Part shown: positions 1 to 64,000 of the stretch, piece by piece
Layout of the letters: every line of letters begins with the position of its first letter
Position numbering within the stretch: the first letter of the stretch is position 1
Assembly (NCBI RefSeq): GCF_014656375.1
Contig: NZ_BNCH01000004.1
Span: 248,001 to 312,000 of the forward strand
Direction: 5' to 3'
DNA length: 64,000 nucleotides
Origin: Aliiroseovarius zhejiangensis
GTDB taxonomy: Bacteria > Pseudomonadota > Alphaproteobacteria > Rhodobacterales > Rhodobacteraceae
The notes under the pieces: model-generated
Told to the model about the DNA's origin: nothing
The model's input: the letters and a program-made list of their open reading frames with translations, nothing else
The model's database searches: none
Translations under genes and position numbers: made by a program

Positions 1-1518
1 GAACTGTTCGAACAACGGTTTTCGCGCGGCATCCCGCTTGGCCCGGTCGAAAAGATCGGCGCGGCCCCCAACCGGCGCGGGACCGAGGTGACATTTCACG
101 CGGATGACGAGATTTTCGGGCACCACCGTTTCAAACCGAAACGCCTGTTCACGATGGTGCGCTCCAAGGCCTATCTGTTCTCGGGCGTCGAGATCCGCTG
201 GAAATCGGCCATCGACGATGGCGAAACCCCGACCGAGGCGACGTTCCACTTCCCCGGCGGCCTGTCCGATTACCTGAAGGAAACGCTGGGTGGCGCGTCG
301 GTTTATGCCGACCAACCTTTCGCCGGCAAGGTCGAATTTCGCGAACGGTTCAATGAACCCGGATATGTCGAATGGGCAATCAACTGGACGCCCTCGCGCG
401 ATGGTTACATCCAGTCCTATTGCAACACCGTACCGACCCCCGAAGGCGGCACCCATGTCACCGGCTTCTGGGCCGCGATCCTGAAAGGCATCAAGGCGTA
501 TGGAGAGCTGGTGGGCAACAAGAAGGCCGCCAACATCACCCGCGACGACCTGATGACCGGCGGCTGCGCGCTGGTGTCGTGCTTCATCGCCGATCCGTCC
601 TTCGTGGGGCAGACCAAGGACCGCCTGTCGACCGAAAGCGCCAACAAGATGGTCGAACAATCCGTGCGCGACCATTTCGACAACTGGCTCGCGGCAGACA
701 CGAAATCGGCCGGTGCGATCCTCGATTTCCTTGTGCTTCGCGCCGAGGAACGTCTGCGCCGCAAGCAGGAAAAAGAAACCGCCCGCAAAACCGCAACCAA
801 GAAGCTGCGCCTGCCCGGCAAGCTGGTCGATTGCTCTGCCACCAACCGCGAAGGGACCGAACTGTTCATTGTCGAGGGCGACAGCGCCGGCGGGTCCGCC
901 AAGATGGCGCGCGACCGCAAGACGCAGGCGCTTCTGCCCCTGCGCGGCAAGATCCTGAACGTGCTGGGGGCGGCGTCATCGAAACTTGGCACCAATGCGG
1001 AAATCAGCGACCTGACACAGGCGCTGGGGGTCGGGCTGGGCACCAAGTTCAACGTCGATGACCTGCGCTATGACAAGGTCATCATCATGACCGATGCGGA
1101 TGTCGACGGCGCGCATATCGCGTCACTTCTGATGACGTTCTTCTTCACCCAAATGCGCCCGATGATCGACGCAGGGCACCTGTATCTGGCCTGCCCGCCG
1201 CTGTTTCGCCTGACGCAGGGGGCCAAGCGGGTTTACTGCATCGACGAGGTCGAGCGCGACGCATGGCTGGAAAAAGGTCTGGGCGGCAAAGGCAAAATCG
1301 ACGTCAGCCGCTTCAAAGGTCTGGGCGAAATGGACGCGAAAGACCTGAAAGAAACCACGATGGACCCGGCGTCTCGCAAACTGATCCGGGTCACGATTGA
1401 CGAGGATGAACCGGGCGAAACGGCAGCGTTGGTCGAGCAGTTGATGGGCAAGAAACCCGAGCTTCGGTTCCAGTATATTCAGGAGAACGCGAAGTTCGTG
1501 GAGGAGTTGGATGTTTGA
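1..1518 (+). CDS. parE: DNA topoisomerase IV subunit B (ParE), 3' part
   Basis: Encodes roughly the last 505 residues of the ATPase/TOPRIM subunit of topoisomerase IV, which with ParC unlinks replicated chromosomes in the cytoplasm. The frame is open from base 1, so the N-terminal ATPase domain lies upstream of the window. Visible in order: the GyrB-type transducer domain with the segment NTVPTPEGGTH (ParE-like, where GyrB usually has NNINTxEGGTH), then TOPRIM hallmarks EGDSAGG (near base 873), PLRGK and the metal-binding TDADVDGAHI (near 1090), and the C-terminal RFKGLGEM block (near 1308). There is no long insertion between TOPRIM and the end, which also fits ParE better than GyrB. It ends in TGA 15 bases before the next gene. 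Confidence 0.93.
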   Translation, partial: ELFEQRFSRGIPLGPVEKIGAAPNRRGTEVTFHADDEIFGHHRFKPKRLFTMVRSKAYLFSGVEIRWKSAIDDGETPTEATFHFPGGLSDYLKETLGGASVYADQPFAGKVEFRERFNEPGYVEWAINWTPSRDGYIQSYCNTVPTPEGGTHVTGFWAAILKGIKAYGELVGNKKAANITRDDLMTGGCALVSCFIADPSFVGQTKDRLSTESANKMVEQSVRDHFDNWLAADTKSAGAILDFLVLRAEERLRRKQEKETARKTATKKLRLPGKLVDCSATNREGTELFIVEGDSAGGSAKMARDRKTQALLPLRGKILNVLGAASSKLGTNAEISDLTQALGVGLGTKFNVDDLRYDKVIIMTDADVDGAHIASLLMTFFFTQMRPMIDAGHLYLACPPLFRLTQGAKRVYCIDEVERDAWLEKGLGGKGKIDVSRFKGLGEMDAKDLKETTMDPASRKLIRVTIDEDEPGETAALVEQLMGKKPELRFQYIQENAKFVEELDV

Positions 1519-1533
1519 GGGGCAAATTTATCA

Positions 1534-2241
1534 ATGATAGAATGCCCGAATAAAAACATTCTGAAGCTAGACCAAATAGCTGCAGAACTAGAAAAAAGAC
1601 TTACTGCTTCGCTATGGGAAGTGGCCTTTATGGATGCGGTAGTCGGGAACGAAAGAGTTACCACAGTCATCAACGGTTCCTTTTCTGGGCACGCCTTAGA
1701 TACTGCTGTTCAGGCTGTCATCAGCAATGTGGTCATGTTCGTTTGCAGGAACCTGGACAATCATGGGAGTTCGCTTCCGATGTTCATCAGATCCATTCAG
1801 GGCATGGAGCAACACATTGAAAACGCTCGACGACAAGCACATCCCGATTGGCCGGAAGATTTTCTTGAGATCGGAAAAGTCGGTTCTTCAATCGAAAGTC
1901 TTGCCGAGAATGTCGAACGTGCGTTGAAAAGTCCTGAGTTCGATGCGGTAAAGATCCATCGCGACGAGATTCTGGCACATCATCTCGAGAACGTCAGCGG
2001 CCACCGCCGAAAGCTCGAAAGGTCTGGCTACGAAGTGGAAAAGGTGAACTACAGACAAGTAATTAACCTTGCAAATCAATGCGCTAGACTCACCGAAGAA
2101 GCAGTAAGAATTTGGACATTTCATGTGGTGAACTGCGAAGATCAGTTGAGTGTAGCAAAGCGATACTGTTATGATTTTTGGGATTTGATCCCCGCATTAT
2201 CCGAACTCGAGAAAAACCGCAATTCGGTCAAGGAAATATGA
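1534..2241 (+). CDS. HEPN-like (AbiU2-type) hypothetical protein, possible RNase toxin
   Basis: 235-residue soluble, helix-rich protein. Residues 141-150 read IHRDEILAHH, which contains R143-x5-H149, the R-x4-6-H signature of HEPN-superfamily ribonucleases. The following lysine/arginine-rich stretch and helical C-terminus resemble AbiU2-like abortive-infection proteins, but that link is from memory of the family pattern and is uncertain. Base composition is clearly lower in GC than parE on its left and the cytochrome on its right, and codons such as ATA, TTA and AGA recur, suggesting acquisition. No antitoxin-like partner is visible. It could be expressed with parE (15-base gap) or from its own promoter; none was identified. 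If it is not a HEPN protein, its function is unknown. Confidence 0.6.
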   Translation: MIECPNKNILKLDQIAAELEKRLTASLWEVAFMDAVVGNERVTTVINGSFSGHALDTAVQAVISNVVMFVCRNLDNHGSSLPMFIRSIQGMEQHIENARRQAHPDWPEDFLEIGKVGSSIESLAENVERALKSPEFDAVKIHRDEILAHHLENVSGHRRKLERSGYEVEKVNYRQVINLANQCARLTEEAVRIWTFHVVNCEDQLSVAKRYCYDFWDLIPALSELEKNRNSVKEI

Positions 2242-2244
2242 CTA

Positions 2245-2388
2245 GGGCAGCGCCCGACCCTGGGTGGGCGCCCAGTATCCTCTCGAGAGGCACCCGCTCA
2301 CAACCACCGCACCCGCTCAGCATTTTGAAATGTCGTAAAAGCGCCCTCCCGTGGGGAGGGTCGGGCGCTGCCCGGCGGTGCCGCCGGG
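2245..2388. repeat. GC-rich inverted-repeat cluster
   Basis: The 17-mer at 2245-2261 (GGGCAGCGCCCGACCCT) recurs as its exact reverse complement at 2357-2373. Inside and beyond lie two perfect short hairpins: 2344-2360 (7-bp CCCTCCC/GGGAGGG, loop GTG) and 2371-2388 (8-bp CCCGGCGG/CCGCCGGG, 2-base loop). The cluster fills the convergent gap between the HEPN-like gene and the cytochrome gene, so it probably terminates or stabilises both transcripts. The GGGCAGCGCCC core resembles the GGGGGCAGCGCCCCC hairpins at 12883 and 22055. Confidence 0.7.
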
Positions 2389-2408
2389 CGTAAGGTTAAC
2401 GTCAGGTC

Positions 2409-2822
2409 CTACCCCTGCACACTCTCCAAATACTCCGCCAGCCTAACCAGCGCCCCCGGCGTCGGCGTTTGCACGCCTTTTTCGTCCACCCAGACCTCCA
2501 TTTCGCTTTCCAGATAGGCGCCGAATTCGGGCATCGGGCCACGGTGGCTGCCTTGGGCGTAGCCGTCGATGGTGGACATGACATAGCGCGCGGGGAATTT
2601 GCCGCCGTGGCGGGCGGTCAGGGTGGTCAGGTCGGGGGCCCCCGCCATCGCGCCGCCCTTGGCGTCCGCCCCGTGGCAAGACGCGCAGTTTTCCGCAAAA
2701 ATCTGCGCGCCGGTTTCGTCCGTCACGTCGATCTTGTCGGTGTTTGCGGTGAACAGCCCGTCGGGCGCGCAGGCGGCAAGCGTCAGGGTCAGGGCGGGGA
2801 TGATCAGGGCGGTGCGCAGCAT
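2409..2822 (-). CDS. c-type cytochrome, lipoprotein
   Basis: 137-residue small class I cytochrome c, predicted to be lipid-anchored in the periplasm and to carry electrons. The chosen start (ATG at 2822) gives a lipoprotein signal with lipobox LAAC (C18) and has GAGG upstream; a start 87 bases further upstream gives an implausible N-terminus. Haem c binds through C46-A-S-C49-H50, and M97 in GPMPEF is the likely distal ligand. No oxidase or dehydrogenase partner is adjacent, so its redox partner is unknown. Confidence 0.85.
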   Translation of the reverse strand: MLRTALIIPALTLTLAACAPDGLFTANTDKIDVTDETGAQIFAENCASCHGADAKGGAMAGAPDLTTLTARHGGKFPARYVMSTIDGYAQGSHRGPMPEFGAYLESEMEVWVDEKGVQTPTPGALVRLAEYLESVQG

Positions 2823-2914
2823 GGAACCTCGCAGCATTTGAAAGGGGTTGCGCAACCCTAGCACGCCGCCCGGCAGGTTCAACCGGAACAGGGGGCAATG
2901 CCGCTGCAATCCGC

Positions 2915-3562
2915 CTATTTCAGCACCAGATCCGAGATCTGCCCGCGGGCAATGGTGTCGGTGTCATCGCTGTCGGACGACACGGCCAGCGCGACCAGCG
3001 CGCCGGGCTCGGTGCCGAAGGCGCGACGGAAGTCGGCGGCCAGATCGACGTTTTCGGCGTGGCCACCCGTGCCGGATGGCCGCAATACCACGGTTTTGCC
3101 ACGCGCGCCCAGATAGGGCGACGGCAACACCGCCCCGCGCCCGTGATCGCCGCCCCAGACATAGACCAGCACCCGCCCCTCGGGATTTTTCAACAGGCGG
3201 CGTAGGTTGCGCGTGCCCTTCACACGCTGCGCCTCGGCTTCGGGAAGGAAGGCGAAATAAAGCGCAAGGTTTCGGTCATCCCCGCCCTTCTGGCGCAGAT
3301 CGGTTGCGGGTACGGTTTTGTCCACGGACCAGCGCCATTGCGCCGACCGAACGTTCCAATCGCGTTGATCCAGCAGTTTGTAGGTGATCGACACGGCACC
3401 ATTGGCCTGAACGCTCAGCGCCTTGTTGGAATAGGTGAAATCCACATCGGCAAACCGGGCAAACCAGTGTTGCCGCCAGTCGCCAAACCCGACCGGCCCG
3501 GCGGTCGCCGCCTGCACACATAGCACGGCAGCGAAAAGCGTGGTGATCGTCAGAAGACGCAT
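2915..3562 (-). CDS. DUF3047 family periplasmic protein
   Basis: 215-residue protein with an N-terminal Sec signal peptide (hydrophobic residues about 4-20, likely cleaved near ATAG). The mature part matches my recollection of the DUF3047 family, including the W-R-W-S-V-D block and the Y-V-W-G-G segment, which resembles a lectin-like beta fold; function is unknown. The start at 3562 is preferred because GGAG lies 7 bases upstream and the signal peptide begins there; a longer frame to 3643 adds a charged, non-secretory extension. It lies 92 bases from the cytochrome gene on the same strand. Confidence 0.75.
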   Translation of the reverse strand: MRLLTITTLFAAVLCVQAATAGPVGFGDWRQHWFARFADVDFTYSNKALSVQANGAVSITYKLLDQRDWNVRSAQWRWSVDKTVPATDLRQKGGDDRNLALYFAFLPEAEAQRVKGTRNLRRLLKNPEGRVLVYVWGGDHGRGAVLPSPYLGARGKTVVLRPSGTGGHAENVDLAADFRRAFGTEPGALVALAVSSDSDDTDTIARGQISDLVLK

Positions 3563-3631
3563 GAGGCACTCCGATCCTCTGGTGACAAGAAAGGAGTTTG
3601 CCAGAAGGGTTGCGTGGCGCAATGGCTCTGT

Positions 3632-3643
3632 GTGACGCGTCAC
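3632..3643. promoter_or_regulatory. 12-bp perfect palindrome upstream of the DUF3047 gene
   Basis: GTGACGCGTCAC is fully self-complementary and lies 70 bases upstream of the DUF3047 start and 25 bases after the lolD stop. It could be an operator, but no regulator in the window can be tied to it and short GC palindromes occur by chance in this genome. Confidence 0.3.
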
Positions 3644-3667
3644 GCGAATGTCAGGGATCGCGAGCGG

Positions 3668-4345
3668 TCAGACGATCACGCCCGCATCCAGCCGCAGCGT
3701 CCGATCCATCCGTGCGGCAAGCTCAAGGTTATGGGTGGCGATCAGGGCCGACAGCCCGGTGTCGCGGACAAGCTCCATCAACGCGTTGAACACCGTATCT
3801 GCAGTGTCGGGGTCAAGGTTGCCGGTGGGTTCGTCCGCCAGCAAAAGCGCGGGACGGTTCGCCAGCGCCCGGCAGAAGGCGACGCGTTGCTGTTCGCCGC
3901 CTGATAGTTCTGCGGGCCGGTGGGTGGCGCGGGTGTCGACCCCCACGCGCGCCATCAGATCCATCGCGTGATCGCGGGCGGCTTTGTCACCCACACCATT
4001 GGCAAGCTGCGGCAGGACGATGTTTTCCATCGCGGTGAACTCCGGCAGCAGGTGGTGGAATTGATAGATGAACCCGACCTCGTTCCGGCGCGCGGCGGTG
4101 CGTCTGCGATCCGACAGCGCCCCCATATCCTGCCCGTTGATCGCCACCTGCCCCGCATCGGCGGTGTCCAAAAGCCCGGCGATGTGCAGAAGCGTCGATT
4201 TGCCCGAGCCAGAGGGGGCGACCAGCGCGAAGACCTCGCCCCGTGCGATCTGAAGGTTAGCCCCGCGCAGCACCCGGATTTCACCGGGCGTGCCTTCGTT
4301 ATAGGTCTTTTCGATGCCTGACAGGTGCAGAACGGGATTACTCAT
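3668..4345 (-). CDS. lolD: Lipoprotein-releasing ABC transporter ATPase LolD
   Basis: 225-residue ATPase that powers the LolCDE-type complex extracting mature lipoproteins from the inner membrane for delivery to LolA. Walker A is APSGSGKS at residues 43-50 (alanine replaces the usual first glycine), the ABC signature LSGGE is at 147-151, and Walker B with DEPTGNLD is at 171-178. The length is typical. Its start overlaps the stop of the permease gene by 8 bases, so the two are translationally linked, with the permease upstream on the minus strand. Confidence 0.93.
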
Positions 4346-5624
4346 AGCGCAGCGCCTCGACCGGGTTCATCCGGGCCGCTTTGCGTGCCGGAAAAAGCGT
4401 AACAAGAAAGGACAGGGTCAGGGACAGGCCCACGGCGGACGCCACGTCCCAGAACTCCAGCTTGGCGGGCAGGCGATAGATGCCGCGGATCGACGGATCC
4501 CACACCCCGCCCCCGGCAAAGTAGTTCACCGCCGAAAAGATCGCGTCGATGTTGATCGCAAACAGGCAGCCAAGGATGACCCCCGCGATGGTGCCGACAA
4601 TCCCCGTCAGCGACCCGCACAGGAAGAACACGCGCAGGATCGACCCTTCGGTCAGGCCCATGGTGCGCAGGATGCCGATGTCCCGCCCCTTGTTCTTCAC
4701 CAGCATGATCAGGCCCGAGGTGATGTTCATTGACGCGATCAGAACCAGCACGGACAGGATGATGAACATCACGTTGTCTTCCATATCCAGCGCGCGCAAA
4801 AACGCACCAGAGCGGTCGCGCCAGGTCCAATAGGAGGAAGGTTCTTCCGTTGCTGCCAGAATATCCTCAATCAACCGGTCCACACGTTCGGGGTCTTCGA
4901 CAATGACTTCGATCTGATCGGCAGCCCCTTCGCGGTTGAAGAAACTCTGCGCCTCGGCAAAGGGCAGATAGACGCGGGTGCGGTCAATGTCCCAGCGCCC
5001 GGCGGTGAAAATATAGGTCACGTCATAGGCATTCACCCGCGGGCTGGTGCCGAACGCCGTTTTCACTCCGTTGGGCGAGATAATCTTGATCTTGTCCCCC
5101 AGCCCGATGCCAAGCTCGGCCGCCACGCCAGACCCGATGGCGATGCCTTGTTCGAACGCGGTGATGTCGCCCAGAAAGCTTTCGGGCTTGGCCACGCGCG
5201 GGATCGCCAGTAAATCGTCATAAGAGATGCCAAACACCTCGACCCCTGCATTATTCTGACCGGCATTCGCCATCACCTGCCCTTTGATCAGGGGCGCGGC
5301 GCGTATCACGCCGGGAACTTGGGTGATGCGGTCTGCCCAGCCATCAAAATCGGTGATCGTCCGTTCGACCTGCCCGTTCTCGTTCACATAGCTTTGGGCG
5401 AACACCTCGACATGGGCATTGGCGCCAAGGATCGTGTCGACAAACTCGTCACGAAACCCGGTGCGCACAGCCAGCGTGATGATCAGGGCGGCAACGGCCA
5501 GCGTGATGCCGATCAGGCTGATCCAGGTCATCGTGCTGACGCCCCCATCGGCGCGGCGCGCCCGCAGGTATCGCCAGGCGATCTGCCACTCGAACCGTGA
5601 AAACGGGGCTGTGTGTTTGGACAC
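4338..5624 (-). CDS. lolE: Lipoprotein-releasing ABC transporter permease LolC/E
   Basis: 428-residue inner-membrane permease with the MacB/FtsX architecture: one transmembrane helix after a short cytoplasmic N-terminus, a large periplasmic domain (about residues 55-280), then three C-terminal helices ending [10 protein letters not shown], the cytoplasmic coupling tail of the family. The start is taken as GTG at 5624, preceded by AGGAG at a 6-base distance; the in-frame ATG 60 bases upstream has no ribosome-binding site. Alphaproteobacteria usually have a single LolC/E-like permease acting as a homodimer (sometimes called LolF), and no second copy is seen here. Confidence 0.9.
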
Positions 5625-5947
5625 CTGTGACTCCTGACCTCTGATCTTTCGCGGCAAGTTGGGGGTTCCGGGGGGCAACGTCAAGCCAAGGGCGGCGCGC
5701 AGGCTTTCTTTCGCGCGACCAGCCCGCCCCGATTAACCTGTGGAGAAACAATCGTTTTCTGTGGACAACTGCTTCCCAGGCGAAAGTTTGTCTTTACAGG
5801 GATGTGGTGACCTGACACCATATCTAGTAAGGGCAAGGCGCGCAGAACGCCGAACCTAGTACAGGCATCAAGCTTTAGTGGCTGCATGTGGCGCCAATCC
5901 GACCACCTGCCACCCGCCGCAAAGCCAACAAAGGGAAGGACAAGAAA
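5625..5947. other. Divergent intergenic region, no gene seen
   Basis: 323 bases between the divergently transcribed lol and ybjN-like genes. It must hold both promoters, but no -35/-10 pair stands out. No RNA gene or credible coding frame was recognised. Confidence 0.6.
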
Positions 5948-6451
5948 ATGTCCGCCACCGAGCAGTTCATCGAAAGCGACGATCTTCACCCGATCGACAT
6001 TGTCGAAAGCATCGCCGAACATCACGCGTGGGAATTCGACCGCGTGGCCGACGACCAGATCGCAATGGCGGTCGAAGGACAATGGCGCACCTATTCGATC
6101 ACGCTGGCCTGGTCGCCCTATGACGAAACCCTGCGTCTGATCTGCACGTTCGAGATGGAGCCGCCGGAACACAGCCTGCCCCGGCTGTATGATGCGCTGA
6201 ACCGCACCAACGACATGTGCTGGACCGGGGCCTTCACCTACTGGCATGAACAACGGCTGATGGTCTATCGCTATGGCCTTGCGTTGAACGGGGGGCAAAC
6301 TGCCAGTCCGCAGCAGATCGACCAGCTTATTTCAAGCGCGGTGGCAACCTCGGAACGCTTCTATCCCGCCTTCCAACTGGTGTGCTGGGCGGATCGCAGC
6401 GTGGACGACGCGCTGCAGGTCGCCATTGCCGAGGCTTATGGCCGGGCCTGA
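5948..6451 (+). CDS. YbjN domain-containing protein
   Basis: 167-residue soluble protein with the YbjN fold (related to type III secretion chaperone-like domains): the N-terminal part, the strand-rich core with W-x-x-Y-x-I-T-L and the NRTNDMCWTGAF segment fit the alphaproteobacterial family. Molecular role unknown; E. coli YbjN has been linked to stress and motility phenotypes. The start at 5948 is chosen over an in-frame ATG 60 bases upstream because GGAAGGA precedes it. A strong terminator follows 26 bases after the stop, so it is monocistronic. Confidence 0.8.
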   Translation: MSATEQFIESDDLHPIDIVESIAEHHAWEFDRVADDQIAMAVEGQWRTYSITLAWSPYDETLRLICTFEMEPPEHSLPRLYDALNRTNDMCWTGAFTYWHEQRLMVYRYGLALNGGQTASPQQIDQLISSAVATSERFYPAFQLVCWADRSVDDALQVAIAEAYGRA

Positions 6452-6477
6452 TCCGGCCATATGACAGGTTCTGAAAG

Positions 6478-6501
6478 GCTCGGCTTCGGTCGGGCTTTTT
6501 T
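6478..6501 (+). terminator. Intrinsic terminator with UUCG tetraloop
   Basis: 7-bp stem GCTCGGC/GTCGGGC (two G-U pairs) closed by a C(UUCG)G tetraloop and followed by six T residues. It ends the ybjN-like transcript and insulates proC. Confidence 0.9.
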
Positions 6502-6558
6502 ACTGGCCCGTTGCCCGATCCACGCGCTATCCATGGCGGCAACAAAGGAGGACCCGAC

Positions 6559-7383
6559 ATGAGCGACGGACACATGAACGAGCTTGAGGCGCGCGGCCTC
6601 GTGCTTCTGGGCTGTGGCAAGATGGGATCAGCGATGCTGGAAGGCTGGCTGGCGCAGGGGTTGTCCCCGACATCGGTCTGGGTGAATGATCCCTACCCGT
6701 CCGATTGGCTGTCGGAAACAGGCGTTCATCTGAACACGACACTTCCCGACGCCCCGGCCATCGTTTTGGTGGCGGTGAAGCCGCAGATGATGGCCGACGC
6801 GCTGCCGACGCTGGCCGAATACGGCAACGGCGACACGCTGTTTCTGTCGGTCGCGGCGGGCACCGCGATTGCGACCTACGAAGCGATGCTGGGCGATCAG
6901 ACCCCGATCATTCGCGCCATGCCCAACACCCCCGCCGCCATCGCGCGCGGCATCACGGCAATCTGCGGCAATCGACACGCCACGGCCGCACATCTGAACT
7001 TGGCCGAGGCGCTTCTGTCCGCCGTCGGACAGGTTGTGCGTCTGGACGGGGAACATCAGATGGACGCGGTCACGGGTGTGTCCGGTTCCGGCCCGGCCTA
7101 TGTCTTTCACCTGATCGAAACGCTGGCCGCCGCCGGTGTGGCGCAGGGGCTGTCGCCCGATCTTGCCATGCAGCTTGCCAAGGCAACCGTGGCAGGCGCG
7201 GGCGCTCTGGCGATGCAGGCGGATGATGACCCCGCACAGTTGCGGGTCAACGTGACCAGCCCCGGCGGCACGACCGCCGCCGCGCTTGAGGTGTTGATGA
7301 ATGAAAAAGACGGCTTCCCCGCGCTCCTGAACCGCGCTGTCGCCGCCGCGGTCAACCGTTCAAAGGAGCTTGCCAATGGGTGA
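6559..7383 (+). CDS. proC: Pyrroline-5-carboxylate reductase ProC
   Basis: 274-residue cytoplasmic enzyme catalysing the last step of proline synthesis, NAD(P)H reduction of 1-pyrroline-5-carboxylate. N-terminal Rossmann motif LLGCGKMGSAM, the PNTPAAIARGI segment, and the C-terminal signature GSGPAYVFHLIE through VTSPGGTTAAALEVL are all present. The ATG at 6559 follows AAAGGAGG at 7 bases and is clearly the start. Its last 8 bases overlap the next gene, beginning a three-gene run of proC, a CsaA-like gene and a 2-hydroxyacid dehydrogenase. Confidence 0.95.
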   Translation: MSDGHMNELEARGLVLLGCGKMGSAMLEGWLAQGLSPTSVWVNDPYPSDWLSETGVHLNTTLPDAPAIVLVAVKPQMMADALPTLAEYGNGDTLFLSVAAGTAIATYEAMLGDQTPIIRAMPNTPAAIARGITAICGNRHATAAHLNLAEALLSAVGQVVRLDGEHQMDAVTGVSGSGPAYVFHLIETLAAAGVAQGLSPDLAMQLAKATVAGAGALAMQADDDPAQLRVNVTSPGGTTAAALEVLMNEKDGFPALLNRAVAAAVNRSKELANG

Positions 7384-7714
7384 TCTGAGTTTCGACGATT
7401 TCCTGAAAGTGGACATTCGCAAGGGCACCATCACCCGCGCCGAACCGTTCCCCGAGGCACGCAAGCCCGCCATCAAGCTGTGGGTCGATTTCGGGCCGGA
7501 GTTGGGCGAAAAGAAAAGCTCGGCCCAGATCACGGCACATTACGCGCCGGAAACGCTGGTGGGCAAAGAGGTTCTGGCCGTCGTCAACTTCCCCCCGCGC
7601 CAGATCGGCCCGGTGATGAGCGAGGTTCTGGTGCTGGGCCTGCCTGACGAGAACGAGGATATCGTGCTGCTGACCCCCGACAAAACGGTGCCCAATGGCG
7701 CAAGGATGTACTGA
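7376..7714 (+). CDS. csaA: CsaA-like tRNA-binding domain protein
   Basis: 112-residue single-domain protein of the EMAP/tRNA-binding OB-fold type, length and sequence (DFLKVDIRKGTITRAEPFPEARKPAIKL... GVGPVMSEVLVLG-like core) as in CsaA. CsaA binds RNA and has been described as a secretion-associated chaperone; which of these it does here is unknown. ATG at 7376, with AAAGGAG 7 bases upstream, lies inside the end of proC (8-base overlap), indicating translational coupling. The stop shares an ATGA junction with the next gene. Confidence 0.82.
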   Translation: MGDLSFDDFLKVDIRKGTITRAEPFPEARKPAIKLWVDFGPELGEKKSSAQITAHYAPETLVGKEVLAVVNFPPRQIGPVMSEVLVLGLPDENEDIVLLTPDKTVPNGARMY

Positions 7715-8664
7715 TGCGGCTTTTCATTTCGCGCCCCCTGCCCGACACCGTGATTGATCGCGCCCGTGCGGGGTTCGACGTGACTCTGCGCACCGACACC
7801 ACATCCATGTCGCAGGACGAGATGGTGACAAGCCTGCGCGACTTCGATCTGGTGTTGCCGACGCTAGGGGATTTTTATTCCGCCGATGTGTTTACGGTCG
7901 CAGGCGACATCCGCGCCAAACTGTTGGCCAATTTCGGCGTGGGCTACAATCATATCGACGTGGACGCCGCCCGCGCACATGGCGTGGCCGTGTCCAACAC
8001 GCCCGGCGCCGTCACAGATGCCACCGCCGACACCGCCATGACCCTGATCCTGATGACAGCACGTCGCGCGGGTGAAGGCGAACGGATGGTGCGCGCGGGC
8101 CGATGGGAGGGGTGGCACCCGACGCAGATGCTGGGCTTGCACGTCACAGGCAAGACCGTGGGCATCATTGGCATGGGCCGGATCGGCGAAGCCATCGCCG
8201 CCCGGTGTCACCATGGCTTCGGGATGGATGTGGTTTTCTTCAACCGCTCGCCCAAATCCCCGCCCTTCCCGGCGCAACAGATGGACAGCATTCAGGACGT
8301 GGCGCGCGCCTGCGACATTCTAGTGATTGCGGTGCCCGGCGGCGTGGATACCCGGCACCTGATCGGCGCAGGCACGTTCGCTGCAATGCAACCCCACGCC
8401 TTCCTGATCAACATCGCCCGCGGTGAGATCGTGGACGAAGCTGCCCTGATCGCGGCGCTTGATGCCGAGCAGATCGCCGGTGCCGGGCTGGACGTTTACG
8501 AGTTCGAACCCAAAGTGCCGGACGCTCTGATCGCCCGTGAAGACGTGACGCTGCTGCCCCATCTGGGCACCGCCACGCTTGAGGTGCGAACCGCAATGGG
8601 CATGTTGGCACTGGATAATCTGGAAGCATTCGCCGCAGGCAAGCCGCTGGTCAGTCCCGTCTAG
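7714..8664 (+). CDS. D-isomer-specific 2-hydroxyacid dehydrogenase (glyoxylate/hydroxypyruvate reductase type)
   Basis: 316-residue NAD(P)-dependent oxidoreductase. The nucleotide-binding motif is GMGRIG (about residues 152-157); the catalytic triad positions are R in NIARGEIVDE, E in the YEFEP region and H in LLPHLGTAT. This combination fits glyoxylate or hydroxypyruvate reductases, but substrate cannot be fixed from sequence. It starts on an ATGA overlap with the csaA-like gene and its 3' end overlaps the convergent tdk gene by 14 bases. Confidence 0.85.
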   Translation: MRLFISRPLPDTVIDRARAGFDVTLRTDTTSMSQDEMVTSLRDFDLVLPTLGDFYSADVFTVAGDIRAKLLANFGVGYNHIDVDAARAHGVAVSNTPGAVTDATADTAMTLILMTARRAGEGERMVRAGRWEGWHPTQMLGLHVTGKTVGIIGMGRIGEAIAARCHHGFGMDVVFFNRSPKSPPFPAQQMDSIQDVARACDILVIAVPGGVDTRHLIGAGTFAAMQPHAFLINIARGEIVDEAALIAALDAEQIAGAGLDVYEFEPKVPDALIAREDVTLLPHLGTATLEVRTAMGMLALDNLEAFAAGKPLVSPV

Positions 8665-9259
8665 GGTCAGCCCCGGTGGCGATATCGCCCACCGCCTCGC
8701 GCCAGTGTCGCCGACACAACGAGACATAGCTTTCGTTCCCGCCGATCTGCACCTGATCGCCTGCGGTCATCACGTTGCCTTCCCCGTCTTGGCGCACAAC
8801 CATCGTGGCCTTTTTGCCGCAATGGCAGATCGTGCGCACCTCGCGCATTTCATCGGCCAGCGCCAAAAGCGCCGCCGAACCGGGAAACAGGTTGCCCTGA
8901 AAATCGACGCGCAGACCATAGCACATGACCGGAACGCCAAGGTCATCGACCACGCGCGCCAGTTGCCAAACCTGATTGGGTTCAAGAAACTGCGCCTCGT
9001 CAATGAATACGCAGGCGCATGGCCCCGCCTGCAAGCGCGCGCCGATCTTCTGAAACAGATCTTCACCAGCCGTGAATGTATCGGCCCCGGACCCAATGCC
9101 GATCCGGCTGCCGATGCGCGCTTCGCCCGCCCGGTTGTCCAACTGTGCGGTGATCAAATAGGTCTGCATGCCACGTTCGCCATAGTTATGGCTGGCCTGC
9201 AGAAGCAGGGTCGATTTGCCTGCATTCATCGTCGAATACTGAAAATAGAGTTTTGCCAT
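8651..9259 (-). CDS. tdk: Thymidine kinase
   Basis: 202-residue type II thymidine kinase that salvages thymidine to dTMP. P-loop NAGKSTLL near residue 12, Walker B/catalytic VFIDEAQFL near residue 90, and structural zinc ligands in CHCGKKA and the C-terminal SLCRRHW. Length is typical. The ATG at 9259 lacks a strong Shine-Dalgarno sequence. It is monocistronic and convergent with the dehydrogenase gene. Confidence 0.94.
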   Translation of the reverse strand: MAKLYFQYSTMNAGKSTLLLQASHNYGERGMQTYLITAQLDNRAGEARIGSRIGIGSGADTFTAGEDLFQKIGARLQAGPCACVFIDEAQFLEPNQVWQLARVVDDLGVPVMCYGLRVDFQGNLFPGSAALLALADEMREVRTICHCGKKATMVVRQDGEGNVMTAGDQVQIGGNESYVSLCRRHWREAVGDIATGADPRRD

Positions 9260-9618
9260 GCACCGGAATTACGCGGCGGCGGGCCTGCAATCAAGACCAA
9301 CCGTGCGTTCGCGTCGCGGCGAAAAGGGGGCCACAGGGACGAATTCGTTACCGAGATCTGCGGGTCGAAACCCTGGGGATGGAACGGACCTCAAACTCAC
9401 TACGGGTGTCCTGCTGGCACTGATCCGATCAGTCGACCGAACCCCCGTCATAACACACATGACGGCCCTTTCCGCGCGCTGGCGCGACTTGCGCCAAGCA
9501 CTCGATAAACTCACCAACTTGCCACGGTTCAATAAAGCCATTCCATTGCGCGCAGATTAATGGGAAAAGAAATGCGGTTTTCCCCGCAAGTTGATGCGGA
9601 CGCGACGAGGTGACGAAC
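9260..9618. other. 359-base intergenic region, no gene seen
   Basis: Separates divergent tdk and the HTH-like gene. Open frames of about 90-100 codons exist on both strands but have arginine/proline-rich out-of-frame composition and no ribosome-binding site. No tRNA or recognisable RNA fold was found. Promoters for both flanking genes are expected here. Confidence 0.5.
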
Positions 9619-10077
9619 ATGGACAGTATTGGCAGCTATCTGAAAAAGCACACCGAGGCTCTGGTCAAGGATGTTGGGCTTGAAGCCGCCTGCGAGCTTA
9701 CCGGCAAATCGAAAGCAACGCTGGGTCGGTACTATTCAGACAGCGACGAACACGCGGATCGCTTCATGCCCGTCGACGCGGTGGCCCTGCTGGAAGAGGC
9801 CGCCCGCTATCCACACGTAACCGGCGCGCTGGCCGAGCTGCGCGGCATCACCATGTCCTATGATGCCGAGCGCAAGAACACGCAAGGCGGGGGCGTCAAT
9901 TCGGACGTGATCGCCCTGTCGCAGCGGTTTGCGATGCTGATGGGCGAATATCAGCAATCCATCGAAGACGGTGTGATCACCATCAACGAAGCCAAGCGCC
10001 TGTTGCGCGAAACACTGGCACTTCAGCACGTGCTGATCGACATGAAACTTCATCTGGAAGCGGAAAGCGGCAGCTAG
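9619..10077 (+). CDS. Conserved hypothetical protein with HTH-like N-terminus
   Basis: 152-residue soluble protein. Residues about 18-50 (AACELTGKSKATLGRYYS, then DRFMPVDAVALLEEAA) resemble the DNA-binding part of small phage CII-like or repressor-type proteins, and the C-terminal half is helical, possibly for oligomerisation. The ATG at 9619 has GAGGTGA 5 bases upstream; a GTG 9 bases earlier is the alternative. No phage genes are nearby, so a domesticated regulator is possible. Function not established. Confidence 0.65.
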   Translation: MDSIGSYLKKHTEALVKDVGLEAACELTGKSKATLGRYYSDSDEHADRFMPVDAVALLEEAARYPHVTGALAELRGITMSYDAERKNTQGGGVNSDVIALSQRFAMLMGEYQQSIEDGVITINEAKRLLRETLALQHVLIDMKLHLEAESGS

Positions 10078-10081
10078 GGCG

Positions 10082-10435
10082 TCAGCCCAGCAAGATCGCC
10101 AACCACGCCACAGCGCCCGCCATCGCCGTCAGTACAACGAATGCGCTGGCGGCATCTTTGGCCTGCGCGGCCAAGGGGTGCGTCTCCGTCGTGATCAGAT
10201 CGACCGTCCGTTCGATGGCCGTGTTGATCAGTTCGGACGCGACGACCAGCAACGACAGCGCCAGCAGCAAGGCGCGCTCGGCCCCCGTCAGATCAAGCCA
10301 CAGCGCAAGCCCGCAGGACAGCAGACAGACGACGCTCCACTGCCGCACCGATTTTTCCGATTTCCAGGCCATGCGCAATCCGGCCCACGACCAATTCCAC
10401 CTTTGCCACCAACGTTTCAGTTCAGATTTGATCAA
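10082..10435 (-). CDS. dgkA: Diacylglycerol kinase DgkA
   Basis: 117-residue integral membrane kinase that phosphorylates diacylglycerol and recycles lipid turnover products. Three transmembrane helices; the conserved ASELINTAIERTVDL segment carries the catalytic and metal-binding glutamates. The length matches E. coli DgkA (about 121) only with a TTG start at 10435, which follows GGAGG at 7 bases and overlaps the stop of the upstream gene as TTGA. A longer frame to 10480 is therefore rejected. Confidence 0.88.
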   Translation of the reverse strand: MIKSELKRWWQRWNWSWAGLRMAWKSEKSVRQWSVVCLLSCGLALWLDLTGAERALLLALSLLVVASELINTAIERTVDLITTETHPLAAQAKDAASAFVVLTAMAGAVAWLAILLG

Positions 10436-10800
10436 CCCTGCGCCTCCGGTTGCGTGTTGGCAATGTAATGGTCCACGCAATCCTGCACCCGGCGAAAGCG
10501 GTCGCCACCCAGCTTGGTGCCACCAAACCAGCGCGTGACCACGATGATATGCCCATGCAACCCCTCGCGTTCCAGCATCCGCAGTATGACCAGACCCGCC
10601 CCGGCCTCTCCATCGTCGCCCTTGACCGGGCCTTCGTCGGGCAGGATTGCCGCCCAGGTGTTGTGCGTGGCCTTGGCAAAGCGCTTGTCGCGGGTCAGCT
10701 CTTTCAAAAAAGATTTCACGTCACCGCGCGATGCCACCGGCCCGCCCGACACGGCATATTTCGATCCCCGGTCCGTCAGAAATCCGCTGAATTGCTGCAC
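10432..10800 (-). CDS. IMPACT/YigZ family (UPF0029) protein, single domain
   Basis: 122-residue protein carrying the IMPACT N-terminal domain only: FLKELTRDKRFAKATHNTWA, DDGEAGAGL and VVTRWFGGTKLGGD are the family blocks. Full-length YigZ proteins have about 200 residues, so this is the short form that lacks the C-terminal ferredoxin-like domain. The start is GTG at 10800 with GGGGGAA upstream; the open frame runs on to 11265 but would cross the divergent gene at 10874 and shows no homology there. It is coupled to dgkA by a TTGA overlap. Biochemical role unknown; mammalian IMPACT regulates GCN2. Confidence 0.8.
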   Translation of the reverse strand: MQQFSGFLTDRGSKYAVSGGPVASRGDVKSFLKELTRDKRFAKATHNTWAAILPDEGPVKGDDGEAGAGLVILRMLEREGLHGHIIVVTRWFGGTKLGGDRFRRVQDCVDHYIANTQPEAQG

Positions 10801-10873
10801 TTGCTTCCCCCTGCTTTGCCCCGCAGCCAAACGTGACGCTGGCCTTTGGCGTCTGAACGCGTAAACTCGACCC

Positions 10874-11116
10874 ATGTTTACCATTGAGCACGAATTTGAT
10901 GCCACTGTCGTCACCCTTGTTGACGAAGGCAGCGAGCATTTGAACGAAGATGTCACGATCAACGCCTTTGACGACTGTGTCACGCTGGAACAATGGGATT
11001 CGCGCACGGACCTGGTGCACCGGATCACGCTGTCGCTGGCGCAACTCAGGGATCTGACCGCCGCGCTGAACCTGCCCGAGGGGATATACCGCTCGACCCA
11101 GGTCAAGGACGGCTGA
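10874..11116 (+). CDS. Small conserved hypothetical protein
   Basis: 80-residue acidic protein (many D and E), no signal peptide or membrane helix. I do not recognise a family. Codon pattern and an ordered amphipathic sequence with a short hydrophobic C-terminal helix support real coding. It is divergent from the IMPACT gene (73 bases between starts) and its stop lies 14 bases inside the convergent glpK 3' end. Confidence 0.65.
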
Positions 11117-12569
11117 GCGTCCGCCCCACCGCATCCTGCCACGCTGCATAGCGTCGGTCGCGGGTTGCTGCGTTCATCCCGACCTCGAACCGTTTGTCCA
11201 GCGCCCAGCGTTGGGCGAACCCGTTCTGGTCCGGATAGATCCCCGCCTGCATCCCCGCCAGCCATGCTGCGCCCAGCGCTGTGGTTTCCAGGACGGTCGG
11301 GCGATCAACCGGCGCCCCTGTGATGTCGGCCAAGAATTGCATGGTCCAATCCGATGCCGCCATGCCACCATCGACGCGCAATACCGTTTTCGCCTGCACG
11401 CCCATATCCGCCTGCATCGCATCCAGCAGGTCACGGGTCTGGAACCCGACGCTTTCAAGCGCGGCGCGGGCAAACTCTTTCGGGCCGGACCCGCGCGTCA
11501 GGCCGAACACCGCCCCACGACAGTCCGCATCCCAATAGGGCGCACCCAGGCCTGTGAAAGCCGGGACCAGTATAACCTCCTGTTCTGGGTCGGCGCTGGC
11601 GGCCAACTCGCCCGTTTGGGCGGCGTCGTTGATGATCCCCAGCCCGTCGCGCAGCCACTGCACCGCTGCGCCCGCAATGAAGATCGAGCCTTCCAGCGCA
11701 TAGGTCGTCTTGCCGCCGAATTGATAGGCAATCGTGGTCAGCAATCGGTTGGATGAGGCAACAGGTTCATCCCCGGTGTTCAAAAGCGCAAAGCAGCCGG
11801 TGCCATAGGTCGATTTCATCATGCCGGGCGTGAAACACGCCTGCCCGATGGTGGCCGCCTGCTGATCGCCCGCCACGCCCATGATCGGGACTTGCCCCCC
11901 CAGAAGGTCGGTAGTGCCGTAATCCGCGGCGCAATCCAGAACCTCGGGCAGCAGGGACATGGGGATGTTCAAAAGGTCACAGATATCTTCATCCCAAGCG
12001 CCGGATTTGATGTCGTATAACATCGTGCGCGCGGCATTGGTCGCATCCGTGACATGGCGCGCACCACCGGTCAATCGCCAGATCAGGAACGTATCGACCG
12101 TGCCGAAGGCAAGCTCGCCCGCTTCGGCACGGGCACGCGCGCCATCCATTTTGTCCAGTATCCAGGCCAGTTTCGTAGCCGAGAAATAAGGATCCAGCAA
12201 CAACCCCGTGCGTTCGGTCACAAGCGCCTCATGCCCATCTGCCTTCAACCTGGCGCAGATCTCGGCCGTGCGTCGGTCCTGCCAGACAATCGCATTGCAA
12301 ACCGGTTTTCCGGTGGCTCGATCCCAGACCAGCGTCGTCTCGCGCTGGTTTGTGATGCCAATGGCCGCAACCCTGATCTCGCCCGCGGCGTCGCGACAGG
12401 TGTCACGCACGGTCTGCCAAATCTCTTCGGGGTCATGCTCGACCCAGCCCGATGCGGGATAATGCTGTCGAAACTCCTGCTGCGCACTGCGCACTGGCTG
12501 CATGTCACGATCAAACAGAATTGCCCGCGACGAGGTTGTTCCCTGATCAATGGCCAGTATATGTGTCAT
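11103..12569 (-). CDS. glpK: Glycerol kinase GlpK
   Basis: 488-residue FGGY-family kinase making glycerol 3-phosphate from glycerol and ATP. N-terminal phosphate loop [13 protein letters not shown], the NQRETT substrate-site motif, [14 protein letters not shown], and the C-terminal FGGY signature region (GLGAPYWD, then [18 protein letters not shown]) are intact. GGGAGGG precedes the ATG. No glpF, glpD or glpR is adjacent, so glycerol uptake genes lie elsewhere. Confidence 0.96.
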
Positions 12570-12680
12570 TCCGCCCTCCCGTCACATCGGATGAGAATCG
12601 CTAGCACTCCACATAGCCCCTGTCACGCCCCATTGTCTCCCGAGTTACTTATCGCCCATGTCGATCAAGCGGCAATGTGA

Positions 12681-12717
12681 GGAGCCTCCGGCGGGGATAT
12701 TTGAAACAAGAAAAAGA
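12681..12717 (+). repeat. Dispersed intergenic repeat, copy 1
   Basis: Contains GGCGGGGATATTTGAAACA followed by AGAAAAAG. The same AT-rich box (GATATTT, AAACAAGAAAA) recurs inverted at 12826-12870 and 22014-22045 and in variant form at 44987-45045. Confidence 0.75.
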
Positions 12718-12737
12718 GAGGGGGTCGCCCTCTCTTT
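12713..12737. terminator. Perfect 10-bp hairpin
   Basis: AAAGAGAGGG/CCCTCTCTTT with a 5-base loop. With A and T at the base on both strands it could act as a bidirectional terminator, or simply be part of the repeat element. Confidence 0.55.
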
Positions 12738-12825
12738 CAAGCTTGCGCTTTTCCTTGTGCGGTCATCGGCGTCCCCGCCTGTACCGCCCCTTGAGCATAG
12801 TGCGCGAGGGTTAACAAACCGTTGC

Positions 12826-12901
12826 GCCTTTTCTTGTTTTAAATATCCCAGGGGAGGCCGGCGCTCCAACGGAGCGTCGGGCGGGGGCAGCGCCCCCTTT
12901 T
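12826..12901 (-). repeat. Dispersed 3'-end element, copy 2, with GGGGGC/GCCCCC hairpin
   Basis: Read on the minus strand directly after the gshA stop: hairpin GGGGGCGCTGCCCCC (12883-12897), a second short GC palindrome, then GGGATATTT and AAACAAGAAAAGG. The same order is found after mttB at 22014-22069, so it behaves as a shared transcript-end element, probably a terminator or mRNA-stabilising hairpin. Confidence 0.75.
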
Positions 12902-12905
12902 GCGA

Positions 12906-14276
12906 TCAGTAGCTATACTCGGCATAGATCCGGCTCAGATCGCCATTCCATTCACCGTCATACTTCGCCAGCAGCTCACAGGCGGGCGAGCGGCCTTCCT
13001 CGACGCTTTCCTGAAGGGCGTTCAGGAAGTGGGTCTCATCCGGGACAAGCCCTGCGTTTCCAGCGCGGGCGCGAGCTTTCAGGCCGGCTTCGGCGATTTT
13101 GACCGCTTCACGCGCGAGGTCCAGCAGCTTTACGCCGCCAGCCTCGCCTTGCAGGCCTTTGACCGAGGCTGCGACCCGAAGCCCTTCGCGGGTGTCCGCG
13201 TTAAGGTTTTTCACCAGATCCCAAGCCGCATCAAGGCTGCCCTTGTCGTACATCAAACCGACCCAGAACGCAGGCAGGGCGCACAGGCGGCGCCACGGGC
13301 CACCATCGGCGCCGCGCATCTCCATATATTGCTTGATGCGGGCCTCGGGGAAGATGGTGGTCAGGTGGTCGGCCCAATCGGACAATGTCGGCGTCTCGCC
13401 GGGCAGCGCGGGCAGTTTGCCTTGCATGAAGTCGCGGAACGACTGGCCCAGCGCGTCGATGTATTCGCCGTCGCGATAGACGAAATACATCGGCACATCG
13501 AGGGCGTATTGCACGTAACGCTCAAACCCCATGCCGTCCTCGAACACGAACGGCAGCATTCCGGTGCGCGCCGGGTCCAGGTCGCGCCAGATGCGCGAGC
13601 GCCAGGATTTGTGGCCATTGGGTTTGCCTTCGAAGAAAGGCGAATTGGCGAACAGCGCGGTGGCAACGGGTTGCAAGGCAAGCGCCACACGGAATTTCTG
13701 CACCATGTCAGCCTCGTCCGCGAAGTCGAGGTTCACCTGAACGGTGCAGGTCCGGTACATCATCTGTTTGCCGTGTGTGCCGACCTTGTCCATATAATCG
13801 GTCATCAGTTTGTAACGCCCCTTGGGCATCACTGGCATCTGGTCATGCGTCCATTCTGGCGCCGCGCCCAAACCGATGAAGCGCGCACCGATCCCATCGG
13901 CGACATCTTTCACTTCGCGCAGGTGTTCGTTCACTTCGTCACAGGTCTGATGGATGCTGTCCAAGGGCGCGCCGGACAGTTCGAACTGCCCACCCGGCTC
14001 AAGGCTGATATTCGCCCCGTCGCGTTCAAGGCCGATCAGGTTGCCCGCCTCGCGCACCTCGGTCCAGTTGAAGCGGTCGCGCAGCCCTTCCAGCATCGCC
14101 AGAATGGACCGCGGCCCCTCATAGGGCAGCGGGTTAAGGGTGTCTTGACAATAGCCGAACTTCTCATGCTCGGTCCCGATCTTCCACGCATCACGCGGTT
14201 TGCAACCGTCTTCCAGAAATTGGGCAAGTTGATCTTGGTGGGTGATCGGTCCGCCGCCGGACTGAGGGATGGACAT
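12906..14276 (-). CDS. gshA: Glutamate-cysteine ligase, plant/proteobacterial type
   Basis: 456-residue cytoplasmic enzyme for the first step of glutathione synthesis (glutamate + cysteine + ATP to gamma-glutamylcysteine). It is of the alphaproteobacterial/plant class: IGTEHEKFGY near residue 33 (metal/ATP glutamates), SLEPGGQFELSG, MYRTCTVQVNLDF and the EMRGADGG motif are all visible. AGGAG stands 7 bases before the ATG. It is followed by the copy-2 repeat element. No gshB is adjacent. Confidence 0.93.
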   Translation of the reverse strand: MSIPQSGGGPITHQDQLAQFLEDGCKPRDAWKIGTEHEKFGYCQDTLNPLPYEGPRSILAMLEGLRDRFNWTEVREAGNLIGLERDGANISLEPGGQFELSGAPLDSIHQTCDEVNEHLREVKDVADGIGARFIGLGAAPEWTHDQMPVMPKGRYKLMTDYMDKVGTHGKQMMYRTCTVQVNLDFADEADMVQKFRVALALQPVATALFANSPFFEGKPNGHKSWRSRIWRDLDPARTGMLPFVFEDGMGFERYVQYALDVPMYFVYRDGEYIDALGQSFRDFMQGKLPALPGETPTLSDWADHLTTIFPEARIKQYMEMRGADGGPWRRLCALPAFWVGLMYDKGSLDAAWDLVKNLNADTREGLRVAASVKGLQGEAGGVKLLDLAREAVKIAEAGLKARARAGNAGLVPDETHFLNALQESVEEGRSPACELLAKYDGEWNGDLSRIYAEYSY

Positions 14277-14343
14277 GGGCGTCTCCTGCGTGTGTGCGCG
14301 CCTTTTGGGGGTTGTTCAGTGGTGGGCCAACGGGCCGGAACTG

Positions 14344-14856
14344 TCAATGCAGCTTCGCGACGCCGCGCTGCCAGATCACGACGGTGTCATTGGGCGGTTG
14401 GTTGGCGGCGCGAATGGCTGCGTCGATATTGGCGCCGGGCAAGGCGGTCAGCGCATCGAACAGCGCCTCGGCCCCTTCGGCGCGCACCGGAATGAACAAG
14501 ATTTCATTGCCTGTACGAAAGCGCCAGACCGCCAAGCCAGCACGGTCGGTGGCTATTTCGATCCGACCAACATCATCCAACGATGCGAAACCGCCGCCGA
14601 CGGGGGCAAGATAGGTGATCTGGCGTTCATCGACCTGCACCACTCCCACACCGCCATGACCTGCACGAATACGCGCGTGACGCAGTCCTGACCACAGAAT
14701 CGCAGCCCCAACCGCGGTGATGGTCAGCCCGATCCATTTGATTGCCCCCAGCGATCCCCAGGCCCACCACAGACCGAAAAGGATGATATTGGCCCCAATC
14801 AGTGCCTCGCGATAGCGCGTCAGGGTGGCCAGGGCGTCTGCCCGCACAAAGCTCAT
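14344..14856 (-). CDS. Hypothetical membrane protein
   Basis: 170-residue protein with two adjacent transmembrane helices (about residues 20-57) and a C-terminal soluble domain of mixed strands (IEIATDRAGLAVWRFRTGNE). The pattern resembles PH-like domain membrane proteins, but I cannot name a family. It starts on an ATGA overlap with the GNAT gene and so is the last member of the rsmE-GNAT-hypothetical operon; the 67-base gap to gshA may allow read-through. Confidence 0.7.
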   Translation of the reverse strand: MSFVRADALATLTRYREALIGANIILFGLWWAWGSLGAIKWIGLTITAVGAAILWSGLRHARIRAGHGGVGVVQVDERQITYLAPVGGGFASLDDVGRIEIATDRAGLAVWRFRTGNEILFIPVRAEGAEALFDALTALPGANIDAAIRAANQPPNDTVVIWQRGVAKLH

Positions 14857-15710
14857 GCCTCCCCCACGGTAAAGGGCTCTTTCAAGATGGCCAGATGGTA
14901 TGCGCCGACACGCGCAAACCCGATCGCCTCATACGCACGACACGCGGGGGCGCTGCTGGCAAACAGAACCGCTTCCTGAACGCCCTCGGCCCGCGCCTCC
15001 GCCAGATGCAGCGCCACGGCCCGACGTGCGTAGCCGTTCGAGCGCAATGCAGCAGGGGCATACACCGCACCGATCTGCACCATATCAGGCAACCGGGCAT
15101 TGAAAGCCGTCATCGCAACAGGTCGATCATCATGGATCAAAAGCCGCGTCTGACCGGCCAGGATGGACCTCTCGGCCCGCTCTTCTGCCTCGGCCGCCAC
15201 GCGCGCGGGCGTGCTCATCCGCAATTCGGTGACATAGTCGCGATGCCAGTCTTCCAGCAGGGCGCGATCTGCTTCAACAGGGGCGCGCAAATGACCCGGC
15301 CCCTCTGGCAGGATGAGTGCGTCGAGGGAAAGGCAATACAGCGGCTCAACATCGTCCAAAGCATAGGCACACCCATCCAGCCCAAGGAACGCGCGCCCCG
15401 TCGCGACCTGTTGCGCATCGCCGGTGATCCCCAGGATGCTTTGCCCCGTCATGCTGTCACGAAACGCGATCCAGTCGGCGTCGGTCGCATCCGCCGCCTG
15501 CATCATGACAAATCCGCCGTTCGACCGGCCGAAAACCGCCCTGATGCCACTGGCGTCTTCGCTCAGCCAATATGTCGTGGCGCGCGATGCCGCAGACCTG
15601 GCAAGCCCGTATTCCAGAAGGTTGGATCGCAGGAACATGCTTGTATCAGCGTGCCGCGCCAAAAAGGCATCAATCGCAGCCTCATCCCCCGGTCGGGCCT
15701 TGCGGATCAC
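14853..15710 (-). CDS. GNAT family N-acetyltransferase
   Basis: 285-residue protein. The C-terminal half holds the acetyl-CoA motif A (QIGAVYAPAALRSNGYARRA, with R-x-x-G-x-A) and the FLFASSAPACRAYEAIGF-type motif B; the N-terminal half is a degenerate second GNAT-like fold. Substrate unknown. The start is taken as GTG at 15710, which forms a GTGA overlap with the rsmE stop and has GGGGG upstream; an ATG 27 bases earlier is possible but would overlap rsmE by 31 bases. Confidence 0.82.
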   Translation of the reverse strand: MIRKARPGDEAAIDAFLARHADTSMFLRSNLLEYGLARSAASRATTYWLSEDASGIRAVFGRSNGGFVMMQAADATDADWIAFRDSMTGQSILGITGDAQQVATGRAFLGLDGCAYALDDVEPLYCLSLDALILPEGPGHLRAPVEADRALLEDWHRDYVTELRMSTPARVAAEAEERAERSILAGQTRLLIHDDRPVAMTAFNARLPDMVQIGAVYAPAALRSNGYARRAVALHLAEARAEGVQEAVLFASSAPACRAYEAIGFARVGAYHLAILKEPFTVGEA

Positions 15711-16432
15711 GTCCAGTCCCCCAAGACCTGCTGCCACAAGGTCATCGCCGCGACGGCTGCGGTATCGGCCCGAAGGATACGCGGGCCAAGGCTGACGGGA
15801 TGGGCAATGTCCATCGCGCGGAGGCGTTCGCGTTCCCGATCGGAAAAGCCGCCTTCAGGCCCGATAAAGATCGCCCAGCGATGCCCACTGGCCGCTGTCA
15901 GTGTTTCGGCAGCACCGACCAGAGCTTCGTCACAGAACATGATTTGGCGATCGTCCGGCCACGCATCCAACAGTTTGTCCATGCGCATCAGGTCCACGAC
16001 CTCGGGCACATAGGTGCCGCCGCATTGTTCGGCGGCTTCAACGGCGTGGGCTTGCAGGCGGTCGCGCCGGATGCGTTCGGAGTTGGTAAACTCGGTTTGC
16101 ATCGGCTGGATCAGCGCCGCCCCCATCTCTGCCGCCTTCTCAACGATGAAATCGGTGCGCGCCTTCTTGATCGGCGCGAAACACAGCCACAGGTCGGGCG
16201 GCATATGCAAAGGCCGCGACTGGGCCTGACATTCCAGCACGCCCTTGCGTTTGCCTGCCTCGATGATCTCTGCCGGGAACTCTCCGTCCCGGCCATTAAA
16301 CAGGGCCACGACATCGCCTTCACCAAGGCGCATCACCCCGAAAAGATAATGCGCCTGTTCGCGGGACAGCGAAACGGTTTGCCCCTCGGCCAAGGGGTGA
16401 TCTACATAGAGCCTGACTTTCGCCTGTTTCAT
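15707..16432 (-). CDS. rsmE: 16S rRNA (uracil(1498)-N3)-methyltransferase RsmE
   Basis: 241-residue SPOUT-class methyltransferase that modifies U1498 of 16S rRNA. N-terminal PUA-like domain (AHYLFGVMRLGEGDVVALFNG... type), then the knotted domain with the AdoMet motif IFIGPEGGFSDRE and LGPRILRADTA near the C-terminus. Its start codon lies only 11 bases from the divergent ubiA start, so each promoter must be embedded in the other gene's 5' coding region. Confidence 0.93.
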   Translation of the reverse strand: MKQAKVRLYVDHPLAEGQTVSLSREQAHYLFGVMRLGEGDVVALFNGRDGEFPAEIIEAGKRKGVLECQAQSRPLHMPPDLWLCFAPIKKARTDFIVEKAAEMGAALIQPMQTEFTNSERIRRDRLQAHAVEAAEQCGGTYVPEVVDLMRMDKLLDAWPDDRQIMFCDEALVGAAETLTAASGHRWAIFIGPEGGFSDRERERLRAMDIAHPVSLGPRILRADTAAVAAMTLWQQVLGDWT

Positions 16433-16443
16433 GAGGGAAACCT

Positions 16444-17412
16444 ATGACCCAAAACGCCGATATGCCAGAGCCAAAAGGACGCGTGTCCGACGCCTATTCC
16501 GGCAATTGGGTCGACCATCGCGCCCCGGCCTGTAGCCGCCCCTATCTGCGCCTGAGCCGCGCGGACAGGCCCATCGGCACCTGGCTTCTGCTGCTGCCTT
16601 GCTGGTGGGGCGTGTTGCTGGCGGCCAATGTCACCGGCCGGTTCGGATGGATGGACGTGTGGATCATGGCAGGCTGTGCCATCGGCGCCTGGCTGATGCG
16701 GGGGGCGGGCTGCACCTGGAACGACATTACCGACCGCGATATTGACGCACAGGTTGACCGCACACGCAGCCGCCCTATCCCCTCTGGTCAGGTCACGGTA
16801 CGACAGGCGGCAATCTGGATGGCGGCACAGGCGCTGATCGCGTTTTGCATCCTTCTGACATTCAATACGGCGACGATCCTGCTGGGCATCGTCTCGCTCG
16901 TGCCGGTCGCCGTTTATCCTTTCGCCAAACGCTTTACGTGGTGGCCACAGGTCTTTCTTGGCATTGCTTTCAACTGGGGCGCGCTTCTGGCCTGGACGGC
17001 GCATACCGGCAGCCTTGGGGGGCCCGCGGTGGCGCTTTATGTCGCAGGCATCGCCTGGACGCTGTTTTATGACACCATCTATGCCCATCAGGACACCGAG
17101 GACGACGCGCTGATCGGGGTCAAATCCACCGCCCGTCTGTTTGGCGACAACAGCCGAAAATGGCTCTTTCTGTTTCAGGTGCTGACGGTCAGCCTGATGG
17201 CCCTTGCCGTTGTTTTGGCATTGGTTCCGGGCGAAAATGTCCTGTCCCTGGCCGTCGCACTGGGGGGTGTATGGTTTATGGGCTGGCACATGATGTGGCA
17301 GCTTCGGCAGTTGAAAACGGATGATCCCGCGACCTGCCTGTACCTGTTCAGGTCCAACCGAAATACCGGGCTGATCCCTGTGCTGTTTCTCGCCTTTGCG
17401 ATCCTGCTGTGA
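16444..17412 (+). CDS. ubiA: 4-hydroxybenzoate polyprenyltransferase UbiA
   Basis: 322-residue inner-membrane prenyltransferase of ubiquinone synthesis. The two aspartate-rich Mg/prenyl-diphosphate motifs are seen: NDITDRDIDAQVDRTRSRP (about residues 98-116) and DTIYAHQDTEDD (about 210-221), among eight to nine hydrophobic helices. GAGGGAAACCT precedes the ATG. It is followed closely by the OmpA-family gene. Confidence 0.94.
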   Translation: MTQNADMPEPKGRVSDAYSGNWVDHRAPACSRPYLRLSRADRPIGTWLLLLPCWWGVLLAANVTGRFGWMDVWIMAGCAIGAWLMRGAGCTWNDITDRDIDAQVDRTRSRPIPSGQVTVRQAAIWMAAQALIAFCILLTFNTATILLGIVSLVPVAVYPFAKRFTWWPQVFLGIAFNWGALLAWTAHTGSLGGPAVALYVAGIAWTLFYDTIYAHQDTEDDALIGVKSTARLFGDNSRKWLFLFQVLTVSLMALAVVLALVPGENVLSLAVALGGVWFMGWHMMWQLRQLKTDDPATCLYLFRSNRNTGLIPVLFLAFAILL

Positions 17413-17476
17413 TTGCACAGGGCTGCGACACGCCGTAAGAAGCATGGGATTCACAAGAAAACGGACGCCTTTCAGT

Positions 17477-19564
17477 ATGCGCCTTTCGCAAGTATTTCTG
17501 GTTCCCGCCTCGTTCTTCATCGCTGCATTGGTGTCGCTTCTCGCTGCCAACCTTGCCGTGTCCACGATCGAGCGGACATCGCAAGACGGTGTCCGGGACG
17601 AGCTGTTTCTGCAAGGCCATGAATGGGCCAGTGTCGAAGCCGATGGGCTTCAGGTGGTCCTGTCCGGCGTCGCCCCCAGTGAAACGGCCCGGTTTCGCGC
17701 GCTTGCCGCTGCCGGGCAGGTGGTCGATTCCACCCGCGTCATCGACAATGTGACCATCCCGGCGGCCGAAGCGATCAAACCGCCGCGTTTCTCGATCGAG
17801 ATCCTGCGCAATGATGCGGGCATTTCGATGATCGGGCTGATCCCGGCGGCGTCCGACCGCGACGGCCTGAACAGCGACGTCAAGGCGATCGCACGCGATT
17901 CGCATGTCACCGATCTTTTGGAAACCGCAGATTATCCGGTGCCGCCCAATTGGGACGAGGTGCTGGCCTTCGCGGTTTACGCGCTTGAAACCCTGCCGCG
18001 GTCGAAAATCTCGATGGATGCGGACAAAGTGGCCATCACCGCGCTGGCCGACAGCGAGGAGCAGAAAGCCAAATGGGCGCGTGATCTGAAACGTTCAGCC
18101 CCCCGTTCGGCGCTGCTGTCGATCGACATTTCCGCCCCGCGCCCGGTGATCACACCCTTCACACTGCGGTTCCTGATTGACGAAGACGGACCGCGCTTTG
18201 ACGCCTGTTCCGCCCATACAACCGTCGGGCGGGCGCGGATTGTATCTGCCGCGACCGAGGCGGGCCTGACGAAAGCCGCTAACTGCACCATCGGGCTGGG
18301 CGTGCCATCACCGGATTGGCCCGACGCGGTTGAAACCGGCATTCGCGCGGTCAGCGAGCTGGGTGGCGGGTCAATCACATTCTCGGACGCGGATGTGACC
18401 CTTGTTGCCCCCGACACCACGTCGCAGGCCACGTTTGACCGCATCGTGGGCGAATTGGAAAACAACCTGCCGGACTTGTATTCCCTGCATTCGGTCCTGC
18501 CCGCACCCGTCAAGATCGACGGCAGCGGCGAAGGCAGCGGGCCACCAGAATTTGTCGCCACCCGCAGCCCCGAAGGGTTGGTGCAGATGCGTGGCCGGCT
18601 GACAGACGAAACCCTGCGCAGTGCGACTGAAAGCTTTGCCCGCGCCAAGTTCGGATCCGGCAACGTCTATCCAGCAACGCGGTTGGATGGTGAATTGCCG
18701 AACGACTGGCCGACCCGTGTTCTGGCCGGGTTGGAGGCCCTGTCTTTCCTGTCCAGCGGATCGGTCGTCGTGCAACCCGAAGTCGTGGACATTCGCGGCG
18801 TCACAGGCGACCCGGATGCCAGCGCCTCGGTCTCGCGCGTCCTGAGTGAAAAGCTGGGCGCATCGGAGAATTTCCAGGTCGATGTTGAATACCAGGAGAA
18901 GCTCGACCCGCGCCTGGCCCTGCCCACCCCCGAGCAATGCGCCGAAAGCATCAACGCCATCATGGCGAAACAGAAGATCACATTCGCCCCCGGCTCGGCG
19001 AATATCGAGGCAACCGCCGCCGGCACCATCGACGAGATTGCCGAGATCATGAAGGATTGCGCCGATGTGCGGATGGAAATCCAAGGATACACCGACAGCC
19101 AGGGACGCGAGGAAATGAACCTGGCGCTGTCACAAAGCCGCGCGCAGGCGGTTCTGAACGCTCTGCTGACCCGGCGTGTTCTGACTACGAACCTGACGGC
19201 CAAGGGCTATGGCGAAGCGGATCCGATTGCCGATAACAGCACCGAGGACGGGCGCGAAGCCAATCGCCGGATCGAGTTCCGCCTGCTCGACACCACCGTG
19301 TCTTCGGAGGGCGCGACGGATGCCGATGATACGGCGGACACGACCGATACGGGCGCGGAGCAGCAGGATACGGACGCGGCCGACGCTGCCACAGACGACA
19401 CCACCCCGACCGGTGCCGATACCGATGCGGACACAGACGAAAACGGCGCGCCTTCTTCAGACGAGGACGCGGAAGCAGACCCCGACACACCGCCCTTTAG
19501 TGGTGTGGATGTCATCACGCCCGAAACCGACGACACCCGCCCCCAACCGCGCCCCGAACGCTAG
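17477..19564 (+). CDS. OmpA family protein with BON-like repeats and acidic tail
   Basis: About 695 residues. An N-terminal hydrophobic segment (residues about 6-28) anchors or exports it; several BON-like repeats fill the middle; residues about 490-610 form an OmpA C-terminal peptidoglycan-binding domain (TFAPGSANIEATA, QGYTDSQGREEMN, NRRIEFRL). The last ~90 residues are a low-complexity D/T/E/A-rich acidic tail. It probably sits in the envelope and binds peptidoglycan. Start: ATG 17477 places the hydrophobic segment at the N-terminus; an in-frame ATG at 17444 adds basic residues and cannot be excluded. Confidence 0.85.
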   Translation: MRLSQVFLVPASFFIAALVSLLAANLAVSTIERTSQDGVRDELFLQGHEWASVEADGLQVVLSGVAPSETARFRALAAAGQVVDSTRVIDNVTIPAAEAIKPPRFSIEILRNDAGISMIGLIPAASDRDGLNSDVKAIARDSHVTDLLETADYPVPPNWDEVLAFAVYALETLPRSKISMDADKVAITALADSEEQKAKWARDLKRSAPRSALLSIDISAPRPVITPFTLRFLIDEDGPRFDACSAHTTVGRARIVSAATEAGLTKAANCTIGLGVPSPDWPDAVETGIRAVSELGGGSITFSDADVTLVAPDTTSQATFDRIVGELENNLPDLYSLHSVLPAPVKIDGSGEGSGPPEFVATRSPEGLVQMRGRLTDETLRSATESFARAKFGSGNVYPATRLDGELPNDWPTRVLAGLEALSFLSSGSVVVQPEVVDIRGVTGDPDASASVSRVLSEKLGASENFQVDVEYQEKLDPRLALPTPEQCAESINAIMAKQKITFAPGSANIEATAAGTIDEIAEIMKDCADVRMEIQGYTDSQGREEMNLALSQSRAQAVLNALLTRRVLTTNLTAKGYGEADPIADNSTEDGREANRRIEFRLLDTTVSSEGATDADDTADTTDTGAEQQDTDAADAATDDTTPTGADTDADTDENGAPSSDEDAEADPDTPPFSGVDVITPETDDTRPQPRPER

Positions 19565-19588
19565 GCCTCCAGACAAGGACTTTTTACG

Positions 19589-19918
19589 ATGAACAGAACC
19601 GAGTTTATCATCGTCACCGCCATCATCCTGTTTGTGGCCTTCGCGCTTGGATGGTTCGCCCACTGGCTGATCCACCGCTTCGTTCAGGTTGCCGGAAGCG
19701 ACATGGACGAGTTGGACAAAATGGCGCAAGCCCTGCACGAAGCCGAGGAAACGCGCGATCAGGCGATGACCTATCTGCAGCAGCGCGAAGCGGAAATGTC
19801 CAACCAGCTTCAGCAGACGGAAGCCGAGCTGAGCGCCGCCATGGATGGCCTGCGCGATGCGCGTCAAGAGGCGGGCGAGTTGCGCGCCTATATCGAACGG
19901 GTCCAACAGGGCAACTGA
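19589..19918 (+). CDS. Membrane-anchored coiled-coil hypothetical protein
   Basis: 109 residues: one N-terminal transmembrane helix (about residues 6-28) and then a long heptad-rich, glutamate/glutamine-rich coiled coil (about 38-105). Lies 24 bases after the OmpA-family gene, suggesting co-expression and an envelope role. No enzymatic motif. Confidence 0.78.
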   Translation: MNRTEFIIVTAIILFVAFALGWFAHWLIHRFVQVAGSDMDELDKMAQALHEAEETRDQAMTYLQQREAEMSNQLQQTEAELSAAMDGLRDARQEAGELRAYIERVQQGN

Positions 19919-19941
19919 CCACGACGATCTGCCTGCGGGCG

Positions 19942-21984
19942 TCAGATGTCCTTTACCAGTCGCAATGCGTCATAGATCGCAGCGTGCGTGTTGCGTGCCG
20001 AGACCGCGTCCCCGATCCGAAATAACTGGAACTTGCCCTCCGGATTGGTGCGGATGGTTTGCGGGCGCCCTGCGATCAGGGCATCGTGATTCACCTCACC
20101 ACGATTGACGGACTGTTCTTTCAGATCAAAATACAGATCCGCCATCGGCATGGTGCCATAATTGACCACCACCTGATCATAGACCGCGTCGCGCGTATGT
20201 TCCGAGTAATCCGTGCCGATGGTGACCCGCAGGCGGTTGCCGTCGCGGACGATCTTCAACAGCCGTTCAGCCACCGTGAACCGCACGCCCCTGGGCTGCA
20301 TCGCCCGCATGTAAGGCACAAGGTTCATTGCCATGATATCGGGGGCAAAAACCCGGTCGGGGGTCATGACCTCGACCTGCGCCCCTACCCGTGATGCCAT
20401 CTCGGCCGCCTGCAACGCCGGGTGATCTCCACTTTCGTCATAGATCAGCACCTCGCCAGCGCATTTCGCATCACCTGCGATCACATCCCACGCGCTGACC
20501 GCCAGAGGCTGTTCGCCCGTGGTCTCGAACAGCTCGAGGTTCGGCAGCCCCCCGGTGGCGACGATCACCACATCCGGGTCCAGCGCAGTCACATCTGCGG
20601 CCTCGGCCCAGGTGTTGAAATGGAACTGCACATCCCGCGCCGCACATTGCGCCATACGCCAGTCAATGATCCCGATCATTTCACGACGCCGAGGGGATTG
20701 CGCGGTCAGGCGCACCTGCCCGCCGGGGTCAGGCTGCGCCTCGAACACCGTGACCGCATGCCCCCGTTCCGCCGCCACCCGGGCGGCTTCAAGCCCCGCA
20801 GGTCCGGCCCCCACCACGACCACTTTCTTTTGCTCGGCGGCAGGCGCGACGACATGCGGCATGGTCAGTTCGCGCCCCGTGGCCGCATTGTGCATGCACA
20901 GCGCATCCCCCGCCTGATAGATCCGGTCCAGGCAATAGGTTGCGCCCACACAGGGGCGAATGTCCTCCTCGCGCCCTTCGATGATCTTCTGCACGATATG
21001 GGGGTCGGCCATATGTGCACGGGTCATGCCGACCATGTCCAACTGCCCCGAGGCAATCGCGTGCCGCGCAGTGGCCACATCCGGAATACGCGCGGCGTGG
21101 AAGGTGGGCATGCCCACCTCGGCCCGCACCCGCCCGGCAAAATCCAGATGCGGCGAGGCAGGCGCGCCCTGAATGGGGATCATATCCGTCATCGCAGGGT
21201 CGGTGTGAATGCGTCCCCGGTTGATGTTCAGGTACTGCACCTGCCCGCTGTCACGCAGCATCCGGGCAATTTCCAACCCCATCTCAGGGTCAATGCCCCC
21301 CGCCTCGACCTCGTCCGGGGCAAAGCGTACGCCCAGGATGAACTCCTGCCCGACGCGCGCGCGCACGGCGTCAATGACATCCAGCGTCAGCTTCATCCGC
21401 GCTGCCAGATCGCCACCATAAGGTCCCTCCAGCCGGTTGGTCAGGGGCGAGATGAACTGGTCCAGCAAATGCCCATGGGTCATGATCTCGACCCCGTCCA
21501 TGCCGCCCTCTTTCATACGCTCGGCCGCATCCGCGAAATCCGATATGATCCGCGCGATGTCCCAATCCTCGGCCAGTTTCGGGAACGCCCGATGCGCCGG
21601 TTCCCTGTGCGGCGTCGAACAGACAGGCGGCAGCCAGTCGCCCTTGTTCCACCCGGTACGCCGCCCCAGATGGGTCAGCTGGATCATACAGGCCGCCCCA
21701 TGCTCATGCACCGCATCGGTCAGGTTCCGGATCCACGGCACAACCTCGTCCTTATAGGCAAGGATGTTGTTGAAGACGGGCGGGCTGTCCTTGGACACCG
21801 CCGCCGACCCCGCCGTCATCGCCATGGCAATCCCAGCCCTGGCGCGTTCGGCATGGTAGGCCGCATATCGTTCCTTGGGCATCCCGCCTTCGGGATAGGC
21901 CGGCTCATGGCTCGTCGTCATGATCCGGTTGCGCAGGGTCAAATGACCCAGTTGATAGGGCTGCAATAACGGATCGTTCGACAT
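19942..21984 (-). CDS. DgcA/StcD-like NADH:flavin oxidoreductase (N-methyl amino acid demethylase type)
   Basis: 680-residue protein of the 2,4-dienoyl-CoA reductase/trimethylamine dehydrogenase family: N-terminal OYE-like FMN barrel (residues ~1-330), an Fe-S segment, then an FAD/NAD domain with VVGAGPAGLEAA near 390. It most resembles demethylases of dimethylglycine (DgcA) and N-methylproline/stachydrine (StcD). The cluster ligand motif is C345-VGATY-C351-x11-C363, so one of the usual four cysteines is absent. ATG 21984 has AAAGGA upstream; an ATG 24 bases earlier has none. It is downstream of the MttB-family gene on the same strand, 90 bases away. Confidence 0.82.
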   Translation of the reverse strand: MSNDPLLQPYQLGHLTLRNRIMTTSHEPAYPEGGMPKERYAAYHAERARAGIAMAMTAGSAAVSKDSPPVFNNILAYKDEVVPWIRNLTDAVHEHGAACMIQLTHLGRRTGWNKGDWLPPVCSTPHREPAHRAFPKLAEDWDIARIISDFADAAERMKEGGMDGVEIMTHGHLLDQFISPLTNRLEGPYGGDLAARMKLTLDVIDAVRARVGQEFILGVRFAPDEVEAGGIDPEMGLEIARMLRDSGQVQYLNINRGRIHTDPAMTDMIPIQGAPASPHLDFAGRVRAEVGMPTFHAARIPDVATARHAIASGQLDMVGMTRAHMADPHIVQKIIEGREEDIRPCVGATYCLDRIYQAGDALCMHNAATGRELTMPHVVAPAAEQKKVVVVGAGPAGLEAARVAAERGHAVTVFEAQPDPGGQVRLTAQSPRRREMIGIIDWRMAQCAARDVQFHFNTWAEAADVTALDPDVVIVATGGLPNLELFETTGEQPLAVSAWDVIAGDAKCAGEVLIYDESGDHPALQAAEMASRVGAQVEVMTPDRVFAPDIMAMNLVPYMRAMQPRGVRFTVAERLLKIVRDGNRLRVTIGTDYSEHTRDAVYDQVVVNYGTMPMADLYFDLKEQSVNRGEVNHDALIAGRPQTIRTNPEGKFQLFRIGDAVSARNTHAAIYDALRLVKDI

Positions 21985-22013
21985 CTTCCATCCTTTCACG
22001 TGCGCCATGCCGG

Positions 22014-22069
22014 CTTTTTTCTTGTTTCAAATTTCCCGGGGGACGCCGAAGGCGGGGGGCAGCGCCCCC
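22014..22069 (-). repeat. Dispersed 3'-end element, copy 3
   Basis: Directly after the mttB-family stop on the minus strand: hairpin GGGGGCGCTGCCCCC (22055-22069), then CCCGGGAAATTTGAAACAAG and a run of A. It has the same organisation as the element after gshA. Confidence 0.75.
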
Positions 22070-22074
22070 ATCTT

Positions 22075-23634
22075 CTAGTACCAGGCATCCTCCATCGACG
22101 CTTTCCGGCGTGCCACGAAATCCTTCAATGCCTCGTCCACGGCCACATCCATCGGGGGCATTTCATACGCGGCAAGCTGCGCCTTCCAGCGCGTATTCGC
22201 ACGGCTGGCCATGTCGACCGCCCCCTGTTCGTCCCAGGTTTCCCAGGGCTGGTTGTCGTCCAGAGCGCTGTCGTAATAGGCGGTCTTGTAATGGCGCATC
22301 GTGTGTTGGGTCGAAAACAGATGCTCGCCCGGCCCCTGTTCGGCCAGCGCGTCGAAGCCCAGCGTATCCTCGTTCACCGCAACACCGTCCAGATAGGCGT
22401 GCAACGCGCCGCACAGATCGAGGTCCAGCATGAATTTCTCATAGGACATGGACAGCAGCCCATCCAGAAACCCCGCCGAATGCAAAAGGAAGTTTGCCCC
22501 GCAATGGATTGCAGACATCATCGACATCATGCTTTGCTGCATCGCCTGCGCATCCGGCAGCTTCGAGGTCGAGAAGTTGCCCGCGCAGCGCAAGGGCAGA
22601 TTCAGCCGCCGCGCCAGTTGCCCATATACAAGGCTGCCCAACGCCGGTTCCGCTGTTCCGAAGGTGGGCGATCCCGACCGCAGGGACATCGAACTGAGGA
22701 AACTGGCCAGCACGACCGGCGCACCGGGGCGCTCCAACTGCGCAATCGCGCAGGACACCATGCTTTCGGCCAGGCATTGCGCCACAGATCCCGCCATGGT
22801 CAGGGGCGACACTGCCCCTCCCAACAGAAACGGCAGATGGATCGACCCCTGCCCCGCCCGCGCGTATTCACGAATGCCTTGCGAGGTTACACCGTCGATC
22901 ACCAGGGGGCTTGTCGTGTTGAAATTGCCCATGATGACGCAATTCCGGTCGACGTAATCCGCCCCGAACAGGACGCGGCACATTTCAACACTGTCCGCAG
23001 CGCGCTCTGGCGCGGTGATCGACCCCAGAAACGGCCGGTCGGAATACCGCATATGGGCATAAACCATGTCCAGATGCCGCTTGTTCACCGGGATGTCGGT
23101 GGGTTCGCAGACCGTGCCGCCGGAATGGTGCAGCCACGGGCTGGCCTGCCCCAGCTTCACGAAATTCTGGAAATCCCCAAGCGTGCCATAGCGCCGCCCC
23201 TTGTCCAGATCCATCACGAAGGGGCTGCCGTAGGACGGCGCAAAGACGACGTTGTCGCCGCCAATCTCGACTGAACGGGCCGGGTTGCGGGCGTGTTGGG
23301 TAAATTGTGCAGGCGCAGATTTCAGGATCTCGCGGATCAGGCCGGGTGCGAATTTGATGGTCCAGCGTGCCGGGTCAAGTTGCGTGACCTCTCCGCCGGC
23401 GCGTCGAAACATCTCGACCGTGTCCGGGTCATCGCGAAACTCGATCCCGATCTCGGCCATGATGCGGTCAGCGGTGGCGTCGATCCTGTCCAGCGCCTCG
23501 TCACCCAGGATGTCGTATGTGGGAATGGCGCGCGTGATGTACGGGCGTTCAAGGTGCGGGTTTTGCCCCGGCGAGCCGTCCCGCGCCTGACGCCTGCCGC
23601 GCCCGCGGCGGGGGGCCAGTCCTGTGTCGCTCAT
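22075..23634 (-). CDS. MttB superfamily (trimethylamine/betaine:corrinoid) methyltransferase-like protein
   Basis: 519-residue TIM-barrel protein of the MttB superfamily, whose members transfer a methyl group from a quaternary or tertiary amine to a corrinoid protein. Family blocks such as YGSPFVMDL, HHSGGTVCEPTDIPVNKRHLD and GTAEPALGSLVYGQLA are present. There is no in-frame amber codon, so it is the non-pyrrolysine type typified by glycine- or proline-betaine methyltransferases. No corrinoid-binding protein or RamA-type activase is adjacent. ATG 23634 has GGAGG 5 bases upstream; the frame stays open to 24339 but would cover the divergent tetR gene. Confidence 0.87.
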   Translation of the reverse strand: MSDTGLAPRRGRGRRQARDGSPGQNPHLERPYITRAIPTYDILGDEALDRIDATADRIMAEIGIEFRDDPDTVEMFRRAGGEVTQLDPARWTIKFAPGLIREILKSAPAQFTQHARNPARSVEIGGDNVVFAPSYGSPFVMDLDKGRRYGTLGDFQNFVKLGQASPWLHHSGGTVCEPTDIPVNKRHLDMVYAHMRYSDRPFLGSITAPERAADSVEMCRVLFGADYVDRNCVIMGNFNTTSPLVIDGVTSQGIREYARAGQGSIHLPFLLGGAVSPLTMAGSVAQCLAESMVSCAIAQLERPGAPVVLASFLSSMSLRSGSPTFGTAEPALGSLVYGQLARRLNLPLRCAGNFSTSKLPDAQAMQQSMMSMMSAIHCGANFLLHSAGFLDGLLSMSYEKFMLDLDLCGALHAYLDGVAVNEDTLGFDALAEQGPGEHLFSTQHTMRHYKTAYYDSALDDNQPWETWDEQGAVDMASRANTRWKAQLAAYEMPPMDVAVDEALKDFVARRKASMEDAWY

Positions 23635-23660
23635 CGCATCCTCCCAGTTACGAGTCGCAT

Positions 23661-23697
23661 CTGACATAGATGTCAGCACATTTGACAGTTGCGTCAA
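23661..23697. promoter_or_regulatory. Tandem TetR-type operators (two TGAC-N6-GTCA sites)
   Basis: Site 1 is the perfect palindrome CTGACATAGATGTCAG (23661-23676). Site 2 is TTGACAGTTGCGTCAA (23682-23697). Both contain TGAC-N6-GTCA and are 21 bp apart, two helical turns, on one DNA face. They fill the region between the mttB-like and tetR start codons, so the TetR protein is the obvious candidate to bind and control both directions. Confidence 0.75.
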
Positions 23698-23709
23698 GTT
23701 TAATAGAAT
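23682..23709 (+). promoter_or_regulatory. Putative tetR promoter, possibly leaderless
   Basis: TTGACA (23682-23687), 16 bases, TAGAAT (23704-23709). The expected transcription start falls at or near the tetR ATG at 23716, so the message may lack a 5' leader; no Shine-Dalgarno sequence is seen. The -35 lies inside operator site 2, giving a simple autorepression geometry. Confidence 0.55.
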
Positions 23710-23715
23710 GCCCGT

Positions 23716-24333
23716 ATGAATGAAATGACGTCCCCCCGCCCCCGCGCCTCGGAACAGATGTGGCTGGATGAGGCCATGGCATTGCTGATCGAGGCAGGTG
23801 TGGATGCCGTGAAAGTCATGCCGCTGGCCAAACGTCTTGGCCTGACACGCACCGGGTTCTATCACCATTTTCGTGACCGGGACGCGTTGCTCAGCGCGAT
23901 GATCGCGCGGTGGGAAGACAAGAACACCGGCAATCTGGTGGCGCGTTGCGAAGCCTATGCCGAAACCATCTGCGAAGCGATGTTCAACCTGCAGGATTGC
24001 TGGTTCAACCCGTCGCTGTTCGACGCGCCGCTTGACAATGCGATCCGCCATTGGGCGCGGCAGGATCCGGCATTGAAGCAGCGGCTTGATGATGCCGATG
24101 CGCGCCGCAAACAGGCCGTGTCGGACATGTTCCGCCGTTTCGACTATGCCGAGGATGACGCCGAGGTCCGGACCATGGCGATCCTCTACACGCAGGTCGG
24201 CTATATTTCGATGAAGATCGAGGAAGACCCCGTGGCTCGGATCGAACGTGTGCCGGCCTATGTGGCGCTGTTTACGGGCCAAACCCCGACGGCGGCCGAG
24301 ATCGAAAGGTTCCGCGCCAGAAACGGATATTGA
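23716..24333 (+). CDS. TetR family transcriptional regulator
   Basis: 205-residue repressor-type protein. N-terminal HTH at about residues 33-56 (MPLAKRLGLTRTGFYHHFRDRDALL) and a variable helical ligand domain. It is divergent from the mttB-like/dgcA-like pair and first in the rightward set of hydrolase, dehalogenase and GNAT, with two matching operators in between. The inducer is likely a pathway substrate but unknown. An in-frame ATG at 23725 is an alternative start. Confidence 0.9.
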   Translation: MNEMTSPRPRASEQMWLDEAMALLIEAGVDAVKVMPLAKRLGLTRTGFYHHFRDRDALLSAMIARWEDKNTGNLVARCEAYAETICEAMFNLQDCWFNPSLFDAPLDNAIRHWARQDPALKQRLDDADARRKQAVSDMFRRFDYAEDDAEVRTMAILYTQVGYISMKIEEDPVARIERVPAYVALFTGQTPTAAEIERFRARNGY

Positions 24334-24417
24334 ATCCAATATGGGCTGGCGCCGTCTTTCCGTCCATGCTCAAGTGATTCCATTGCGAACAGAACGATGT
24401 GGCAGGGGAACGCGGGC

Positions 24418-26073
24418 ATGGTGCCAAACATACTTTTCATCATGTATGACCAGTTGCGGTTCGATTACCTTAGCTGTGCCGGACACCCGACCCTCGACAC
24501 CCCAAATTTCGACCGTGTGGCCGCGCGCGGCGTTCGGTTTGACCGCGCCTATTGCCAGTCGCCCGTCTGCGGCGCCAGCCGGATGAGCACCTATACCGGG
24601 CGCTATGTCTCGTCACACGGGGCGTCGTTCAACAATTTCCCGCTGAAGGTCGGCGAAATGACCATGGGTGACCATCTGCGCAAGACGGGGATGGACTGTT
24701 GGCTGATCGGCAAGACCCATATGAAGGCCGATGCCGAAGGGATGGCGCGGCTGGGCCTGTCACCGGACAGCGTGATCGGCGCACGTGTTGAAGAGTGCGG
24801 ATTTGATGTCTGGGTCCGTGACGATGGGCTTTGGGCAGAAGGACCGGATGGGTTTTATGACCGGAAACGGTCGCCCTATAACGAATACCTGAAATCCAGG
24901 GGCTATCCGTCCGACAACCCGTGGCATCACAATGCCAATGCGGGTGTCACGGATGCGGGCGACATCGCCTCCGGCTTTCTGATGATGCACGCAGACAAGC
25001 CCGCCAATATCCGCGAAGAAGACAGCGAGACCCCCTGGCTGACGCGGCGCACGATTGATTTCATCGAGGCGCAGAAAGGCAACGGGCCGTGGTGCGCCCA
25101 TGTCAGCTTCATCAAGCCGCATTGGCCCTATATCGTGCCCGCGCCGTATCACGACATGTATGGCGTGGATGACATCAAACCCGTGATCCGGTCGGACGCC
25201 GAACGCCGCAACCCGCACCCGGTTTACGGTGCCTACATGGATGGCGGCATTGGCACGGCCTTTTCGCGCGACGAGGTGCGCGAGACCGTGATCCCCGCCT
25301 ATATGGGGCTGATCAAGCAATGTGACGACCAGTTGGGGCGGCTGCTGGATTACCTTGAGGACAGCGGGCAAGCCGACAACACGGTGATCGTTCTGACCTC
25401 GGATCACGGCGATTACCTTGGCGATCACTGGTTGGGAGAGAAAGATCTGTTTCACGACCCATCGGTGCGGGTGCCGCTGATCATCGCCGACCCGCGCCCT
25501 GCCGCCGATGCCACGCGCGGCACGGTCTGCGACAAGCTGGTGGAACAGATCGACCTGGCCGCCACCTTTGTCGACATGGCCGCAGGCGAGGTGCCACGAC
25601 ACATTCTTGAAGGCCGGTCACTGGTGCCTGTTCTGGAAGGGAAAAACACCGCGTGGCGCGAATTTGCGATCAGCGAATATGACTATTCGACCTCGGGGGC
25701 GGCGACCCGGCTGGGGCTGGACCCAAAGGATTGCCGCCTGTTCATGGTCGTGACCGATCGCTGGAAGATGATGCATGCCGAAGGCGGCTTTCGCCCGATG
25801 CTGTTTGACTTGCAAAACGACCCCGACGAGTTGGTCGACCTGGGCGCATCGGATGATCATGCCGACATCATTGCGGCGCTTTATGACAAGCTGTTTGAAT
25901 GGGCGCGGCGGCAATCCCAGCGCACCACGGTAACGGACGCCCAGATCGTGGCACGGCGCAAGGGCGGGGCGGGTCGTGTCGGGGTATTGTTGGGGCTTTA
26001 CGGGGACGAAGATATCCCCGCAGAGTATCTGACCGCCTATACCGGCAAAGCCACACCCGCGGACACGGGCTGA
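24418..26073 (+). CDS. Formylglycine-dependent sulfatase / phosphonate monoester hydrolase-like enzyme
   Basis: 551-residue alkaline-phosphatase-superfamily hydrolase, cytoplasmic (no signal peptide). C51-G-A-S-R55 is the C-x-P/A-x-R site where the cysteine becomes formylglycine. Metal ligands appear to be D11-Q12 and the D-H of TSDHGD; the D-Q...D-H set is, as I recall, that of phosphonate monoester hydrolases rather than classical arylsulfatases (D-D...D-N), and these enzymes are often promiscuous for sulfate and phosphate esters. ATG 24418 follows AGGGGAA; an ATG 21 bases upstream is weaker. The dehalogenase start is 2 bases after the stop. Confidence 0.85.
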   Translation: MVPNILFIMYDQLRFDYLSCAGHPTLDTPNFDRVAARGVRFDRAYCQSPVCGASRMSTYTGRYVSSHGASFNNFPLKVGEMTMGDHLRKTGMDCWLIGKTHMKADAEGMARLGLSPDSVIGARVEECGFDVWVRDDGLWAEGPDGFYDRKRSPYNEYLKSRGYPSDNPWHHNANAGVTDAGDIASGFLMMHADKPANIREEDSETPWLTRRTIDFIEAQKGNGPWCAHVSFIKPHWPYIVPAPYHDMYGVDDIKPVIRSDAERRNPHPVYGAYMDGGIGTAFSRDEVRETVIPAYMGLIKQCDDQLGRLLDYLEDSGQADNTVIVLTSDHGDYLGDHWLGEKDLFHDPSVRVPLIIADPRPAADATRGTVCDKLVEQIDLAATFVDMAAGEVPRHILEGRSLVPVLEGKNTAWREFAISEYDYSTSGAATRLGLDPKDCRLFMVVTDRWKMMHAEGGFRPMLFDLQNDPDELVDLGASDDHADIIAALYDKLFEWARRQSQRTTVTDAQIVARRKGGAGRVGVLLGLYGDEDIPAEYLTAYTGKATPADTG

Positions 26074-26075
26074 GC

Positions 26076-29000
26076 GTGCGGCTGTTTTCCACCAGGAACC
26101 GTCCGGTACATCTGGGGCCTTATCCGCTGAAAGGGTTGACGCGCGAAATCGTGGATCACGGTCTGACCGACCTGCTCCCATTGACCCCGGTGCGTTTTGA
26201 CCGTGCCGAACAACCGGACAGCATCGTCAATGCAATGGCCCCGTATCAGGCGGCACTGGACGCGATACGGGACGGCGACGTGAACCCGGCGCGGGCCACC
26301 ATCCCCGATGATCCCACCGCGCGCGCCGAGCATCTGAAAGCGTTCGGGTATTTCTCGGACGCGTCCATGGTGGGTATCGCGGATCTGAAGGCCGGTGATT
26401 TTCTCGGCGAGCCGATCGTGAACCCGGACACTGAGGCGCTTGTCACATCGCTCCTCGGCCGTGAAGTACGCACTTTGGCGGCGGGGATCGACGCGTTGAT
26501 GGCAGAGTTGCGTGACAGCCTTGGGGCATCGCCGCGCGAGATCGGCAGCCACCGGCACGCTTTGGTTTTTCTCTATGAATATCACCGCGACCCCAGACCG
26601 GATGAGCCGGGGGCCGCTTGGATCATGGAGGCGCAGGCACAGCGGGCCTGCCTGCTGGCAGCCGAGACGGCCATTGTCATCGCCAACTACCTGCGCCTTC
26701 TGGGGTTCGACGCCAAGGCGCATACCGGGGCGGCGACGGATGTTGATTTGAACCGTCTGGCGGTGACGGCTGGGCTGGCCACTGTCGAAGGCCAGGAGGT
26801 TGTCGCCCCATGGATCGGCCCACGATTTGGACTGGCCGCCGTCACGACCGAGATGCAGTTGACGCCCGACAAGCCCCTTGCCGCCCTTTCGAAACAACCA
26901 TGGCACGAAATCAACGGTCCGGCGTGGTGGCTGGGGACACGGAGTGCGAAATCCGCATTGAACCGCGATCCTTATGCCAAACGCGACTACGTGATGGGCG
27001 CCCACCCGTTCGAGCGTCTGAAGCGGGTTGATGCGCCGACTACCTATATCGACGAGCCCAATGTTGCCCGCGTGCCAAAACGCGCAGACATGTTCGCCCG
27101 CGCGCAGTTCGGCGACATGGGCAAACATCTGCAAGACAGTTCGACCGGTGGGATGCATGTGCGCAAAGCGGCCCCCAGCTATGCCCAGCGCCGCGCCCTG
27201 GGGGTGTTGACCCCGTTGCAGGACGGCCCCGTCGCGGATCAAGCCAACCGCCCTGACGACCCGATAGAGAACGCCGCCGCGCTGAAGGCCGCCTGCTATT
27301 TCCTTGGCATCGACGCCGTTGGCACCAGCCGCTGCCCCGACTGGGCATGGTACAGCCACGACGCCACAGGGGTTGAAATCGTCCCGTCCCATGATCAGGC
27401 GATCTCAATGATCGTCGATCAGGGGTTTGAGACGATGGAGGGCGCATCCGGTGACGACTGGATCGCCGTCAGCCAGTCCATGAGGGCCTATCTTCGGTTC
27501 TCGCTGATCGGCGGCGTGATCGCGCAGCACATTCGCAACCTTGGCTATTCCGCCAAAGCGCACACCGTGATGGACGGGACCGTGCTGCAACCGCCCTTGC
27601 TGTTGCTGGCGGGCCTGGGCGAGGTCAGCCGGATCGGCGAGGTTATCCTGAACCCCTATCTCGGCCCGCGCCTGAAATCGGGCGTGGTGACGACGGACAT
27701 GCCCATTGCGCATGACAAACCCATCGACTTCGGCCTGCAACAGTTCTGCGAAGCCTGCAACAAATGCGCGCGGGAATGCCCGTCGGGGGCGATCACGGCC
27801 GGACCGAAACTGATGTTCAACGGGTACGAGATCTGGAAGTCCGACAGCCAGAAATGCACAACCTATCGCGTGACCCAACCCGGCGGGGCAATGTGCGGGC
27901 GTTGCATGAAAACCTGCCCCTGGAACCTTGAGGGTCTGTTTGCACAGGCTCCGTTCCGCTGGGCGGCGTCGAACCTGCCGGGTGCGGCCCCGGTCTTGGC
28001 CCGGCTGGATGATGCGGTCGGCAACGGTGGTCTGAACGACACCAAGAAATGGTGGTGGGATCTGAAGCTTGGAGAGGATGGCGGCTATCACCCGACCGAC
28101 GACCCGGTGAACCGCCGCGACCTCAGCCGTGATCTGGATTTACGCTACGAGGATCAGACGCTGGCGGTCTACCCCGCCCCTCTTGCGCCACCACCTTATC
28201 CCTATCCGTTCCCGATGGACCGCGAGGCGGGCATCGCGGCCTATCAGGCGTTGATCCCGGCCAGCGAATACCGTGCGCGGCTGGCATCCGGGGATATGAC
28301 GATGATCCACCGCTATTCCATTCCCGATGACGCCCCGGTACTGCAATTGCTGGTGAAGCGCGTTGAACAGATGGCGGAAGGAGTGACGAAATACGAGCTC
28401 GCATCGCTTGACGGAACGCCGCTGCCGGAATGGACGGCGGGCGCGCATCTGGATGTGCTGGTTTCGCCCGAATACCTGCGCCAATATTCGCTGTCCGGCG
28501 ATCCATCGGACCGGATGACCTATCAGATCGGCGTCCTGCGCGAACCGAACGGGCGCGGCGGATCAGACCTGCTGCACAGATTCTTTACCGAGGGCCGCAA
28601 AGTCTTTGTCGCAAAGCCAATCAACCACTTTGAACTTGATGAAAGCGCCACCAAGACCTTCCTGATGGGCGGAGGGATCGGCATCACGCCGATGATCGCC
28701 TTTGCCCACCGGCTGCATGCCATCGGTGCGGATTTCGCGCTGCACTATTCGGTCAGCCGTCGGGCAGAGGCCGGGTTCCTGGCCGACCTCGCCGCGGTGC
28801 CATGGGCGGATCGCGTGCATCTGCATGTCTCGGACGAAGGCACACGGGCTGATTTCGATGCGATTCTGACCGGCGCGCCTGATGGCGCCCATGTCTATTG
28901 CTGCGGCGCGGATCGCTACATGAGCGCAGTGATGGACGCCGCCGAGCGTCAGGGCATTCCCGAACCCGCCCGGCATCTTGAATACTTCACCCCGCCTGAA

Positions 29001-29282
29001 CAGCCGGAATATGAGAACCATCCCTTCGCCCTGACACTGAAGGATGGGCGCCGGATCGAGGTGCCTGAGGACCAAACTGCCGCCGAGGCGCTGAATGCGG
29101 CAGGCATTCATGTGGACGTGAAGTGTTCAGACGGGATCTGTGGCGTCTGCAAATGCGGCGTGCTCGCGGGCGAGGTGGAACACCGTGACTTCGTCCTTTC
29201 CAATGCCCAGCGCGCGCGCAGCATGATCCTGTGCCAAAGCCGCGCCGCCGATCCGGGTGGCGAGATCGAAATCGACCTATAG
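26076..29282 (+). CDS. Self-sufficient reductive dehalogenase fusion (RdhA + FNR-type reductase + 2Fe-2S ferredoxin)
   Basis: 1068-residue protein with the order seen in catabolic, NAD(P)H-linked dehalogenases such as BhbA of Comamonas. Residues ~1-640: RdhA-like B12 region containing an internal duplication (R207-LLGFDAKAHT and R487-NLGYSAKAHT, offset 280) and two 4Fe-4S motifs: C558, C561, C564, C568-P and C594, C607, C610, C614-P. Residues ~740-975: FNR-type flavin/NAD module with RQYSLSG (802) and GGGIGITPM (865). Residues ~980-1068: ferredoxin with C1017, C1022, C1025, C1053. Y426 and K494 are candidate catalytic residues by analogy with NpRdhA. No Tat signal and no membrane-anchor gene, so it is cytoplasmic. 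GTG start 2 bases after the hydrolase stop; a longer frame into that gene is rejected. Confidence 0.88.
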   Translation: MRLFSTRNRPVHLGPYPLKGLTREIVDHGLTDLLPLTPVRFDRAEQPDSIVNAMAPYQAALDAIRDGDVNPARATIPDDPTARAEHLKAFGYFSDASMVGIADLKAGDFLGEPIVNPDTEALVTSLLGREVRTLAAGIDALMAELRDSLGASPREIGSHRHALVFLYEYHRDPRPDEPGAAWIMEAQAQRACLLAAETAIVIANYLRLLGFDAKAHTGAATDVDLNRLAVTAGLATVEGQEVVAPWIGPRFGLAAVTTEMQLTPDKPLAALSKQPWHEINGPAWWLGTRSAKSALNRDPYAKRDYVMGAHPFERLKRVDAPTTYIDEPNVARVPKRADMFARAQFGDMGKHLQDSSTGGMHVRKAAPSYAQRRALGVLTPLQDGPVADQANRPDDPIENAAALKAACYFLGIDAVGTSRCPDWAWYSHDATGVEIVPSHDQAISMIVDQGFETMEGASGDDWIAVSQSMRAYLRFSLIGGVIAQHIRNLGYSAKAHTVMDGTVLQPPLLLLAGLGEVSRIGEVILNPYLGPRLKSGVVTTDMPIAHDKPIDFGLQQFCEACNKCARECPSGAITAGPKLMFNGYEIWKSDSQKCTTYRVTQPGGAMCGRCMKTCPWNLEGLFAQAPFRWAASNLPGAAPVLARLDDAVGNGGLNDTKKWWWDLKLGEDGGYHPTDDPVNRRDLSRDLDLRYEDQTLAVYPAPLAPPPYPYPFPMDREAGIAAYQALIPASEYRARLASGDMTMIHRYSIPDDAPVLQLLVKRVEQMAEGVTKYELASLDGTPLPEWTAGAHLDVLVSPEYLRQYSLSGDPSDRMTYQIGVLREPNGRGGSDLLHRFFTEGRKVFVAKPINHFELDESATKTFLMGGGIGITPMIAFAHRLHAIGADFALHYSVSRRAEAGFLADLAAVPWADRVHLHVSDEGTRADFDAILTGAPDGAHVYCCGADRYMSAVMDAAERQGIPEPARHLEYFTPPEQPEYENHPFALTLKDGRRIEVPEDQTAAEALNAAGIHVDVKCSDGICGVCKCGVLAGEVEHRDFVLSNAQRARSMILCQSRAADPGGEIEIDL

Positions 29283-29310
29283 AAAGACACGAACCAGAAG
29301 AGGACATGCG

Positions 29311-29784
29311 GTGGAAACACGACGGGCGGTGATGGAAGATGCGGCAGACATCAGCATCTTCCTGAAAGAACTGGCAGACCTTGGGAAACGAAGCCGACCG
29401 TGGGACGAAGCGTTCGTTCGTGATTACTACATCAACAATCCCGATGGCATTCGATGCAGCGTGGCAGTGGACGACGATGGTACGATCCTTGGGATGCAGG
29501 CCCTGTCGCTTGCGGTGCCTGACAACAACTATGGGGTGACGCCCGGTTGGGGCATCATCGGCACGCATGTCAAACCAAATGCAGCCCGGCGCGGTGTCGG
29601 AAAAGCCCTGTTCGCCGCGACGACCAAGGCGGCTCGGGATGCAGGCCTCATGCATATCGACGCGACCATCGGGGCCACAAATGCCGAAGGGCTGGGGTAT
29701 TATGAGGCGATGGGATTTCGCACTTACAGGACGAAGGACGGTGCAGTCTGCAAAAGGTTTCGCGTCCCTCAGGGCGCTGACTGA
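29311..29784 (+). CDS. GNAT family N-acetyltransferase
   Basis: 157-residue single-domain acetyltransferase. Acetyl-CoA motif HVKPNAARRGVGKALFAA and the C-terminal GLGYYEAMGFRTYR block are clear. The GTG at 29311 has GAGGA 7 bases upstream; the frame extends left into the end of the dehalogenase gene without support. It is 28 bases downstream of the dehalogenase stop and probably the last gene of that transcript, so it may act on a pathway intermediate or an aromatic/amine substrate; this is inference. Confidence 0.82.
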   Translation: METRRAVMEDAADISIFLKELADLGKRSRPWDEAFVRDYYINNPDGIRCSVAVDDDGTILGMQALSLAVPDNNYGVTPGWGIIGTHVKPNAARRGVGKALFAATTKAARDAGLMHIDATIGATNAEGLGYYEAMGFRTYRTKDGAVCKRFRVPQGAD

Positions 29785-29796
29785 TCCAGCCCGGCG

Positions 29797-31185
29797 CTAA
29801 TCGGCATGGGCGACTTCTTTCGGTAGGGTCAGAATGAACGTGGTGCCGTCAGGGCCGGTCTTCTCCAACGCCAATGTGCCCCCGTGTCCGCGCGCCAGTT
29901 CGGCGGCGATGGCAAGCCCAAGGCCAGATCCGCCACGGCGGTTGGTGCCGGCAAAGGGTTGGAACAGATGGTCCTGCGTGGGCTTGGGCAGGCCCGGCCC
30001 GGTGTCCGCCACCCGGATTTGCCAATCATCCTTGGTCTCGGTCGCCTGCACGGCGATCTCGCCGGGTTTGCCGGTGGCCACGATCGCCTGACGCGCATTC
30101 CGCACGAGGTTAGACAGGATCCGGTAAAGCTGTTCCGGGTCCGCGCGCAGGGTCATGCCTGTTGGGATGTCCTCGGCAAAGGACACGTCATGATCGCCCG
30201 CCGCCAGGCGTTCACTGTCAAAGATGTCGCCTGCAAGATCCGCCAGAACCACCCATCCCAGCGATGGCGCAGGCTCTTCCGCCTTGCCGAAGGTCAGGGT
30301 GTTCTCACAGAGGCTGACCGCGCGTTGGATCGAGTTCACGAGCTTCGGCCCCACCCGTTTCACCATCGGATCCTTGCTGCTTTCCATGCGATCCGCGAAA
30401 AGTTGGGCGGTGGTCAGGATGTTGCGCAAATCGTGGCTGATCCGGGCAACCGCCCCGCCAAGCTGCGCCAGCCGTTCCTTTTGCTTCAGCGCCCCGGTCA
30501 GATCGGTCTGAAGGCTTTTCAGGGCCAGCTCCGCTTCGCGCAGCTCGGTCACATTGGTGCTGGGCTGGATAATCCGGCGCGCGTCTTCGGGGTCGATGGC
30601 ATAGTCCTTCATGTTGCCCACCACCCGCTTGATCGGCCGCACCATGAGCGAACGCACCGCGACAAACAAAAGCCCCGCGGTAATCACCGAAATGACCGCC
30701 GACAGATAGAAGATGTTTCGGCCATATTCCAGCATCGCGCTGCGCAGCTTGCCGGTCATCATCGTGATCTCGATCACCAAGCCGCCTTCGCGCACCGGGT
30801 CGCCGATCACGCGGATCACCTCGGGTTCGGGGGTGAACAGGCGCGCCATGGCGTCTCGGATCAGGGAAAAGGGTGTCGACTGGCGCAGATCGAAACTTTT
30901 GTCGACCGGTTGCGGCATGGGCGAGGCCAACATCAACTCGCGCACTTCATCGCGGCGCAGAACGACGTTATAGACCTCGGCGTTTTCCAAGAGCTCGGCC
31001 TCCAGTTCCGGAGCGATCATGTCGTCGGCCAGAAGCACAAGCGATGCAATCTGCGCGCGCTCCAGCCGGGTGCGCAGGTAATCTTCGCGAAACCGCGCCA
31101 CCGACGGCACGAAGATCAGCACTTCGGCCAGCATGACGAACAGGGTCGTCAAGATCAGGAAACGGCCAGACAGGGTGTTGAACAC
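29797..31185 (-). CDS. Orphan sensor histidine kinase
   Basis: 462-residue inner-membrane sensor. Two transmembrane helices (about 8-28 and 158-178) flank a ~130-residue periplasmic sensor; a HAMP segment follows (VRPIKRVVGNMKDYA). Kinase core: H251 in ISHDLRNILT, N box NLVRNARQAI, DTGPGLP and GGSGLGLAIA. No response regulator lies next to it, so its partner is elsewhere. The gap to the convergent GNAT is only 12 bases. It is followed upstream by the MerA-like gene (24 bases), possibly one transcript. Confidence 0.9.
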   Translation of the reverse strand: MFNTLSGRFLILTTLFVMLAEVLIFVPSVARFREDYLRTRLERAQIASLVLLADDMIAPELEAELLENAEVYNVVLRRDEVRELMLASPMPQPVDKSFDLRQSTPFSLIRDAMARLFTPEPEVIRVIGDPVREGGLVIEITMMTGKLRSAMLEYGRNIFYLSAVISVITAGLLFVAVRSLMVRPIKRVVGNMKDYAIDPEDARRIIQPSTNVTELREAELALKSLQTDLTGALKQKERLAQLGGAVARISHDLRNILTTAQLFADRMESSKDPMVKRVGPKLVNSIQRAVSLCENTLTFGKAEEPAPSLGWVVLADLAGDIFDSERLAAGDHDVSFAEDIPTGMTLRADPEQLYRILSNLVRNARQAIVATGKPGEIAVQATETKDDWQIRVADTGPGLPKPTQDHLFQPFAGTNRRGGSGLGLAIAAELARGHGGTLALEKTGPDGTTFILTLPKEVAHAD

Positions 31186-31209
31186 GGCGCGCGCTCCGCT
31201 GTTTTCACA

Positions 31210-32580
31210 TCACGGTACGGCCCGTTGCACCAGACCGACAATCCGCTTGATCCAAGGGTTATCAAACAGTCGCGGCGAGAAATAGGCCCCCGCTGCACGT
31301 TTGCTGACTTCCGCCATCGTGGGATAGGGCGCGACCATCGCGGCGATCTGGCTCATTTTCAGGTTATTGGCCAGCGCCAGCGCCCAAAGATTGATCATCT
31401 CGCCCGCGTCCGGCCCGACGATGGATGCGCCCACCGGGCGGCCCTTGACCACCATCACCTTGATCAGACCGTTGGTTTGTTGGGTGGCGATGGCGCGATC
31501 ATTGCCCGTGAAATCGAACCGGGCGACCTCAACCTTGTCGCCATGTTTTTCGCGCGCTTCGGCTTCGGTCAGACCGATTTGCGCCAGTTCGGGTGATGTG
31601 TACGTCGCCCACGGGATGTGGTCCGTGCGTTGCTTGGATGGCAGTCCAAACAGCATAGACCGGATGATGACCCCCGCGTGATACCCCGCCACATGGGTGA
31701 ATTGCAGCCCGCCCGCCACATCGCCAATGGCATAGATCTTGCGGTTCGTCGTGCGAAGGCTGTCGTCCACCTTGATGCCTGCACGCGTGGGTTCAATACC
31801 TGCGGCGTTCAGGTTCAGCTTGTCGGTGTTGGCTTTTCGCCCCACCGCCACCAGAAGGTGCGAGCCTTTAAAGACGCGACCGTCCTTCACCTCGACCTCA
31901 ATCGCGCCAGCTTTGCCACGCACTTCGGCAGCCATCGCCTCCTCCTCGATAGCGATGCCCTCATCTCGCAGGGCATCCAACACCTGTGCCGCCATTTCCG
32001 GGTCGTCCTTGCCCAGCGCCTTGGCGCCTTCGATCACCGTCACCTCACAGCCCAGCCGCCGATGGGCCTGCGCCATCTCCAGTCCTATCGGACCACCGCC
32101 AATGATCAGCAGGTGTTTGGGCTGTTCCTTCAGGTCAAAAAGCGCTTCGTTGGTCAGATACGGCACCTTGTCCAGCCCCGGAATCTGCGGCACCAAAGGC
32201 GATGATCCGGTGGCGATCACGAAGCGGCGTGCTTCGATGATGTGGTCGCCTGCCTCGACCTCGGTTTCTGATGTGAATCGCCCGTACTCCTGAATGACAC
32301 GCACACCCAGCCCTTCGAACCTCTCGACCGAATCGTGCGGCTCGATGGTCTCGATGGTTTTCTTGACATGGTCATGGGCATCGTCCCACCCCATCCCGAC
32401 CTTTGCCGCGTGCAGCAGTGCCTTTGACGGCACACAGCCATAGTTCAGGCAGTCCCCTCCCATCTTGTGGCCTTCCAGAAGCACCACGGACGCCCCCATC
32501 TGAACTGCGCCAGAGGTCACCGACAATCCGCCAGACCCGCCGCCGATGACGCAGAGGTCGACCTTGATCCGTTCGGCCAT
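31210..32580 (-). CDS. MerA-like FAD-dependent NAD(P)-disulfide oxidoreductase
   Basis: 456-residue two-dinucleotide-fold flavoprotein. FAD motif GGGSGGLS, redox disulfide C44-LNYG-C49 in GGDCLNYGCVPSKALL, NAD motif IGGGPIGLEMA, and a dimer-interface region where PYPTMAE replaces the HPT-x-x-E of lipoamide dehydrogenase. That Y-for-H change is like mercuric reductase, but the N-terminal NmerA domain and C-terminal Cys pair of true MerA are absent. Substrate unknown. The ATG is 1 base from the TVP38 stop, so both form one operon. Confidence 0.87.
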   Translation of the reverse strand: MAERIKVDLCVIGGGSGGLSVTSGAVQMGASVVLLEGHKMGGDCLNYGCVPSKALLHAAKVGMGWDDAHDHVKKTIETIEPHDSVERFEGLGVRVIQEYGRFTSETEVEAGDHIIEARRFVIATGSSPLVPQIPGLDKVPYLTNEALFDLKEQPKHLLIIGGGPIGLEMAQAHRRLGCEVTVIEGAKALGKDDPEMAAQVLDALRDEGIAIEEEAMAAEVRGKAGAIEVEVKDGRVFKGSHLLVAVGRKANTDKLNLNAAGIEPTRAGIKVDDSLRTTNRKIYAIGDVAGGLQFTHVAGYHAGVIIRSMLFGLPSKQRTDHIPWATYTSPELAQIGLTEAEAREKHGDKVEVARFDFTGNDRAIATQQTNGLIKVMVVKGRPVGASIVGPDAGEMINLWALALANNLKMSQIAAMVAPYPTMAEVSKRAAGAYFSPRLFDNPWIKRIVGLVQRAVP

Positions 32581-32581
32581 G

Positions 32582-33325
32582 TCAGGTTCCTTTCCGGAAA
32601 TGCTTCAGCACCATGGGCAGCGCAGCCAGTGCCGCCAGACCCAGCATGGGTAACAGAATGTGAGGTTCAAAGATGATGCCCAGGTCGGGCGTTTCTTCTC
32701 GGGCGAACACCTCACTCAGACCTGCACCGACCGAGGTATAGACCAAGCCACCTGGGATGATGCCCAGAAAAGTCGAAATCACAAAACGATGCAGCGGCAC
32801 GCCGACAAGGGCCGGGATCAGATTGGCGACAAAAAAGGGAACCGCCGGGACCAGCCGGATCAGAAACAGAACCGACCACTGGTTCTCGTCGATGCCATCC
32901 TTGATCGCTTTTATCTTCCCTTCGCTGGTCTCCATCCGCGCGGCCAGCTTCTCGCCCAACCCCCAGCGGGCGGCCAGAAAGATGATCGTGGCCCCGATCG
33001 TGGCCGCCGTGACATTGAACAAGACACCGGGAAAGGTCGCGAAAAGGAAGCCGCCGGTCAGCGTGGCAATGGTCGCGCCGGGAAGCGAGAAACCGACGAT
33101 CACGACGTAAGCCAGGATAAAGACAAGCACCGTCATCAGGTAATTGGCATCCCGAAACGCCAACAGCGCCTCGCGGTTCTGCGCCAGCGTCTCAAAGCTC
33201 AGGTAGTCACGCAGAGTGAATGCCCCGACAAGCGCCACGATGGCGATCGCGATCAGCGGCAGACGGCGCAGCATGGGATGCTGGGCCTGTTTCCGCGTCT
33301 GGGAGTTCTGTTCGGTCATCATCAT
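32582..33325 (-). CDS. TVP38/TMEM64 (DedA-like/VTT) family membrane protein
   Basis: 247-residue polytopic protein with about six hydrophobic segments and the VTT-domain motifs FSLPGATIATLTGGFLF (re-entrant loop with the G-x-x-x-G pattern) and VPAVPFFVANLIPALVGVP. The family is thought to handle lipids or ions at the inner membrane; the exact role is unknown. The start is placed in a run of three ATG codons ending at 33325, preceded by GCGGAA. Pairing with a MerA-like flavoprotein is a combination seen in many bacteria. Confidence 0.85.
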   Translation of the reverse strand: MMMTEQNSQTRKQAQHPMLRRLPLIAIAIVALVGAFTLRDYLSFETLAQNREALLAFRDANYLMTVLVFILAYVVIVGFSLPGATIATLTGGFLFATFPGVLFNVTAATIGATIIFLAARWGLGEKLAARMETSEGKIKAIKDGIDENQWSVLFLIRLVPAVPFFVANLIPALVGVPLHRFVISTFLGIIPGGLVYTSVGAGLSEVFAREETPDLGIIFEPHILLPMLGLAALAALPMVLKHFRKGT

Positions 33326-33483
33326 CTGCGTTTCCGCGGCAAGGGCGGCAAGACGCCGCGTTGATCTGATCAGAGGATGGGGGGAAAGCCGCCCCTTGCC
33401 CACCCCCATCACGCGTGGTTGAACGGGGCTGACAAAATCGTTCCTGCCTGTAACAAAGGCTGAAAATTTCTGTCATCTGGCAT

Positions 33484-33512
33484 TTGACTCGCCCGTCAAT
33501 GCCCCCTATAGA
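33484..33512 (+). promoter_or_regulatory. Strong sigma70-type promoter for rpmH-rnpA
   Basis: TTGACT (33484-33489), 17 bases, TATAGA (33507-33512), about 65 bases before the rpmH ATG. It matches the alphaproteobacterial housekeeping consensus well. Confidence 0.85.
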
Positions 33513-33576
33513 CCGGACTTCGAATGACACACGCTCCGAATCCACCGGGATTGGGGGCACATGACGGAGACGGGCG

Positions 33577-33711
33577 ATGAAACGCACCTACCAACCTTCG
33601 AACCTGGTTCGCAAACGCCGCCACGGCTTCCGTGCGCGTATGGCAACGAAAGCCGGTCGCAAGATTCTGAACGCACGTCGCGCACGTGGCCGGAAGTCGC
33701 TGAGCGCATAA
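33577..33711 (+). CDS. rpmH: 50S ribosomal protein L34
   Basis: 44-residue, extremely basic protein of the large subunit. It begins [20 protein letters not shown] and ends RGRKSLSA, matching L34 throughout. It lies upstream of rnpA in the conserved order, 17 bases between stop and the rnpA start, behind a strong promoter. Confidence 0.97.
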
Positions 33712-33728
33712 GCGCCGGGGCTGCAGGC

Positions 33729-34169
33729 ATGTCTGCGCCCAAAGCTGACAACACGAAGACCGCCGGGGCCGAAGGGCCTGCGGCGGTTTCCGTTTGGGCG
33801 GACGGTCCGGATCTGGTCACCCTGACCCAGCGGCGGGACTTTCTGGCCGCCGCGCGGGCCAGACGCGCCCCCGCCCCCGCCTTTCTGCTGCAAGGCCGCA
33901 AGCGCCGGGACACGGAACCCGTGCCATCTGCGCAAATCCGCATTGGTTTCACCTGTTCCAAAAAGGTCGGCAATGCTGTCGCCCGCAACCGTGCCAAACG
34001 CCGCTTGAGGGCCCTTGCCCGTGAGGTTCTGCCGATCCATGGCCTACCCGGTTGGGACTACGTGCTGATCGGTCGCGCTGAAAAAACCGCCGGTCGTGAT
34101 TATGTTGATCTGACAGCGGACCTTGTCCGCGCCATCAACCAGATCCACACTCCGCGCCAGAAATCATGA
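33729..34169 (+). CDS. rnpA: Ribonuclease P protein component
   Basis: 146-residue protein subunit of RNase P that helps the catalytic RNA process tRNA 5' ends. Signature [26 protein letters not shown] (RNR motif) near residue 80 is unmistakable; [11 protein letters not shown] marks the usual N-terminus of the fold. The start at 33729 includes a ~25-residue variable extension as in relatives; a start in the fold itself cannot be ruled out. The stop overlaps yidD as ATGA. Confidence 0.93.
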
Positions 34170-34414
34170 CCCCCGCCGCTTATCTTCTGTCCCTGCCCAT
34201 CCGGGCCTATCGTCTGGTGCTGAGCCCGTGGGTCGGCTGGAGCTGTCGCTATCAACCCACTTGCAGCGCCTATGCGCTTGAGGCGCTGCAGACGCACGGC
34301 GCGATAAAGGGCGGCTGGATGGCCGCCAAACGGATCGCACGCTGCAACCCGTGGGGGTCGTGCGGTTATGACCCGGTGCCGGGCACGGATTGCGATCACA
34401 ACCGACCCGACTGA
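34166..34414 (+). CDS. yidD: Membrane protein insertion efficiency factor YidD
   Basis: 82-residue protein with an amphipathic N-terminus and the family blocks [26 protein letters not shown] and [14 protein letters not shown]. It sits in the conserved rpmH-rnpA-yidD order and is coupled to rnpA. Unusually, yidC is not next but lies about 3.6 kb downstream. Confidence 0.95.
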
Positions 34415-34463
34415 GCCGGATGTTGCCGAATCGCCACATACTGCGGCATTCGGAACACATTTC

Positions 34464-34491
34464 TTGAAATCTACGGTCACCGCACTAAAAC
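34464..34491 (+). promoter_or_regulatory. Possible sigma70-type promoter
   Basis: TTGAAA (34464-34469), 16 bases, TAAAAC (34486-34491), upstream of a 22-codon frame with a strong ribosome-binding site and of the first DUF1127 gene. The -10 is a partial match. Confidence 0.4.
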
Positions 34492-34530
34492 GACACCACC
34501 TGAAACGCTCGCAACAGAAGGAGGCGTTAC

Positions 34531-34599
34531 ATGACCAGCACCAGCGCACGTCCTTTCGCCTGCCGCGTTACGGGTCTGTGGGGCATATCCGCCTCGTAA
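34531..34599 (+). CDS. Short ORF (22 residues) with strong Shine-Dalgarno site
   Basis: AAGGAGG lies 7 bases before an ATG that opens a 22-codon frame (MTSTSARPFACRVTGLWGIS...) ending TAA. It precedes the DUF1127 gene by 155 bases and follows a possible promoter. It may be a leader peptide or microprotein. Alternatively it is the 5' remnant of a decayed DUF1127 gene, since the +1 frame beyond the stop reads LADISD, reminiscent of the family. Confidence 0.4.
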   Translation: MTSTSARPFACRVTGLWGISAS

Positions 34600-34754
34600 T
34601 CCCCGGATTGCGCGCCTAACGGCCCCGCAAAACCGCCCGAACGGGCTTGCCGACATTTCTGACACCCGACCTGACGCGACGCCCTGGCTGTGTCCGCGGC
34701 AGGCTGCGGTATCGGCGTGTCCTTCCAACCATAATTCCAAACACGAGGGCCGGT

Positions 34755-35000
34755 ATGCCTACCGGTAACCAACCCATGATGGACTCCAACTTCCAATCCG
34801 AGCCTTTGCGGCTCAACGATCTGATCGACGATCTGGTCGCGCGGCATGGCATGTGGCGTGTCGTCCGCGTCCTGATTGCACGAATTGCAAGCCCGCGCGC
34901 CCGGCGACCGCTGACGGACAACCTGTCCGATCACCTGCGGCGGGACATCGGGCTTCCGCCCAGCCACCCTCCACCAAATGTGCCTGAACCGCGATTCTGA
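34755..35000 (+). CDS. DUF1127 family microprotein
   Basis: 81-residue arginine-rich protein. The C-terminal half (VLIARIASPRARRPLTDNLSDHLRRDIGLPP) has the DUF1127 pattern with the L-x-x-D-I-G-L ending. Members in Agrobacterium and Rhodobacter bind RNA or affect small-RNA turnover (for example CcaF1). The start at 34755 has GAGGG upstream; ATGs at 34776 and 34779 are alternatives. A second, related gene lies 106 bases downstream. Confidence 0.7.
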   Translation: MPTGNQPMMDSNFQSEPLRLNDLIDDLVARHGMWRVVRVLIARIASPRARRPLTDNLSDHLRRDIGLPPSHPPPNVPEPRF

Positions 35001-35008
35001 TCAATCAG

Positions 35009-35030
35009 CCCCGCAGTTCCGGCTGCGGGG
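35009..35030 (+). terminator. Stable hairpin after the first DUF1127 gene
   Basis: 8-bp stem CCCCGCAG/CTGCGGGG with loop TTCCGG, 8 bases after the stop. There is no T tract, so it may protect the mRNA 3' end rather than terminate efficiently. Confidence 0.6.
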
Positions 35031-35047
35031 CAGCGTTCAGAAAACGT

Positions 35048-35078
35048 TTGACCTCAAGTCAGGTTGAGGTCCGACAAG
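35048..35078 (+). promoter_or_regulatory. SoxR-box-like promoter element
   Basis: The dyad CCTCAAGTCAGGTTGAGG (35053-35070) matches the SoxR operator core CCTCAA-N6-TTGAGG. As in SoxR targets it sits in a 19-base spacer between a -35 (TTGACC, 35048-35053) and a weak -10 (GACAAG, 35073-35078), the over-long spacing MerR-type activators correct. It lies about 30 bases before the second DUF1127 gene. No soxR gene is in the window. Confidence 0.6.
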
Positions 35079-35106
35079 ACATGATCATCGCAACAGGAGA
35101 TCGAAA

Positions 35107-35340
35107 ATGACCGACACATTGTCCCTTCCGCCCCGCCCTCGAAAAACACCTTTTCGGCTTGAGGCGACACTGGTCGGCCTGATCCGCAGGCATGGCCGGT
35201 GGCGTGTGATCCGAGCTGCCCTGTTCGCCCGACCTCGCCGGCCGCTGTATCTGGATGATCTGCCTCCCGGCCTTCGCCGCGACATGGGGCTTCCCGCGGA
35301 TGGGCGCGCCAAGGCTCATCCCTGGCACGACCTGCGTTAG
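35107..35340 (+). CDS. DUF1127-like microprotein, second copy
   Basis: 77-residue arginine-rich protein, a paralogue of the preceding one: both share a stretch of L-I-x-R-H-G-x-W-R-V-[VI]-R followed by R-R-P-L and L-x-x-L-R-R-D-[MI]-G-L-P. AGGAG is 7 bases before the ATG. The upstream SoxR-box-like dyad suggests induction by redox-active compounds. Confidence 0.72.
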
Positions 35341-35395
35341 GCGGCGCGCTTCGGTGCGCAGCCAAACGTCTGAACGCTTGCCAGAGGCCCCCAAA

Positions 35396-36289
35396 ATGCT
35401 TAGACGCCCGCTCATGACCGATCTCATGCCCGACCAATTGGACGACATTCATCCGCTGTTTCACGGCGCGCCTTCCAGCACCGAGTTCAAGAAGCTGCGC
35501 AAGCGTATCATACGCAATGTGCGCGAGGCGCTGGACCAATATGGGATGGTCGAGCGCGGGGCGAAATGGCTGGTCTGTCTGTCTGGTGGCAAGGACAGCT
35601 ACACGATGCTGGCCGCCCTGCACGAGCTGCAATGGCGGGGTGTCTTGCCGGTCGAGTTGCTGGCCTGCAATCTCGATCAGGGCCAACCGGGCTTTCCCGC
35701 GACCGTCCTGCCCGAGTTTCTGCAAAAGATGCAGGTGCCACACCGGATCGAATACGAAGACACCTATTCCATCGTGATGGACAAGATACCGCAAGGCCGC
35801 ACCTTCTGTTCGCTCTGCTCGCGTCTGCGCCGGGGAAACCTTTATCGGATCGCGCGTGAAGAAGGCTGTTCCGCCGTGGTGTTAGGCCATCACCGCGATG
35901 ATATTCTGGAGACTTTCTTCATGAACCTGTTTCACGGCGGACGGCTGGCCACAATGCCGCCGAAGCTCGTGAACGAAGAAGGCGACCTGTTCGTCTATCG
36001 CCCCCTTGCCCATGTGGCCGAGGAGGATTGCGAAAGATTCGCGACCCAGATGAACTATCCCATCATTCCCTGTGACCTGTGCGGCTCGCAGGACGGATTG
36101 CAGCGTCAGCAGGTGAAAAAGATCCTAGACGGGTGGGAGGCCAACTTTCCCGGCCGTCGCCAGATCATGTTCAAGGCCTTGATGAACACGCGCCCCAGCC
36201 ACCTTCTTGATCCGCAACTGTTTGATTTCAAAGACCTGACGCTGGCGACAGCGCAGGATGCGGACAGCGATACAAACAATTCGCGGTAA
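35396..36289 (+). CDS. ttcA: tRNA 2-thiocytidine(32) synthetase TtcA
   Basis: 297-residue PP-loop ATPase that thiolates cytidine 32 of certain tRNAs using a 4Fe-4S cluster. SGGKDS at 63-68 is the PP-loop; cluster cysteines are C138-SL-C141 and C226 or C229 in [13 protein letters not shown] and [14 protein letters not shown] are family blocks. Start 35396 has AGAGG upstream; ATG 35414 is possible. It is separate from the DUF1127 genes by 55 bases. Confidence 0.93.
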
Positions 36290-36303
36290 TATTCCGTCGT
36301 TCA

Positions 36304-36319
36304 TTAACCTCTGATTGAC
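36304..36319 (+). promoter_or_regulatory. Possible CtrA-binding site, one mismatch
   Basis: TTAA-N7-TTGAC resembles the CtrA box TTAA-N7-TTAAC with one change, 85 bases before the EAL-protein start. CtrA controls motility and c-di-GMP genes in many alphaproteobacteria, so the position is plausible but the match is weak evidence. Confidence 0.3.
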
Positions 36320-36403
36320 CACACGTTCCTACTTTGTCCCAAGGCAAGGGGTGCCGACGCGTTGCCGCCTTGCACGTATGACGCGCGACAAAAGGAACCT
36401 GTC

Positions 36404-37936
36404 ATGGCGATCGTTCAGGGTGCTGAGCAAGTGAAATCAAGTATTCGCGCGGTCTTGAAGGCTCCGCATCTGGCGGCATTCCTGCCCGCCACGATGATCT
36501 TTGCATACTGGTATGGTGGCGAATCCCTGATGGTGCTGGTCGCCATCCTGTTTCCGGGGCTTTTGGCCATTGGCGGCGCGGTGACCCGGCCGGCGACCGC
36601 TTCACCGCGAAGGATCGACGCAGTCACAGGGTTGCCCAAACGGGACAGACTGCTGGAACATCTGGATCGCGGGTTTGAACCCGACGCGGCATTCGAAAAA
36701 TCCTGTCTGGTTCTGGAAATCGACGATTTCGAGAAGCTGACTCAGCAACTCGGTCGTGCGGGAACCGAACATATCTGCCGCACCGTCTCAGACCGGCTGC
36801 GGTCCGCGCTGCGCGAATCCGACCTGATCTGTGCGCTTGAGGCAGGCCGGTTTGGCCTGTCGATCGACAAACGCCAACGCGCGGATCTGGAAGCCACGTT
36901 GCAACTGGCCGCCCGCCTTCAAGCCACGGTCAGCGAACCGATTTCGCTGGAACAGACACGCGTCCTGCTGTCGTCCTGCATTGGCTTCGCATTGCCCGGA
37001 CGCGCACCCGGGGCAAGCGGCGATGCGCTTCTGGCCGCTGCCGAAAGCGCGCTGTCCGTCGCAACGCAGGCTGGGCCGGGGTCGATTCGCGCCTATTCCA
37101 ACGGCATGGCGCCACGTGTCGGGCGCGTCGAACACAATCGCGAAGCGTTGCTTCGCGCTTTGGATGAAGGCCAGATAGCACCCTGGTTTCAGCCCCAGGT
37201 CTGCGTGAAAACCGGTCGCCTTACCGGGTGCGAAGCGCTGGCTCGCTGGCAGCACCCGACAATGGGATTGATCGCCCCCGGTGCATTTCTGCCAGCGATC
37301 GCCAAGGCGGGTCTGTTGGAGCGACTGGGTGAAGTCGTACTGTACGGCGCGCTGTCCGCCCTGCGTGACTGGGATCGGGAAGGGCTGACCGTTCCAACCG
37401 TGGCAATCAATGTCTCGGCCGAAGAACTGAACAATCCCTGCCTGAGCGACAAGATCAGGTGGGAACTGGATCGATTCGACATCGCCTCATCGCGTCTAGT
37501 GGTCGAGATTCTCGAGGATGTGATCACCCAAACCGAAGACGATATCGCGATCCACAACGTCAACGCCCTGGCCGAGATTGGATGCAAGATAGACCTCGAC
37601 GATTTTGGCACCGGCAACGCCGCCATCGCCAGCATCGCCCGGTTCAACGTGCACCGGATCAAGATCGACCGCTCGTTCGTGACCCATATCGACAGCGATG
37701 CTGACCAGCAGAACATGTTTTCGGCCATCCTGACCATTGCGAACCAATTGAAGGTCGGCACGGTGGCCGAAGGCGTCGAAACACATGCCGAGCACGCGAT
37801 GCTGGTCAAACTGGGTTGCGATCACGCGCAAGGTTATTCGATTGCCAAGCCGATGCCGGCCGCCGCGTTTCCGGAATGGGTACTTGGGCGGGGCCAAAAC
37901 CAGGCGACAGAACAGGACATCCCCAAACTTGCCTGA
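36404..37936 (+). CDS. c-di-GMP phosphodiesterase: TM + degenerate GGDEF + EAL
   Basis: 510-residue signalling protein. Two hydrophobic segments at about 25-37 and 41-60 anchor it. The GGDEF domain (about 70-235) keeps DAVTGLPKR but has EAGRF (146-150) where GGDEF should be, so diguanylate cyclase activity is lost. The EAL domain (about 245-500) is intact: E277-A-L, NVSAEEL, E369, D399-D-FGTG, K420-x-D, AEGVET and QGYSIAKP, so it should hydrolyse c-di-GMP. AAGGA precedes ATG 36404. Between ttcA and yidC, in its own transcription unit. Confidence 0.9.
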   Translation: MAIVQGAEQVKSSIRAVLKAPHLAAFLPATMIFAYWYGGESLMVLVAILFPGLLAIGGAVTRPATASPRRIDAVTGLPKRDRLLEHLDRGFEPDAAFEKSCLVLEIDDFEKLTQQLGRAGTEHICRTVSDRLRSALRESDLICALEAGRFGLSIDKRQRADLEATLQLAARLQATVSEPISLEQTRVLLSSCIGFALPGRAPGASGDALLAAAESALSVATQAGPGSIRAYSNGMAPRVGRVEHNREALLRALDEGQIAPWFQPQVCVKTGRLTGCEALARWQHPTMGLIAPGAFLPAIAKAGLLERLGEVVLYGALSALRDWDREGLTVPTVAINVSAEELNNPCLSDKIRWELDRFDIASSRLVVEILEDVITQTEDDIAIHNVNALAEIGCKIDLDDFGTGNAAIASIARFNVHRIKIDRSFVTHIDSDADQQNMFSAILTIANQLKVGTVAEGVETHAEHAMLVKLGCDHAQGYSIAKPMPAAAFPEWVLGRGQNQATEQDIPKLA

Positions 37937-38044
37937 GGCAGCGATCCTCAAGATTGCGCGCGCCCTGCGCCCTAAAACTGCTTGACCTTTTGCGCCCTGC
38001 CCTGTTGAACCACTCTGACCGAAATTGATGAGTGGTAGGCCCCG

Positions 38045-39856
38045 ATGGACGACCAGAACAAGAACCTGATCCTCGCAACAGTGCTGAGTTTTCTCGTCAT
38101 CACTGGATGGATGATCATGTTTCCACCGGCGGATCCCATCGAAAGCCCCGCACCGACCGAACAAACATCCGCCGAAGGTCAGGTCGTCCCGACATTGCCC
38201 GACAGCGACGGCGCATCGGCCCCGGCGGCGACCACCGCTGATGTTTCCGCCGAACAGGCCAATGTCGGTCGTGTCGAGATTGACACGCCGGAACTGTCCG
38301 GGTCGATTTCGCTTCTGGGTGGGCGACTGGATGATCTGAAGCTGAAGGATTACCACGTCGAACTGTCGAAAGAGAGCGATATCGTCAAACTGCTGCGCCC
38401 CACCGGCGAGGCGGAAGCCTACTATGCGCTTTATGGCTGGACGCCCGGCGGACAGACCGCTTTGGAAGACGTGCCGGGTCCGACGACGGTCTGGTCGGTT
38501 GAAACCGGCAACACGCTGACCCCCGAAACCCCGGTGACCCTGCGCTGGGACAATGGCAAAGGCCTGATCTTCCGCCGCACCATATCGGTTGACGAGAACT
38601 TCATGTTCACCATCAACCAGTCTGTCGAAAATACAAGCTCCACCCCCCACCGCATGGCCCCTTATGGCGTGCTTGCGCGTCATGGCGAACCCTCGAACCT
38701 CAAGGGGTTCTTCATCCTGCACGAAGGCGTCATACGCCAGGTCGACAAAGAGCTTGAGGAAACCGACTATTCCGACGTCGCCGACCTGTCCTTCGACGAG
38801 CGCGAAGGCGCAAAAGCCGATGTGGCACAGGTCGAGGAAAACGGCTGGATCGGGTTTACCGACCATTACTGGATGACCACGCTGATCCCCGAACCCGGCC
38901 AGGGGTTTACATCGGTGGTGCGCTATGCCGAGAAATCGGACATCTATCAGACCCAGATCAGGATGCCGACACAGGATGTTGTCCCCGGTGCGACAGCCAG
39001 CGTCGAAACCCGGCTATTTGCCGGTGCCAAGGAATGGGAGACCATTCGCGCCTATCAGAACGAGGATGGCATCCATCGCTTCATCGACTCGATCGACTGG
39101 GGCTGGTTCTTCTTCCTGACCAAACCTATTTTCGCGGTGCTGCATTGGTTGAACGCCGTGATCGGCAATATGGGCTGGGCCATCATCGGCCTGACCCTCG
39201 TGATCAAGGCGATCCTGTTCCCGCTGGCGTACAAATCCTATGTCTCGATGGCGAAGATGAAAGAACTTCAGCCCGAGATGGAAAAACTGAAGGATCGTGC
39301 CGGTGACGACCGTGCTAAGCTTCAGCAGGAAATGATGGAGCTTTACAAGAAGGAAAAGGTCAATCCGGCCTCGGGCTGTCTGCCGATCCTGCTGCAAATC
39401 CCGATCTTCTTCTCGCTCTACAAAGTGATTTTTGTCACGCTGGAGTTGCGGCACGCGCCCTGGATCGGTTGGATCAAGGATTTGTCGGCGCCCGATCCAA
39501 GCTCGATCCTGAACCTGTTCGGTCTGTTGCCCTATGCCGCGCCCAGCCCCGACAGCCTGTTGGCCATCGTGTCACTGGGTGTGTTGCCGATCATCCTTGG
39601 TATCTCGATGTGGCTGCAACAGAAGCTGAACCCGGCGCCCACCGATCCGACGCAGGCGATGATCTTTGCATGGATGCCATGGGTGTTCATGTTCATGCTG
39701 GGCCAGTTTGCCTCGGGTTTGGTGATCTACTGGATTGCGAACAACACGATCACCTTCGTGCAGCAATACACGATTATGCGCAGTCACGGTCACAAACCCG
39801 ATGTGCTGGGTAACGTGCTGAAAACCTTCAAGCGCAAGTCGAAGGATGCGGGCTGA
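38045..39856 (+). CDS. yidC: Membrane protein insertase YidC
   Basis: 603-residue inner-membrane insertase/chaperone for membrane proteins, acting alone or with Sec. N-terminal signal-anchor (residues about 8-24), a large periplasmic beta domain (about 75-345), then the conserved five-helix core with the helical-hairpin cytoplasmic loop (MAKMKELQPEMEKLKDRAGD) and NPASGCLPILLQIPIFFSLYKV. Its stop overlaps the MOSC gene (TGATG). The insert of ~3.6 kb between yidD and yidC departs from the common tight cluster. Confidence 0.96.
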   Translation: MDDQNKNLILATVLSFLVITGWMIMFPPADPIESPAPTEQTSAEGQVVPTLPDSDGASAPAATTADVSAEQANVGRVEIDTPELSGSISLLGGRLDDLKLKDYHVELSKESDIVKLLRPTGEAEAYYALYGWTPGGQTALEDVPGPTTVWSVETGNTLTPETPVTLRWDNGKGLIFRRTISVDENFMFTINQSVENTSSTPHRMAPYGVLARHGEPSNLKGFFILHEGVIRQVDKELEETDYSDVADLSFDEREGAKADVAQVEENGWIGFTDHYWMTTLIPEPGQGFTSVVRYAEKSDIYQTQIRMPTQDVVPGATASVETRLFAGAKEWETIRAYQNEDGIHRFIDSIDWGWFFFLTKPIFAVLHWLNAVIGNMGWAIIGLTLVIKAILFPLAYKSYVSMAKMKELQPEMEKLKDRAGDDRAKLQQEMMELYKKEKVNPASGCLPILLQIPIFFSLYKVIFVTLELRHAPWIGWIKDLSAPDPSSILNLFGLLPYAAPSPDSLLAIVSLGVLPIILGISMWLQQKLNPAPTDPTQAMIFAWMPWVFMFMLGQFASGLVIYWIANNTITFVQQYTIMRSHGHKPDVLGNVLKTFKRKSKDAG

Positions 39857-40608
39857 TGGCGTATGTCGCCGAAATCTGGCGACATCCGATCAAGTCGCAC
39901 GGGCGTGAGGCGCTGTTGAACGTAACCCTGAGGGCAGGCGAATGCCTGCCCTTTGATCGTCACTGGGCTGTCGCCCATGATGCCGCACGGATCGAAGACC
40001 CCGATCAATGGGCATCCTGTTCAAATTTCTCGCGCGGGGCAAAAGCACCGTTGCTGATGGCGCTTGACGCACAGTTTGACCGTGCAAGCAACACGATCAC
40101 GCTGACCCACCCGGCCAAACCTGGCATCACTTTCAACCCCGACCGCTTGGAAGACCACCCGCGCTTTATCGAGTGGATCACACCGCTTTGTCCGACAAAT
40201 CGCGCCGCACCCGCACGTATCGTCAAGGCCGACCGGGGGATGACGGATACCGGTTTTCCTTCAGTCTCGTTGATCAACCTGGCCTCGCACGCCGCCGTTG
40301 AGGCCCAGATTGGGCAGGCATTGTCGCCGTTGCGTTGGCGCGGGAACCTGTGTCTTGCCGGGTTGAGCGCATGGGACGAGAAAGGCTGGATCGGCAAGCG
40401 CATCCGCGTGGGCGAGATTGAAATGGACATCCGCGAGGAAATCACCCGCTGTCTTGCCACCACCGCCAATCCGAACACCGGGGAGCGTGATGCCGATACA
40501 CTGGGCGCGCTCGAACAAGGTTGGGGCCATCAAGAATTTGGCGTTTACGGCTACGTGACCAAGCCGGGTGCCATTCACATCGACAGCCCGGTTGAGGTTA
40601 TCAAATGA
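39856..40608 (+). CDS. MOSC domain-containing protein
   Basis: 250-residue MOSC (Moco sulfurase C-terminal-like) protein. N-terminal beta-barrel segment IWRHPIKSHG and the conserved C in TRCLATTANPNTGERD mark the domain, which relays sulfur to metal-sulfur clusters or, in some members, forms mitochondrial-type amidoxime-reducing complexes. Specific substrate unknown. Translationally coupled to yidC (TGATG) and to engB (ATGA). Confidence 0.87.
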   Translation: MAYVAEIWRHPIKSHGREALLNVTLRAGECLPFDRHWAVAHDAARIEDPDQWASCSNFSRGAKAPLLMALDAQFDRASNTITLTHPAKPGITFNPDRLEDHPRFIEWITPLCPTNRAAPARIVKADRGMTDTGFPSVSLINLASHAAVEAQIGQALSPLRWRGNLCLAGLSAWDEKGWIGKRIRVGEIEMDIREEITRCLATTANPNTGERDADTLGALEQGWGHQEFGVYGYVTKPGAIHIDSPVEVIK

Positions 40609-41258
40609 ACCAACTTCCCTTCCCCCTTGCAGAAGACCCTGATCCGCAGGAACGCGAGGCCGGGCGCCTGCTGTTTGCCGCGGAAACCGACTTTCTGAAA
40701 GGCGTCGTGGCGATGGACGGGTTGCCCGCGCCCGACCGGGTCGAGGTTTGCTTTGCTGGCCGGTCAAATGTAGGTAAATCCAGCCTTATCAATGCCTTGA
40801 CCGGGCGAAAAGGGTTGGCGCGTGCGTCCAACACCCCAGGCCGCACGCAAGAGATCAACTTTTTCACCACCACCAACGGACCCTATCTTGTGGACCTTCC
40901 GGGCTATGGCTATGCCAACGCCCCCGTGAAGGTGGTCGAGAAATGGCAGCGGCTTCTGAAGTCCTATCTTTCAGGTCGCCAGAACCTGCGCCGCGCCTTC
41001 GTTCTGATCGACGCGCGTCATGGTGTTAAAACCGTGGACGAAGACATCATGACCCTGCTGGACAAGTCCGCCGTGACCTTCCAGGCGGTGCTGACAAAGG
41101 CCGACAAGGTGAAAGAGAAAGACCGCGAGAAGGTGCTGGCGCAGGTGCGCAAGGCCTTGTCGAAGCACCCGGCAGCCTTTCCCGAACTTGTGCTGACCTC
41201 GTCTGACAAAGGCGACGGGATCGAAACCTTGCGGGCCATTATCGCAACGCTGGACTGA
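40605..41258 (+). CDS. engB: Ribosome biogenesis GTPase EngB/YsxC
   Basis: 217-residue essential GTPase for 50S assembly. G1 GRSNVGKSS, G2 region TPGRTQEINFF, G3 DLPGYGYA, G4 TKADK and G5 SSDK are visible. Starts on an ATGA overlap with the MOSC gene, giving a yidC-MOSC-engB operon. Convergent with the SDR gene (8 bases between stops). Confidence 0.95.
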   Translation: MNQLPFPLAEDPDPQEREAGRLLFAAETDFLKGVVAMDGLPAPDRVEVCFAGRSNVGKSSLINALTGRKGLARASNTPGRTQEINFFTTTNGPYLVDLPGYGYANAPVKVVEKWQRLLKSYLSGRQNLRRAFVLIDARHGVKTVDEDIMTLLDKSAVTFQAVLTKADKVKEKDREKVLAQVRKALSKHPAAFPELVLTSSDKGDGIETLRAIIATLD

Positions 41259-41266
41259 TCCGACGG

Positions 41267-42001
41267 TCAGACGTGTTGCGCGCCGTTCACCTCAATCTCG
41301 GCGCCCGATATATACGAGCTTTCCGGCGAGCACAGGAAATAGATCGCGGCGGCAACCTCTTCCGGTTGGCCAAGGCGCTGCAGCGGCAGTTTGCGCACAA
41401 TCTTGTCGGTGCCGGGTGACAGGATCGAGGTTTCGACCTCACCGGGCGCAATCGCGTTCACCCGCACGCCCATGGGGCCGAAATCATGCGCCATCTCGCG
41501 GGTCAGGGCCGCCAGCGCCGCTTTGGATGTGGCATAGGCCGCGCCGGCAAAAGGGTGCACCCGCGACCCCGCGATCGAGGTGACATTGACGACCGCCCCT
41601 TTCGCCGCGGCCAGTTCGTCTTTCAGGCCCCGGGCCAACACGACCGAGGCGAAGAAGTTTACATGGAAGACTTTGCCCCAATCCATCAGGTCGGTGTTCA
41701 ACGTGTTCAGCCGCGATCCGTTTGGCCCCTTGGGGGACACGCCCGCATTGTTGACCAGCGCATCCAGCTTTCCATCCAGCTTTTCCTGAATGACCCCAAC
41801 CGCGTTGATCGTATCGGCAGGGTCGGACAGGTCCAGTTGCACATGATCCTTGCCGGTTCCGCCCCAGGGGCATTCTTCGGGGATGGCATGGCGTGAACAG
41901 GTGATGACCCGCCAACCTTCGCGGTTGAACCGGCGCACAGTGGCGTGGCCGATGCCCCGGCTGGCCCCGGTCAGCAAAAGGGTTTTTTGTCGCTCGGCCA
42001 T
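41267..42001 (-). CDS. Short-chain dehydrogenase/reductase
   Basis: 244-residue classical SDR. Cofactor motif TGASRGIG (11-18), NNAG, catalytic S in SIAGSR and Y-x-x-x-K in YATSK, and the C-terminal [19 protein letters not shown]-type substrate end. Probably NAD(P)-dependent ketone/alcohol conversion, substrate unknown. The start at 42001 fits the nucleotide fold; the open frame to 42073 adds no recognisable sequence. Divergent from argB (116 bases). Confidence 0.87.
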
Positions 42002-42117
42002 GGTGGGTATCCCGTTGGTTGGTTTCGCCGCAACCCTATCAGCCCACGGGCAGCGTGCAATGGGCCTTGGCATGGGATGGGCAACACTCTAACACGGTGG
42101 GGCACGAGGAACTAGGA

Positions 42118-42978
42118 ATGAAGACCCAGAACATGAACCGCGATTGGATCGCCACCGCCCGCACTCTGTCTCAGGCTCTGCCCTATTTGCAGCGCTATAC
42201 CGGCGCAACCGTCGTCATCAAGTTCGGCGGAAATGCCATGGGCGACGACGAAGAGATGGCCAGTTTCGCCCGCGACATCGTGCTGATGCGACAGGTGGGT
42301 GTGAAGCCCGTGGTGGTGCATGGTGGCGGGCCGATGATCAACAGGATGCTGGATCGTCTGCAGATCAAAAGCGAGTTCGTGAACGGCAAGCGCGTGACGG
42401 ATGCAGCCACGGTCGAAGTGGTTGAAATGGTCTTGTCCGGTGCCGTCAACAAGCGGATCGTCCAGGCCATCAACGCCGAGGGCGGCAAGGCCGTTGGTCT
42501 GTCCGGCAAAGACGCCCGCCTGGTCACATGCGACCAGACCAACCCAGACCTCGGGTTCGTCGGAACCCCTGCCGAGGTCGACGTGTCCATTCTTCATGAC
42601 CTGGCGGCGACGGAAACCATCCCGGTGATCGCCCCCTTGGGTGTGGGCCGTAACGGCGAGACCTATAATATCAACGGCGACACAATGGCGGGCGCGATCG
42701 CCGCTGGCCTGAAGGCGGATCGCCTGCTTCTGCTGACGGATGTCGAAGGGGTGAAAAACGCCGAAGGCGCGGTTTTGACCCAGCTGACCCCGACGCAAAT
42801 TCGCGAGATGACCGCTTCGGGCGTGATCGCGGGCGGGATGATCCCGAAAACCGAGACCGCTCTGGCAGCGATCGAGGGCGGCGTGCGCGCCGTGGTCATT
42901 CTGGACGGGCGCGCGCCCAATGCCTGTTTGCTGGAACTTTACACAGATCACGGTGCCGGATCGTTGATCCGCGCCTGA
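42118..42978 (+). CDS. argB: Acetylglutamate kinase ArgB
   Basis: 286-residue amino-acid kinase for the second step of arginine synthesis (N-acetylglutamate phosphorylation). [12 protein letters not shown] near residue 31, [13 protein letters not shown], and the C-terminal [27 protein letters not shown] are diagnostic. An AGGAACTAGGA stretch precedes ATG 42118. It belongs to the downstream extension of the rpmH-yidC-engB neighbourhood typical of Rhodobacteraceae. Confidence 0.95.
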
Positions 42979-43053
42979 ACGCGGACCCGTGGCGTGGGGC
43001 CATGTCGCGCGAATGTGTCTTGCGCTTGGCGGGACAGACCATAAATTCACCGC

Positions 43054-43848
43054 ATGGAATACGAGCTTCTTCTTCGGCTGGGCAGTTTTCTGGGCCTGTT
43101 TGCCCTGTTCGCAATCATCGAGGCCAAAGCGCCCCGTCGCGCCCGCACCCAGCCCCGCCAGACGCGCTGGTTCACCAACCTGTCGATCATCGTGATCGAC
43201 AGCCTGACCCTGCGTCTGATGGCGCTGGTGATGCCGCTGCTGGCGGTTGGTGCCGCACTGGACGCCGAGGCGCAGGGATGGGGCTGGTTCAACAATGTCG
43301 ACCTGCCCGTCTGGGTCGAGGTGATCGCCGCTATCCTGATCCTTGATCTGGCGATCTGGGCGCAGCATGTGATGTTTCACAAGGTGCCCATCCTGTGGCG
43401 CCTGCACCGGGTGCATCATGCTGACCGTGATTTCGACGTGACCACCGCGCTCAGGTTTCACCCGGTCGAGATCGCAGCCTCGATGTTCATCAAGATTGGC
43501 ATGGTCTATCTGCTGGGCGCACCTGCGCTGGGGGTGATCCTGTTCGAAGTGATCCTGAACGGATCAGCCATGTTCAACCATGCCAATATGCGTTTGCCAC
43601 TGGGATTGGACAAATGGCTTCGTCTTGTGTTGGTCACGCCCGACATGCACCGGGTGCACCATTCCATTCACAGAGATGAAACAGACAGCAACTATGGCTT
43701 CTGCTTGTCGGTCTGGGATCGTATGTTCAGAACCTATACGGCACAACCCCGCGACGGGCATGACGACATGGTGATCGGGCTGCAATGGCAAGACGACAAT
43801 CCATCGAAACTGGGCTGGAGCCTGATGCTGCCGTTTCGACGGAGATGA
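43054..43848 (+). CDS. Sterol desaturase/fatty acid hydroxylase family protein
   Basis: 264-residue membrane protein with four to five hydrophobic helices and the di-iron histidine boxes H-x3-H (HVMFH), HRVHH-A, an H in the FNHAN segment and HRVHHSIHRDE. The family uses O2 to hydroxylate or desaturate lipids. The ligand set is complete, so it should be active. Its stop overlaps the ferredoxin-like gene as ATGA, which could supply electrons. Confidence 0.87.
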   Translation: MEYELLLRLGSFLGLFALFAIIEAKAPRRARTQPRQTRWFTNLSIIVIDSLTLRLMALVMPLLAVGAALDAEAQGWGWFNNVDLPVWVEVIAAILILDLAIWAQHVMFHKVPILWRLHRVHHADRDFDVTTALRFHPVEIAASMFIKIGMVYLLGAPALGVILFEVILNGSAMFNHANMRLPLGLDKWLRLVLVTPDMHRVHHSIHRDETDSNYGFCLSVWDRMFRTYTAQPRDGHDDMVIGLQWQDDNPSKLGWSLMLPFRRR

Positions 43849-44471
43849 CCCTTGCGCACCTGACACAAGAGGCACGGGCACGCCAGTTGGACGTGTTCGG
43901 CGCTTTGCATGACGGGTCGGATACCGTGATCCTTCTCGGGCCGTTTGAACCGGGGTTCTGGGCACGATTCACCGATAGCGCAGAATTTGGCGACGGTTTG
44001 CCGGACCCGATGGATCGCTGGTCAAAATCCGTGATCTCGGACCTGGCCGCGCGTTGGGGGGGACAGCCGGTCTTTCCCTCGGACGGGCCGCCTTATCCTC
44101 CGTTCTTCGATTGGGCCTTGCGGTCAGGTCGCGCGTGGCGATCGCCGGTGACATTGCTGGTTCATGACACCGCCGGTCTGTGGGTCAGCTTTCGTGGCGC
44201 TGTGCGCCTGCCGGGGCGGCTGGCCCTGCCCCCCGCGCCGAACTGCCCCTGCGACACGTGCGAAGCCCCCTGCAAAACCGCCTGCCCCGTCGATGCGCTG
44301 AGCGACGCTGGCTATCACACCGAAAAATGCATCGACCATTTGAACAGTGCGGACCGCGCCGGTTGCATGGGGTCGGGTTGTGCTGCGCGTCGCGCTTGCC
44401 CCGTCAGCCGAAACTATGGCAGGTTGGCCGCTCAGTCTGCATTTCACATGAAAGCGTTTAACCCAAGATGA
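43845..44471 (+). CDS. Dicluster 4Fe-4S ferredoxin-like protein
   Basis: 208-residue protein. The first ~125 residues contain no known cofactor motif. The C-terminal part carries C136-x2-C139-x3-C143-x3-C147-P and C162...C174-x4-C179-x5-C185-P, a two-4Fe-4S arrangement reminiscent of the C-terminus of QueG and reductive dehalogenases. The catalytic B12 domain of QueG is absent. ATGA coupling to the desaturase suggests an electron-donor role; this is inference. Confidence 0.72.
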   Translation: MTLAHLTQEARARQLDVFGALHDGSDTVILLGPFEPGFWARFTDSAEFGDGLPDPMDRWSKSVISDLAARWGGQPVFPSDGPPYPPFFDWALRSGRAWRSPVTLLVHDTAGLWVSFRGAVRLPGRLALPPAPNCPCDTCEAPCKTACPVDALSDAGYHTEKCIDHLNSADRAGCMGSGCAARRACPVSRNYGRLAAQSAFHMKAFNPR

Positions 44472-44971
44472 CACTGACCCTGATCCTGACCCGACATGCC
44501 AAATCCAGCTGGGGGGATGCCGATCTGGATGACCATGCCCGGCCGCTGAACAAGCGCGGGCGCGCTTCGGCGAAGGCAATCGGGCGCTGGTTGGCCGAGC
44601 GTGGATATGTACCCGACACCGTCCTGTGTTCGGACGCAGAACGCACCCGCGAAACCTGGGCGTTGATCGCGGACAAGTTCGTCAAGGCGCCGAAGGCTAC
44701 ATACTCGCGTGCGCTGTATCTAGCCAACCCCGACACGATGCTCGGGGCGTTGAAAGCGTCTGAAACCGAGACTGTGATGATAATCGCCCACAACCCCGGT
44801 TCGGCCTTTCTGGCCCGGCGGTTGGCGGTAGAACCCCATCCGCACCCAAGGTTCAACCATTACCCGACCGCTGCAACCAGTGTCATCAGGTTCGAGGCTG
44901 ACCGCTGGGCAGATGTGGATTGGGGCACCGGACAGGTCATTGATTTCGTCGTGCCGCGCGAACTGATCTGA
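44468..44971 (+). CDS. sixA: SixA-like phosphohistidine phosphatase
   Basis: 167-residue histidine phosphatase (RHG/RHAKSSW family). TRHAKSSWGD near residue 7, LNKRGRASA and IIAHNP with the second histidine are visible. SixA removes phosphate from histidine phosphotransfer proteins. Coupled to the ferredoxin-like gene by ATGA and followed by a terminator. Confidence 0.85.
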   Translation: MTLTLILTRHAKSSWGDADLDDHARPLNKRGRASAKAIGRWLAERGYVPDTVLCSDAERTRETWALIADKFVKAPKATYSRALYLANPDTMLGALKASETETVMIIAHNPGSAFLARRLAVEPHPHPRFNHYPTAATSVIRFEADRWADVDWGTGQVIDFVVPRELI

Positions 44972-44986
44972 GCGCAGAGTAAAAAG

Positions 44987-45045
44987 GGGCCAGCCCCTCG
45001 CGGCATAGCCGCTCACCCCGGGATATTTCTCGCCAGAAGAAACGC
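44987..45045 (+). repeat. Dispersed 3'-end element, variant copy 4
   Basis: After the sixA stop: short hairpins GGGG/CCCC and GCGGC/GCCGC, then CCCCGGGATATTT and CAGAAGAAA. Same order as the other copies but with changed AT box. Confidence 0.6.
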
Positions 45046-45054
45046 GGGAAATGC

Positions 45055-45084
45055 AAAACCCCGCACGCGCCGGTGCGGGGTTTT
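45055..45084. terminator. Bidirectional intrinsic terminator
   Basis: 12-bp perfect stem AAAACCCCGCAC/GTGCGGGGTTTT around a GCGCCG loop. It has A and T tracts on both sides, serving convergent sixA and bztD. Confidence 0.92.
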
Positions 45085-45104
45085 GGTCGTGGTGTGCAGG
45101 CAGA

Positions 45105-45890
45105 TCAAAGGATCTGGCTGAGGAACAGTTTGGTGCGTTCATTCTGAGGGTTGTTGAAGAACTCTTCCGGTTCGTTCTGTTCCACGATCTGGCCGGCATC
45201 CATGAAGATCACACGGTTGGCGACCTCTTTCGCGAAGCCCATTTCGTGGGTCACGCAGAGCATGGTCATGCCTTCTTCGGCCAGTTCCACCATGGTTTCC
45301 AGCACCTCTTTGATCATCTCGGGATCAAGCGCCGAGGTGGGTTCGTCAAACAGCATGATGCGCGGACGCATGCACAGCGAACGCGCGATGGCCACACGCT
45401 GTTGCTGACCACCCGACAACATGCCCGGATACTTGTGGGCCTGTTCGGGGATCTTGACCTTTTCAAGGAAGTGCATCGCAATCTCTTCCGCCTCTTTTCG
45501 GGGCGTTTTGCGCACCCAGATGGGGGCGAGCGTGCAGTTTTCCAGGATGGTCAGGTGCGGGAAGAGGTTGAAGTGCTGAAACACCATCCCCACTTCGGAG
45601 CGCACCTTGTCGACGTTTTTCAGGTCCGAGGTCAGCTCGGTTCCGTCAACGATGATCTGGCCTTCCTGGTGCTCCTCAAGCCGGTTGATGCAGCGGATCA
45701 GGGTGGATTTGCCCGAGCCCGACGGCCCCGCAATGACGATCCGCTCGCCTTGATAGACGGTCAGGTCGATGTCGCGGAGCACGTGGAAGGCCCCGTACCA
45801 TTTGTTCATGCCCCGGATTTCGATGGCAACCTCGTCCGACACTTCCATTTTCGAGCGGTCGGCGTGGGTTTCGAGAGTAATAGACGACAT
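45105..45890 (-). CDS. bztD: Glutamate/glutamine/aspartate/asparagine ABC transporter ATPase BztD
   Basis: 261-residue ATPase of the polar amino-acid importer. Walker [26 protein letters not shown] and the H-loop [10 protein letters not shown] are intact. The start at 45890 follows AGGAG; the longer frame runs into bztC. Last gene of bztABCD; the stop is 20 bases before the bidirectional terminator. Confidence 0.92.
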
Positions 45891-45901
45891 AGGTCTCTCC
45901 T

Positions 45902-47401
45902 TTAACGGTGGTCCGTGCGAAGCCGGCGTTCGAGATACATCGAATAGCGCGACATCGAGAAACAGAAGATGAAGAACAACAGCGCGATGAAGCCGTAAAG
46001 CTCCCACACGACACCGTTCCACGCCTGGTCTGCACGGATGGCATTTGAAAGACCCAGAGGGTCCAGAAGCCCGATGATCGACACCAGCACCGTGTCCTTG
46101 AACACGCCGATGAAGGTCGACACGATGCCCGGAATCGAGATTTTCAGGGCTTGCGGCATGATGATCAGGCGTTGGGCTTTCCAGTAGTCCAGCCCGAGCG
46201 CGTCGGCCGCTTCATACTGGCCTCGCGGCAAGGCGGCCAGACCGCCCCGGATCACCTCGGCCATATAGGCTGCGGCAAACAGCGTCACCATGATCAGCAC
46301 CCGAAGGATGATGTCAAAGTTCGTCCCCGGCGGCATGAAGATGTTCAGAAGCGTCGAGGCGACGAACAGAAGCGTGATCAGCGGTACGCCGCGGATGAAC
46401 TCGATGAAGCCGACGCAGAGTGCCTTGACGATCAAGAGGTCCGACTGGCGGCCCAGCGCCAGCACGATGCCGATGGGCAGCGAACAGGCGATGGCGACGA
46501 CACCGATGGTGATCGACAGCATGAAGCCCCCGAAATCGCGGCTTTCGACGGGTTCAAGACCAATGGGGATGATGCTTTGCATGAGGTCTGCAAAGCCGAC
46601 CGTCAAAAGCAGCCACCAAACCAGCGCCACAAGGACCGCGACGATCATTCCCACAAGGCTTCCGGCGATCGGAGCCAGAAAGCGGAAGACGAAGTAGCCG
46701 ATGACGAATCCCAGCGCCGCCCCTATGGGCAACCACAGCGATCCGCCCCACAACAGCCACGGGGCAATGAACGGGTAGATCGCCGAGAAGATCAGCGGGT
46801 TTGGCAGGCGTTTTGCCCCGGCTTCAATCTCGGCCGCGCGGGCTGTTTTGTCCGCTGTGAGGGCTTTGTAACCGATTGCCGCTCCGGCAGCGATCAGGGC
46901 CAAGCCGACAACGATCCCCAAGGCACCGCCAAGATAGAGGCTGGTCAGACCCAGAACGGCACACAACAAGACCCAGTTCATCCGGCGCGATATCATGTTG
47001 AACAGCACCGGTGTCACCGCCACGAAAAGCAGCAGAAAGGCCAGTATTGGGCGCCAGCGCAGGTCCGAAGTGCCTTCCTCCGACCCATTGGGATAAAAGC
47101 CGAACAGAAGCTGCTGCCAGCGGTCGTTGATGACCCCCCAGCACGCGGCGTGGTGGCCGCTTTCAGCGCCGAAGATCTCGCGGCATTCGCTGAGTGACGC
47201 GCTGTTCCAGGTGGGCGAGAATGCCCAGGACAGCAGGAACGATACGACATACCAGATGAAAATCAGCGACAGCACTGTCAGGATCGAGTTTCCGACCCCG
47301 TTGAACAGGTTTTGACGCGCCCAGCCGACGAACCCGACCTGCGATGCAGGTGGTGCGCGTTCAGGCAGCATTTCGGCGCGGACATAGGACAGATCGGACA
47401 T
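45902..47401 (-). CDS. bztC: Amino acid ABC transporter permease BztC
   Basis: 499-residue inner-membrane permease of the Bzt/Aap type, longer than common HisM-type permeases because of extra N-terminal helices. The C-terminal half holds the BPD signature region ([29 protein letters not shown]). AAGGAG precedes the ATG, which is 1 base after the bztB stop. With bztB it forms the heteromeric channel for glutamate and related amino acids. Confidence 0.9.
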
Positions 47402-47402
47402 A

Positions 47403-48665
47403 TCAGCGCTCCTTCAGCTTCACGGATTCGTTGTACCAGTTCATCACCGCCGAGATGGTCAGCGAGATGGTCAGGTACACCAGCATCAAGAGCAGAACCG
47501 TTTCCAGCTCGCGCCCGGTCTGGTTCATGGTGATGCCACCCAAGGTGCCCGTGATGTCCATGTAGCCCACGGCAATGGCCAGCGAGCTGTTCTTGGTCAG
47601 GTTCAGATAATTCGAGATCAGCGGCGGAATGATGACCCGCAATGCCTGTGGCAGGATCACAAGGCTCATCGTGCGTTTGGGGCGCAGACCCAGGGCGCTT
47701 GCCGCTTCGGTCTGGCCTTTTGACACGGCCAGGATGCCGGCACGGACGATTTCGGCGATGAAAGCCCCGGTATAAAGCGACAGGGCAAGCCACAGGGCGA
47801 TCAGTGAATTCCGCAGGTGAATGCCGTTTCGGAAGTTGAAACCCTTCAGTTCGGGATAACCCAGATGGAACCCGAGGATGGCAAGCACCAGAACAACCGG
47901 CACCACAACAACCCCAAGGCGCCAATGCCACGTGCGCGGGCGCACGCCTGTGGCCTCTTGCAAAATGTCGGCGCGGCGTTTGATCAGCACCGAAGTCAGG
48001 ATGCCCCCGATCAACACCGCCAGAAGCGCCAGCAGGTCAAGGCTGACATCAAAGCGAAGGCTGGAATTGCCAAGAAGGTGAATATCCCCAAGGCTGCGTG
48101 AAAACAGCGGTTCGGGAATATAGATCCCGCGGTTGGTGACGGCCACGCTGTCCCAGAGGGACATGCTGGCCTCGCCTTTTCGAAAGGCGCTTGGCTGTGG
48201 AAGAGTCTCGATCAGGACCGCCATGGTGAACACGATCCACAACAGGACCGGAACGTTCCGGAAGCCTTCGACATAAACGGCAGACAGGCGGGATATGATC
48301 CAGTTAGGCGACAGGCGCAAAACGCCGATGATCACGCCAAGCACGGTGGCAGTGATACAGCCCATGACCGCAACAAGCAGGGTGTTGAGAAGCCCCATGA
48401 ACGATGCGCGCAGGTGGGTATCTTGCGAGTTGTAGTCAAGAAGGCGCTGGTTGATGTCGTACCCCGCAGGCTCCATCATAAAGCTGAAACTGGGTTCTTT
48501 TCCCAGCTCCGCGAGGTTCTGCGCGGTGTTTGACAGAAGCCAGCCGATAAGCATCAGAAAGCCGATCAACGCGACAATCTGAATGGTCAGCGAGCGGTAC
48601 CGGCTGTCATAGAGCAGCATGGATAGCCGGAACTGGCCCTGATGAGGGTCGGTTATAGTTGTCAT
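47403..48665 (-). CDS. bztB: Amino acid ABC transporter permease BztB
   Basis: 420-residue polytopic permease with a long N-terminal portion and the transport signature IAEIVRAGILAVSKGQTEAASALGLRP. GGGGA precedes the ATG. First permease gene after bztA; the interval of 121 bases contains an intrinsic terminator, so permease expression should be lower than that of bztA. Confidence 0.9.
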   Translation of the reverse strand: MTTITDPHQGQFRLSMLLYDSRYRSLTIQIVALIGFLMLIGWLLSNTAQNLAELGKEPSFSFMMEPAGYDINQRLLDYNSQDTHLRASFMGLLNTLLVAVMGCITATVLGVIIGVLRLSPNWIISRLSAVYVEGFRNVPVLLWIVFTMAVLIETLPQPSAFRKGEASMSLWDSVAVTNRGIYIPEPLFSRSLGDIHLLGNSSLRFDVSLDLLALLAVLIGGILTSVLIKRRADILQEATGVRPRTWHWRLGVVVVPVVLVLAILGFHLGYPELKGFNFRNGIHLRNSLIALWLALSLYTGAFIAEIVRAGILAVSKGQTEAASALGLRPKRTMSLVILPQALRVIIPPLISNYLNLTKNSSLAIAVGYMDITGTLGGITMNQTGRELETVLLLMLVYLTISLTISAVMNWYNESVKLKER

Positions 48666-48747
48666 TGATGACGTCCCCGTTGCCCTTGGCTTTGTTTGTT
48701 AGTTGCGGATCGTGCCGCGGTGCCAAGGTGCGTTCTGTTAGAAACGA

Positions 48748-48774
48748 AAAGGGCGTGGCAGCACCACGCCCTTT
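48748..48774 (-). terminator. Internal terminator/attenuating hairpin between bztA and bztB
   Basis: Perfect 11-bp stem AAAGGGCGTGG/CCACGCCCTTT with a 5-base loop. On the minus strand it is followed by T and then CGTTTC, a leaky terminator. It allows binding-protein mRNA to exceed permease mRNA. Confidence 0.8.
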
Positions 48775-48786
48775 CCAAAGATATGT

Positions 48787-49806
48787 TTACCGGAACGGTG
48801 GCGAATAGATCAGACCGCCATCTTTCCACTGAGCGTTCAGGCCACGGGCCAGAGCGATCGGTGTGCTTTCACCAATATTCTTGGCGAAGACTTCACCATA
48901 GTTTCCGCCCGCCATGATGGCGCGCTTGGCCCAGTCGGCATCAAGGCCGAGCATTTCGCCCAGGTTGCCCTCGGTGCCCAGCAACCGGTTGATTTCCGGG
49001 TTGTCGCCAGGTGCGGCCGACAGTTCGCCGATATTGGTCGACGTGATACCCAGCTCTTCTGCCGAAATCAGGGCATTCAGCGTCCAGCGGACGATGTCAG
49101 CCCACTCGTTGTCGCCGTGACGGACCAGCGGTCCCAGCGGCTCTTTCGAGATGATTTCCGGCAGAACGACGTGATCCTGCGGGTTCTCAAACGTGGCGCG
49201 CGTTGCGGCCAGACCCGAAGCGTCGGTTGTATAGGTATCGCACGCACCGGCAAGATACTGCTGTTGACCTTCGGCGTTGGTTTCGATCGGCACCGGTTCA
49301 TAGCTGATGTTGTTTGCGCGGAAGAAATCCGCCAGGTTCAGCTCGGTGGTGGTGCCGGTCTGGATGCAGACGGTCGCGCCGTCCAGATCCTTGGCCGAGC
49401 TTACACCCATCTCTTTCGAGACAAGGAAACCCTGACCGTCATAATAGTTCACGCCGACGAAGTCGAACTTCAGATCGACATCGCGCGACAGTGTCCATGT
49501 CGTGTTCCGTGCCAGCATATCAACTTCGCCCGACGCAAGGGCGGTGAAGCGTGTTTTGCCTGTGGTCGGAACGAATTCGACCGCGTTGGCATCGCCCAAG
49601 ACAGCAGCGGCTACAGCACGGCAAAAGTCGACGTCGAAACCTTCCCACTTGCCGTTTGCGTCCGGCGCGGCAAAGCCGACAAGACCGGTGGTCACACCGC
49701 AGTTCAGCTTGCCGCGGGCCTTGACGTCATCAAGGGTCGCAGCCGCCGAAGCGCCAGCAGCCATGCCGGCGACAGTCAGTGCGCCAAGAAAAACGGTTTT
49801 TTTCAT
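48787..49806 (-). CDS. bztA: Amino acid ABC transporter substrate-binding protein BztA
   Basis: 339-residue periplasmic solute-binding protein (family 3). Signal peptide MKKTVFLGALTVAGMAAGAS-type, cleaved near residue 22, then GKLNCGVTTGLVGFAAPDANGKWEGFDVDFCRAVAAAVLGD. It captures glutamate, glutamine, aspartate and asparagine in Rhodobacter homologues. First gene of the operon; 207-base upstream region holds its promoter. Confidence 0.92.
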   Translation of the reverse strand: MKKTVFLGALTVAGMAAGASAAATLDDVKARGKLNCGVTTGLVGFAAPDANGKWEGFDVDFCRAVAAAVLGDANAVEFVPTTGKTRFTALASGEVDMLARNTTWTLSRDVDLKFDFVGVNYYDGQGFLVSKEMGVSSAKDLDGATVCIQTGTTTELNLADFFRANNISYEPVPIETNAEGQQQYLAGACDTYTTDASGLAATRATFENPQDHVVLPEIISKEPLGPLVRHGDNEWADIVRWTLNALISAEELGITSTNIGELSAAPGDNPEINRLLGTEGNLGEMLGLDADWAKRAIMAGGNYGEVFAKNIGESTPIALARGLNAQWKDGGLIYSPPFR

Positions 49807-50013
49807 GTTTACCTCTTCCTGATAGTTGCCCGTAGTTTCGGGCTATTTCGCAGCCCTATCGGCCACAACCATGTTTGCGAAAGGAATGACCCCTCTCAAC
49901 ATGGGTGAGAGTTTGAAAGAATTGATCAGTTATCGTCAAGGGCAACATCGCCATTTGCGATGCTTAACCTAGGGGAAAGCAAGAATATTATCGTGGCTAA
50001 CGCATTGGTTGCA

Positions 50014-50730
50014 TTATGTTTCGCGGCGGCTTGCGTGAAAGAACCAGGCGGCGTTCACAATGTCGATACGTTTTTTCTCTGCAAGTTCCGAGGCTTCTTC
50101 GTCAATGCCCCATTGCTCTTCCTGCCAGGTCTCGTCGACGCGCGACAAGGCCCAGGCTTCGTCCACGGATATCCTTTCGACGGTAACGGCAAGTGCCAGA
50201 ACCAGCGATCCGCTGATCGCCACCAGATCGTGAAAGCCGGCAAGTTCGAATTCTGACATCCCGTGCACCCGTTCCGACAGCAGGGCAAGCGCCGCACCAT
50301 CCTGCGGTTGATGCATGATTCCCGACACCGGGCGCAACCGTGCGCCCAGCGCGTCGGCGGCCCAGTCCAACAGCGGATCCCACATCCCAGATTGCCGTGC
50401 GACCAGTTCTTGCGGGTGTGTCGCGCGATAGCATAACAGATCGCTGTCGCCATACGCCGCCAGCATATCCGCAACCTCGGTGAACTGGTGTGCGACCTTG
50501 TCCAGGGCAGAGTTTGCCGTGCGGGTGACAGGCATGGTCGCGGGGTCGATCGTGTCGGCCTGTGCGTCCCATTCCCCGGCAATCGCTTCGGCAAGCGCGA
50601 GGGTCGGAACCCGCAGCAGCGTCTTGGCGGGGGTCTTGATCGCACGGCCGTCAAGCTGGACGGTGTATCCGCCATCGCAGGCCACCGGCCTGGCCTCTTT
50701 CCAGAACCGCTTTGCCACCCAACCGCTCAT
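50014..50730 (-). CDS. ATP12 family F1-ATPase assembly chaperone
   Basis: 238-residue chaperone that in mitochondria binds the F1 alpha subunit. The alphaproteobacterial homologues match by length and by blocks SGWVAKRFWKEA, GEWDAQADTIDPATMPVTRTAN and DDLLCYR-like YGDSDLLCYRATHPQELVARQ. GGAGG precedes the ATG at 50730 (a GTG/ATG 12 bases earlier is inside the HAD gene). Coupled to the HAD gene by ATGA. No atp genes are adjacent. Confidence 0.87.
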   Translation of the reverse strand: MSGWVAKRFWKEARPVACDGGYTVQLDGRAIKTPAKTLLRVPTLALAEAIAGEWDAQADTIDPATMPVTRTANSALDKVAHQFTEVADMLAAYGDSDLLCYRATHPQELVARQSGMWDPLLDWAADALGARLRPVSGIMHQPQDGAALALLSERVHGMSEFELAGFHDLVAISGSLVLALAVTVERISVDEAWALSRVDETWQEEQWGIDEEASELAEKKRIDIVNAAWFFHASRRET

Positions 50731-51410
50731 GCCGTCCTCCATAAATCATCCAGCGCCGGGATCACATCGGCAAAGGAGTCGATCAGCAAATCTGCCCCCG
50801 CAGCAATCAAGCTGTCGCGCGGGTGATACCCCCAGGTCACGCCGATGGTACGAAAGCCCGCCGCGCGCCCCATTTCCATATCAAAACTCGTGTCGCCGAT
50901 CATGACCGCCTGCGCAGCCTCCGCACCCGTTTCCGCCAAAGCGGCCCGCAACATCGAAGGGTGCGGCTTCGACGGATGATTGTCCGCCGTCTGGCTGGTG
51001 ACAAAGAAATGGCGCAGATCATGCGCGTCATAGGCGTGGTCCAGTCCGCGCCGCGCCTTGCCGGTGGCCACCCCCAGCAACACTTCGTCACGGGTGTGCA
51101 GATGCTCAAGTGCCGCGCGTGCACCGGGATAAAGTGGTGCCGTCGCCTCGCCGCCCTTCTCGGCCCGCAGTTTGATGAACATATCCTTGTATTTTTCCGA
51201 TGCCTCGGCAACCTCGGACCCGCTCAACGCGGGCACCAGGCGCTGGATCGCGTCGTGCAGCGACAATCCGACGATCGACAAAACCTCGTCGCGGCTCGGC
51301 AGCGACACGCCCATCGCCCCGAAGGCACGGTTCATCGCTTCGACGATGAAATCCTGACTGTCGATCAGAGTGCCATCAACATCGAAAACGGCAAGGCGCA
51401 GACCCGTCAT
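50727..51410 (-). CDS. HAD family phosphatase (phosphoglycolate phosphatase-like)
   Basis: 227-residue HAD enzyme. Motif I D10-VD12-GT, motif II VATGK with the conserved T, K of motif III in SKPHPSML and motif IV IGDTSFDME. The cap domain is of the phosphoglycolate phosphatase/beta-phosphoglucomutase type; substrate not fixed. It overlaps the RluA gene upstream and ATP12 gene downstream as ATGA junctions. Confidence 0.87.
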   Translation of the reverse strand: MTGLRLAVFDVDGTLIDSQDFIVEAMNRAFGAMGVSLPSRDEVLSIVGLSLHDAIQRLVPALSGSEVAEASEKYKDMFIKLRAEKGGEATAPLYPGARAALEHLHTRDEVLLGVATGKARRGLDHAYDAHDLRHFFVTSQTADNHPSKPHPSMLRAALAETGAEAAQAVMIGDTSFDMEMGRAAGFRTIGVTWGYHPRDSLIAAGADLLIDSFADVIPALDDLWRTA

Positions 51411-52453
51411 TGCAACGCCTCGAACGGATCATCGGCGGCCAGATCCTCGGTCCAGCCGAAGGTCTTGAACGTATCGGCCATATGGTCAGACAGCGGCGCG
51501 GTGACGGTCACGGGCTTCCGTGTCACCGGGTGCAGGAAGGTCATCGAACGGGCATGCAGATGCAGCTTGCGCGACACCTCGCCGCCAATCATGGCACCCC
51601 AGCCATCGCCCATGTTTTCCTGACCAGACCCGCCATATTTGCCGTCACCGATAATCGGGTGACCGATTTCGGCCATATGGGCACGCAACTGATGGGTGCG
51701 CCCGGTAATCGGCTCCATCGCGACCCACGCTGCGCGCGAGGCCACGCGATACAAGGTGGCATAAAGTGTGTGGGCGCGTTTCGCGCCGGGGGTCTGGTTC
51801 ATCTCGCGCGGGTGTACGCAGATCATCTTTTCGCCGGCCCCTTTGCCGCCGCCTTGCGCCTTGACAAGACCGAAACGAATTTCCCCAAGATAGGGCGTCG
51901 GCACACCGGCCACCACGGCCCAGTAAATCTTGCGCATTTCCTTATGACGGATCGCCGCCGTCAACGCCGAGGCCACCGCCTGCGTCCGCGCCAGAAGCAA
52001 CACGCCCGACGTGTCCTTGTCCAGCCGATGCACCAACCGGGGCTTTTCATCGCGGTCGAACTTCAATGCCTCGGCCAGCCCGTCAACGTGACGCGTCTGC
52101 TTCGATCCGCCCTGCGTCGGCAGGCCCGGGGGCTTGTTCAGGGCAATGATGTGGTCGTCCTGATAGATGATACACGACTTGATCAGTTTCGCATCCGCAT
52201 CCGACACGCGCGGCTGGGGTTTTGGCCGATCCTGCCCCTGATCGGGCACCGGAAGCGGTGGCACGCGCACCTCGTCCCCCGGCCCCACCCGGGTCGAGGT
52301 TTTGACCTTCGCGCCATTCACCCGAAATTCGCCCTTGCGGCAGCCTTTCTCGATCCGGCCCTGCCCAACATGCGGGAAATGGCGCTTGACCCAGCGGTCA
52401 AGCCGTTGCTCGGCCTCGTCCGGGCCAATGGTAATGACCTGAACGCCGCTCAT
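51407..52453 (-). CDS. rluC: RluA family rRNA pseudouridine synthase
   Basis: 348-residue enzyme with an N-terminal S4 RNA-binding domain (about 10-80, EQRLDRWVKRHFPH) and the RluA catalytic core with the aspartate in HRLDKDTSGVLLLAR; GRTHQLRAHMAEIGHPIIGD is the second block. Probably RluC-type, modifying 23S rRNA uridines 955, 2504 and 2580; the exact specificity is inferred. Confidence 0.88.
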   Translation of the reverse strand: MSGVQVITIGPDEAEQRLDRWVKRHFPHVGQGRIEKGCRKGEFRVNGAKVKTSTRVGPGDEVRVPPLPVPDQGQDRPKPQPRVSDADAKLIKSCIIYQDDHIIALNKPPGLPTQGGSKQTRHVDGLAEALKFDRDEKPRLVHRLDKDTSGVLLLARTQAVASALTAAIRHKEMRKIYWAVVAGVPTPYLGEIRFGLVKAQGGGKGAGEKMICVHPREMNQTPGAKRAHTLYATLYRVASRAAWVAMEPITGRTHQLRAHMAEIGHPIIGDGKYGGSGQENMGDGWGAMIGGEVSRKLHLHARSMTFLHPVTRKPVTVTAPLSDHMADTFKTFGWTEDLAADDPFEALQ

Positions 52454-52827
52454 GCCAGCACCATACGGGTCAGCATGACCCCAGCAATCAGGGCCAGGAT
52501 GGACAGGACGACCGTCCCGACAGCATAGAGTGCCGCAGACCCCATCTGACCGCGCTCAAAAAGCGTATACGCTTCCAGCGAATAGGCCGAGAAGGTCGTG
52601 AACCCGCCCAGAAATCCGGTCATAAGCAACGGCGATATATGCGTGAGTTCCTTGCGCGCCAGAAATACCACAACGATACCGATAAGAAATGAGCCAAGCA
52701 CGTTTACGATCATCGTGCCCGCCGGGAAACCTGTGCCAAAGGCGCGAATGTAAGCGTTCACGCTCAGATAGCGGGCCGAGGCGCCGATCGCGCCCCCAAG
52801 GGCAACTTGCAAAAGGGGTGTCATCAT
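52450..52827 (-). CDS. crcB: Fluoride exporter CrcB/Fluc
   Basis: 125-residue four-helix channel that dimerises to expel fluoride. The motifs GGFTTFSAYSLEAYTLFERGQ (Phe box and pore) and the N-terminal ARYLSVNAYIR (with the conserved N) are present. It overlaps the rluC start by ATGA, so it is in the crcB-rluC-HAD-ATP12 operon. No fluoride riboswitch was recognised upstream. Confidence 0.92.
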   Translation of the reverse strand: MMTPLLQVALGGAIGASARYLSVNAYIRAFGTGFPAGTMIVNVLGSFLIGIVVVFLARKELTHISPLLMTGFLGGFTTFSAYSLEAYTLFERGQMGSAALYAVGTVVLSILALIAGVMLTRMVLA

Positions 52828-52905
52828 GCGGCCTGACTGCGGCCACAGGCGGCGCTTGTCAAGCGTCGGGATCGTCTTTGCGGCCCGCGGATCGAAAAGG
52901 TCACC

Positions 52906-54228
52906 TTATTCGACCCGCTTGGAGCGCAGGCGCGCGAAATAGTCGACCCGCTTTTTCAACTCGCGTTCAAAGCCACGTTCGACCGGTACATAATAGACAC
53001 CGCGCTTGACCCCATCGGGGAAGTAGTTCTGCCCCGAGAACCCGTCGGGCGCGTCGTGGTCATAGGCATAGCCGTCGCCATAGCCCTGATCTTTCATTAG
53101 GCTCGTCGGCGCGTTCAGGATGTGTTTGGGCGGCGGTTCCGACCCGGTTTTCTTCGCCGCCGACATCGCTGCCTTATAGGCCACATAGGCCGCGTTGGAT
53201 TTCGGCGCCAGCGCAAGATAGGTCACGGCCTGCGCCAGTGCCAGTTCGCCTTCCGGGCTGCCCAACCGTTCATATGTTTCCCACGCGTCCAGACAGACGC
53301 GGTGGGCCTGCGGATCGGCCAGCCCGATATCCTCGACCGCCATACGTGTGATGCGGCGGGCCAGATACCGCGGGTCTTCCCCACCGGTCAGCATCCGCGC
53401 CAGCCAATACAGGGCGGCATCCGGGTCCGACCCGCGCACTGATTTATGCAGGGCCGAGATCAGGTTGTAATGCTCGTCACCCGACTTGTCATAGATTGCG
53501 GCGCGTTTCATCAGACGGGTGGACAAACCGTCGACATCCAGCTTGCCTTCAATCTTCCATGCAAACACCTGTTCGATCAGGTTCAGAAGCGCCCGCCCGT
53601 CGCCATCTGCCATCTCCAGCAACGCATCGCGGGCGTCGCCGGTCAGGGGCAAGGGGCGGCCCAGTTCTTTCTCGGCCCTCTGGGCCAGCCGCTCCAGATC
53701 AGCGAGTGACAGGCGGGTCAAGACCAACACCTGCGAGCGCGACAGCACAGCGGCGTTCAGTTCAAACGACGGATTTTCAGTGGTCGCCCCGACCAGAAGG
53801 ATGGTGCCGTCTTCCATATGCGGCAAAAACCCGTCCTGCTGGGCCTTGTTGAAGCGATGGATTTCGTCCACGAACAACAATGTTCCCTGCCCGTTCGACC
53901 GCCGATGCCGCGCGGCCTCGAACACTTTGCGCAGTTCGGGCACGCCGGTGAAGATCGCACTGATCTGGACGAAATGCAGGTCGGTTTCCCGTGCCAAAAG
54001 GCGCGCGATGGTGGTTTTACCGACGCCCGGCGGCCCCCAGAAGATCAGCGAGCCCAGACTGCCTGCTGCAAGCATCGTGCCAAGCGGTGCGTCCGGGCCA
54101 AGCACCTGCTCCTGCCCGATCACCTCGGACAGGGACTGCGGCCTGAGCCGATCGGCCAAGGGGCGCGGCGCATCCTTCCCGCCATCAGATGACTTGGACG
54201 CAGGATCATGATCGAACAGGTCTGCCAT
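52906..54228 (-). CDS. rarA: Replication-associated recombination protein A (RarA/MgsA)
   Basis: 440-residue AAA+ clamp-loader-like ATPase that acts at stalled forks. Walker A GPPGVGKT at 65-72, Walker B FVDEIHRFN, sensor 1 in GATTENPSF and the C-terminal tetramerisation region (DQGYGDGYAYDHDAPDGFSGQNYFPDG). Length typical. Upstream of crcB operon by 78 bases. Confidence 0.93.
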   Translation of the reverse strand: MADLFDHDPASKSSDGGKDAPRPLADRLRPQSLSEVIGQEQVLGPDAPLGTMLAAGSLGSLIFWGPPGVGKTTIARLLARETDLHFVQISAIFTGVPELRKVFEAARHRRSNGQGTLLFVDEIHRFNKAQQDGFLPHMEDGTILLVGATTENPSFELNAAVLSRSQVLVLTRLSLADLERLAQRAEKELGRPLPLTGDARDALLEMADGDGRALLNLIEQVFAWKIEGKLDVDGLSTRLMKRAAIYDKSGDEHYNLISALHKSVRGSDPDAALYWLARMLTGGEDPRYLARRITRMAVEDIGLADPQAHRVCLDAWETYERLGSPEGELALAQAVTYLALAPKSNAAYVAYKAAMSAAKKTGSEPPPKHILNAPTSLMKDQGYGDGYAYDHDAPDGFSGQNYFPDGVKRGVYYVPVERGFERELKKRVDYFARLRSKRVE

Positions 54229-54288
54229 GATCCAAATCTAGGACTGCGGCCCGCCAGTTGAAAGGCGAAAACGGCCTGTCTGGGCAGG

Positions 54289-54909
54289 TTACAGAAGGTT
54301 ATATTCCTGCGCGCGCTGAATCGCTTCGGCAGTCGTCCGCACAAACAGGCGCTCGCGCGCACTGCGCAACCGGGCCTTCAACGCACTTTCCGAAATACCA
54401 AGAAGCGCCGCGGCTTCGGCGTGACGACTGCCCTTGGCAATCAACCGCAAGGCCATGCGCTGCGCCGAGGTCAATTGCTCGGGCGGGGTCGATTTCTCAT
54501 GCAGTTCAACCACCAGCGCATGGATTTCCGCAATCTCATCATCTGCAAACTCGCGATCTTCCCGCGCAAAACCGCCGATGGTGCGCGATGCGGTCGACCC
54601 ATGCGACACGGCCACACCGTATTTCAGCCCGAACCCGCCAGCCTGTGACAGAATCCCGTGCGGGTCGGGCAGGTTCAGATCGCTCCACCGGATGGTGCCT
54701 TCGTTACCGAACCCCCAGAACACCATCGGATCCGCCAGCATATAGCCCTTTTCGGTGTAAATCTGGCTCCAGCGTGGGTCGTACGTCTGGATCATGATAT
54801 GCGCCGAAGCATAGCGAATATGCAGCCCCAGCGCGTATCCTTTCGGCGCCAGGTCCGACAACTTGGCCAGTCCTTGATCAAGGCCAAAATCTTCGACCAT
54901 GGTTTTCAT
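54289..54909 (-). CDS. LuxR family regulator with autoinducer-binding domain (solo)
   Basis: 206-residue protein. The N-terminal AHL-binding-type domain shows the Y-x-x-W...Y...D-P pattern (YDPRWSQIYTEKGYMLADP) and W in TIRWSD. The C-terminal LuxR HTH is RHAEAAALLGISESALKARLRSARERL. No luxI synthase is nearby, so it would sense a signal made elsewhere or by other cells. ATG 54909 is preferred over the earlier one at 54924; 54900 is also possible. Confidence 0.85.
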   Translation of the reverse strand: MKTMVEDFGLDQGLAKLSDLAPKGYALGLHIRYASAHIMIQTYDPRWSQIYTEKGYMLADPMVFWGFGNEGTIRWSDLNLPDPHGILSQAGGFGLKYGVAVSHGSTASRTIGGFAREDREFADDEIAEIHALVVELHEKSTPPEQLTSAQRMALRLIAKGSRHAEAAALLGISESALKARLRSARERLFVRTTAEAIQRAQEYNLL

Positions 54910-55032
54910 CCCCAATCCCCGCACCTATCCTTTTAGACAGTTGCGCCGAAGTCAAACAACCATGAATTGTTTAGGCTGTTTTTTTGTAACTTCGAGGATA
55001 TTTCTTATAAAAAAGAGGTGACCCGCAACGAA

Positions 55033-55059
55033 AAACCCCGCGCATGATGCACGGGGTTT
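55033..55059 (-). terminator. Intrinsic terminator after rplQ
   Basis: 8-bp stem AAACCCCG/CGGGGTTT with an 11-base loop that itself contains GCAT/ATGC. On the minus strand it is followed by TTTTTCG. It closes the rpoA-rplQ end of the ribosomal operon. Confidence 0.88.
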
Positions 55060-55085
55060 CTGTTTTCCCGGAATGGGAAGGGTCA

Positions 55086-55514
55086 TTATTCGTCGGCAGC
55101 GTCAGCAGCTTCTTCTGCTTCCAGACGGGCACGATCGGCCGCGCCTTTGGCATCGGCGTCGCGGTCGACAAATTCGATGATGGCCATGGGGGCCATATCA
55201 CCATAGCGGAAGCCGGCTTTCAGAACGCGCACGTAACCGCCCTTGCGTTCGGCAAAACGGGGGCCAAGCACGTCAAACAGCTTGGCGACATGCTGGTCCT
55301 GCTTCAGACGCGCAGCGGCCTGGCGACGGGCGTGAATGTCACCGCGTTTGGCCAGCGTGATCATCTTTTCGATGATCGGACGCAGTTCCTTGGCTTTCGG
55401 TAGGGTCGTTTTGATCTGTTCGTGTTCGATCAGCGAACCAGCCATGTTGGCGAACATCGCCTTGCGGTGTTCATGGGTGCGATTCAGGCGGCGGTAACCA
55501 CGAGCGTGACGCAT
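55086..55514 (-). CDS. rplQ: 50S ribosomal protein L17
   Basis: 142-residue L17. It begins [20 protein letters not shown] and continues [29 protein letters not shown], matching the family; the acidic C-terminal tail is common in alphaproteobacteria. Start 55514 follows AAGGAT; the frame to 55631 is ignored. Last gene of the operon. Confidence 0.97.
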
Positions 55515-55661
55515 TTTCTTAATCCTTCTTTGGTGCTCTTGAGTGAGCGGTGCTTTGTCTGTGAACCGATGCGTGTCGGTCCCTCTCCTTGGGGCAGGAT
55601 TGCCCAGCTGTTCCCCGCACCAGGCGGGCATTAAGGGGCCACCGAAGCAGCCCCTGAATAC

Positions 55662-56678
55662 TTAGAACTGGTCTTCGAATTTCTTCGCCAGCTCTTCGAT
55701 GTTCTCAGGCGGCCATTCCTCGACATCCATGCCAAGGTGCAGACCCATGCCCGAAAGCACTTCCTTGATCTCGTTCAGCGACTTGCGGCCGAAGTTCGGG
55801 GTGCGCAGCATCTCTGCTTCGGTCTTCTGGATCAGATCGCCGATATAGACGATGTTGTCGTTTTTCAGGCAGTTTGCCGAACGGACGGACAGTTCCAGCT
55901 CGTCCACTTTCTTCAGAAGCAGCGGGTTGAACTCCAGCCCATCGTCTTCGTCCTGGCGACCAGCCGCTTCCGGCTCGTCGAAGTTCACGAAGATCGACAG
56001 TTGGTCCTGCACGATGCGCGCGGCAAACGCCACGGCATCTTCCGGCGTGACGGAGCCATCGGTTTCCAGCTTCAAGGTCAGCTTGTCATAGTCCAGCACC
56101 TGACCTTCACGGGTCGGCTGAACGTCATACGACACTTTCTTGACCGGCGAATAGATCGCATCAACCGGGATCAGGCCGATCGGCGCATCTTCCGGTTTGT
56201 TCTTGTCCGACGCGACATAGCCCTTGCCGGTGTTGACGGTCAGTTCCATGAACAGGTCAGCGCCATCGTCCAGGTGGCAGATCACGTGATCCTTGTTCAG
56301 AATCTCGATCCCGGCAGTTTCGGTGATGTCACCGGCGGTCACGACCATCGGCCCTTTGGCCGAAATCGACAGGCGCTTGGGGCCTTCGACTTCCATATTG
56401 ATCGCGACGCCCTTCAGGTTCAGGACGATATCGGTGACGTCTTCACGCACACCCGCGACCGAGCTGAACTCGTGCAGCACGTTGTCGATCTGCACCGACG
56501 TGATGGCCGCGCCTTGCAGGCTGCTCATCAGCACGCGGCGCAGGGCGTTGCCCAGGGTCAGACCAAAGCCGCGTTCCAGCGGCTCGGCCACGACGGTTGC
56601 CTGACGTGCGGGGTCGTTGCCCGGCTTGACGTCCAGCTGCGTCGGCTTGATCAGTTCGGCCCAATTTTTGTGGATCAT
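55662..56678 (-). CDS. rpoA: DNA-directed RNA polymerase subunit alpha
   Basis: 338-residue alpha subunit. The NTD with [22 protein letters not shown] assembles the polymerase; the CTD (about 250-320, [28 protein letters not shown]) contacts UP elements and activators. GGAGGG precedes ATG 56678. Confidence 0.98.
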
Positions 56679-56785
56679 GCGTCCCTCCATACCAGTCCTG
56701 TCCCCATGTCCAAAGGGCAGGACGCCCGAGGTTAAAATGACGGAAACCGGGCCGCGACAACCGCAGCCCGGCGAAATAATACTGC

Positions 56786-57175
56786 TTAGACGCGGCGGCG
56801 TTTCGGCGGGCGGCAGCCGTTGTGGGCAATCGGGGTCACATCACGGATCGAGGTGATGTTGAACCCGATGGCCGCCAGCGCGCGCAGGGCCGATTCACGA
56901 CCCGAACCGGGGCCTTGCACTTCGACTTCCAGCGTTTTCACGCCGTGCTCTTGCGCTTTTTTACCAGCATCTTCTGCTGCCATCTGGGCGGCATAAGGTG
57001 TCGACTTGCGCGACCCTTTGAAGCCCATGGTGCCAGCCGACGACCACGAGATGGCGTTGCCTTGCACGTCCGAGATCAGGATCTTGGTGTTGTTGAACGA
57101 AGAGTTAACGTGAGCAACACCGGATGCGATGTTCTTACGCTCTTTACGCTTCATGCGAGTCTTATCACGAGCCAT
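56786..57175 (-). CDS. rpsK: 30S ribosomal protein S11
   Basis: 129-residue S11. It starts [19 protein letters not shown] and ends [11 protein letters not shown], with [10 protein letters not shown] in the RNA-binding cleft region. Located between rpsM and rpoA as usual, 15 bases after rpsM. Confidence 0.98.
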
Positions 57176-57190
57176 TCGTCAAACCCTCCC

Positions 57191-57559
57191 TTATTTCTTC
57201 TTACCGGCAATGGCCTTTGCGGGGCCTTTGCGGGTGCGAGCGTTGGTGTGGGTGCGCTGACCGCGAACGGGCAGGTTACGACGGTGACGAAGACCACGAT
57301 AGGCCCCCAGATCCATTAGGCGCTTGATGTTCATCTGAACTTCACGACGCAGATCACCTTCGACGGTATAGGTTGCGTCGATGTGCTCGCGGATGGCCAG
57401 AACTTCGGCGTCCGACAGTTCATTCACACGACGGGTCGGGTCGATGTTGACGGCTTCGCAGATGGCCTTGGCCGAAGTGTGACCAATTCCGGTGATGTAT
57501 GTCAGGGCGATCGGGACCCGCTTGTGGGTCGGGATGTTTACGCCAGCAATACGTGCCAC
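57191..57559 (-). CDS. rpsM: 30S ribosomal protein S13
   Basis: 122-residue S13. It starts [26 protein letters not shown] and ends in the basic [20 protein letters not shown] tail that contacts tRNA. Follows adk after a 247-base gap, within which no gene was seen. Confidence 0.98.
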
Positions 57560-57806
57560 GTAGTCTTTCCTTTCGTTGCGGTTCCGTAATACCGGAACCT
57601 TTTTTCACAACGGAAGCCCGCCGGATTTTTCCTGCGGGCCGCGCTGAATTCTATGGTCTGATGCAGCGAAGGAGCGACCTTGTTTGCATCGTGATTCCCA
57701 TCAGGGATGGGGTGACTTAGATGGGATTTCCGCAGGCGTCAACCCGTCTTTGTCCACAGGTCTGGATTTCCGAACCATTCGCATCACCAGGCACCGTGAA
57801 AACGGC

Positions 57807-58385
57807 TCATGCGTCCAGAATACCCGCGATCTCGGCCTGCACTTCGTCAATCGTGCCCAATCCGTTCACCGACCGCAGATCCCCCTTGGCATAGTAGTAA
57901 CCAATCAAGGGCGAGGTCTTCTTGTAATACTCCATCAGGCGGATCTTCAGGCTTTCCTCGTTGTCGTCGGCGCGTACGGGTTGGCCCGCCTTGCGTGCCT
58001 CTTCCGCGCGACCGACGATGCGACCGACCAGCACTTCGTCATCAACCTGCATCTCGATCACCGCATCCAGCGATTGGCCGTGCTTCTCAAGCAATGCGCC
58101 CAAGGCATCGGCCTGTGCCAGCGTTCGGGGGAAGCCATCAAAGATGAACCCGCCGCCGTTATCGCCTTCCAGCTTTTCTTCGATCAGGCCGATGACGATC
58201 TCGTCAGTGACAAGTTCGCCCGCATCCATGATCGCGGCAACCTTCTTGCCCATCTCGCTGCCCGAGGCTTTCGCTTCGCGCAGCATGTCGCCGGTGGACA
58301 GTTGGATCATGCCACGTGCTTCAACGAGCTTCGCGGCCTGCGTGCCTTTGCCAGCGCCGGGCGGTCCAAGCAGAATGATGTTCAT
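57807..58385 (-). CDS. adk: Adenylate kinase
   Basis: 192-residue kinase. P-loop [19 protein letters not shown], and [20 protein letters not shown]. It lacks a zinc LID and is of the short type: the LID region between about 120 and 150 is compact. Coupled to secY by an ATGA overlap. Confidence 0.97.
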
Positions 58386-59737
58386 CGACGCGACGGAGCC
58401 TTCTTCGAACGCTTCTTGCCGCGCAGCTGCGACTTCTCGATCAGACCTTCATACTGGTGGGCCAGAAGATGCGACTGAACCTGTTGGATCGTGTCCATCG
58501 TCACCGACACAACGATCAGAACCGAGGTGCCGCCGAAATAGAACGGGATCGCCAACTGGCTGCGCAGGATTTCCGGCAGAAGACAAACGGCGGCCAGATA
58601 GGCCGAACCAAGGACCAACAGGCGGGTGACCACGTAATCCAGATACTCGGCGGTTTTCTTGCCGGGACGAATGCCGGGCACAAAGCCGTTCTGGTTCTTC
58701 AGGTTGTCGGCAACTTCATCCGTCTTGAACGCCACTTCTTTCGTATAGAAGAAGGTGAAGAACACGATCATTGCCGTGAAGAACAGCAGGTAAAGCGGCT
58801 GACCCGGCCCGAAATAGGCCAGGATGACCGACATCACCGGCCCCGCCTGCCCCGACGAGAAAGTCGAGATCGTGGTTGGCAAAAGCAGCAGGGCCGAGGC
58901 GAAGATCGCCGGGATGACGCCCGCCGGGTTCACCTTGACCGGCAGGTGCGACGACCCGCCGTCATAGACCTTCATGCCGACCTGGCGGCGGGGGTATTGA
59001 ATGTGGATCTTGCGCAGCGCGCGTTCCATGAACACGACGAAGGCAATCACCGCAACCACCATCACCAAGACACCGATGATCACCGCAGGGCTGATCGCAC
59101 CAGACCGGCCCGAAGCCAGGAACTGCGCCAAGGCGGCGGGGATCTCGGCCACGATGCCGACGAAGATGATCAGCGAAATACCGTTGCCGATGCCGCGCGC
59201 TGTGATCTGTTCACCCAGCCACATCAGGAACATGGTGCCGCCAACAAGGGTGATCACACAGGCGGCGATAAAGAACATGCCGGGGTTGGTGACAAGATCA
59301 CCGGCTTGCAGGCTGTTGGCCAGCGCGAAAGCCTGCCCGGTGGCCAGCAGAACGGTGCCATAGCGGGTGTATTGGTTGATCTTCTTGCGACCTTGTTCGC
59401 CCTCTTTCTTCAGCTGCTTCAATGGTTCCCACATGGAAGACAGAAGCTGCACGATGATCGAGGCCGAGATATAGGGCATGATGCCCAAAGCAAACACGCC
59501 CATACGGCTCAGTGCGCCACCAGTGAACATGCCCAGTACGCCCGCGATGCCGGATTGCGCCTGATCCATGAATTCGCGCAGGGCGGTGCCGTCAATCCCC
59601 GGAATGGGGATATAGGTGCCAAGGCGATAGATGATCAGAAGCCCGATCGTGAAGAAAATCCGCTGACGCAGCTCGGTCGCCTTACCAAAGGCGCCCCAGC
59701 TCATGTTCGCGGCCATTTGTTCTGCTGCAGATGCCAT
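58382..59737 (-). CDS. secY: Sec translocon subunit SecY
   Basis: 451-residue ten-helix channel. [33 protein letters not shown] and [21 protein letters not shown] are conserved blocks. ATG 59737 has GGGGG upstream; an ATG 27 bases earlier is possible. It follows rplO by 106 bases. Confidence 0.97.
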
Positions 59738-59843
59738 AAGGCCCCCTCGATCCATGTAAAACACCGCCGGACCGTTCCCGGCTCCGGCGGCGCTTGAAAA
59801 CGTGAGTAGACATGTAAGGGGCGGCGGCGCCCCTCACAAGGTC

Positions 59844-60314
59844 TTATTCAGCCGCAGCCGGAGCAGCGACGGTCAGTTTGCCGCCCGCTTTTTCGACAGC
59901 TTCAACAGCCGATTTCGACGCGCCGGTCACGGTGATGTTGGCTTTGGCGGTCAGTTCGCCTTTTCCCAGCACACGGACACCGTCCAGCTTGCGGCGCACC
60001 AGACCCGAGGCAACCAGCGTGTCCTCGGTGATCTCTTTGGCGTCCAGCTTCTTCTCGTCGATGAATTTCTGGATCAGGCCCAGGTTCACAACAGCGAACT
60101 TCTTGCGGTTCGGCTTGTTGAAACCACGCTTGGGAAGGCGCTGATAGATGGGCATTTGCCCGCCTTCAAACCCCTTGATGGCCACGCCCGAACGGGATTT
60201 CTGACCTTTGATACCACGACCACCGGTCTTGCCCATGCCCGAACCGGGACCACGGCCAACGCGTTTGCGGGGTTTGGTTGCGCCTGGATTGTCGCGCAGT
60301 TCATTCAATTTCAT
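59844..60314 (-). CDS. rplO: 50S ribosomal protein L15
   Basis: 156-residue L15. It starts [20 protein letters not shown] and carries [20 protein letters not shown], typical of the family. Transcribed from a promoter-like sequence about 100 bases upstream, the first gene of the second half of the split spc operon. Confidence 0.97.
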
Positions 60315-60409
60315 GTCGCTTCTCCTTGCCGGAACTGACCCACGAAGCGGAAGGGGCCAAACACGGCTTTTCTTGGTTTTGATTCTGTGGCGCAAGACGC
60401 CACCGGGGG

Positions 60410-60438
60410 CGTATAGACCCTTGCCGCGCTTCGCGCAA
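60410..60438 (-). promoter_or_regulatory. Sigma70-type promoter for rplO-secY-adk-...
   Basis: Read on the minus strand: TTGCGC (60438-60433), 17 bases, TATACG (60415-60410), 96 bases before the rplO start. It has optimal spacing and a good -10. It lies between the unrelated 47-residue gene and rplO and can restart transcription after the terminator behind rpmD. Confidence 0.75.
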
Positions 60439-60473
60439 GTCTGGCGACCATCGCAATGCGCTGATGGCGGTCG

Positions 60474-60617
60474 TTACTTGTTGCAGCCGCGCAGATACTC
60501 GGTCCAGGTCGGAACGCAGTCCGAGGTCAGGAAACGATGTGCGGCCGATTGGACGGCGGTGATCACCTCGGCGATGGCATTGGCCAGCGGGGCGACGGGG
60601 ATAACAAGGGCGTTCAT
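60474..60617 (-). CDS. Small hypothetical protein (47 residues)
   Basis: MNALVIPVAPLANAIAEVIT... ends YLRGCNK. The N-terminal 25 residues form a hydrophobic/amphipathic segment; two cysteines lie in the C-terminal half. AGGA is 8 bases before the ATG. I do not recognise a family. It sits in the middle of the spc operon, 159 bases before rplO. Confidence 0.5.
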   Translation of the reverse strand: MNALVIPVAPLANAIAEVITAVQSAAHRFLTSDCVPTWTEYLRGCNK

Positions 60618-60778
60618 GGTATTGGTCCTAATCGGGATTGATATGTTCGCGCCCTGATAGGAGGGAAGTGATCAGACAACCACCGATGAATCCGAAAGGC
60701 CGGGTTGCGGGGCGTGCATGGGTAGGGGAGGAAACGCTATCTGGTTTTGGGTGAAAATCATAGAAGCGTACACTTTGT

Positions 60779-61480
60779 CTATTTTTTGAGAACCTTAGTG
60801 ATCTTTTCAAGCTCCCTCCATATCTTCGTGATCGGGGGACTCGACGCAGACCGAGCCGAGAACTCAACCACGTTTAGACCGTGTTGGGACTCATAGGAGT
60901 TACCTTCGATATCTTGATAAGTTAGATTGACCTTAAATGGTTCTAGTGGGTCTTCACCCAACAGTTGATGACCGACCCCCAAGGAATAAGCCACGCTCCC
61001 CCCCTGAAGTATCACCTTGAGCGGTATCTGCCCTTGAAGTACCTCTGCCTCGAATGGCCGAGATATTAGCCTTGATGGGTCTGCGTTGTTTGGACGTTCA
61101 GTTTCGACAAATACATTCATCGCCGCTCCCGCACCAACGTTCGAGACACGCATTTCAATTAACATTGGCTCATCCGGGTGTTGATCCAAATGTGCAATCA
61201 ACACTGGATCTGTTCCCGCCTGACGCATTCTCGATTGTTCCCTCAACGCCAGAAAGGAAATCACTAACGATACCGCAGCTATCAGTACCGCAGCAACAGC
61301 GGGAACCGCTTCTGAAGCCTTCAAATCTGAGATCCGAATTTCCCTGAGGTCACTGGCCAACCAAACACATAACGCGATTATGAGGCCGATGGTTATCCCT
61401 AGTGCGAGACGCCCGTCCGTCAGCCAACCATCTGACTTCAAACTCTTGGTGTGCCGAAACTCTGGCCTAAGCTGGCTCAT
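60779..61480 (-). CDS. Hypothetical membrane protein inserted in the spc operon
   Basis: 233-residue protein with two transmembrane helices (about 25-45 and 60-80) followed by a beta-rich soluble domain; a basic lysine-rich end (WRELEKITKVLKK) follows. I do not recognise a family. Base composition is distinctly lower in GC than the ribosomal genes on both sides, a sign of transfer. ATG 61480 has GGAG upstream. Lies between the rpmD terminator and the 47-residue gene. Confidence 0.68.
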   Translation of the reverse strand: MSQLRPEFRHTKSLKSDGWLTDGRLALGITIGLIIALCVWLASDLREIRISDLKASEAVPAVAAVLIAAVSLVISFLALREQSRMRQAGTDPVLIAHLDQHPDEPMLIEMRVSNVGAGAAMNVFVETERPNNADPSRLISRPFEAEVLQGQIPLKVILQGGSVAYSLGVGHQLLGEDPLEPFKVNLTYQDIEGNSYESQHGLNVVEFSARSASSPPITKIWRELEKITKVLKK

Positions 61481-61569
61481 ATCGACTCCGCTCTTTCGCA
61501 TACAATCGCAGATTGATATTCATGTTGTGCCGAATGGACTCTTTAGGCAACCGTCATCTAACAGATAAC

Positions 61570-61600
61570 AAAAACACCCCGGCCATTTCTGACCGGGGTG
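61570..61600 (-). terminator. Intrinsic terminator after rpmD
   Basis: 8-bp stem CACCCCGG/CCGGGGTG around a 10-base loop, followed on the minus strand by five T. It ends the rpsN-to-rpmD transcript and separates it from the inserted genes. Confidence 0.88.
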
Positions 61601-61634
61601 CTGCAAATCTTCAAGAGGTGGTCCAAGCCGGGGC

Positions 61635-61823
61635 TCAGCCTTTCTCTTCGATGATCTCCACCATGTGTGGGATCGACGCAACCATGCCGCGGACGGCGGG
61701 GGTGTCTTCCAGCTCACGGGTCTTGTGCATCTTGTTCAGGCCCAGGCCGATCAGCGTCTGGCGCTGTTTGGCGGGGCGGCGGATCGGGGAACCGATCTGC
61801 TTGACGACGATGGTTTTAGCCAT
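61635..61823 (-). CDS. rpmD: 50S ribosomal protein L30
   Basis: 62-residue L30. It begins [20 protein letters not shown] and contains [21 protein letters not shown], diagnostic of the family. 12 bases after rpsE; the last ribosomal gene before the terminator. Confidence 0.97.
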
Positions 61824-61835
61824 GGATCAGTCTCC

Positions 61836-62405
61836 TTACGCGTCTGCAGCTTCGGCGTCTGCCGGAGCTTCAGATTTTGCGCCCAGAATGTCGGCAACTT
61901 TCTTGCCGCGACGTTGGGCGATCATGCGCGGGCTGGCTTCTTTTTGCAGCCCGTCGATGGTGGCGCGGATCATGTTATAGGGGTTTTGCGACCCGATCGA
62001 CTTCGACACCACGTCCTTGATGCCCAGCATCTCGAACACGGCACGCATCGGACCACCGGCAATGATCCCGGTACCTTCCGGAGCGGTCCGCATCACGACC
62101 TTACCGGCACCGTGACGACCTTCGATGTCGTGGTGCAGGGTGCGGCCTTCGCGCAGCGGCACGCGGATCATTTGGCGCTTGGCTTGTTCGGTGGCTTTGC
62201 GAATGGCCTCGGGGACCTCTTTCGCTTTACCTTTACCAAAGCCGACGCGGCCCTTCTGGTCGCCGACAACCACGAGAGCTGCAAAGCCAAAGCGCTTACC
62301 ACCCTTCACGGTTTTCGACACACGATTGATCGCAACCAGGCGATCTGCAAATTCCGGGGTTTCGTCGCGGTCGCGACGGTTCCGGCGGTTCTCACGTTCT
62401 GCCAT
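61836..62405 (-). CDS. rpsE: 30S ribosomal protein S5
   Basis: 189-residue S5. Double-stranded-RNA-binding N-terminal domain ([19 protein letters not shown]) and the C-terminal half ([23 protein letters not shown]). N-terminal charged extension as in relatives. 109 bases after rplR. Confidence 0.97.
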
Positions 62406-62514
62406 CAGAACATCCTTTCATGGTGGCGCACTTGGTCTGCGCCGTTCAACTCGATCCCAGTGGGCAGGTTGCCCCCGGATCATCGGAGGGGCGTTGCCGC
62501 CCCCCACAGGTTTC

Positions 62515-62874
62515 TTAGAACTTCAGCCCGCCTTCACGCGCGGCGTCGGCCAGAGCCTTCACCTTGCCGTGATACAGGAAGCCGCCGCGGTCGAAATAGC
62601 ATTCTTCCACACCGGCCTTCTTGGCGCGTTCCGCGATTGCGGCCCCCACCTTGGCGGCTGCGTCGATATTGTTCTTGCCAACCACGCCCAGATCCTTCTC
62701 GAGCGAAGAAGCTGAAGCCAGGGTGACACCGTTCACATCGTCGATCAGCTGTGCGCTGATGTTCTTGTTCGAGCGATGCACCGACAGGCGCATCTTGCCC
62801 ACGTTGTGCTTGCGCAGGCTGTTCCGGACGCGCAGGCGGCGCTTGAGGAACAGGGTCCGTTTGCTGTTTGCCAT
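62515..62874 (-). CDS. rplR: 50S ribosomal protein L18
   Basis: 119-residue L18, which binds 5S rRNA. It begins [20 protein letters not shown] and has [18 protein letters not shown]. 11 bases after rplF. Confidence 0.97.
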
Positions 62875-62885
62875 CTGTCTGGTCC

Positions 62886-63419
62886 TTACTTCTTCTTACC
62901 TTCCTTGCGGAAGATGTACTCGTCTTTGTATTTGATACCTTTGCCTTTATAGGGCTCGGGCTTACGCCATGCGCGGATGTTGGCCGCAACCTGGCCGACG
63001 AGTTGTGGGTCGATACCTTCGACAACGATTTCGGTCTGCTTCGGCGCCGTTACGGTGACACCCTCAGGGGCAACGTAATCGACGTCGTGCGACAGGCCGA
63101 GGTTCAGCTTCAGGACATTGCCCTGCATCTGGGCGCGGTAACCAACACCGTTGATTTCCAGCTCTTTCTTGAAGCCGTCGGTGACGCCCGTGACCATGTT
63201 GGCAACCATCGTGCGGCTCATACCCCACTGCTGACGGGCACGCTTGGACTTGCCGCGCGGCTCGACATTGATCTGGCTGTCCTCGACGGTGATGGTGACA
63301 TCGTCGGTGGCGGTGAAGCTCAACGTGCCTTTCGGCCCTTTCACTTCAACGGTCTGACCCGACTGCGTCACAGAAACGCCGCTGGGCAGTTCGACCGGTT
63401 TTTTCCCAATACGAGACAT
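62886..63419 (-). CDS. rplF: 50S ribosomal protein L6
   Basis: 177-residue L6. It begins [17 protein letters not shown] and ends [24 protein letters not shown]-like, with the family C-terminal signature. 12 bases after rpsH. Confidence 0.98.
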
Positions 63420-63431
63420 ACAAAGGCCTCC

Positions 63432-63824
63432 TTAGAAGACGGTGCAAAGCACTTCGCCACCAACATTCTGGTTGCGAGCGTTTGCATCGGACATGACGCC
63501 TTTGGGGGTCGAGACAATCGAAACGCCAAGGCCCTGACGGACCTGCGGGATGTCTTTCACGCCCATATAGACGCGACGGCCGGGGGTCGAAACCCGTTTC
63601 AGTTCGCGGATAACCGGAACGCCGTCAACGTATTTCAGGCTGATTTCAAGGGTGGGGTGCCCACGCTCGTCAGTGCCTTTTTCGTAGCCGCGGATGTAGC
63701 CTTCGTCAGCCAAAACATCCAGAACCCAAGCACGCAGCTTCGACGCCGGGGTCGAAACAACCGACTTGCCGCGCAGTTGCGAGTTGCGGATACGGGTGAG
63801 CATATCGCCGATAGGATCGTTCAT
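63432..63824 (-). CDS. rpsH: 30S ribosomal protein S8
   Basis: 130-residue S8. It begins [17 protein letters not shown] and ends with [26 protein letters not shown], the family signature. 13 bases after the rpsN stop. Confidence 0.98.
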
Positions 63825-63837
63825 ATCTGTCTCTCCC

Positions 63838-64000
63838 TTACCAGCTTGATTTCACCAGGCCGGGGATCTGGCCGTTCGAGCCAAGTTCCCGCAGCGCGAT
63901 CCGCGACACCTTCAGCTTACGATAGTAAGCGTGCGGACGACCGGTCAGCTGGCAACGGTTGTGCAGCCGGGTCGCCGAGCTGTTGCGCGGCAGTTTTGCA
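63838..64000 (-). CDS. rpsN: 30S ribosomal protein S14, C-terminal part
   Basis: The last 53 codons of S14 (C+ zinc cysteines absent: only one cysteine is seen in [20 protein letters not shown]). It ends [12 protein letters not shown]. It runs off the right edge of the window, in the usual position before rpsH. Confidence 0.96.

Follow-up and report, generated by a model that had tools for sequence, protein, structure and literature searches.

We consider it fairly probable that the window, a stretch of 64,000 nucleotides from Aliiroseovarius zhejiangensis, carries two adjacent gene modules, in one of which an arylsulfatase and a reductive debrominase (RdhA) open brominated aryl sulfates for ring cleavage; the substrates and the order of the steps are predicted. 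A sequence-only reading of the same DNA had placed six genes in two divergent arms. All six open reading frames are found in that order with both arms divergent (Table 1), and the gap of 2 bases between the sulfatase stop codon and the GTG of RdhA is confirmed from the sequence.

Table 1. Genes and regulatory elements of the cluster (positions in the window)
Feature	Positions	Strand	Remarks
OYE/TMADH-type flavoprotein oxidoreductase	19942..22008	-	Oxidored_FMN + Pyr_redox_2; second gene of the demethylation arm
MttB-superfamily methyltransferase	22075..23634	-	MTTB profile, 709 bits
Divergent promoter region MttB/TetR	23635..23715	.	two palindromes and a promoter box
TGACN6GTCA palindromes	23662-23675 and 23683-23696	.	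21 bp apart
TTGACA-16-TAGAAT box toward TetR	23682-23709		overlaps the second palindrome
TetR-family regulator	23716..24333	+	
ATATTG-N4-CAATAT palindrome	24327..24342	.	spans the TetR stop codon
Formylglycine-type arylsulfatase (AS/PMH subgroup)	24397..26073	+	
RdhA-reductase fusion	26076..29282	+	GTG start; TIGR02486, 200 bits (cut-off 160)
GNAT acetyltransferase	29257..29784	+	26-base overlap with RdhA

The RdhA part of the fusion contains two [4Fe-4S] motifs and the Tyr/Lys/Arg active site. Its C-terminus, in the same chain, is an FMN/NAD(P)H/[2Fe-2S] module of the phthalate dioxygenase reductase type. Residues 750-1059 match 2pia, and the reductase part also resembles P450-reductase fusions. 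The self-sufficient dehalogenase proposed earlier is thus recovered, with fold motifs, active site and fused reductase all present. Its sequence places the protein with JtRdhA among the self-sufficient catabolic dehalogenases, and it probably strips bromine from phenols. A comparison with NpRdhA from Nitratireductor pacificus (4ras, 6zxu), also a catabolic RdhA, gives 536 bits against 4ras, and the active site is conserved. All six residues checked (F291, S422, M423, Y426, K488 and R552) are kept, and the N-terminal VRLFSTRNRP aligns with NpRdhA residue 1. However, the solved NpRdhA chains comprise 704-725 residues and lack a C-terminal reductase, and the match ends at about residue 739 of the 1068 in the window RdhA. 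In NpRdhA, S422, K488 and R552 are described as hydroxyl-binding (PMC7565698). JtRdhA from Jhaorihella thermophila is, by its published description (PMC10463259), likewise an RdhA fused to a phthalate dioxygenase reductase-type module, and is reported there as a bromo/iodophenol reductase performing NADPH-dependent debromination of ortho-bromophenols. The active-site set F, S, M, Y, K and R is named for it in the same source, so these NpRdhA residues are kept in both JtRdhA and the window RdhA. The main text of that paper does not contain "sulfatase", "operon" or "neighbo-" and hence gives no gene context. No twin-arginine motif of a TAT signal was seen by eye in the window RdhA. Pfam PF13486 gave no match to RdhA in the own genome, nor in any of the 14 control genomes.

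The pairing of sulfatase and RdhA is borne out across genomes by co-occurrence, by proximity in six lineages and by operons with ring-cleavage genes in relatives. RdhA was counted in 152 of 394 genomes; this leaves out 16 of 168 matches, with best E values from 7e-75 to 6e-61, as probable reductase-domain matches. The sulfatase is present in 113 of these 152 genomes versus 69 of the remaining 242 (odds ratio 7.3, P 2.7e-19), and the odds ratio is 5.8 (P 3e-15) with sulfatases of at least 60% identity, in a test that takes no account of phylogeny or genome completeness. Two controls are not significant: RdhA with the MttB orthologue gives an odds ratio of 0.68 (P 0.18; 394 genomes), the orthologue set being the 73 genomes with a match of at least 63%, defined by the MttB match alone, and RdhA with OYE gives 0.83. 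Thus, in the co-occurrence and neighbourhood comparison that the sequence-only reading had proposed, the sulfatase tracks RdhA while the MttB orthologue does not. Of 121 RdhA loci, 7 have the sulfatase at a distance of no more than about 6 kb, where 0.4 to 1.2 are expected under the assumptions of the analysis; in 18 of the 120 loci with RdhA called, the stretch read on one side is shorter than 6 kb. A sulfatase-like gene in L156 was excluded at 28% identity. Counting against the link, 114 of the 121 loci contain no sulfatase in the stretch read, and 39 of the 152 RdhA genomes have none at E 1e-150.

The gene order in a few relatives points to a possible fate of the product. In locus L111, sulfatase and RdhA lie within an operon of protocatechuate 4,5-cleavage genes, in the order LigA-LigB-Gfo/Idh-sulfatase-MBL hydrolase-SDR-RdhA-PIG-L-LigK-oxalomesaconate tautomerase-amidohydrolase; these genes were recovered by tblastn, having been missed by a gene caller tuned to high G+C. 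The order in L091 is sulfatase-MBL hydrolase(Alkyl_sulf_dimr)-DctM-NMT1-SDR-RdhA, with the pair on either side of alkylsulfatase-like, transporter and dehydrogenase genes, and L228 and L234 both show RdhA-DUF1932-extradiol dioxygenase-PIG-L-LigK-tautomerase. A further operon, L265, includes a sulfatase and a transporter. The own genome of the window has one LigB-family gene, and LigB of L111 as query found no match there (a search without positive control), a result that counts against the sulfatase-RdhA model. In the proposed reaction sequence, the arylsulfatase would hydrolyse a brominated phenyl sulfate and free the phenolic hydroxyl, which would be held by the Ser/Lys/Arg pocket of RdhA. 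Electrons from NADPH would pass through FMN, [2Fe-2S] and [4Fe-4S] of RdhA to cobalamin, the ortho-bromine would be swapped for hydrogen, and the hydroxyaryl product would then go to ring cleavage. Algal bromophenol sulfates, e.g. lanosol sulfates, may serve as substrates.

An unlikely alternative sees RdhA as a debrominase that works alone in detoxification or salvage and drifts among neighbourhoods, its adjacency to the sulfatase being due to chance or common ecology. Its presence in 152 of 394 genomes would agree with such a role, and besides RdhA itself no neighbour family occurs in more than 10 of the 121 loci. However, the recurrence of the sulfatase within about 6 kb in six lineages argues against it, as do the L091 and L111 operons, both with sulfatase, MBL hydrolase and SDR, the combination of sulfatase and transporter in L265, and the ring-cleavage genes adjoining RdhA in L111, L228 and L234.

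The other arm and its regulator look like a free-standing TetR|MttB-OYE module, separate from RdhA. Among 20 module loci, a non-random sample taken from the best matches, the OYE orthologue adjoins MttB in 19 (the exception is L163), TetR stands opposite MttB in 17 (18 with tblastn), and RdhA is found in none. MttB matches PF06253 over its full length with no amber codon in frame, and its nearest solved relatives are 4yyc, 2qne and 9yce, a glycine betaine methyltransferase. It shares these two features with MtgB-type methyltransferases (9yce; R. pomeroyi MtgBCD, PMC12478193) but is a divergent member. For the flavoenzyme, labelled DgcA/StcD-like in the sequence-only reading, the matches establish only the OYE/TMADH-type architecture. 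MttB would demethylate a quaternary amine (or a sulfonium) and hand the methyl to a corrinoid protein whose gene lies elsewhere; a further N-methyl group is probably taken off by the flavoenzyme. None of the six cluster genes encodes a cognate corrinoid protein, which weakens only the idea that the MttB operon is complete in itself. Away from the cluster, one PF02607 corrinoid-protein candidate is encoded in the own genome, which also has a second MttB-superfamily member, 48% identical to the window MttB. We rejected "corrinoid-linked" as a uniting principle of the cluster. Of the 121 RdhA loci, 13 have an MttB-superfamily gene nearby, but nine of the 13 belong to a single other subfamily, 33-39% identical to the window MttB, and probably represent few events because those loci have further neighbours in common. 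The window MttB finds a match at E 1e-20 in 373 of 394 genomes (up to three matches counted per genome). A common B12 requirement by itself does not connect MttB and RdhA.

Near Aliiroseovarius the two modules do meet. The trio of TetR, MttB and OYE stands beside RdhA at the same site in 6 of 8 loci of the Aliiroseovarius group, so the neighbourhood is kept in relatives. The cluster as a whole is not a conserved unit, and the idea of one regulated unit is partly right, and this near the genus only: among these close-relative loci the trio is absent beside RdhA in 2/8, the sulfatase in 5/8 and the GNAT in 5/8 (it is found in 3/8). Because the sulfatase is absent in five and the trio present in six, the trio is the favoured RdhA partner within the group. 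Among the loci read, the demethylation module adjoins RdhA only in this group, where it is apparently ancestral and was later lost in some members. It seems improbable to us that one pathway takes methyl, sulfate and halogen off a single marine compound with TetR controlling all genes, as had been suggested. Besides the shared site, this pathway would fit L189-L192, where the sulfatase is missing and TetR lies directly upstream of RdhA, as well as the conserved operators; methyl, sulfate and halogen do occur together in a natural compound, 4-sulfo-7-dimethylsulfonium lanosol (PMC9322897). In L158, from another genus (G173), the TetR of the trio also precedes a sulfatase, but what comes next is a glycine-betaine-type ABC transporter rather than RdhA. 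The module lacks RdhA in all 20 module loci, and the odds ratio for MttB and RdhA given above speaks against the pathway too. Furthermore, the tree holds 10 loci of the group, found via RdhA, and three of them (L031, L186 and L187) keep RdhA without the trio, the regional synteny extends to unrelated kinds of flanking genes, and in another Aliiroseovarius genome (G373) the sulfatase-RdhA pair and the demethylation module lie on separate contigs.

Operators between the two arms, claimed earlier, are present as palindromes and conserved: at least one TGACN6GTCA site occurs in 20 of 25 TetR|MttB intergenic regions. TetR probably binds this predicted double operator and probably regulates MttB-OYE and itself. 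Since the demethylation module has long been upstream of sulfatase-RdhA in the group, TetR may partly co-regulate both modules. In L031 and L186, both without TetR there, the ATATTG-N4-CAATAT palindrome is retained upstream of the sulfatase; the stretch that loci without the trio have in common may be what a deletion left of the TetR 3' end, or a kept operator. A conserved stretch directly upstream of the sulfatase suggests that sulfatase-RdhA also has a promoter of its own.

It is doubtful, in our view, that the TetR divergon of the Aliiroseovarius group degrades a marine onium-bearing bromophenol sulfate, with MttB and the flavoenzyme removing methyl, the sulfatase sulfate and RdhA bromine. 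A sulfated dimethylsulfonium bromophenol or an N-methylated bromotyramine sulfate would be candidate substrates, and two of the four steps would then be corrinoid chemistry in an aerobe.

Self-sufficient RdhA has so far been characterised in vitro on brominated phenols. The arylsulfatase link, together with uptake and ring-cleavage genes (protocatechuate-type or other extradiol) in a few genomes, would name the substrate class as brominated aryl sulfates, of the kind made by the red alga Vertebrata lanosa. The two-module reading would give common relatives of A. zhejiangensis a part in the marine turnover of organobromine and organosulfate compounds, and it cautions that neighbouring methyltransferase genes should not be assumed to belong to the same pathway. 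Reductive dehalogenase and sulfatase genes are both reported from marine Desulfatiglans-related single cells, treated as separate topics (PMC6129605). The literature of one library yielded no earlier report of a sulfatase-RdhA pair and no paper joining a catabolic reductive dehalogenase with Rhodobacteraceae.

The identity of the hydrolase agrees with the formylglycine enzyme proposed from the sequence. It shows the class motif CGASR and the Asp-His metal-ligand stretch SDHGD (read by eye), in line with the C/S-X-P/A-X-R motif and Asp-His ligands that define AS/PMH formylglycine sulfatases (PMC12421950). The nearest solved structure is the arylsulfatase SpAS2 from Silicibacter pomeroyi (4upl), of the same AS/PMH subgroup, with 798 bits over almost the full length, followed by SpAS1 (4upi, 627 bits). 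Unlike the window enzyme, which is tied to RdhA, SpAS2 is described in passages of PMC5870055 as lacking choline-O-sulfatase activity, and no natural substrate appears in them. A formylglycine-generating enzyme (PF03781) gave no match in the own genome and matches in 4 of 14 control genomes, which counts against the sulfatase-RdhA model. That the hydrolase is instead a phosphonate monoester hydrolase is very improbable: subgroup membership and PehA as the best NCBIfam model (290.9 bits, far under its cut-off of 900) would allow it, but SpAS2 is by far the nearest solved relative (PMH 2vqr reaches only 214 bits), and its reported efficiency is 2.1e5 on p-nitrophenyl sulfate versus 4.0e2 on phosphonate (PMC12421950). 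To be noted, an internal start of the sulfatase gene is possible at ATG 24418.

All six genes of the cluster are found as open reading frames where the sequence-only reading had placed them. Profile matches assign them to an OYE-type flavoenzyme, MttB (709 bits), TetR, a sulfatase, a reductive dehalogenase (RdhA)-reductase fusion and a GNAT. The sulfatase stop is followed, as that reading had noted, by 2 bases and the GTG start of RdhA, which is supported because the N-terminus of NpRdhA aligns there. The fusion it proposed is likewise borne out. Among solved structures NpRdhA (4ras) comes closest, at 536 bits, with its residues F291, S422, M423, Y426, K488 and R552 all conserved; the matches of the C-terminal part are to phthalate dioxygenase reductase (2pia) and to P450-reductase fusions. 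Design and active-site residues are those of JtRdhA, which is reported to use NADPH to dehalogenate bromo- and iodophenols and to leave the chlorinated compounds tested unconverted (PMC10463259). A Roseobacter debrominase was described in 2026 (PMC13101508, in excerpt). Given these two published enzymes, the window RdhA is, judged from its sequence, of a known type. The nearest solved relative of the sulfatase is SpAS2 (4upl, 798 bits), for which PMC12421950 lists an efficiency on p-nitrophenyl sulfate about 500 times that on the phosphonate. FGE-sulfatase (PF03781) has no match in the own genome despite the cysteine-type sulfatase; 4 of 14 control genomes match.

RdhA matches (E 1e-60) are found in 168 of the 394 family genomes, 152 of which were retained. 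Among the first 20 loci fetched, the sulfatase adjoins RdhA only in the same-genus genome G373. In total 121 loci were read (120 fetched plus the window), and the sulfatase lies within about 6 kb of RdhA in seven (window, L031, L072, L091, L137, L061, L111), or six lineages, since the window and L031 are one genus; RdhA was called in 120 loci, 18 of which end within 6 kb of it on one side. Chance neighbours would number 0.4 to 1.2 (P 4e-6 to 1.6e-3) if each 3.9 Mb genome is assumed to carry 1 to 3 copies of the sulfatase and the target to span 13 kb. Furthermore, the sulfatase (E 1e-150) occurs in 113/152 RdhA genomes versus 69/242 others (odds ratio 7.3, P 2.7e-19), and at ≥60% identity in 93/152 versus 52/242 (odds ratio 5.8); almost every genome is a different genus, and the statistics ignore species tree and genome completeness. 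These figures suggest that sulfatase and debrominase are associated, a testable link of which no earlier report was found in the literature searched. The OYE is unassociated with RdhA (79/152 versus 137/242).

The gene runs around the pair bear on its substrate. In L091, sulfatase, a metallo-beta-lactamase-fold hydrolase with Alkyl_sulf_dimr, DctM permease, NMT1-type binding protein, SDR and RdhA follow one another. The L111 run comprises LigA, LigB, a Gfo/Idh-type dehydrogenase, sulfatase, metallo-beta-lactamase-fold hydrolase, SDR, RdhA, a PIG-L-type protein, LigK, 4-oxalomesaconate tautomerase and an amidohydrolase. The alkylsulfatase-like hydrolases of both runs are 63% identical. LigA, LigB, LigK and tautomerase pass their NCBIfam cut-offs; below cut-off, the SDR is near the coniferyl-alcohol dehydrogenase model and the amidohydrolase has 4-sulfomuconolactone hydrolase as best model. 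The remaining L111 genes presumably supply the other steps of protocatechuate 4,5-cleavage. Two further loci, L228 (Ahrensia MAG) and L234 (Oricola), have RdhA ahead of a DUF1932 protein, an extradiol dioxygenase that falls slightly short of the cut-off of the catechol 2,3-dioxygenase model, and relatives of the L111 PIG-L protein, LigK and tautomerase; L081 has these three relatives about 5.7 kb from RdhA, and L265 has RdhA with sulfatase, DctM and NMT1. Together, these runs suggest that the pair acts on aromatic sulfate esters. The red alga Vertebrata lanosa makes lanosol-4,7-disulfate as a major metabolite (PMC9322897), and we infer that lanosol-disulfate-like compounds may be used. Four loci (L135, L136, L153, L155) have a different block in common, in which a MarR-like gene lies upstream of RdhA while the opposite strand carries both a HAD-phosphatase-like gene and a member of another MttB subfamily (MarR and HAD labels assigned by eye, in L136).

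MttB and OYE orthologues adjoin each other as a pair in other genomes. Twenty such module loci were picked from the best matches. OYE adjoins MttB in 19 of them; a TetR facing MttB was called in 17, and tblastn added an eighteenth. A different gene occupies that position in the last two loci, and in the one that was scanned it is LysR-type. RdhA is found in none of the 20 and the sulfatase in one (L158), where a glycine-betaine-type ABC transporter follows it. The MttB orthologue is unassociated with RdhA across the 394 genomes (23/152 RdhA genomes versus 50/242 others). A single six-gene pathway in Aliiroseovarius, proposed to strip methyl, sulfate or phosphonate, and halogen groups from one marine compound, is thus unsupported, though it keeps a small probability in this genus. 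Betaine catabolism would fit the module: a second OYE-type enzyme is present in 11 loci, an F420_oxidored-type protein in eight and a proline-racemase-family enzyme in two. Our guess for the betaine is perhaps proline betaine. In R. pomeroyi, MtgB with MtgC and MtgD demethylates glycine betaine (PMC12478193, as excerpted). One candidate corrinoid protein is encoded in the own genome, away from the window. The window OYE and its 19 orthologues (L158-L177) all carry the cysteine motif CVGA(T/N)YC, and 11 paralogues have C-x-S-C-N-x-x-C, whose second cysteine is alanine in the window group. The cysteine motif of OYE-type enzymes provides [4Fe-4S] cluster ligands, and one ligand has perhaps been lost, conservedly, in this group.

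Among the RdhA loci read, the neighbourhood is conserved only close to this genus. Scanning named genomes gave 80 RdhA loci, some of which probably repeat loci already read (L260 and L072 are apparently the same contig). Eight of the 80, from seven Aliiroseovarius records and one MAG, cluster with the window, RdhA being constant among them through choice of query; the TetR-MttB-OYE trio adjoins RdhA in six (L188-L193), the sulfatase in three and GNAT in three. In the remaining 72, the trio is beside RdhA in none and the sulfatase in two. On the RdhA tree, where some forks bearing on its distribution are weakly supported, the trio is present in basal A. lamellibrachiae, scattered above, and missing in L031, L186 and L187. 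The trio-less loci and the window have in common a stretch beginning at the last codons of TetR, which suggests that these loci lost the trio; the stretch is possibly a retained operator. The ancestor of the group thus probably already had the arrangement, which is now eroding.

Shared operators had also been proposed. The conserved TetR-sulfatase stretch, which persists where TetR is gone, hints at a separate promoter, but two palindromes do lie between MttB and TetR. Their pattern, TGACN6GTCA, is present in 20 of 25 homologous TetR-MttB regions; single sites are weak evidence, because the window has 7 matches against 0.96 expected. A TTGACA-16-TAGAAT box overlaps the second palindrome, such boxes being no commoner in the stretch than in shuffles. 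For the palindrome at the TetR stop codon, 0.04 matches are expected in the window, allowing up to one mismatch.

Positions of the cluster, its sites and the compared gene runs (gene runs in coordinates of their own loci)
Feature	Position	Remark
Six-gene cluster	19942-29784	OYE, MttB (-); TetR, sulfatase, RdhA, GNAT (+)
OYE-type enzyme	19942-22008	(-)
First palindrome, TGACATAGATGTCA		between MttB and TetR, 21 bp from the second
Second palindrome, TGACAGTTGCGTCA		between MttB and TetR
Perfect hyphenated palindrome, ATATTGAATCCAATAT	24327-24342	spans TetR stop codon
TGACN6GTCA outside cluster	10969, 33485, 52387, 53707, 58193	five window matches
L091 run	8014-18017	one strand
L111 run	2161-14736	one strand
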